Virus record (IMG/VR): IMGVR_UViG_3300042010_000244
Location: 1-24,377 of that record
DNA: 24,377 nt
Origin: a virus
Direction: 5' to 3' (one strand)
Part shown: in pieces, positions 1 through 24,377 of the stretch
How the letters are laid out: every line of letters starts with the position of its first letter
Numbering within the stretch: position 1 is the stretch's first letter
The notes under the pieces: generated by a model
Databases searched by the model: none
Seen by the model: the letters and a program-made list of their open reading frames with translations, nothing else
Told to the model about the DNA's origin: nothing
Program-made: the position numbers and the translations under genes

Positions 1-723
1 CTATTCAATCAGGCAGCGAGTAGAAACAGAGAGATTCGACATCATCAAAGAGCGCATTAGCTTCGGCAATTCTTCTGGCCGCAGTGTCGGCATATCTTGC
101 TTTTTAGGTTTCTCGAATGCCATTCCGACACCTGATGCCGGGTTTGCATCAATCAGATCAGTGTTAACCGCATAAATCATTATTTCGTTAATACGTTGTA
201 CCAGGTGGCGAACTGTCTCCAGTGCCCCTCGTGCTTTGATTGGCTCGAGTGCCTCAACAATCGTTCTGGCCTTTATCTCCTGAACGGGTATCGCACCGAT
301 TGCCGGGAACACGTTTTTATCTAAAGAACGCCAAATATCCTTTGCATAATCCTCTGTGACACTTCTGCTTTTTATCTGGAACCAGTTAGCAGCCACGGTT
401 GAAAAAATGCTGTCTAACTTAATCTGGCGTTGTTCTGACGCTTGCTCCTGTTGCTGTTGTGGATCCATGCCTTGCGCGAGCGTGGTTAAGTGCTGGTCGC
501 GTATCTTACGAGCTGCTGTCAGTGTAAGGGCAGGGTATGAGCCGAGACTCAAATTAGTTCGGGTGCCACTGACCGGACGTTGATAGCGGAAGCGCCAGAG
601 TTTTTTACCGGTGGTTTTGACGGGTAAGAATGGGCCATCACCATTATGAAGGGTGACGTCTTTTTCCCGAGGTTTGGCTTTAAGGATTTCGTTGTTAGTG
701 AGGGGGCGTGTGATGCGCGCCAT
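1..723 (-). pseudogene. Truncated P4-family tyrosine integrase (older tandem island)
   Basis: This encodes the N-terminal 240 residues of a site-specific recombinase of the P4 integrase family: the DUF4102 arm-binding domain (GKKLWRFRYQRP near residues 38-50) and the SAM-like core-binding domain. It aligns without gaps to residues 1-240 of the intact integrase at 9713-10903. The frame then ends in TAG where the intact copy has Trp241 (TGG), a single-base nonsense change. The catalytic Arg (R248 in the other copy), H-x-x-R, His and Tyr are all missing, so the product cannot recombine DNA. I chose the ATG at 723 because MARITRPLTN matches the start of the other integrase; the upstream ATG at 840 lies within the att flank. 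Sequence left of base 1 is not visible, so the catalytic half may survive there as a separate fragment. Confidence 0.85.
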
Positions 724-741
724 GTCTGGAGCCCTTACATA

Positions 742-795
742 ATTGGTACACGTATAATGGACCACAGTATAGCGTGTACCTAAACGTGTACCAAT
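742..795. repeat. Integrase arm-site palindrome, GTACAC type
   Basis: A 54-base element begins ATTGGTACACG and ends CGTGTACCAAT, so its outer 11 bases are perfect inverted repeats. A further GTGTACC lies inside. It sits just upstream of the truncated integrase. The element at 10923-10976 has the same length and position relative to the intact integrase, but uses GGTATAC/GTATACC. I infer arm-type integrase binding sites, probably also autoregulating the int promoter. Confidence 0.7.
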
Positions 796-838
796 TCTCT
801 CTGGATTTAGCCGGATGTTCTCGAACAACGACAGACAC

Positions 839-870
839 AAAAAAGCCCGCAGGGCTTGCGCCGTGCGGGC
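839..870 (-). terminator. Rho-independent terminator, vestigial ssrA-type flank
   Basis: On the minus strand the 7-bp stem GCCCGCA/TGCGGGC encloses a 12-base loop and is followed by six T residues. A near copy lies at 11020-11051, just downstream of ssrA. This one therefore appears to be the same ssrA-flanking terminator left beside the older island. Confidence 0.75.
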
Positions 871-917
871 TCTTAGGACTTCATCGGATGACTCTGGTAA
901 TCACCGATGGAGAATTT

Positions 918-939
918 TGGTGGGCTGGCGGAGTCTGAA
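918..939. other. Left attachment core, decayed copy of the ssrA 3' end
   Basis: The minus strand here reads TTCAG-ACTCC-GCCAGC-CCACCA. The ssrA 3' end (11088-11110) reads TTCA-ACTCCC-GCCAGC-TCCACCA. The two differ only by single-base insertions or deletions. Flanking DNA on the integrase side (terminator, arm sites, int start) is also shared, so this marks the junction between the older island and the satellite. It no longer forms part of a working tmRNA gene. Confidence 0.65.
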
Positions 940-984
940 TAATGCCGGTAATTATTTGTTTATAAATGGTTTTAATCAATTCAG

Positions 985-1020
985 CCTTCATTGGTATACC
1001 TAAGCGTATACCAATGAAGG
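985..1020. repeat. Left-end integrase arm site, perfect inverted repeat
   Basis: A perfect 15-bp inverted repeat (985-999 and 1006-1020, arms CCTTCATTGGTATAC) surrounds a 6-base loop, CTAAGC. Its inner part uses the same GGTATAC/GTATACC signature as 10923-10976, not the GTACAC signature of the neighbouring older integrase. It is therefore probably the far-arm site of the satellite integrase at this end of the element. Confidence 0.7.
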
Positions 1021-1098
1021 TTTGTTGCAGTAATACCTGAACTTAATCAAACCTGCTTTGCATGTATCACCTCGAAAAAAAACTTTTTTTTAGAAAAA

Positions 1099-1178
1099 CT
1101 GTTCACACTGTTCACTGCACATATTTATCTTTTATAATCATAATGTTATAAGGTGAATGGTTAGTGAACAGTGAACAC
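1099..1178. other. P4-type crr replication region (alpha-binding iterons)
   Basis: CTGTTCAC occurs at 1099-1106 and 1108-1115. The complementary GTGAACAG at 1164-1171 and GTGAACAC at 1171-1178 lie across about 50 bp of AT-rich DNA, with a weaker GGTGAATGG near 1152. These are the same 8-mers as in the presumed origin at 6210-6314. In P4, alpha protein binds such type I repeats at both ori and crr, and crr lies on the 3' side of alpha as here. Apart from the att core and arm site, I see nothing else in 871-1238. Confidence 0.75.
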
Positions 1179-1238
1179 TTTACTATTCATTTTACTGGCG
1201 CGTAGAGAATTCCCATACGAGTTATTAAGCACTTGCGG

Positions 1239-2009
1239 TTATTTTCGCCACTCTCTTGTTCCACTAATGTTAGACATCACATCGTCGAAGTTGAATCTTG
1301 GATCTGTATCTGGATTAAATTGGCCATTTTTACTTTCATAAATGAAATGTTGACAATCACAATTACTGTCACTTTCGCCGCAGTCCATGCATTCTGCATT
1401 ACAGTAATCTATCATCCTATCAATGGCATCCCAAGGTTCATAATCGTAGTCGAAATGACCATAACCACTACTACCATAAATTCTTCCATTTATGAAATCG
1501 TCAATGTCACTAATATTTCTTAACTGGCAGTTGAAAATATTTGATATAGGTCTAAGGACTACCCTCGCATAATCAAATTTGTATAGGGGCATTTCAAAGA
1601 AAACCTTACCATTATCAGCTTTAAGACTGTGAAAAGATAAGTCCCCATATTTTTCTATAAGTTCCTTATACCTTTTTTTATCCAGTTCAACATGCTTGAA
1701 TGAGTTGTTAATCGCATCCAAAAGAGAAAACTTATTGCTGATGTGCTTACTCCCATCCACTTCATATCGTTTATCGAAGCTTTTAATGAAATCAGTTCTG
1801 GTTATTTCAGTTTTCGTTTTTGCAATAAATATCATGTAATCAACAACGTGAGCCAAAATTGCGTTAAATGAAAATACATGATGAAGCTTTAGTGTATTGT
1901 TGTTTAGTATTGTGAAAAACTCTTCAGATGCTGGGGTTAAAACATCATCCAAATAAGAAAGGAGATAGCTTGCATCTTTTTCATCGGAACTGCCTGTGTA
2001 TAGTTCCAT
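1239..2009 (-). CDS. Unrecognised 256-aa cargo protein with Cys-rich C-terminus
   Basis: I do not recognise this protein. It is soluble-looking, with no signal peptide. A largely helical N-terminal half contains LAHVVDYMIFI (near residues 50-60) and AINNSFKHVELD (near 97-108). The acidic C-terminal third has a cysteine cluster, C-x3-C-x2-C-x6-C-x-C, that could bind zinc. I chose the ATG at 2009 because AAGGA lies 6 bases upstream; the in-frame ATG at 2039 has no ribosome binding site. The gene is clearly AT-rich compared with alpha next to it, which suggests recent acquisition. It lies alone between crr and the alpha terminator with its own promoter, a typical position for satellite cargo such as phage-defence genes, but no function can be read from the sequence. 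Confidence 0.75.
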   Translation of the reverse strand: MELYTGSSDEKDASYLLSYLDDVLTPASEEFFTILNNNTLKLHHVFSFNAILAHVVDYMIFIAKTKTEITRTDFIKSFDKRYEVDGSKHISNKFSLLDAINNSFKHVELDKKRYKELIEKYGDLSFHSLKADNGKVFFEMPLYKFDYARVVLRPISNIFNCQLRNISDIDDFINGRIYGSSGYGHFDYDYEPWDAIDRMIDYCNAECMDCGESDSNCDCQHFIYESKNGQFNPDTDPRFNFDDVMSNISGTREWRK

Positions 2010-2088
2010 TGCGCTTCCTTGATAATTGAGATTTATCATTTAATAACCGCCAGTAAGTTCTATTAATTTGGGGGAATCAACCGTGATA

Positions 2089-2123
2089 AATGAAGTATAG
2101 CGACTTCATTCATTACTATGCAA
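2089..2123 (-). promoter_or_regulatory. Promoter with overlapping operator-like palindrome for the 256-aa gene
   Basis: On the minus strand TTGCAT (2123-2118) and TATACT (2099-2094) are spaced by 18 bases. A perfect inverted repeat, AATGAAGT (2089-2096) and ACTTCATT (2103-2110) with a 6-base spacer, covers the -10 hexamer. A repressor bound there would block transcription of the gene ending at 1239. The regulator is not identified. Confidence 0.55.
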
Positions 2124-2206
2124 TCGTACAATTGCTTCATCACAATGAATCAATTCTCACTCAGAGCTGTATCTTCAATTGTGCATGATGTCTGGATTGA
2201 GAGTGC

Positions 2207-2231
2207 AAAAAAAGACCGGCTATTGCCGGTC
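2207..2231 (-). terminator. Rho-independent terminator of the alpha operon
   Basis: On the minus strand a perfect 7-bp stem, GACCGGC-AATA-GCCGGTC, is followed by seven T residues. It lies 9 bases past the alpha stop codon. It separates the alpha operon from the cargo gene transcribed in the same direction. Confidence 0.9.
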
Positions 2232-2239
2232 AGGTTAGA

Positions 2240-4573
2240 TTATTTCGCTATGGGGTCATCGCATTTCGGCAGCCAGTCGGCGTTGCTTTCTTCCCTGAGC
2301 GCGAGATTGGTCTGTATGCCCTGATTTTTCCGGCGTTTCTCATAACTCAGTCCGTACTCTTTCAGCATGGCTGGCAACCCCTTACCGAACATAGTGAGGC
2401 TCAGGGTATTTTTGTAGCCGTGGGCTTCCATATACGCCAGATAGGCATGATACAGATACAGGCGCGGCTGACGCGGGATGATGTTGGCATTGCCAATATA
2501 CATACCATCAGGCTCCGGCATGGCTTCCAGATAGCCGCAAAAATCAAAGGCCGGATCGGCGTCGCGTTTGATGCTGAGTGCCTCGTCGGAGTTCTGCTGT
2601 GACTGGAGCAGAGCGCGGGCGGTCATCGGGTCGCTGAACTTCTGCATAAGCTGGCGAACAATCACGGCCAGCTCACGGGCGATTTTGTTCTTGAGCTGCG
2701 GGTCGCGTTCCTCCGGGGCAATCTGTTCCGGGAAATGCAGGATCACCCGGCGACGGGAAACACCGCCGCTGCGGTCGGTAAAGCGCATCGGGTTATTGTT
2801 CACGGCCAGAATCACCGCCGGAATATGGGTGGAGTACGCATCCTTGTATTTCGGGTCAACGGAGACCGCATCCCCGCCGGTGATGGCCTTGAGTCCTGCC
2901 CCGTCACCGCTCCACTTTTCCTGGTCAGGCAGACGAATCAGCGAGAAGCCAATAAGCGCGGCGCGTTCGCGCGGTGATTCCAGCGTTTCGATAGTGGCTG
3001 ATGTGGCGTTATCTTCCCCGGCAAGCATGGTTGCAATTTCGGCCAGAATACTTTTCCCGCTGCCACCCGGCCCGGTCACTTCGAGAAAGAGCTGCCAGTC
3101 ATAGCGGTTCGCCAGCACCATAAACAGCGCAGCAAGAATAACGTCGCGTTTTTCCGGTCTGCCACCGGCGGCGCGGTCAAGCCAGCGCCAGAAATCCGGT
3201 GCGTGAGTTTCCAGCTTTTCGCCCTCCACCGGTGGGGTAAAATCAACATCACAGAGTGTGCGCAGCCAGTGTGATTTGTGGTGCGGGCTGAAAGTGCCGG
3301 TGGCGGTATCGAGTACGCCGTTGCGAAAGCCAATCAGACGGCGCGCAGGGGCGTCCTGCTGCGGAATAATCAGTTTCAGGGTCTCAACCACTGAGGCAAT
3401 TTTACCCGACGAGAACGGCGCGCGCAGACGCTGGAACAACCCGGCCACATCGCGGGCAAAATCCGACGGGGGAATGATTTTCCATATCCCGGCCTCATAG
3501 CGGGACAGGAGCTGGCCGTTCGCATCCACGGCCAGCGCTTCGCCGTAGTGTTCATGCACCCGCATTGCCTTTTCACTGGTGCTCATGGCGGTAAATTCCG
3601 CCTCGCTCATGGTAGTGAAAGGACTGTCAGCCGGTGGCCGGATGGCGTCATAAATCGCTTTCCGTGTCGCCTCTTCGCCTTTCTGAACGAACGCATCATT
3701 CCAGTCACCGAACACTGGCGGCAGGGCAACAATGCCCTCACAGGCATCTGCGGCCGCAGCGGCTTTACTCTGGCCGTCACCGTTAAGGTCACGGTCGGCG
3801 GCGAGGACAATCTGACAGGCCGGATATTTCTGACGGGCAAGGCTCGCCAGAGAAAGGAGGTTCACGGAGGACAGCGCCACCATGACAGTTTCCCCGGTCA
3901 GGTGATGCACGGTGAGTGCGGTCGCATAACCCTCTGCAATCCACAGGCGTTTTCCGGCCTGTTTTTTCCCTTCGATGATATGACATGCCCCTTTGACCTG
4001 ACCGCCTTTCAGGGTGCGCTTGAGACCGTCAGCATTGATAAGCTGAAGGTTAACCAGTGTGCCGGTATCGTCATGCAGCGGGACAACCACATCACCGGCG
4101 CGGAACGTCACGCCGCCGGTTTTATGCATGACGGTGAGCGTCAGATATTCCAGAGCGGGGAAACCCTTGCGGGTGAGGTAGGCATTGCCGGTGGCCGCAA
4201 GGGTTTTCTCCATGAGCCTGACGGCCAGCGCGGCCGCCGCTTTGCGGTCAGCCACCGTTTCAGCCTCTGCGGCCACAATCACCTCCGGGGCAACCGGCGG
4301 CAGGTTGCCGGTGACAGCATTCACCTTTTGGGCGGCCTCTGATGCGGTTACGCCGAACACTTTCTCTACCAGCTTAAGCCCGTCACCCGCGCCGCACTGG
4401 TTACAGAACCACGTCCCGCGCCCCTCTTTGTCGTCAAAGCGGAAACGGTCAGAGCCGCCGCACACCGGACAGGACTGATGGCGGTTTTTAATCACCTTCA
4501 CACCCAGTGCCGGGAGAATATTCGGCCAGTGGCCGCACGCCTGTTTTACGGTTTCCGTTACATTCATTTTCAT
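2240..4573 (-). CDS. alpha: P4 alpha-type primase-helicase (origin-binding replication protein)
   Basis: This is a multifunctional replication protein of P4 satellites that binds origin iterons, unwinds DNA and primes synthesis. At 777 aa it matches the length of P4 alpha. The N-terminal zinc finger has C35-x2-C38 and C57-x2-C60. The primase region shows the EGYATA motif with E214 and a downstream D260-R-D262 pair. The helicase Walker A is GPGGSGKS with K507. The last 150 or so residues correspond to the origin-binding domain. The ATG at 4573 has GGGAGAA 8-9 bases upstream. It is the last gene of the leftward operon and ends at a strong terminator. Its likely targets, GTGAACAG iterons, lie at 1099-1178 and 6210-6314. 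All key residues are present, so replication competence is likely. Confidence 0.95.
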   Translation of the reverse strand: MKMNVTETVKQACGHWPNILPALGVKVIKNRHQSCPVCGGSDRFRFDDKEGRGTWFCNQCGAGDGLKLVEKVFGVTASEAAQKVNAVTGNLPPVAPEVIVAAEAETVADRKAAAALAVRLMEKTLAATGNAYLTRKGFPALEYLTLTVMHKTGGVTFRAGDVVVPLHDDTGTLVNLQLINADGLKRTLKGGQVKGACHIIEGKKQAGKRLWIAEGYATALTVHHLTGETVMVALSSVNLLSLASLARQKYPACQIVLAADRDLNGDGQSKAAAAADACEGIVALPPVFGDWNDAFVQKGEEATRKAIYDAIRPPADSPFTTMSEAEFTAMSTSEKAMRVHEHYGEALAVDANGQLLSRYEAGIWKIIPPSDFARDVAGLFQRLRAPFSSGKIASVVETLKLIIPQQDAPARRLIGFRNGVLDTATGTFSPHHKSHWLRTLCDVDFTPPVEGEKLETHAPDFWRWLDRAAGGRPEKRDVILAALFMVLANRYDWQLFLEVTGPGGSGKSILAEIATMLAGEDNATSATIETLESPRERAALIGFSLIRLPDQEKWSGDGAGLKAITGGDAVSVDPKYKDAYSTHIPAVILAVNNNPMRFTDRSGGVSRRRVILHFPEQIAPEERDPQLKNKIARELAVIVRQLMQKFSDPMTARALLQSQQNSDEALSIKRDADPAFDFCGYLEAMPEPDGMYIGNANIIPRQPRLYLYHAYLAYMEAHGYKNTLSLTMFGKGLPAMLKEYGLSYEKRRKNQGIQTNLALREESNADWLPKCDDPIAK

Positions 4574-4587
4574 GGTTATTTTCTCCC

Positions 4588-4908
4588 TCAGTGCAGTACC
4601 GGTGCGGTGATATGACGGGCGCAGAGTTCATCCATTACGGCGAGCCCAAGAAAGGACAGCGACGGCGCGGCTTTGAGTGGTCCGGCTTCCATTAAATCTT
4701 CCAGCAGGGCACAGGCAATCTGGCGGCCTTTTTCCTCGCCGTGCTGGCGCAGGTAGAAGCCCTCCAGCTCGGCGGCAATGGCGCTTTCCAGAGTGTCGAG
4801 GGTGAGGTGCGGGTAGCGGTGCTGACGTTCGCACAGGGTCAGCCAGGCACAGGCCACGGCGCGACGATACAGCGCGGCGCGTAATACGGGTGGTAATGGC
4901 TTTTTCAT
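4588..4908 (-). CDS. P4 Orf106-like protein of unknown function
   Basis: This is a 106-aa basic-to-neutral soluble protein, the same length and position as P4 orf106, immediately upstream of alpha. From memory this family is annotated as DUF5375 in P4-like elements. It reads as mostly helical, with Leu- and Ala-rich stretches ([20 protein letters not shown]) and no membrane segment or known catalytic motif. The start at 4908 has GGGAGGG upstream and overlaps the stop of the preceding gene by ATGA, so translation is probably coupled. Alpha starts 14 bases downstream. No function is known to me; co-transcription with alpha suggests an accessory role in the lytic or plasmid phase. Confidence 0.85.
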
Positions 4909-5132
4909 ACGTTACCCTCCCCGGTCAGCCACTGCTGATTGCAGCGTTCGACAACGCCGTCGAGCTGGGCGGTCATGAGGTAAATCACGGAGGTGAGCTG
5001 TAAGTGCTGCGCCGGGTCACGACGAACGGTGGCGCAGCCCTGTACCTGCATCAGGTCGCCGACGAGCTGGCCGACATTGCGCATATGCTCCAGACATTCG
5101 AGGTCACGGGCGGTAATGGTGGTGTGTCTCAT
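4905..5132 (-). CDS. Small conserved P4-like operon protein (75 aa)
   Basis: This is a short, probably helical protein beginning [20 protein letters not shown]. The start at 5132 is preceded by a perfect GGAGGT with a 6-base gap. Its ATG overlaps the stop of the Icd-like gene (ATGA), and its own stop overlaps the start of the Orf106-like gene in the same way. This chain of overlaps is strong evidence that it is translated as part of the alpha operon. I see no recognisable motif. It corresponds in position to small hypothetical genes of P4-like elements. Confidence 0.8.
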
Positions 5133-5323
5133 GCGCGCACCTCCGCAACCGGAAGACGGCCAGCAAACGAGAGGACGTAATCGCGAACGAGGGAAAGACG
5201 TGCGGCGTGTTCATCACCGGCAACGGTGCGAAGCATACAGATACGGGGTTTACGGTCTGCGCGACGGACGGCGGCAAACACAAAGACAAACTGCGGGTGT
5301 GACGGGGTGAGGGTCGTAGCCAT
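5129..5323 (-). CDS. Icd-like putative host cell division inhibitor (64 aa)
   Basis: This small protein resembles the group annotated as host cell division inhibitor Icd-like, with [10 protein letters not shown] near residues 14-23 and a C-terminal [13 protein letters not shown]. In P4, Icd blocks septation when overproduced. I chose the ATG at 5323 because AAGGAGGT lies 7 bases upstream, the best ribosome binding site in the operon. That site abuts the seqC copy of the immunity repeats, so pairing with the CI-type RNA could hide it. The stop overlaps the next start by ATGA. The same frame is open upstream to 5677, so a longer 182-aa product is possible; the strong internal site favours the short form. 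Confidence 0.7.
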
Positions 5324-5677
5324 AGGAGCAACCTCCTTGAAGTAGCGGTTATCGCCACCACCGGAGTTCTCACGCTCGGGTGGTAGCCCAGACGGGGGTG
5401 AGAAACCGGCCTTCAAGGGAACCGGCCAGCCCGAGGGCTGCCCCGCCTGAGCCACCATTACGCAGATACAGCAACGGCTAAAGAACCGATGCGTAAACAA
5501 CAGGTGCACATAGGCATAGACACAAAAAAAGACGCATGGCGCGTCCGGTGTCGCCTTGAAGTAACTCGGGTTCTCACGCCCGGCTGCCGATTTTGCGACA
5601 GCGGGGAAACTATACCTGGAAACGGCGAAAAGAAGCAAGCCAGAAAAAGGGACGGTTTGCTGAACGGTCATCATCAT
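5129..5677 (-). CDS. Ash-like long frame (182 aa) over the immunity leader, in frame with Icd
   Basis: From the ATG at 5677, which overlaps the alpA stop, an open frame runs through the immunity region and into the Icd-like frame. Its middle holds the Ash-family peptides RENPSYFKA and [14 protein letters not shown]. These are direct translations of the two RNA repeat copies seqA and seqC, so the peptide conservation may reflect selection on RNA pairing rather than on protein. No good ribosome binding site precedes 5677, although coupling to alpA is possible. Treat it as an alternative to the 64-aa Icd-like call; I think the upstream 118 codons are probably mainly regulatory RNA. Confidence 0.4.
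5335..5383 (-). promoter_or_regulatory. seqC-like immunity target in the alpha operon leader
   Basis: On the plus strand CCTTGAAGTA and, 20 bases on, GTTCTCACGCTCGG repeat the two halves of 5554-5583. In the leftward transcript both halves are complementary to seqB at 5394-5418. In P4, pairing of CI RNA with such targets terminates operon transcription early. The CUUCAAGG end runs into the Shine-Dalgarno sequence of the Icd-like gene. Confidence 0.65.
5385..5470 (-). ncRNA. cI: P4 CI-type immunity RNA containing seqB
   Basis: The leftward RNA contains CCUUGAAGGCCGGUUUCUCA (within 5394-5418), complementary in two blocks (CCUUGAAG and UUCUCAC-CCC) to the flanking copies at 5335-5383 and 5554-5583. 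A stem formed by 5406-5411 and 5424-5429 places CCUUGAA in its loop, where it could start pairing. This A-B-C layout with an inverted middle copy is that of P4 immunity, in which the processed CI RNA keeps the lytic operon off. The ends given are approximate; only the seqB position is firm. Confidence 0.6.
5554..5583 (-). promoter_or_regulatory. seqA-like immunity target
   Basis: CCTTGAAGTA-ACTCGG-GTTCTCACGCCCGG on the plus strand is the promoter-proximal direct copy of the repeat at 5335-5383 and is complementary, as RNA, to seqB. It lies between the alpA stop and the seqB copy in the leftward transcript. This matches the seqA-seqB-seqC order of P4. Confidence 0.65.
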
Positions 5678-5940
5678 GCGTCATAGCCCCGGTTGCGTTC
5701 GGCAATACGATCTGCCATCCATGCGGTGATTTCAGACTGCGCCCACGCCACGTTTTTACCGCCCAGGCTGATTTGTTTCGGGAAAGCCTCGCGGCTGATG
5801 AGGTCGTAAATCGTGGAGCGGGACAGGCCGCACAGATGCATCACTTCGGGCAGACGGATAAAGCGCTCATGAACGGTATCAGAGACCGGCATCAGCGGCG
5901 CGGCAGGGGCAGAAGACGGGGAAGAAAAAGTGGTGTGCAT
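5674..5940 (-). CDS. alpA: AlpA/Vis family regulator-excisionase
   Basis: This is an 88-aa DNA-binding protein, the same length as P4 Vis (orf88). It carries a MerR-like winged helix-turn-helix of the AlpA type: [20 protein letters not shown] (residues 27-46), then [13 protein letters not shown] and a K-N-V-A-W recognition segment. Vis represses P4 late promoters and promotes excision; AlpA of CP4-57, also at ssrA, controls its integrase. The ATG at 5940 has GAGGT 7 bases upstream. The stop overlaps the ATG at 5677. It is the first gene of the leftward operon, facing the origin and psu. The 10-bp phased motif at 6080-6127, 140 bases upstream, is a candidate binding site. Confidence 0.9.
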
Positions 5941-6079
5941 CGGGCTACCTCACAAAGTCCATACAGTGCCGGTCGTGTCCGTCCGGCTTCGGGTAGCTCT
6001 CTATTTTGTGAATATTTTCCCTCAGGGCAACAAGTCTTTTTATAGCTCCTCGCCACACAACAGAGCGATTTTTGAACAA

Positions 6080-6127
6080 TGGCAAACGCTGGCAAACAGA
6101 TGCAAATCAATGCATTACATTGCAGTA
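6080..6127. repeat. Five-copy array with exact 10-bp period
   Basis: GGCAAAC (6081), GGCAAAC (6091), TGCAAAT (6101), TGCATTA (6111) and TGCAGTA (6121) each share a GCA core and begin exactly 10 bases apart. The copies therefore lie nearly on one face of the helix. This suggests cooperative binding, most simply by the AlpA/Vis protein encoded next door. The binding protein is inferred. Confidence 0.5.
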
Positions 6128-6209
6128 ACTTTAAGTACTTTCACTTATATATTTCCTCATAATTAATCGGAAAAAAGACTAAATCCGGCAACCTAGGTAA
6201 AAAGCAAAA

Positions 6210-6314
6210 GGTGAACAGTAGTGAACAGTCGGTGAACAGTTACACTCTCAACTGTTCACCCTTTATCTTTCTGTATTACTTATCTTTTTCTTTTCAGTGA
6301 ACAGTAGTGAATAG
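6210..6314. other. P4-type replication origin (alpha iterons)
   Basis: GTGAACAG occurs at 6211-6218, 6221-6228 and 6232-6239. Its complement CTGTTCAC is at 6252-6259, a further GTGAACAG at 6297-6304 and a variant GTGAATAG at 6307-6314. The stretch between them (6260-6296) is pyrimidine- and AT-rich, a plausible unwinding element. The motif matches the type I repeats bound by P4 alpha and recurs in the crr region at 1099-1178. Confidence 0.8.
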
Positions 6315-6390
6315 TTATTAGTAAAAAAACAAACAGTGAGTAAGGTTTTGCTGAGACCTTTCTCTGGCCAGCCGGGTTTGAAGGTCTGTT

Positions 6391-6448
6391 TGTGCCATTT
6401 TTGCCACAACGGCAATGAATCGTATTGTTGTGTCTGGCGCGGCAGAAT
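6391..6448 (+). promoter_or_regulatory. Ogr/Delta-type late promoter for psu
   Basis: TGT (6391-6393), 12 bases, then ACA (6406-6408) matches the TGT-N12-ACA site of P2 Ogr and P4 Delta activators, extended to TTGT-N12-ACAA. Such sites are centred near -55. A -10-like CAGAAT at 6443-6448 gives a start near 6455, consistent with that spacing, and no good -35 is present, as is usual for this class. Psu would be switched on when a P2-like helper supplies Ogr. Confidence 0.65.
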
Positions 6449-6480
6449 CTCCTCAGATTGAAACGAAGAGGAGACCCGAT

Positions 6481-7233
6481 ATGACTCAGACCGCTGTTAT
6501 TCCCGACTACCTTAAACCCCCAATGGAACGGCTTGAGACGGCCAGAGAAGCACATCTGACCAATGCCCGACGCATGGACGAAACCGCGACGGCCATCAGC
6601 CAGGTGAAAGCACAAAAAAACGAACTGGAGCAGGAAAACGGAAATGATTCCGGCGCATGGCGAAACGCCTTTCGTGCCAATGGCGCGGTTATTACCGACG
6701 AGCTGAAACAACGCCATCTTGCGCGCGTGGCACGGCGGGAGCTGGCGCAGGAATGTGACAATATGAATGAGGTGCTGTCTTTCGAGCTGGACAGCCTTAA
6801 AGGAGCGTGTGACCAGACGGCCAGAGCGTATCGTCAGGCACATCACAGCGTCCTTAATCAGGCCGCTGGTCGCTATATCGTCTCGCATGAAGAAGTACAG
6901 CGCATCAGCATCCGTAACCGGCTGCATGATTTTATGCAGCAGAACGGCGCAGAGCTGGCCGCTGCACTGGCACCTGAGCTGATGGGGATTAAGAACCAGC
7001 CTGCGATGATAAAAAACCGTGCGCTTGACCGTTCGGTGGCATATCTCCGTGAAGCTCTATCAGTCTGGCTGGCAGCAGGAAATGAAATTAATTATTCTGC
7101 ACAGGATAACGACATTTTAACGGCCATCGGATACAGGCCTGACGCGCCTTCGCGGGAGGATAATCGTGAAAAATTCACCCCTGCACAGAACATGATTTAC
7201 GCCCGTCGACGCACCGAACTGGCCGCGCAGTAG
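6481..7233 (+). CDS. psu: Psu family polarity suppression protein with long N-terminal region
   Basis: P4 Psu binds Rho and blocks termination, and it also decorates the satellite capsid. Residues 126-250 closely match the C-terminal two thirds of P4 Psu as I recall it (NQAAGRYI, RDFMQQ-type helix, AALAPELMG, INYSAQD, REKFTPAQNMI). The first 125 residues are a charged, helical, probably coiled-coil region, about twice as long as in P4 Psu (190 aa total). The ATG at 6481 has GAGGAG 7-8 bases upstream; an ATG at 6415 lies at the -10 side of the predicted promoter and is unlikely. The gene is alone in its late transcript, with no sid or delta before it, and is followed by a hairpin and cos. Confidence 0.88.
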   Translation: MTQTAVIPDYLKPPMERLETAREAHLTNARRMDETATAISQVKAQKNELEQENGNDSGAWRNAFRANGAVITDELKQRHLARVARRELAQECDNMNEVLSFELDSLKGACDQTARAYRQAHHSVLNQAAGRYIVSHEEVQRISIRNRLHDFMQQNGAELAAALAPELMGIKNQPAMIKNRALDRSVAYLREALSVWLAAGNEINYSAQDNDILTAIGYRPDAPSREDNREKFTPAQNMIYARRRTELAAQ

Positions 7234-7279
7234 CCTGTCAAAAAATCCCTGTAAATCACGTCATTTTTCCCAAATTAAG

Positions 7280-7306
7280 CCATGCATCCTTAAGGTGCAT
7301 GGTTTT
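7280..7306 (+). terminator. Hairpin downstream of psu
   Basis: CCATGCA (7280-7286) pairs with TGCATGG (7296-7302), around CCTTAAGG with a one-base bulge, and four T residues follow. This is a plausible but modest terminator for the psu transcript before cos. Confidence 0.5.
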
Positions 7307-7406
7307 GCATGTGTTTTCGCGCGCCTGCACTCCCTGCCAGCGCCAGTCGCGGCGCGGCCTGAGGCCACCTTTGCACCTGCATTAAAAGCGGCCCCTTAAG
7401 CGGGCA

Positions 7407-7425
7407 GGCGTGGCGGGGAGAGCAT
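7407..7425. other. P2/P4-type cos site
   Basis: GGCGTGGCGGGGAGAGCAT followed by TGCGCGC differs at three positions from the 19-base P2/P4 cohesive end as I remember it (GGCGAGGCGGGGAAAGCAC). It lies downstream of psu, where P4 has cos. It would let a P2-like helper terminase cut and package the element. The GC-rich DNA from about 7317 to 7435 is the probable terminase recognition region. Confidence 0.7.
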
Positions 7426-7687
7426 TGCGCGCTAAGTTAAAGATACTTTTAATTTTACAACTACGTTGTGATATCTTTTTAACTCGCTAATTCAATAGTG
7501 ATAAAACAATTGTTTATAGCTAATAATAATCAATTCCAGACTAACAATCGTCAAAAACTATGTTTTGTGAATGGCTATCTAAAAATACTGGCTTAATTAT
7601 TTGACGTGATCTAAAGTACTGATGAAATTATTATACTGATTTAATTTTTTAACTGCTAAAAACATTAACAAAAAATAAGGGATTCAC
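7426..7687. other. AT-rich leader of the GHKL-nuclease gene
   Basis: Base composition shifts sharply from GC-rich cos DNA to AT-rich DNA near 7435, marking the cargo junction. A perfect 12-bp palindrome, AAACAATTGTTT, lies at 7504-7515. TATACT at 7632-7637 could be a -10 element, but no -35 at normal spacing is convincing (TTGACG at 7601 is 25 bases away). I see no coding sequence. Confidence 0.45.
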
Positions 7688-9673
7688 ATGGCAGAGAAAT
7701 CATTTAATGTAGAAGTACAGATGGATTATTTAGATAAGGTTTCTAAATCTTCTGCATTACAAGCAATCGCTGAGTTGGTATGGAATGCCTTAGATGCTGA
7801 TGCTGAAAATGTATATGTTGATTTGACAGAGTCTGAGTTAGGACTCTCGCATATATTTATCAGGGATGATGGTAATGGTATTCCCTATGAGAATGCAGAA
7901 AAATTATTTAGTTCACTGGGCGGATCATGGAAAAAAGACAAGGTTTTATCAGAAAGAAAATCTCGTTTTTTACACGGAAAAGAAGGGCAGGGACGTTTTA
8001 AGGCATTCTCAATAGGTCGATATATTGAGTGGGATACTACTTATTTACTTGATGATGTATATTATGAATATAAAATAAAAGGAATAGCTGATAATAAGAA
8101 AAAGATTTCAGTTTCTGATAAGGTAGTATCAAATGAAGTTAAATCAGGAACAGTTGTTTCTATATTGGAATTGGTGAAAAACTTCACCTCTTTGACACCT
8201 CAAAAACTATCTGAGTTTCTTTCCACTACACTTGCTTTATATCTTAGTAAATACCCATCCGTAAAAGTATTTGTAAATCGAGAACAAATCGATCCAACAG
8301 CACAGATTTTATTTGATACAAGCTATAAATTAGATGATGTAGTTTATTGTGATGAATTACATTCATATGAGTTACAAGTTATTGAATGGAAGTCAGCTAA
8401 AGAAAATGAGATTTTTTTATGCGACAAAGAAGGTTTTCCCTTAATAAGTTATGAGAAGAAAATTAGAGGGACTGGTACATATTCTTATTCTGTTTATTTG
8501 AAGTCTACACATTTGACCAAACTTTCCCATGAGGGTACTTTGTCGCTCATGGATTTAGAGCCTTCTTTAAGCCCTGTATTAAATAAAGTCGAAGGTTTGA
8601 TAAAGGAACACTTCCGGAAAAGAGATCATGAAAAGTCAAGGGAGTTAATTGATAAATGGAAAAATGAAGGTGTTTATCCGTATGTTGGTAAGGCCGAAAA
8701 TATTGTTGAGGATGCTGAAAGAAAAGTATTCGATATTATGGCCATCAATGTTATAAAATACATACCACAATTTGATAATGGCGACCTTAAACTTAAGAAA
8801 TTTCAGTTTAAATTACTCAAGCATATTGTTGGGAGTTGCCCTGATGACTTGAGAACTATATTAGAGGAGGTTCTCTCGCTTCCTAAGGAAAAACAAGCTG
8901 AATTGGCTGAGATATTAAGGGATGCCTCATTGTCAGCTGTTATTAGTGTTTCCAAAATAATTACTGATAGATTGAAGTTCATATCTGGGCTTGAGAATGT
9001 ATTATTTCATCCGAATACAAGAAAAGTATTCAAAGAGAGAAGTCAGCTTCATAAAATAATGGCGGATAATACATGGTTTTTTGGTGAGTCTTTTACATTG
9101 AGTGTCAATGATAAGTCACTAACTGAAGTATTAAAAGTACATTTGGAAAAGCAAGGGATTGATATTCCAGTTGATGAGAAAGTAACAAGGATAGATGGTA
9201 GTGTAGGTATTGTTGATTTAATGCTTACTAGAAGTATAGGCAAAAATTACCCAGATGAGCGTGAGCATATTATTATCGAATTAAAGGCACCTAAAGTAAA
9301 TATAGGTCAATCAGAAATAGAACAGGTTAAATCCTATGCGTATGCAGTTGCTGAAGACGCAAGATTTAATGGTTTAAAAACAAAGTGGAACTTCTGGGTT
9401 ATATCGAATGAGCTCACAACTTATGCTCTCAGAGAATTAAAACAAAAAAACCTTCCTGAAGGTGCAATATATCAAGCTGAAGAAATGACTATTTGGATAA
9501 AAACTTGGTCCCAACTTATTCAAGAGAACAAACATAGATTGGGTTTTCTACAGAATCAGCTTAATATTTCGTATGACCGTGAAGATGGACTACAGTTCTT
9601 AAAGCAAAAGTATGCTGAGTACACTGAGGGCGTTGTATTTGAAAATGAATCACAGGATGAGTATATAGATTAA
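7688..9673 (+). CDS. GHKL ATPase fused to PD-(D/E)XK nuclease-like domain, putative antiphage protein
   Basis: This is a 661-aa cytoplasmic protein. The N-terminal GHKL (HSP90/MutL/MORC-like) ATPase has the N-box E29-LVW-N33 with D36/D38, the DxGxG box D60-D-G-N-G64, and a GxxGxG lid at 97-102. A long, mostly helical middle follows. The C-terminal domain shows GIVD510LML, then IIIE531-L-K533, and a following Q-V-K-S-Y motif, the pattern of PD-(D/E)XK nucleases and close in style to the Shedu-like DUF4263 group. ATP-driven clamping that controls DNA cutting is inferred. The ATG at 7688 has AAGGG upstream. The gene is strongly AT-rich, unlike its neighbours, and sits between psu/cos and int, the known defence hotspot of P4 satellites. 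I cannot name a characterised system it belongs to. Confidence 0.8.
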   Translation: MAEKSFNVEVQMDYLDKVSKSSALQAIAELVWNALDADAENVYVDLTESELGLSHIFIRDDGNGIPYENAEKLFSSLGGSWKKDKVLSERKSRFLHGKEGQGRFKAFSIGRYIEWDTTYLLDDVYYEYKIKGIADNKKKISVSDKVVSNEVKSGTVVSILELVKNFTSLTPQKLSEFLSTTLALYLSKYPSVKVFVNREQIDPTAQILFDTSYKLDDVVYCDELHSYELQVIEWKSAKENEIFLCDKEGFPLISYEKKIRGTGTYSYSVYLKSTHLTKLSHEGTLSLMDLEPSLSPVLNKVEGLIKEHFRKRDHEKSRELIDKWKNEGVYPYVGKAENIVEDAERKVFDIMAINVIKYIPQFDNGDLKLKKFQFKLLKHIVGSCPDDLRTILEEVLSLPKEKQAELAEILRDASLSAVISVSKIITDRLKFISGLENVLFHPNTRKVFKERSQLHKIMADNTWFFGESFTLSVNDKSLTEVLKVHLEKQGIDIPVDEKVTRIDGSVGIVDLMLTRSIGKNYPDEREHIIIELKAPKVNIGQSEIEQVKSYAYAVAEDARFNGLKTKWNFWVISNELTTYALRELKQKNLPEGAIYQAEEMTIWIKTWSQLIQENKHRLGFLQNQLNISYDREDGLQFLKQKYAEYTEGVVFENESQDEYID

Positions 9674-9686
9674 CATAATTGAAAGG

Positions 9687-9714
9687 CTCGCCAGTTTATT
9701 CTGGCGAGTTTCTT
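9687..9714. terminator. Bidirectional terminator between cargo gene and integrase
   Basis: A perfect 8-bp stem, CTCGCCAG-TTTATT-CTGGCGAG, is followed on the plus strand by TTTCTT. On the minus strand it is followed by CCTTTC. It lies 14 bases past the cargo gene stop, and its tail overlaps the integrase stop codon, so it can serve both converging genes. Confidence 0.85.
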
Positions 9715-10903
9715 AAAGACTGGATACTTTATTACCCCACCAATTCATTAATTCTATTCTTTGCGGAAGATATATAGAGCGATTATAAGCTCTTCGTACT
9801 TCATCTTTATCACTATGAGCTAGTGCTGCCTCAATAACATCAGCATTGAATCCTGCTTCATTCATGGCAGTACTGGCTATAGAACGTAAACCATGTGCAA
9901 CAAGCTTTCCACCATAACCAATTCTCTTCAGCGCAGCATTAGCAGTCTGGCTATTCATTGGCAGCTTAGGGTCATTTCTGCTAGGAAAAACATGTTCTCG
10001 ATGGGCACTGATTGGCTTCATCACTTCTAAAATTTCTAATGCTTGAGGAGACAAAGGTACGATGTGCTCTCGTTTAGCCTTCATCCGTTCGGCTGGAATC
10101 GTCCAAAGCTTCGCATCAAGATCGATCTCTTCCCACCGAGCTCCGGAAGCCTCAGAAGGACGCACAAGGGTCAGGAGCTGCCACTCAATTAGACAGCGAG
10201 TCGAAACAGATAGATTCGACATGACTAGAGAACGCATCAGCTTTGGCAATTCCTCTGGCCGCAGCGTCGGCATATTTTGCTTTTTGGGCTTCTCAAAGGC
10301 CATCCCAACTCCTGAGGCTGGGTTCGCATCAATCAGACCCGTGTTTACGGCATAAATCATTATCTCGTTAATGCGTTGCACCAGTCGACGTACAGTCTCA
10401 AGCGCCCCACGAGCTTTGATGGGCTCAAGAGCTTCAACCAGTGTCCGGGCTTTGATTTGCTGAACAGGGATCTCACCGATGGCAGGGAATACATCTTTCT
10501 CCAGTGAGCGCCAAATGTCTTTTGCGTAATCAGGGGTAACGCTTTTGCTTTTGAGCTGGAACCAGTTAGCGGCGACCGTTGAAAAAATACTGTCCAGTGC
10601 GATTTGCTGCTGTTCCTCTGCAACTTCAGCTTGAATCTGTGGGTCGATTCCATTGGCTAATAAGGCAAGGTAATCAGCTCTTAACCCTCGGGCATCAGCA
10701 AGCGATAGGGCGGGGAAGGCTCCGAGTCCCATCATTGTCCGCTGTTTTGTTGCCGGACGTTGATAACGGAAACGCCAGAGCTTTTTGCCGCTGGTTTTCA
10801 CTATCAGGAAAAGCCCATCGCCATCATGTAGCGTTAGATCCTTCTCTAGCGCTTTAGCGCGCAGAACTTCGGTGTTGGTCAGGGGGCGTGTTGTCCGTGC
10901 CAC
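9713..10903 (-). CDS. int: P4-family tyrosine integrase of the satellite
   Basis: This 396-aa tyrosine recombinase integrates the element into the 3' end of ssrA. It has an N-terminal DUF4102 arm-binding domain (about 1-90), a core-binding domain (about 100-205) and a catalytic domain with R248, a Lys near 275-277, H337-x-x-R340, H363 and nucleophile Y373; all are present. The start is GTG at 10903, with AAGGAG 8 bases upstream and MARTTRPLTN matching the second integrase. Its first codon lies 185 bases from ssrA. The GTATAC palindrome at 10923-10976 covers its promoter region, suggesting self-repression. Protein similarity to the truncated copy at 1-723 is high while many third codon positions differ, so the two are old relatives, not a recent duplication. 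Confidence 0.95.
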   Translation of the reverse strand: MARTTRPLTNTEVLRAKALEKDLTLHDGDGLFLIVKTSGKKLWRFRYQRPATKQRTMMGLGAFPALSLADARGLRADYLALLANGIDPQIQAEVAEEQQQIALDSIFSTVAANWFQLKSKSVTPDYAKDIWRSLEKDVFPAIGEIPVQQIKARTLVEALEPIKARGALETVRRLVQRINEIMIYAVNTGLIDANPASGVGMAFEKPKKQNMPTLRPEELPKLMRSLVMSNLSVSTRCLIEWQLLTLVRPSEASGARWEEIDLDAKLWTIPAERMKAKREHIVPLSPQALEILEVMKPISAHREHVFPSRNDPKLPMNSQTANAALKRIGYGGKLVAHGLRSIASTAMNEAGFNADVIEAALAHSDKDEVRRAYNRSIYLPQRIELMNWWGNKVSSL

Positions 10904-10922
10904 TGTGGCCGCTCCTTCATGA

Positions 10923-10976
10923 ATTGGTATACGCTTTTAGGTATACATCCTACCGTATACCTAAACGTATACCAAT
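10923..10976. repeat. Integrase arm-site palindrome, GTATAC type
   Basis: A 54-base element runs from ATTGGTATACG to CGTATACCAAT with four GTATAC copies. Its two halves are inverted repeats of about 22-24 bases around ATCCTACC, interrupted by a 2-base indel. It lies between int and its att core, where arm-type sites are expected, and overlaps the int promoter region. Confidence 0.75.
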
Positions 10977-11019
10977 AATCACCGGATTTAGCCGGATGCT
11001 CTCGGACAACTACAGACAC

Positions 11020-11051
11020 AAAAAAGCCCACAGGGCTTGTGCCGTGCGGGC
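11020..11051 (-). terminator. Terminator downstream of ssrA
   Basis: On the minus strand GCCCGCA and TGTGGGC form a stem with one mismatch, followed by six T residues. It lies 37 bases past the CCA end of ssrA. It is inside the satellite, so the element supplies the host gene with a replacement terminator. Confidence 0.8.
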
Positions 11052-11087
11052 TTTCAGGATTTCACCGGACGTATCCGGATCATAATG

Positions 11088-11110
11088 TGGTGGAGCTGGC
11101 GGGAGTTGAA
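11088..11110. other. Right attachment core within the ssrA 3' end
   Basis: This is the 3' acceptor stem and T-arm side of ssrA, ending in CCA at 11088. P4-type integrases commonly use such tRNA-like ends. The matching decayed core is at 918-939. The exact crossover point cannot be set from one sequence. Confidence 0.7.
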
Positions 11111-11450
11111 CCCGCGTCCGAAATTCCTACATCCTCGGTACTACATGCTTAGTCTGTCTTTACATTCACCTGCCAGCTGCGAACAGACACGCCACTGACA
11201 AACTAGCCTGATTAGTTTTAACGCTTCAACCCCAGGCAGGGCATCCACGCGATCTCTTTTGGGTTTGACCTCTCTTGATCCCCGTCCTAAGAGCGGAGGC
11301 TAGGGAGAGAGGGCTCTTAGCAGGTTATTAAGCTGCTAAAGCGTAGTTTTCGTCGTTTGCGACTATTTTTTTGCGGCTTTTTACGAGGCAAACCGCCCCT
11401 CGGCATGCACCTTGGGTTTCGCAAATCCCGTCGAATCCAGAATCAGCCCC
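11088..11450 (-). ncRNA. ssrA: Transfer-messenger RNA (tmRNA)
   Basis: This is 363 bases long, from 5' GGGGCTGATTCTGGATTCG to 3' AGCTCCACCA, and nearly identical to the E. coli gene as I recall it. It rescues stalled ribosomes with SmpB by adding a degradation tag. The tag frame at 11360-11328 (minus strand) encodes ANDENYALAA followed by TAA. The tRNA-like ends pair correctly (GGGGCU with AGCUCC), so integration has preserved function. The 3' end doubles as the satellite's attachment site. The gene diverges from bapA; smpB, next to ssrA in E. coli, is not in the window. Confidence 0.98.
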
Positions 11451-11464
11451 AATGTGTTGAACAC

Positions 11465-11470
11465 AGTATA
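11465..11470 (-). promoter_or_regulatory. ssrA -10 element
   Basis: TATACT on the minus strand ends 14 bases before the mature 5' end of ssrA. This would give a short 5' leader that is later trimmed. No clear -35 hexamer is visible at 17 bases. Confidence 0.6.
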
Positions 11471-11643
11471 ACAGATTTTTGACACGGCACACCAGTCCAT
11501 ATGGCTGCAACTTACGTCCGGCGCGCGTTTGCTCAAAGTGTGAACAGCGCGTGGACTGTGATGTGTAAGCGTCACTTCATTTGTCTGAAGCACGCCTGAA
11601 TATAAACGACTAAAAATAAAATTAAATGGCAAATAAGATAATA

Positions 11644-11657
11644 CAGGATATATCCTG
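11644..11657. promoter_or_regulatory. Operator-like palindrome, copy 1
   Basis: CAGGATATATCCTG is a perfect 14-bp palindrome, 370 bases upstream of bapA. The same sequence, less one end base, recurs at 11749-11762. The binding protein is unknown. Confidence 0.5.
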
Positions 11658-11748
11658 CTATATATTTACACTCAACTTACATTATATGAATTTAAAGTAA
11701 TCACGGATGATTTCATTTAAGTGCTGCTTAACCTTTATTTCAGTATGT

Positions 11749-11762
11749 CAGGATATATCCTC
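11749..11762. promoter_or_regulatory. Operator-like palindrome, copy 2
   Basis: CAGGATATATCCTC matches copy 1 at 13 of 14 bases and lies exactly 105 bases (10 helical turns) further on, 265 bases upstream of bapA. Spacing by whole turns suits cooperative binding or looping. Confidence 0.5.
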
Positions 11763-11842
11763 TTTAAGAAAAAAAATATGTATAAATTTGTGATATTCGA
11801 ATTTGCCAATTTAGGAAAAGTCATTATATATTTTAAACAGAT

Positions 11843-11890
11843 GATTTTCGTGGTTCTGCAATGGATGAAACATCAAAACCACTGAAAATC
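11843..11890 (+). promoter_or_regulatory. Imperfect hairpin in the bapA upstream region
   Basis: GATTTTCGTGGTT (11843-11855) pairs with AACCACTGAAAATC (11877-11890) with one bulged base and a 21-base loop. The loop contains the start codon of the small open frame at 11861. No T-run follows, so it is more likely a regulatory leader structure than a terminator. Confidence 0.4.
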
Positions 11891-11995
11891 AAAGAGTTAC
11901 CTCATAAATCGCTCCCAAATCTTAACCGAGCTCAATTCTGCCAGATAACTTTGGCTGCCATTGGCTTATCCAAAATAAATTCGACAGGTGCGTAA
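11861..11995 (+). CDS. Possible 44-aa upstream open reading frame of bapA
   Basis: The frame begins MDETSKPLKIKELPHKSLPN and ends 31 bases before the bapA start. I do not recognise the peptide. No clear ribosome binding site precedes its ATG, which lies in the loop of the hairpin at 11843-11890. It could be a short regulatory peptide, the remnant of a larger gene or chance. The AT-rich setting makes a 45-codon frame only mildly unusual. Confidence 0.25.
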   Translation: MDETSKPLKIKELPHKSLPNLNRAQFCQITLAAIGLSKINSTGA

Positions 11996-12026
11996 TAACA
12001 GGCACTTGCTGCACGAGGAATATAAT

Positions 12027-15000
12027 ATGGCGCCGAAAAATGGCCTTCCAGGAACCGTGGATATTATAAATCAGAAAACCGGCGATGTTGTGATGGAATA
12101 TCCGCAAAATGCGGATCGCGTCGTTAATCTCTCGCAGACAAGTGTGGTGCGCGTAAATGCTTCTCCCGCCTCGGTAAATTTTTACGAGCGTGAAGGAAAT
12201 GACCTGATCGTCCATATGAAAGATGGCTCGACGGTACGCTATCAGAAGTTCTTTTTCCTGGATGAAAATGGCCTGCACAGCCAACTGGTGTTTGAGGACA
12301 ATCTCGGCGCGCATCAGGCCGTATTCCCGTTCGCGTCAGAGGCCGGGCCGCTGACTGCCGAGGCGATAGTGCCGGCAATGGCCGACGTTGCGGTCGGTTC
12401 CTTGATCGGCGCAGGTGGTATTTCAGCGCTGGCCGTGCTGGGCGGACTGGCGGCAGTGGGGGGGATTGTGGGCGTCGCCGCGGCATCCGGTGGAGGTGGC
12501 GGCGGTGGGAGTGATAATGACAATAACAATGGCGGTACCACGCCGCCGGACGGAGGCACTACGCCACCAGGTGATGGCGGTAGTCCTACGCCACCGGATG
12601 ATGGCGGCACAACCCCGCCTGATGGCGGTGGCACAACCCCGCCTGATGACGGTGGCACAACTCCGCCTGATGACGGTGGCACAACTCCGCCTGATGGTGG
12701 CGGTACCACGCCGCCAGTCGAATCAACTCTGACGGTAGATCCGCTAACGGAAGATAACCTGCTCAATCTGGAAACCGTATCGCTCAGTCAGGTTTTGAGT
12801 GGCTCTACCCAGGCCGAAAACGCCGGTTGCCTGATTACCGTTATGTGGGGCGACAGCGTCTGGACTACCACGGTCAATGATGATGGCTCCTGGGCCTTAC
12901 TCTTCCCGCCGGAAGTGCTGCAAAGCTTTTCACAGGGCGAGAGCTTACTGCGAGTGCGTCTGGTGGATAACAGCGGGACCGCTCTTGAAGCCGCCCTGCC
13001 GGTCATGGTTGATACTATCCCGCCCGCGCTGGAACCGGTCGAGTTTGTGCCCAACCGTATTTTCGACAGCTCACAGCTTAACGGCGATAAGATCCTGCGC
13101 GGCTACTCTGAGGCGGCTGATGAAGGCAGCACCGTCTTAATCACCCTTAACGGTAAAACCTACAGTGCGGTTGTCGACAGCAGCGGCAACTGGCAAACCT
13201 CGATCCCACTCGCGGATCTGCAGGCGCTTGCCGATGGTGATAGCTACAGCATCACCTACGAAATCACCGATCTGGCGGGTAACGTTACCACCAGCAGCAG
13301 CGATTTTACGGTCAACCTGACCGCACCGATCATTACCGTTAATCCACTGACCGGCGATGATGTCCTTAATAATGCGGAGATCCAGCTGGATCAAGTCCTC
13401 TCCGGCACCACGGAAAACATCGCTGCCGGTCAGACGGTCACTATTACGCTCGGCGGGCAGACCTGGTATGCGGTGGTGCAGGGGGATGGTAGCTGGAGCG
13501 TGACGCTGCCGTCGGGCGATCTGCTGGCGCTGGGTAACGGCCCTGGTACCATCACCGTCAGCGTAGTGGATAAAAATAACCAGACTATTACCAGCAACCG
13601 TCCGATTACGGTGGATACCGCGCAGAGCGGTATCGCCATCGCGATTGTCTCAACCGATGACTACCTCAACGCTGCCGAAGCGACGCAGCCGCTGGAAGTG
13701 CGCGGTGTGACCACCGTGGTTGGCCCGTCGGTATCCGTGCTGGTGGAATTTAATGGTAAAACCTACGCCGCCGTGGTGGATAACGCGGGCTACTGGAGCG
13801 CGGTGATCCCGGTCGCCGATCTGGCCGAACTGAAAGACGGTCCGCGTCAAATCACCGCGACCGTTACGCTCGGCACTCAGAGCGCGTCCGACGCACATAT
13901 TCTGAACGTGGCGATAAACCATGTGCCGCAGCCGACGCTCTCCACGCCTTTTGTCGACGGGATCCTGAGCGCCGCCGAGCGCGACGTCCCACAGGGGATC
14001 AGCGGTAACACCGGCATCAGCGGTGCCGGACAAAAAGTCTCGGTGCTGCTGGGGGGTAAAACCTACACCGCTACCGTCGACAGCGATGGTAACTGGGCGA
14101 TCACCGTACCGCCTGCCGATTTACAGACCCTGCCGCAGGGTTCGGTGTCGATGGTCGTTAACGCCTCGGATGCCGCCGGTAATAACGCAACGCTGCCGGC
14201 CAGCGCCATTGTGGATACGCTGGCACCGGATCTGGCGGTGCTGCCGATCTCCGGTGACGGGCGGCTGGGCCTTGAGGATATGAACATCGCACAGGCGCTG
14301 AGCGGTATCTCGTCGATGACTGAGGCCGGTCAGCCGATCACCGTGGTGCTGAATAACAAAACCTACACCACAACGGTAGGCAGCGACGGTAACTGGAGCA
14401 TTACGCTGCCGTCAGCCGATCTCCAGCAACTGGTGAACGGCGCGAATGTGGCGACGGTTACGCTCACTGACGCCGCCGGTAACGCGCGCGTGGTTGAGCA
14501 GACCATTAACGTCAAAACCACGCAGCCGACCGCCACCGTCACCTCTTTCGCCGGAAATAACGGGCTGGATGCGGCGGAAATCAAAACCGATCAGCTGTTA
14601 CGCGGTACCACTTCCGATGCCGAACCGGGCAGTCGTGTGACTGTTACCCTTGGCGGCAATACTTATCATTCAGTAGTCGCCAGCGACGGCAGCTGGACGG
14701 TATTGATCCCGTCCGGCACCCTTTATCAACTGACGCCGGGGGTGAATACGGCGCAGGTGAGCATCACCGATATTTACGGGCAGACGGCGAACAGTACCTA
14801 TCCGGTAACGGTCGAGAGCACCCCGACGGCGGTGGCGATCAGCATCATTTCCGGCAATGACTATATCGGCGTACAGGAAGCGGCGGGCGTGGTCACCATC
14901 AGCGGTACCAGCGCCGGGCTGCCGCTGAATACCGAAGTGCAGGTGCTGGTAAACGACACCATCTATAAAGGTTTTGTCGATGCGAACGGCAACTGGAGTA

Positions 15001-18000
15001 TTTCGCTGGCACCTGGCGCGCTGTCCGGTTCTGTGGATGGCCCGCTGACGGTGACGGCCACGGCGGTAGTCAACGGCGTGACGGTAAGCGACATCCATAC
15101 CGTTAACCTGATCCTCAATGCGCTGCCGCAGGCGAGCAACGATCCGCTGTTTGGCGACGGCGTACTGAACGGCAGCGAAATTCAGCAAAACCAGACGCTT
15201 TCTGGTGAAAGCGGTGTCTCCGGGCCGGGGCAGACGGTGAGCGTCAATCTTGGCGGTAATACCTATACCGGCACGGTCAACGAAAGCGGGCAGTGGAGCG
15301 TGACTATCCCGTCCGGCGCGCTCAATGGCTTAACCAACGCGAATTCGCCGCTGCCGGTCACGGTGACGGTCACCGATATTGCGGGCAATACCAACACCAG
15401 CGCGCCGATCAACGTCAATATCGACGTCGAGCCGCCGGTGCTGAGCTTCGATCCGTTTGCTGCTAACGACATTCTGAACCTGGCGGAAGCCGGGGCAACG
15501 CAGACGCTTTCCGGCGTCGCCAGCGGCGCAGGGGCAGGGCAGCCGGTAACGATAGTGCTCAACGGGCAGACCTATAACGCCACCACCGGCGCGAACGGCG
15601 TCTGGTCGGTGGATATTCCCTCGTCAGCATTGCAGGCGCTGCCGGACGGTCAGGCGACCTTTACCGTGACGGTGACGGATGCGGCGCAAAACAGCACCAC
15701 CGCCAGCCATAACATCAGCGTACGCATCGATCCGCAAAAACAGCCGCTGCTGACTATCGATCCGGTAGCAGGTGATAACGTCATTGACGCCGCCGAACGC
15801 GGCGAAACCATTACCCTGACCGGTAAAGTCTTTAACGTCGAAGCGGGCCAGACGGTCACTGTTACCCAGGGCGCGTCCAGCTGGACCGGCACGGTCGGCA
15901 CCGACGGCAAATGGCAGGTGACCATTCCGCAGGGCGACCTGGCAGGGCTGCTGGACGGCAACTACGCGCTGGACGTACAGGTCAGCGATGCGGCAGGTAA
16001 CAGCACCAGCGCCAGCCGTCCGTTTACCGTGGATTCCACCGTCAGCGCTATTTCCGTTTCGCCACTGACCGGCGATGACCGGGTAAGCGTCAGCGATATC
16101 AGCAATGGCCTGCTTATCAGCGGCAGTTCGGTGGGGCTGGCGGAGGGAACGCCGATCACCGTTACCCTGAACGGTAAACTTTATGAAACCGCCGTTGGCA
16201 CTGGCGGGGCGTGGAGCCTCACCGTTCCGGCAGAAGACGCCCGCGATATCAGCGATGGCAACGTCACGCTGGCGGTATCAGCGCAGGAGAGCGACGGTAC
16301 CATCGTCAACAGCAGCCATGCGTTCACTATTATCACCCATGCCCTGCCTGCGGTATCCATGAATCTGCCCTTTACCGATGGCATCATGAACGGCAATGAA
16401 GCCTCGGCGGGCGGTACCCTGAGCGGCTCGACCGGCGTCAGCGGTGCCGGTCAGCAAGTCCAGGTGCAGATCGGCTCCGGTGCGCAAACGCAGACGCTGA
16501 CCGCCACCGTCGATGCTAACGGCAACTGGTCGGTGAACGTGCCGTCAACGGTGCTGAACACCTTAGCGGACGGCACCGTGCCGGTGGTGATTACCACCAC
16601 CGATGTAGTGGGTAACCCGGCGGTGCTGGAAAGCAGCATTGTGGTAGATAAAACCCCGCCGGTGCTTACCGTGGGGGCGGTGGCAGGGGACGGTATTGTT
16701 AATGCCGCCGAAGCGGCAGGCCCGATGGTGATCACCGGCAGCGCCACCCCTTACGATCCGGCGCAGCCGCAAACCGTGGTGGTGCAGATCAACGGCCAAA
16801 CCTATAACGCGCTGATCCAGGCTAACGGCGACTGGAGCGTCACGCTGCCTGCCGGGGCGCTGAACGGTATCCCGGATGGTCCGGTCAGCATGACGGTGGT
16901 GGCCACCGACAGCGCGGGCAACACCTCAACCCAGAAACCGACCTTTATCCTCGACGCCTCGCCGGTGAATGCGCCGCAGGTGACGATGAACAGCATTTCA
17001 ACGGATAACTACGTCAACGCCAGCGAAACCGGCGCGCCGCTGGTGGTTTCCGGCTCAACGGTGAACGTCGAAGCCGGGCAGATCGTGACCGTTACGCTGA
17101 ACGGTATCGGCTATCCGACTACCGTGCAGCCCGATGGCAGCTGGAGCGTATCGATCCCGGCGAACGACCTGGCAGCCGTGCAGGACGGCGTGCAGCCGAT
17201 CCTTGTCACCGTCAGCGATGCGGCAGGCAACGTCGATGACGCCACGCAGAATGTCACCTTTATTGCGCAACCGGCCAGCCAACCGACGCTCACCATCGAC
17301 AGCGTGGCGGACGATAACGTGATCAACGATGCGGAAAGCGGCAATGCCGTCCCGGTCACCGGCTCGTCGATCGGGCTGGCGCAGGGCGCCGTGGTCACTA
17401 TCACTCTCACACCGGGCGGCGGCACCTATACCGGTACCGTGGGCGCTGACGGCACGTGGTCAGTACTGGTGCCTGCAAATGTGGTCAGCGGGCTGACGGA
17501 TCAAACCTATACCGTGACCGCAACCGCCAGCGATGTCGCCAATAACCCGGCGAGCAACACCCAGCAGGTGCGCGTCGATACCGTCGGGCCGGCCATCAAC
17601 CTGAACAGCAGTTTCCTGTCCGATGGGCTGATCAATATCAGCGAATCCGCCACCGCGCAGACCCTGAGCGGCACCACCACGCCAGGCTCCATCGTATCCC
17701 TTGCGATCAACGGCACCTTTATTGAAACCCGCGCCGATCAGCTGGGGGGCTGGAGCATTGCCATTCCGGCTGAGGAGTTGCAGGCGCTGCCGCAGGGCGA
17801 GTCCTCGCTGACCCTGACCGCCAGGGACCCGGACGGTAACCTCGCCAGCCAGCCGTTGCCGATTAACGTGGGCAACACGACGCTGCCGACCATCACGCTC
17901 AATAATTCGCTGGTGCTGAGTGATGGCATGGTGAATACGATTGAAGCCGCCGGACAGAGCGAGATCACCGGGACGTCTACCGGTCTGCCGGTAGGCGCGA

Positions 18001-21000
18001 CCATCGCGCTGTTTATCGGTACGGTACAGATCGGCACCGCCACCGTGCTCAGCGGCGGAGGCTGGACGGCGACCCTGCCGGCTGGCACCTTTGAGCAGTT
18101 TGCGGATGGCCCGTACACCATTACCGCCAGCGCTACCGACGCCTTCGGAAATCCGGCGAACGGCAATCTGGGGATCGAAGTGGTGATCGACACTCCGACT
18201 GCCACGCTGCCGTCCACGCCATTTACTGATGGCACCATTAACCAACTGGAAGCCAGTACCGGGCAGATCCTCACCGGCACCACCGGCCTTAGCGGTGGCG
18301 GTCAGACTGTCAGTATCACCCTTGACGGCGGCGATCTGACCAGCCCGATCACGGTTGACGGTGCCGTGGATAACAACGGTAACTGGACGGTGCAGCTGCC
18401 GTCTGACGTATTGCAAAGCCTGAACAACGGCGAGTACACCCTGGCGGTAACGGTCACGGATAAAGCAGGCAATACCGCCACCAGTCCGACGGTGGACTTC
18501 GACGTGCGCACCGACGCGCTGCCGACCCCGGCGCTGAATACCGCGTTCGGCGATGGCGTGTTGATTAGCAGTGAAGTGGCAGACAGCGCGCTGACCGGGA
18601 CTACTGGCCTCGATAAAGCCAGTATTCAGACTATCCAGGTGAGCATTAATAACGGCCCGCTGATCACCATTGCCAGTGGCAATATTGACGCCAACGGTCA
18701 GTGGACCTTACCGGTCAGCGCCGGAACGCTCGGCGCGCTGCCGGACGGCACGATCCCGGTGAAAATTATCGTTACCGATACGGCGGGGAACGTGGTGTCT
18801 GGCGAGGGAAATTTCCAGGCCGTCATTAATAATGTGCCGGACTTTACGTTAGGAACGCTGTTTACCGATGGTGTGCTGAATAACCCGGAAGCGACTGCAG
18901 GTCAGGTGCTGCGCGGAAGTTCCGGTGCCATTGGTGCCGGACAGACGGTCACCGTCACCCTGAACGGCGTGCCATACAATACCGGCGCGACGGTGGATGC
19001 CAACGGCCAGTGGAGCGTGACGCTACCGCCGTCGGCGTTAACCGGCTTAACCAGCGGCCAGACGCAGACCGTGGTCGTCACCGTCACCGATGCCTACGGC
19101 AACAGCGACTCTGCCACGCAGACCTTTGTGCCGCAGCTGGCGCTGCCGACGCCGAGCGTGACGGATTTGTTTGGCGGCGACAACACCCTGAATATCAGCG
19201 AGGCGGCAGGGCCGCTGACCCTGACCGGTAGTACCGGCCTCGGCGGTGGCGGTCAGTTTGTCACCGTCACCATTGATGTTGACGGCGTGACCTATATCGC
19301 GGATGTCGATACTAACGGTCAGTGGTCCGTCTCCCTGCCTGCCGGGACGCTACAGGGGCTGGATCCGAACGATCCTCACGCCATTATTGTGCGCGCAGAA
19401 GATCAGTACGGTAACGTGCAGACTGCCGATGTGCCTTTCGATGTGGCCTTTACCGCACCGACCGTCACGATCGAGACGCCGGTGTTTGGCGATGGTTATC
19501 TGAATATCAGCGAATCCGGCACGCCGACGACGCTCTCCGGCACCTTTGACTCGCGCGATCCGGCGGCCACGACGGTGCAGGTGACTATCGGCGGCAAAGT
19601 CTTTACCGCCACCGTTGATCCACAAAATAACACCTGGACGCTGGCGCTGGACAGCAACAGCTGGACCGGCGTCGCGCGCGGTGAGCAGAGCGTGGCGGTC
19701 ACCGTGACCGACAATGCGCTTAACACCGGCAGCACCAGCACGCCGGTGGTGATAGCCCTTAACCAGCCGACCATTTCGGTGAACGCGCCGTTTGGCAACA
19801 GCGATCTCGACTGGACGGAAAGCCAGCAGCTGCAAACCCTTACCGGTACCACCAGCAACGTGGAGGTGGGACGTACCATTACGGTCACCCTCGCAGGCCA
19901 GACCTTTACCACCACGGTACAGCCGGGCAATACCTGGGCGCTGCAATTAACGCCATTGCAAATGGCAACGCTGGCTAACGGCAGCACCACGCTGGTGGCG
20001 ACGGTGAGCGATACTGCCGGTAATCCGGCCAGCAGCGGGCCGGTAAATGTCACCATCGATACCGTACCGCCAGCCTTCAGCGTGACGGTTAACCCGGTGG
20101 CAGGCGATAACATCATTAACGCCAGTGAGTTCAACGCCGCGCCGACGATTGCGGTCAGTGGCCAGAGCAACGGTTATCCGGCGGGCACCGTGCTGAACAT
20201 CACGGTGAACGGCGCGCCTGTCGGTACCGCGACGGTGGACGGCAACGGCGCCTGGACAACCACGCTGCCGACCAGCGCCTTCCCGGATCAGGGGAGTTAC
20301 ACTCTCGAAGCCACCAGCCAGACCGCGCCGAATACCGCCTCGTCGGTAGTGGTGCAGGTAGATACTGTCCCGCCGACGGTGACCCTTAATCCGGTCTCCG
20401 GTGATGACGTGATTAACGCCGCGGAAAGCGGTTCGTCGCTGACCCTGAGCGGCACCGCCAGCCTGTCCGAAGCCGGACGCTCGGTGTCAGTCACCATGAA
20501 CAACAAAACCTACTATGCGGTGGTCAATGCCGACGGCAGCTGGTCTGCGGTCGTACCGCAGGCGGATGTCGCCGCGCTGCCGCCGGGCAGTAATCCGGTG
20601 GTCGCCCAACTGAGCGATGCGGCGGGGAACGAGGCGCTGGACGGCAGGAGCATCAGTGTCGATAGTGATGGCCCGCTGCTGGAGGTCAACGCCCTCAGCC
20701 TGCCGCCGGTACTTAATACGGTGGCGGCGGGTACTGGCCTGCTGGTGGAAGGGCGCGGCGAACCGGGTAACACCGTCACGGTCACCCTCGGGCCGCTCAG
20801 CTGGAGCAGTACGGTTGATAGCAACGGTAACTGGAGCTACACCTTCCCGGAACTGGATCTGCGTACGCTTAGCGACGGCGCACAGGTGATCAACATCACC
20901 TCTACCGATGCGGCGGGGAATACCTCCAGTAACAATGTCGGGCTGAACGTCGCCCTGAACCAGGGACTGGGTGTACTGGTGAACGATGTGTTCGGCACCG

Positions 21001-24000
21001 ATGGCGTGCTGAACGTCGCGGAATCGCTGGTCACGCAACTGGTGACCGGGCAGGTCAGCGGCGACTATCGCGGCGCAACGGTGAAAGTGACCATTGCCGG
21101 GGTGAACACTGCTATTCCGACGACGGTGGTCGGCGCTGATGGCAAATTCAGCATCGAGTTACCGCCAGACCTGTGGGTCGGGCTGACGCAGCAAACCCTG
21201 CAATTACAGGTGGACGTGACCGACATTTACGGCAACTCCACTAACCAACTGATCAATGTCGGCACGGCGCTGACCGATCTGCCGGTGATCAATAACATTA
21301 CGGTGGCGGCAGATAACGTTATCAACCTTGTCGACAGCACCGCCAGCCAGGTGGTATCGCTGGGGCTGGGCAACGCAGCGAACGTCGCGGGCGTGGTGGT
21401 CACCATCGCCGGACGGACCATTCAGGGGACTCAGGATGCGCTGGGCAACTGGATCGCCACCCTGCCGCCGTCGTTGCTCGGCGCGCTGCCGGATGGCACC
21501 GTCGGCCTTGCGGTCAGCGTGACGGATAAATTCGGTAACGTCGTCAACGACAGCGCTAACATCACCGTCGCCGTGAAAACCCAGCCTGCTATTGTGCTCG
21601 ACCCTCTGTTTGGCGATGGCGTGCTGAGTATTCCGGAGCTGCTGAACGGCGTGATCAGCGGCACCGCGACCGGGCTGAATGGCCGAACTCTGAACATTAA
21701 GGTCGGTGACACCACCGCTTTCACCACCAATGTGGATGGCAACGGGAAATGGTCGATTGCGCTGCCGGACGCGGTGAAATCCGTGCTTCAGGGGCTGGGC
21801 ACCGGCAACGTGGCGGTGAGCGTCGAGGCGACCGATCAGTACGGTAATAATGCCGCGGTGGGCACAAACGTCGCACTTAATCTGCTGCCGCCAGTGCTGA
21901 ACGCCGTCACGCTGTTTGGCGACGGGCTGCTGAACGCCGCCGATGCGCTGCTGACGCAGACCATTACCGGCAGCGTCGGGCAGGCTCCGGCAGGCTCCAC
22001 CGTGAGCGTGCAGCTGGGCAGTAAAGTTTTTGCCGGCGTGGTGGCGGGTAACGGCACCTTCAGCATTAACGTCAGCCCGACGGATCTCGCCACCCTGGCA
22101 GACGGTACGCTGACGCCAGTCGTCACCATTCAGACGCCGGACGGCAACACCACCACCAGCAACGGTCCGGCGATCAAAGTCGGGCTGACCAATCTGCCGA
22201 CGGTGGGGGTTAACCTCGGGACGCTGTTTGGTGGCGATGGCTATCTGAGCCGTGCGGAAGCGGATGTGGCGCAGACGATCAGCGGCGTCACCAGCCTTGC
22301 CAGCGGTACCGTCACCGTGCGCGTCGGCAGCGCCACGCTGACCGGCACCATCAACAACGGCACCTGGTCGGTGAGCGTTCCGTCTGCGGTCCTGAAAGGA
22401 TTAGCCGATGGTAATGTCACCGTCAGCGCCAGCGTGCGTGATGACGTAGGCAACCAGGGCACCGGCTCTCAGCTGGTGAACGCCATCGTTAATGCACTAC
22501 CGACTGTCAGCCTGAATACGCCGTTTGGCGACGGCAACCTGAGCCTGTCGGATCTGCTGGGCGCGCAGGTGCTTAACGGCACCACCACTAATCTGGCAGC
22601 AGGCACTGCCCTGACCGTTACCCTCGGCGGCCTGACCTTTAACACCACCGTCGGCAGCGACGGCAGCTGGCGCTTACCGTTGCCGACCGCCACCCTGCAA
22701 GGGCTGACTGACGGTACGCTGTCGGTCGGGGTGACGGCGCGCGACGTGGCGGGTAACGTCGCCAGCGACAGCAAAAATCTGCTGGTGGCGATCCAGCAGG
22801 CGCCGACGCTGGTCATCAATTCGCTGTTTGGCGATGGTGGACTGAGCGCCGCCGATATTCTCAGCGCCCAGGTGATCACCGGTTCGTCTACCAACGCGGC
22901 AGGCTCGCTGGTGAATGTGACGCTGGGCGGCAAGGTCTATCAGGCGCTGGTCGGGGCCGACGGCAACTGGTCGGTCTCGGTGCCGAAAACCGATCTCAGC
23001 GCGCTGCTCGACGGTACGCTGACGGTGAACGCTTCGGTGACAAACCCGGCAGGCAACGTGGCGGGCACCAGTGGATTGCTGAACGTCATTACCCACAGTT
23101 TGCCGACCATTTCGCTTACCTCGCTGTTCGGTAACGACGGCTTCCTCAACGTCGCGGAGTCGAACGGTACGCAGACGATTTCCGGGCGCATCAACGGGGG
23201 GATCACCGACGGCTCCCGCGTGGTGGTGTCGCTGGGCGGCACCAGTTATAACGCCACGGTGAATGCCGACGGCAGCTGGTCGTTGCCGGTCAACAGCACC
23301 ATCCTGAAAGGGCTGACCGGTGGGGCGCTGAAAGTAGGCGTCTCGGTTATCGACAAAGTGGGTAACACCAACAGCACCAGCGCGGATGTGACGGTAAAAC
23401 TCACCACGCCGGAACTGTCGTGGAACCCGCTGGCTACCCTCAACCCGCTGAACCTGTTAACCAAAGGGCTGACGCTGAGCGGCGGATCGCGCAACCTGGC
23501 GCCGAACTCGGTGGTGCATCTGTCACTGCTGAACGGTACGGTCAGCACCACCGCCGTCACTGACGCCAGCGGTAACTGGTCAACGACGCTCAACCTTGGG
23601 CTGAACATCCTTAGTCTGCTGTCGCTGACCAGCGTGGTTAACCTGTATGCCACTGACGAAGCGGGTAACACCGGCTATCTGAACGTTGGCCTTGGCGGGA
23701 ACATCATCTCCACCACGCCGCCTGCCACCCTGATGGCGATGGCGGTGGATGAATCCAGCTTTGTGCTGCATTCCGACAGCATCAACACCGTAGAGGAAAA
23801 CAGCAGCGCACCGGCCAGCACGCTGACTGCGCGCACGGCTACCGCCGCCACCGGCGAAACGGAGAGCAACACCCAGACCCCGGAGGAGAGCGCCTACACC
23901 ATTGGCGGTGTCAGCATCACGCTGGCGGATGGTACCGAAGCCAGCGGCGACAGCGTACAGGGCAGCGCAGGCAACGACACCATCCACCTCGCCACGCTGG

Positions 24001-24377
24001 GCTTTGTGGCTATCGACGGCGGCGCGGGAACCGATACGTTGCACCTGGACGGGGTGGATCTGGTGCTCAACCTGATCGATGCCGCTACCCGCGTGCATAA
24101 CATCGAGATCATCGATCTGGGTAAATCGGGTACCAACAGCATCACGCTGGATGTGCATGAGGCGCTGACGGTCACCGATAAGCCGGAAGACGATTTGATC
24201 ATCAAAGGTAGTTCGGGGGATCGTGTGAACCTGGTGCAGGGCAACAGCGATATCTGGTCGGTCAGCGGTCACCGGGAGGTGGATGGCATGCAGTTCGACA
24301 TCTACCACAACAGTTCACAAAGCAACACCTTAGGCGATGTACTGGTGCAGCAAGGGCTGCACGTCAATATGGTCTGA
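12027..24377 (+). CDS. bapA: BapA-type giant Ig-repeat biofilm adhesin (4116 aa)
   Basis: This secreted surface adhesin promotes biofilm formation and is exported by a type I system (BapBCD in Salmonella, expected past the right edge). Residues 1-120 form the BapA prefix domain. Residues 123-160 are a hydrophobic, Gly-rich stretch (SLIGAGGISALAVLGGLAAV). Residues 171-230 are TPPDGG-type repeats. From 231 to about 3895 come 36 Ig-like modules by my count, each of about 100 residues, with patterns such as GDGVLN-AE, G-TYTATVD-GNWSV-P and D-AGN. The C-terminal 220 residues hold an RTX-like motif (GNDTIHL, GGAGTDTLHLDG near 3998) and the secretion region ending in HVNMV. The ATG at 12027 has GAGGAA upstream; an in-frame GTG at 11988 has no such site. 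The protein has almost no cysteine. Its GC-rich composition differs from the AT-rich upstream region. Confidence 0.93.
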   Translation: MAPKNGLPGTVDIINQKTGDVVMEYPQNADRVVNLSQTSVVRVNASPASVNFYEREGNDLIVHMKDGSTVRYQKFFFLDENGLHSQLVFEDNLGAHQAVFPFASEAGPLTAEAIVPAMADVAVGSLIGAGGISALAVLGGLAAVGGIVGVAAASGGGGGGGSDNDNNNGGTTPPDGGTTPPGDGGSPTPPDDGGTTPPDGGGTTPPDDGGTTPPDDGGTTPPDGGGTTPPVESTLTVDPLTEDNLLNLETVSLSQVLSGSTQAENAGCLITVMWGDSVWTTTVNDDGSWALLFPPEVLQSFSQGESLLRVRLVDNSGTALEAALPVMVDTIPPALEPVEFVPNRIFDSSQLNGDKILRGYSEAADEGSTVLITLNGKTYSAVVDSSGNWQTSIPLADLQALADGDSYSITYEITDLAGNVTTSSSDFTVNLTAPIITVNPLTGDDVLNNAEIQLDQVLSGTTENIAAGQTVTITLGGQTWYAVVQGDGSWSVTLPSGDLLALGNGPGTITVSVVDKNNQTITSNRPITVDTAQSGIAIAIVSTDDYLNAAEATQPLEVRGVTTVVGPSVSVLVEFNGKTYAAVVDNAGYWSAVIPVADLAELKDGPRQITATVTLGTQSASDAHILNVAINHVPQPTLSTPFVDGILSAAERDVPQGISGNTGISGAGQKVSVLLGGKTYTATVDSDGNWAITVPPADLQTLPQGSVSMVVNASDAAGNNATLPASAIVDTLAPDLAVLPISGDGRLGLEDMNIAQALSGISSMTEAGQPITVVLNNKTYTTTVGSDGNWSITLPSADLQQLVNGANVATVTLTDAAGNARVVEQTINVKTTQPTATVTSFAGNNGLDAAEIKTDQLLRGTTSDAEPGSRVTVTLGGNTYHSVVASDGSWTVLIPSGTLYQLTPGVNTAQVSITDIYGQTANSTYPVTVESTPTAVAISIISGNDYIGVQEAAGVVTISGTSAGLPLNTEVQVLVNDTIYKGFVDANGNWSISLAPGALSGSVDGPLTVTATAVVNGVTVSDIHTVNLILNALPQASNDPLFGDGVLNGSEIQQNQTLSGESGVSGPGQTVSVNLGGNTYTGTVNESGQWSVTIPSGALNGLTNANSPLPVTVTVTDIAGNTNTSAPINVNIDVEPPVLSFDPFAANDILNLAEAGATQTLSGVASGAGAGQPVTIVLNGQTYNATTGANGVWSVDIPSSALQALPDGQATFTVTVTDAAQNSTTASHNISVRIDPQKQPLLTIDPVAGDNVIDAAERGETITLTGKVFNVEAGQTVTVTQGASSWTGTVGTDGKWQVTIPQGDLAGLLDGNYALDVQVSDAAGNSTSASRPFTVDSTVSAISVSPLTGDDRVSVSDISNGLLISGSSVGLAEGTPITVTLNGKLYETAVGTGGAWSLTVPAEDARDISDGNVTLAVSAQESDGTIVNSSHAFTIITHALPAVSMNLPFTDGIMNGNEASAGGTLSGSTGVSGAGQQVQVQIGSGAQTQTLTATVDANGNWSVNVPSTVLNTLADGTVPVVITTTDVVGNPAVLESSIVVDKTPPVLTVGAVAGDGIVNAAEAAGPMVITGSATPYDPAQPQTVVVQINGQTYNALIQANGDWSVTLPAGALNGIPDGPVSMTVVATDSAGNTSTQKPTFILDASPVNAPQVTMNSISTDNYVNASETGAPLVVSGSTVNVEAGQIVTVTLNGIGYPTTVQPDGSWSVSIPANDLAAVQDGVQPILVTVSDAAGNVDDATQNVTFIAQPASQPTLTIDSVADDNVINDAESGNAVPVTGSSIGLAQGAVVTITLTPGGGTYTGTVGADGTWSVLVPANVVSGLTDQTYTVTATASDVANNPASNTQQVRVDTVGPAINLNSSFLSDGLINISESATAQTLSGTTTPGSIVSLAINGTFIETRADQLGGWSIAIPAEELQALPQGESSLTLTARDPDGNLASQPLPINVGNTTLPTITLNNSLVLSDGMVNTIEAAGQSEITGTSTGLPVGATIALFIGTVQIGTATVLSGGGWTATLPAGTFEQFADGPYTITASATDAFGNPANGNLGIEVVIDTPTATLPSTPFTDGTINQLEASTGQILTGTTGLSGGGQTVSITLDGGDLTSPITVDGAVDNNGNWTVQLPSDVLQSLNNGEYTLAVTVTDKAGNTATSPTVDFDVRTDALPTPALNTAFGDGVLISSEVADSALTGTTGLDKASIQTIQVSINNGPLITIASGNIDANGQWTLPVSAGTLGALPDGTIPVKIIVTDTAGNVVSGEGNFQAVINNVPDFTLGTLFTDGVLNNPEATAGQVLRGSSGAIGAGQTVTVTLNGVPYNTGATVDANGQWSVTLPPSALTGLTSGQTQTVVVTVTDAYGNSDSATQTFVPQLALPTPSVTDLFGGDNTLNISEAAGPLTLTGSTGLGGGGQFVTVTIDVDGVTYIADVDTNGQWSVSLPAGTLQGLDPNDPHAIIVRAEDQYGNVQTADVPFDVAFTAPTVTIETPVFGDGYLNISESGTPTTLSGTFDSRDPAATTVQVTIGGKVFTATVDPQNNTWTLALDSNSWTGVARGEQSVAVTVTDNALNTGSTSTPVVIALNQPTISVNAPFGNSDLDWTESQQLQTLTGTTSNVEVGRTITVTLAGQTFTTTVQPGNTWALQLTPLQMATLANGSTTLVATVSDTAGNPASSGPVNVTIDTVPPAFSVTVNPVAGDNIINASEFNAAPTIAVSGQSNGYPAGTVLNITVNGAPVGTATVDGNGAWTTTLPTSAFPDQGSYTLEATSQTAPNTASSVVVQVDTVPPTVTLNPVSGDDVINAAESGSSLTLSGTASLSEAGRSVSVTMNNKTYYAVVNADGSWSAVVPQADVAALPPGSNPVVAQLSDAAGNEALDGRSISVDSDGPLLEVNALSLPPVLNTVAAGTGLLVEGRGEPGNTVTVTLGPLSWSSTVDSNGNWSYTFPELDLRTLSDGAQVINITSTDAAGNTSSNNVGLNVALNQGLGVLVNDVFGTDGVLNVAESLVTQLVTGQVSGDYRGATVKVTIAGVNTAIPTTVVGADGKFSIELPPDLWVGLTQQTLQLQVDVTDIYGNSTNQLINVGTALTDLPVINNITVAADNVINLVDSTASQVVSLGLGNAANVAGVVVTIAGRTIQGTQDALGNWIATLPPSLLGALPDGTVGLAVSVTDKFGNVVNDSANITVAVKTQPAIVLDPLFGDGVLSIPELLNGVISGTATGLNGRTLNIKVGDTTAFTTNVDGNGKWSIALPDAVKSVLQGLGTGNVAVSVEATDQYGNNAAVGTNVALNLLPPVLNAVTLFGDGLLNAADALLTQTITGSVGQAPAGSTVSVQLGSKVFAGVVAGNGTFSINVSPTDLATLADGTLTPVVTIQTPDGNTTTSNGPAIKVGLTNLPTVGVNLGTLFGGDGYLSRAEADVAQTISGVTSLASGTVTVRVGSATLTGTINNGTWSVSVPSAVLKGLADGNVTVSASVRDDVGNQGTGSQLVNAIVNALPTVSLNTPFGDGNLSLSDLLGAQVLNGTTTNLAAGTALTVTLGGLTFNTTVGSDGSWRLPLPTATLQGLTDGTLSVGVTARDVAGNVASDSKNLLVAIQQAPTLVINSLFGDGGLSAADILSAQVITGSSTNAAGSLVNVTLGGKVYQALVGADGNWSVSVPKTDLSALLDGTLTVNASVTNPAGNVAGTSGLLNVITHSLPTISLTSLFGNDGFLNVAESNGTQTISGRINGGITDGSRVVVSLGGTSYNATVNADGSWSLPVNSTILKGLTGGALKVGVSVIDKVGNTNSTSADVTVKLTTPELSWNPLATLNPLNLLTKGLTLSGGSRNLAPNSVVHLSLLNGTVSTTAVTDASGNWSTTLNLGLNILSLLSLTSVVNLYATDEAGNTGYLNVGLGGNIISTTPPATLMAMAVDESSFVLHSDSINTVEENSSAPASTLTARTATAATGETESNTQTPEESAYTIGGVSITLADGTEASGDSVQGSAGNDTIHLATLGFVAIDGGAGTDTLHLDGVDLVLNLIDAATRVHNIEIIDLGKSGTNSITLDVHEALTVTDKPEDDLIIKGSSGDRVNLVQGNSDIWSVSGHREVDGMQFDIYHNSSQSNTLGDVLVQQGLHVNMV
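12537..12716 (+). repeat. 24-base tandem repeat in bapA (TTPPDDGG units)
   Basis: Eight units of 7-9 codons, typically GGTGGCACAACTCCGCCTGA plus GAC-like variants, encode TTPPDGG/TTPPDDGG. Three adjacent units near 12624-12695 are almost identical in DNA. Unit length is a multiple of three, so gain or loss keeps the frame and only changes linker length. Confidence 0.85.
13323..16970 (+). repeat. Three copies of a four-module super-repeat in bapA
   Basis: Ig modules recur with a period of four. Units begin at 13323, 14523 and 15741 (1200, 1218 and 1230 bases). Within each, module 2 has an S-I-(S/D)-x-x-D-D/N-Y-like start without an AGN end, module 3 carries TG(I/V)SG-x-GQ, and module 4 begins PPxL or PDL. 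The order is lost after 16971. This points to growth by block duplication of about 400 residues. Confidence 0.65.

What the first reader, a model, noticed from the sequence alone, without database searches (positions are those of the whole stretch)
7688..9673. Single-gene GHKL ATPase plus PD-(D/E)XK nuclease in the P4 defence hotspot
Seen: N-box E29/N33, D60-x-G62-x-G64 and a G97-x2-G100-x-G102 lid at the N-terminus; D510 and E531-x-K533 at the C-terminus; strong AT shift; location between psu/cos and int. Known: this position in P4 satellites is a hotspot for antiviral systems, and GHKL ATPases related to MutL/MORC occur in restriction-like contexts. Inference: a one-protein, ATP-gated nuclease defence. 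I cannot match it to a named system, although the C-terminal domain resembles Shedu-like nucleases.
Basis: partly seen in the sequence, partly recalled or inferred. Interest (0 to 1): 0.8.

Follow-up and report, generated by a model that had tools for sequence, protein, structure and literature searches.

The report
Solo ATP-gated nuclease on P4 satellite
A small parasite of bacteriophages carries, in the slot where such elements keep antiviral genes, one gene that fuses an ATP-driven clamp to a DNA-cutting domain; it is very probably a single-protein phage-defence nuclease of a kind predicted in 2008 and shown to work for a cousin in Vibrio cholerae in 2025.

Summary
Window 7688-9673 (+) encodes one intact 661-residue protein with a GHKL ATPase plus S5-type transducer at the N-terminus and a PD-(D/E)XK nuclease at the C-terminus. 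AlphaFold models are confident (pLDDT 88 whole, 92 nuclease) and match Hsp90/MORC/MutL/TopoVI-B at the front and NucS/EndoMS, Shedu and FokI-type nucleases at the back. By profile-profile comparison the nuclease is a remote relative of the Shedu (DUF4263/SduA_C) domain. The gene sits alone between psu and int of a P4-like satellite at ssrA. Other satellites carry different cargo in the same slot, and a second P4 satellite carries a 22%-identical protein of the same design there. Homologues are scattered over many phyla, plasmids and prophages with no fixed partner. dN/dS (about 0.06-0.08) shows purifying selection. This fits the standalone paraMORC3 proteins predicted by Iyer et al. (2008) and the design of VcSduA, whose anti-phage activity needs both its ATPase and nuclease residues (2025). 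Defence and ATP gating are inferred here, not tested. Verdict: real, probably a single-gene defence nuclease, new member of a known kind.

The parts
7688..9673 (+). Single gene: 661-aa GHKL ATPase + PD-(D/E)XK nuclease (standalone paraMORC3-type)
7688..8287 (+). GHKL (Bergerat) ATPase domain, about residues 1-200; E29/N33/D36, D60-x-G62-x-G64, H96-G97-x2-G100-x-G102-R103
   Evidence: HATPase_c_3 25-139 E=5.9e-15; VIA-align Z 17-19 to TRAP1/MORC/Hsp90 over residues 9-323; invariant residues
8306..8587 (+). S5-type transducer, about residues 207-300
   Evidence: same structural matches to MORC2/MORC3/Hsp90 cover it; secondary structure
8570..9004 (+). helical linker or arm, about residues 295-439
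   Evidence: AlphaFold model; lowest-confidence part inside the protein, pLDDT 60-66 at residues 381-420
9005..9637 (+). PD-(D/E)XK nuclease domain, residues 440-650; E467, D510, E531-x-K533, Q546-x3-Y550
   Evidence: domain model pLDDT 91.7, pTM 0.89; VIA-align to NucS/EndoMS Z 9.4, B. cereus Shedu 7.9, E. coli SduA 7.7, FokI 7.8; hhalign vs SduA_C 95%
7674..7682 (+). probable ribosome-binding site just before the ATG (approximate)
   Evidence: sequence, aataagggattcacATG
6415..7233 (+). Sid-Psu fusion ORF marking one edge of the cargo slot
9713..10903 (-). P4-type tyrosine integrase marking the other edge of the slot
   Evidence: Phage_integrase E=1.1e-31; NF007246 586 bits
11088..11450 (-). 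ssrA (tmRNA), the integration target
   Evidence: ARAGORN

Best explanation
The gene is satellite-borne cargo encoding a standalone paraMORC3-type, single-protein DNA nuclease that defends the host cell (and so the satellite) against other phages. Proposed mechanism: two subunits dimerise through the N-terminal GHKL domains when ATP binds; the S5 transducers and helical arms close around DNA as in MutL, TopoVI-B and MORC2; closure brings together or unlocks the two C-terminal PD-(D/E)XK domains, which cut the trapped DNA using E467, D510, E531 and K533 with metal ions. With no modification enzyme beside it, it should tell phage DNA from host DNA by a physical feature (ends, topology, replication intermediates) or by a phage-made trigger, not by a cognate methyl mark. 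Shown here: domain make-up, conserved catalytic residues, fold, purifying selection, location and solo status. Inferred: dimerisation, ATP gating, DNA as substrate, phage protection, the recognised feature.
For: Both catalytic centres invariant over 126 homologues. Confident models with GHKL+S5 fold and PD-(D/E)XK fold. Nuclease in register with Shedu SduA_C by hhalign, 95% and E=3.7e-8, against 14% for HSDR_N_2 and about 0-1% for the protein's own other domains. P4 psu-int slot, a published antiviral hotspot (PMC9122126); related ssrA satellites in E. coli carry other cargo in it, for example a restriction endonuclease or HAD + metallophosphoesterase. A 22%-identical relative occupies the same slot in another P4-like satellite, L135. 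Patchy spread across phyla, plasmids, Mu-like and other prophages. No fixed partner: R-M-like neighbours at only 14 of 135 loci. dN/dS 0.055-0.079 in the comparisons with enough differences. Same design as VcSduA, where E27A or K557A abolishes defence (PMC12137116).
Against: No functional data for this protein or, as far as text search showed, for its subfamily. Pfam SduA_C itself does not reach E<1 on this protein. The best single structural match of the nuclease is NucS/EndoMS, a repair enzyme, not Shedu. Only seven of the systems tested from the slot protected against any of eight phages, so being in the slot does not guarantee activity in a given assay.
Confidence: 0.72

Rival explanations
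1. Restriction enzyme in the narrow sense: a GHKL-type II (BbrUII/HgiDII-like), type IV or orphan endonuclease that recognises a sequence or a modified base, with any protecting methylase encoded elsewhere.
For: The N-terminus matches NF050001 BbrUII/HgiDII (E=3.1e-18) and PADLOC REase_II (1.4e-7); a minority of homologues lie beside dcm, type ISP or type I R-M genes; Iyer et al. placed many paraMORCs in R-M operons.
Against: 65.7 bits against a cut-off of 550, best stretch residues 23-203 only; R-M-like neighbours at only 14 of 135 loci; the P4 slot holds no methylase. A solo sequence-specific cutter would attack its own host unless gated or modification-dependent.
Confidence: 0.15
2. DNA-repair-like enzyme: a MutL-like clamp fused to a NucS/EndoMS-like nuclease that processes mismatches or branched DNA for the satellite or host.
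For: EndoMS/NucS is the top structural match of the nuclease (Z 9.4); the GHKL domain hits MutL by profile; Iyer et al. raised repair for some members outside R-M contexts.
Against: Found in 11 of 5426 E. coli genomes, with a near-identical satellite integrase in 11 genomes; sporadic mobile distribution; located in a cargo slot that other satellites fill with defence genes. Sequence profiles favour Shedu over NucS: NucS_C appears in 1 of 11 homologues at E=0.26.
Confidence: 0.07
3. Satellite weapon against its helper or rival elements (P2-like phages, other satellites, plasmids), not a general anti-phage system.
For: Encoded next to cos on a satellite; P4 hotspot systems take part in inter-phage competition (PMC9122126).
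Against: The same family lives on plasmids, prophages and chromosomes far from P2/P4 biology. This overlaps with defence more than it opposes it.
Confidence: 0.06

Closest known systems
Standalone paraMORC3 (Iyer, Abhiman & Aravind 2008, PMC2292703)
   Same: N-terminal GHKL with intact ATP motifs, S5 domain, C-terminal RE-fold nuclease with E-D-ExK, sporadic and laterally mobile, a subset standing alone without conserved neighbours
   Different: That paper proposed function from context only; its member list was not compared sequence by sequence here
VcSduA, 'Shedu type I-D', Vibrio cholerae WASA VSP-II (PMC12137116)
   Same: Single gene; GHKL ATPase plus PD-(D/E)XK nuclease of DUF4263 type; residues E27/K557 correspond in role to E29/K533
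   Different: E-to-K spacing 530 against 504 here and 500-519 in the family, so probably a different subfamily; VcSduA sequence not available for direct comparison
Shedu (SduA_C / DUF4263), B. cereus and E. coli SduA
   Same: Nuclease fold (Z 7.9 and 7.7); the W-x-F-G, D and ExK motifs in register by hhalign
   Different: Those have other N-terminal sensor domains and no GHKL ATPase; the Pfam SduA_C model does not detect this protein
BbrUII/HgiDII-type GHKL restriction enzymes (NF050001; PADLOC REase_II)
   Same: GHKL module at the N-terminus
   Different: Best stretch limited to residues 23-203, far below cut-off; no methylase partner
MutL / EndoMS-NucS / MORC2
   Same: Fold of the ATPase half (MutL, MORC) and of the nuclease half (EndoMS)
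   Different: No full-length match; repair and chromatin roles do not fit the mobile, accessory distribution

Membership tests
paraMORC3 (standalone) | N-terminal GHKL domain with intact ATP motifs | tested here: met
   HATPase_c_3 5.9e-15; motif residues 99-100% conserved
paraMORC3 (standalone) | S5 domain after the GHKL domain | tested here: met
   VIA-align to MORC2/MORC3 (Z about 18) and TRAP1/Hsp90 (Z about 19) over residues 9-323
paraMORC3 (standalone) | C-terminal RE-fold nuclease with E-D-ExK | tested here: met
   E467 (90%, mostly D otherwise), D510, E531-x-K533; PD-(D/E)XK fold matches
paraMORC3 (standalone) | Standalone, laterally mobile, no conserved neighbours | tested here: met
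   largest shared neighbour cluster in 9 of 135 loci, R-M-like neighbours in 14 of 135; scattered tree
paraMORC3 (standalone) | Sequence identity to the members listed in 2008 | not tested
   member sequences were not retrieved
Shedu type I (VcSduA, I-D) | DUF4263/SduA_C nuclease domain | tested here: inconclusive
   Pfam and PADLOC models do not reach threshold on this protein; profile-profile 95% to SduA_C; structural Z 7.7-7.9, tied with FokI
Shedu type I (VcSduA, I-D) | GHKL N-terminal domain (I-D) | tested here: met
Shedu type I (VcSduA, I-D) | Homology to VcSduA itself | not testable with these tools
   VcSduA sequence not held; E-K spacing 530 against 504 suggests another subfamily
Shedu type I (VcSduA, I-D) | Phage protection abolished by ATPase or nuclease mutation | not testable with these tools
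   needs plaque assays
BbrUII/HgiDII restriction enzymes | Match to NF050001 above the curated cut-off | tested here: not met
   65.7 bits against 550; best stretch residues 23-203
MutL (mismatch repair) | MutL match above the curated cut-off | tested here: not met
   TIGR00585 32.8 bits against 180; residues 24-75 only
P4 psu-int defence-hotspot cargo | Lies between psu and int of a P4-like satellite, in a slot that holds other cargo in related satellites | tested here: met

The most novel reading that the evidence does not exclude
A subfamily of single-protein ATP-clamp nucleases, distinct from VcSduA and without any modification partner, that recognises invading DNA by its physical state (ends, topology or replication intermediates) by closing a MORC/MutL-like gate around it before cutting: a minimal one-gene self/non-self discriminator used by satellites, prophages and plasmids.
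Probability: 0.3. Interest if true: 0.62.

Novelty: new member of a known kind. Interest (0 to 1): 0.38.

Why it matters
If it works as proposed, it moves the 2008 prediction about standalone paraMORC3 proteins from context to a compact, E. coli-borne test case: one gene and ready-made catalytic mutants. It also links the prokaryotic relatives of eukaryotic MORC ATPases to Shedu-type nucleases, and adds a further single-gene system to the P4 hotspot, where the question of how a solo nuclease spares host DNA is open.

Tried and rejected
A scan of viral contigs with the single protein found no relative; the alignment scan did. phmmer of the protein against PDB gave only weak MutL-type and chance hits, and a profile of the nuclease domain found no PDB relative by sequence. 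Attempts to find VcSduA: its sequence is not held, and the Shedu reclassification paper is not held. A search of Vibrionaceae loci for a protein with E27/N31/K557 spacing found none; L211 (679 aa, E-K spacing 524 by hand count) is the nearest proxy but matches GHKL REase_II profiles. HSDR_N_2 as the nuclease's family: Pfam gives weak hits in all 11 first homologues (best 8e-5), but profile-profile comparison prefers SduA_C (the HSDR_N_2 set was small, 12 sequences, Neff 2.5). Promoter and terminator scans are at chance level. The DefensePredictor paper and the Vassallo screen mention no GHKL nuclease in their main text. The supplementary table of Rousset et al. that lists all P4 cargo could not be read, so I cannot say whether this gene is already listed there.

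Full report
WHAT IS THERE. The window is a P4-like satellite integrated at ssrA. In order it holds the alpha primase-helicase (2240-4573, minus), a DUF5375 gene, an Ash/Icd-like gene, an AlpA-type regulator, a Sid-Psu ORF (6415-7233, plus), the gene in question (7688-9673, plus), a P4-type integrase (9713-10903, minus) and tmRNA (11088-11450, minus). The gene is a single open frame of 661 codons with an ATG start and low GC, 0.30-0.36 against 0.50-0.56 over psu.

DOMAINS AND CONSERVATION. Pfam finds HATPase_c_3 at residues 25-139 (5.9e-15) and a sub-threshold HSDR_N_2 hit at 495-554. PHROG 6203, of unknown function, covers the whole protein (5.4e-74). In a set of 126 full-length family sequences (down to about 22% identity) N33, D36, D60, G62, H96, G97, G100, G102, D510, E531, K533 and Y550 are invariant, E29, G64 and Q546 are at 99%, and E467 is E in 90% and D in most of the rest. 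The scans used patterns that include N33/D36 and E531/K533, so conservation there is partly imposed; E29, D60, D510, Q546 and Y550 were not in the genome contigs patterns. Between the window copy and the Salmonella and Raoultella copies (41 and 418 nucleotide differences) dN/dS is 0.079 and 0.057, so the protein is kept functional.

STRUCTURE. AlphaFold2 on an 87-sequence alignment gives mean pLDDT 88.0 (pTM 0.58, so the relative domain placement is uncertain). Residues 9-323 match TRAP1/Hsp90 (Z about 19) and MORC2/MORC3 (Z about 18), which covers GHKL and S5. The nuclease domain folded alone (pLDDT 91.7, pTM 0.89) has weak Foldseek E-values (best 0.02), but the second-look aligner returns mostly PD-(D/E)XK nucleases: EndoMS/NucS Z 9.4, AF1548 8.8, BspD6I 8.1, B. 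cereus Shedu 7.9, FokI 7.8, E. coli SduA 7.7. Z values of 7-9 are modest and rows under 1 apart are tied; the fold call rests on the consistency of the list plus the motif positions (D510 in one strand, E531/K533 at the end of the next, Q546/Y550 in the following helix).

WHICH NUCLEASE FAMILY. Pfam SduA_C was not found on this protein, but hhalign of the family's residues 440-650 against SduA_C domains collected from Vibrionaceae and Enterobacteriaceae gives 95% probability and E=3.7e-8 in register over the W-x-F-G, D and ExK motifs; HSDR_N_2 gives 14%, and the protein's own middle and N-terminal regions give 1% and 0.1%. A relative with GHKL plus a borderline SduA_C hit exists (L169, 25.3 bits). 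So the nuclease is best called a remote Shedu-type PD-(D/E)XK domain.

CONTEXT. The gene is in 11 of 5426 complete E. coli genomes at 99.8% identity, all chromosomal; 11 genomes also carry an integrase at least 99% identical, and where inspected (L002, and NZ_CP054227 by coordinates) gene and integrase are adjacent. Other ssrA satellites with 86-87% identical integrases carry a restriction endonuclease (L198) or HAD hydrolase plus metallophosphoesterase (L199) in the same slot. Independently, IMG/VR contig L135 is a P4-like satellite with integrase, primase and Psu, and in the slot a 22%-identical GHKL protein with the same catalytic pattern plus a CAP12/PCTIR TIR gene; in the tree it lies far from the window gene. 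The slot is a published reservoir of antiviral systems (PMC9122126). At least 482 relatives were found in a one-genome-per-species collection and 41 loci in viral contigs, and the family occurs in Mu-like Pasteurella prophages; the tree mixes phyla. No partner recurs: the commonest neighbour cluster, a phage antirepressor, is in 9 of 135 loci, and R-M-like genes are in 14 of 135 by phmmer with a few seeds, which is a lower bound.

COMPARISON WITH WHAT IS KNOWN. Iyer et al. 2008 described paraMORC3 as GHKL + S5 + C-terminal RE-fold nuclease with E-D-ExK, and noted a subset, mainly in proteobacteria and bacteroidetes, as standalone genes without conserved neighbours. This protein meets each of those features. 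In 2025 VcSduA, with the same architecture and called Shedu type I-D, was shown to protect against T1-like phages and vibriophage X29, with E27A and K557A abolishing activity and infected cultures surviving. Its N-box Glu to catalytic Lys spacing (530) falls outside this family's 500-519, so I treat VcSduA as an analogue and probable cousin, not as the same subfamily. BbrUII/HgiDII and MutL membership fail their curated cut-offs.

MECHANISM. Most likely: an ATP-bound dimer closes a GHKL gate around DNA, transmits the state through S5 and the helical arms, and licenses the paired PD-(D/E)XK domains to cut. Each element is established knowledge for MutL, TopoVI-B, MORC2 or Shedu; that this protein does it is inference. 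Because no methylase is present, self/non-self discrimination should rest on a physical DNA feature or a phage trigger. Rivals (modification-dependent or orphan restriction, repair-like, satellite-specific weapon) are listed with tests.

VERDICT. Real, conserved, well-annotatable, very likely a single-gene defence nuclease; a new member of a known kind. Interest is moderate because the architecture and a working relative are already published; what is new is this subfamily's placement in the P4 slot, with a distant relative there independently.

Noticed in passing
6415-7233: The 'psu' ORF is an in-frame fusion of the front of Sid (about 147 aa) with the back of Psu, caused by a deletion of about 800 bp (8-bp overlap at 6854-6861) relative to E. 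coli L002; it removes the Sid C-terminus, the delta/ogr gene and the Psu N-terminus, so this satellite is probably impaired in capsid sizing and late-gene control.
   Followed up: partly
1-888: Truncated second P4-type integrase at the left window edge (NF007246), with an 18-bp repeat ACAGACACAAAAAAGCCC at 831 and 11012: a tandem element at the same site.
   Followed up: partly
1239-2039: 266-aa low-GC (about 0.34) ORF on the minus strand without any match in Pfam or PADLOC and only chance-level NCBIfam and PHROG hits; similar DNA (about 92%) in several E. coli genomes annotated 'hypothetical protein'. Possible unrecognised cargo gene.
   Followed up: no
11988-24377: Giant ORF running to the window's right edge, 4129 codons as listed, next to ssrA; its first part has no megablast match in 5426 E. 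coli genomes and no DNA similarity to the Salmonella bapA locus, so the host is probably not E. coli.
   Followed up: partly
L135:1-5064: Second P4-like satellite with a distant GHKL+nuclease gene and a CAP12/PCTIR TIR-domain gene (305 aa) sharing the int-psu slot.
   Followed up: partly
L167:247-1860 (-): GHKL ATPase fused to a Hypoth_Ymh (PF09509) C-terminal domain in an enterobacterial genome, a different effector on the same ATPase module.
   Followed up: no
L160-L165, L207-L210: Further standalone GHKL+nuclease subfamilies (25-28% identical in the Enterobacteriaceae cases) in Enterobacteriaceae and Vibrionaceae; the two enterobacterial examples scanned are unrecognised or barely recognised by PADLOC.
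   Followed up: partly
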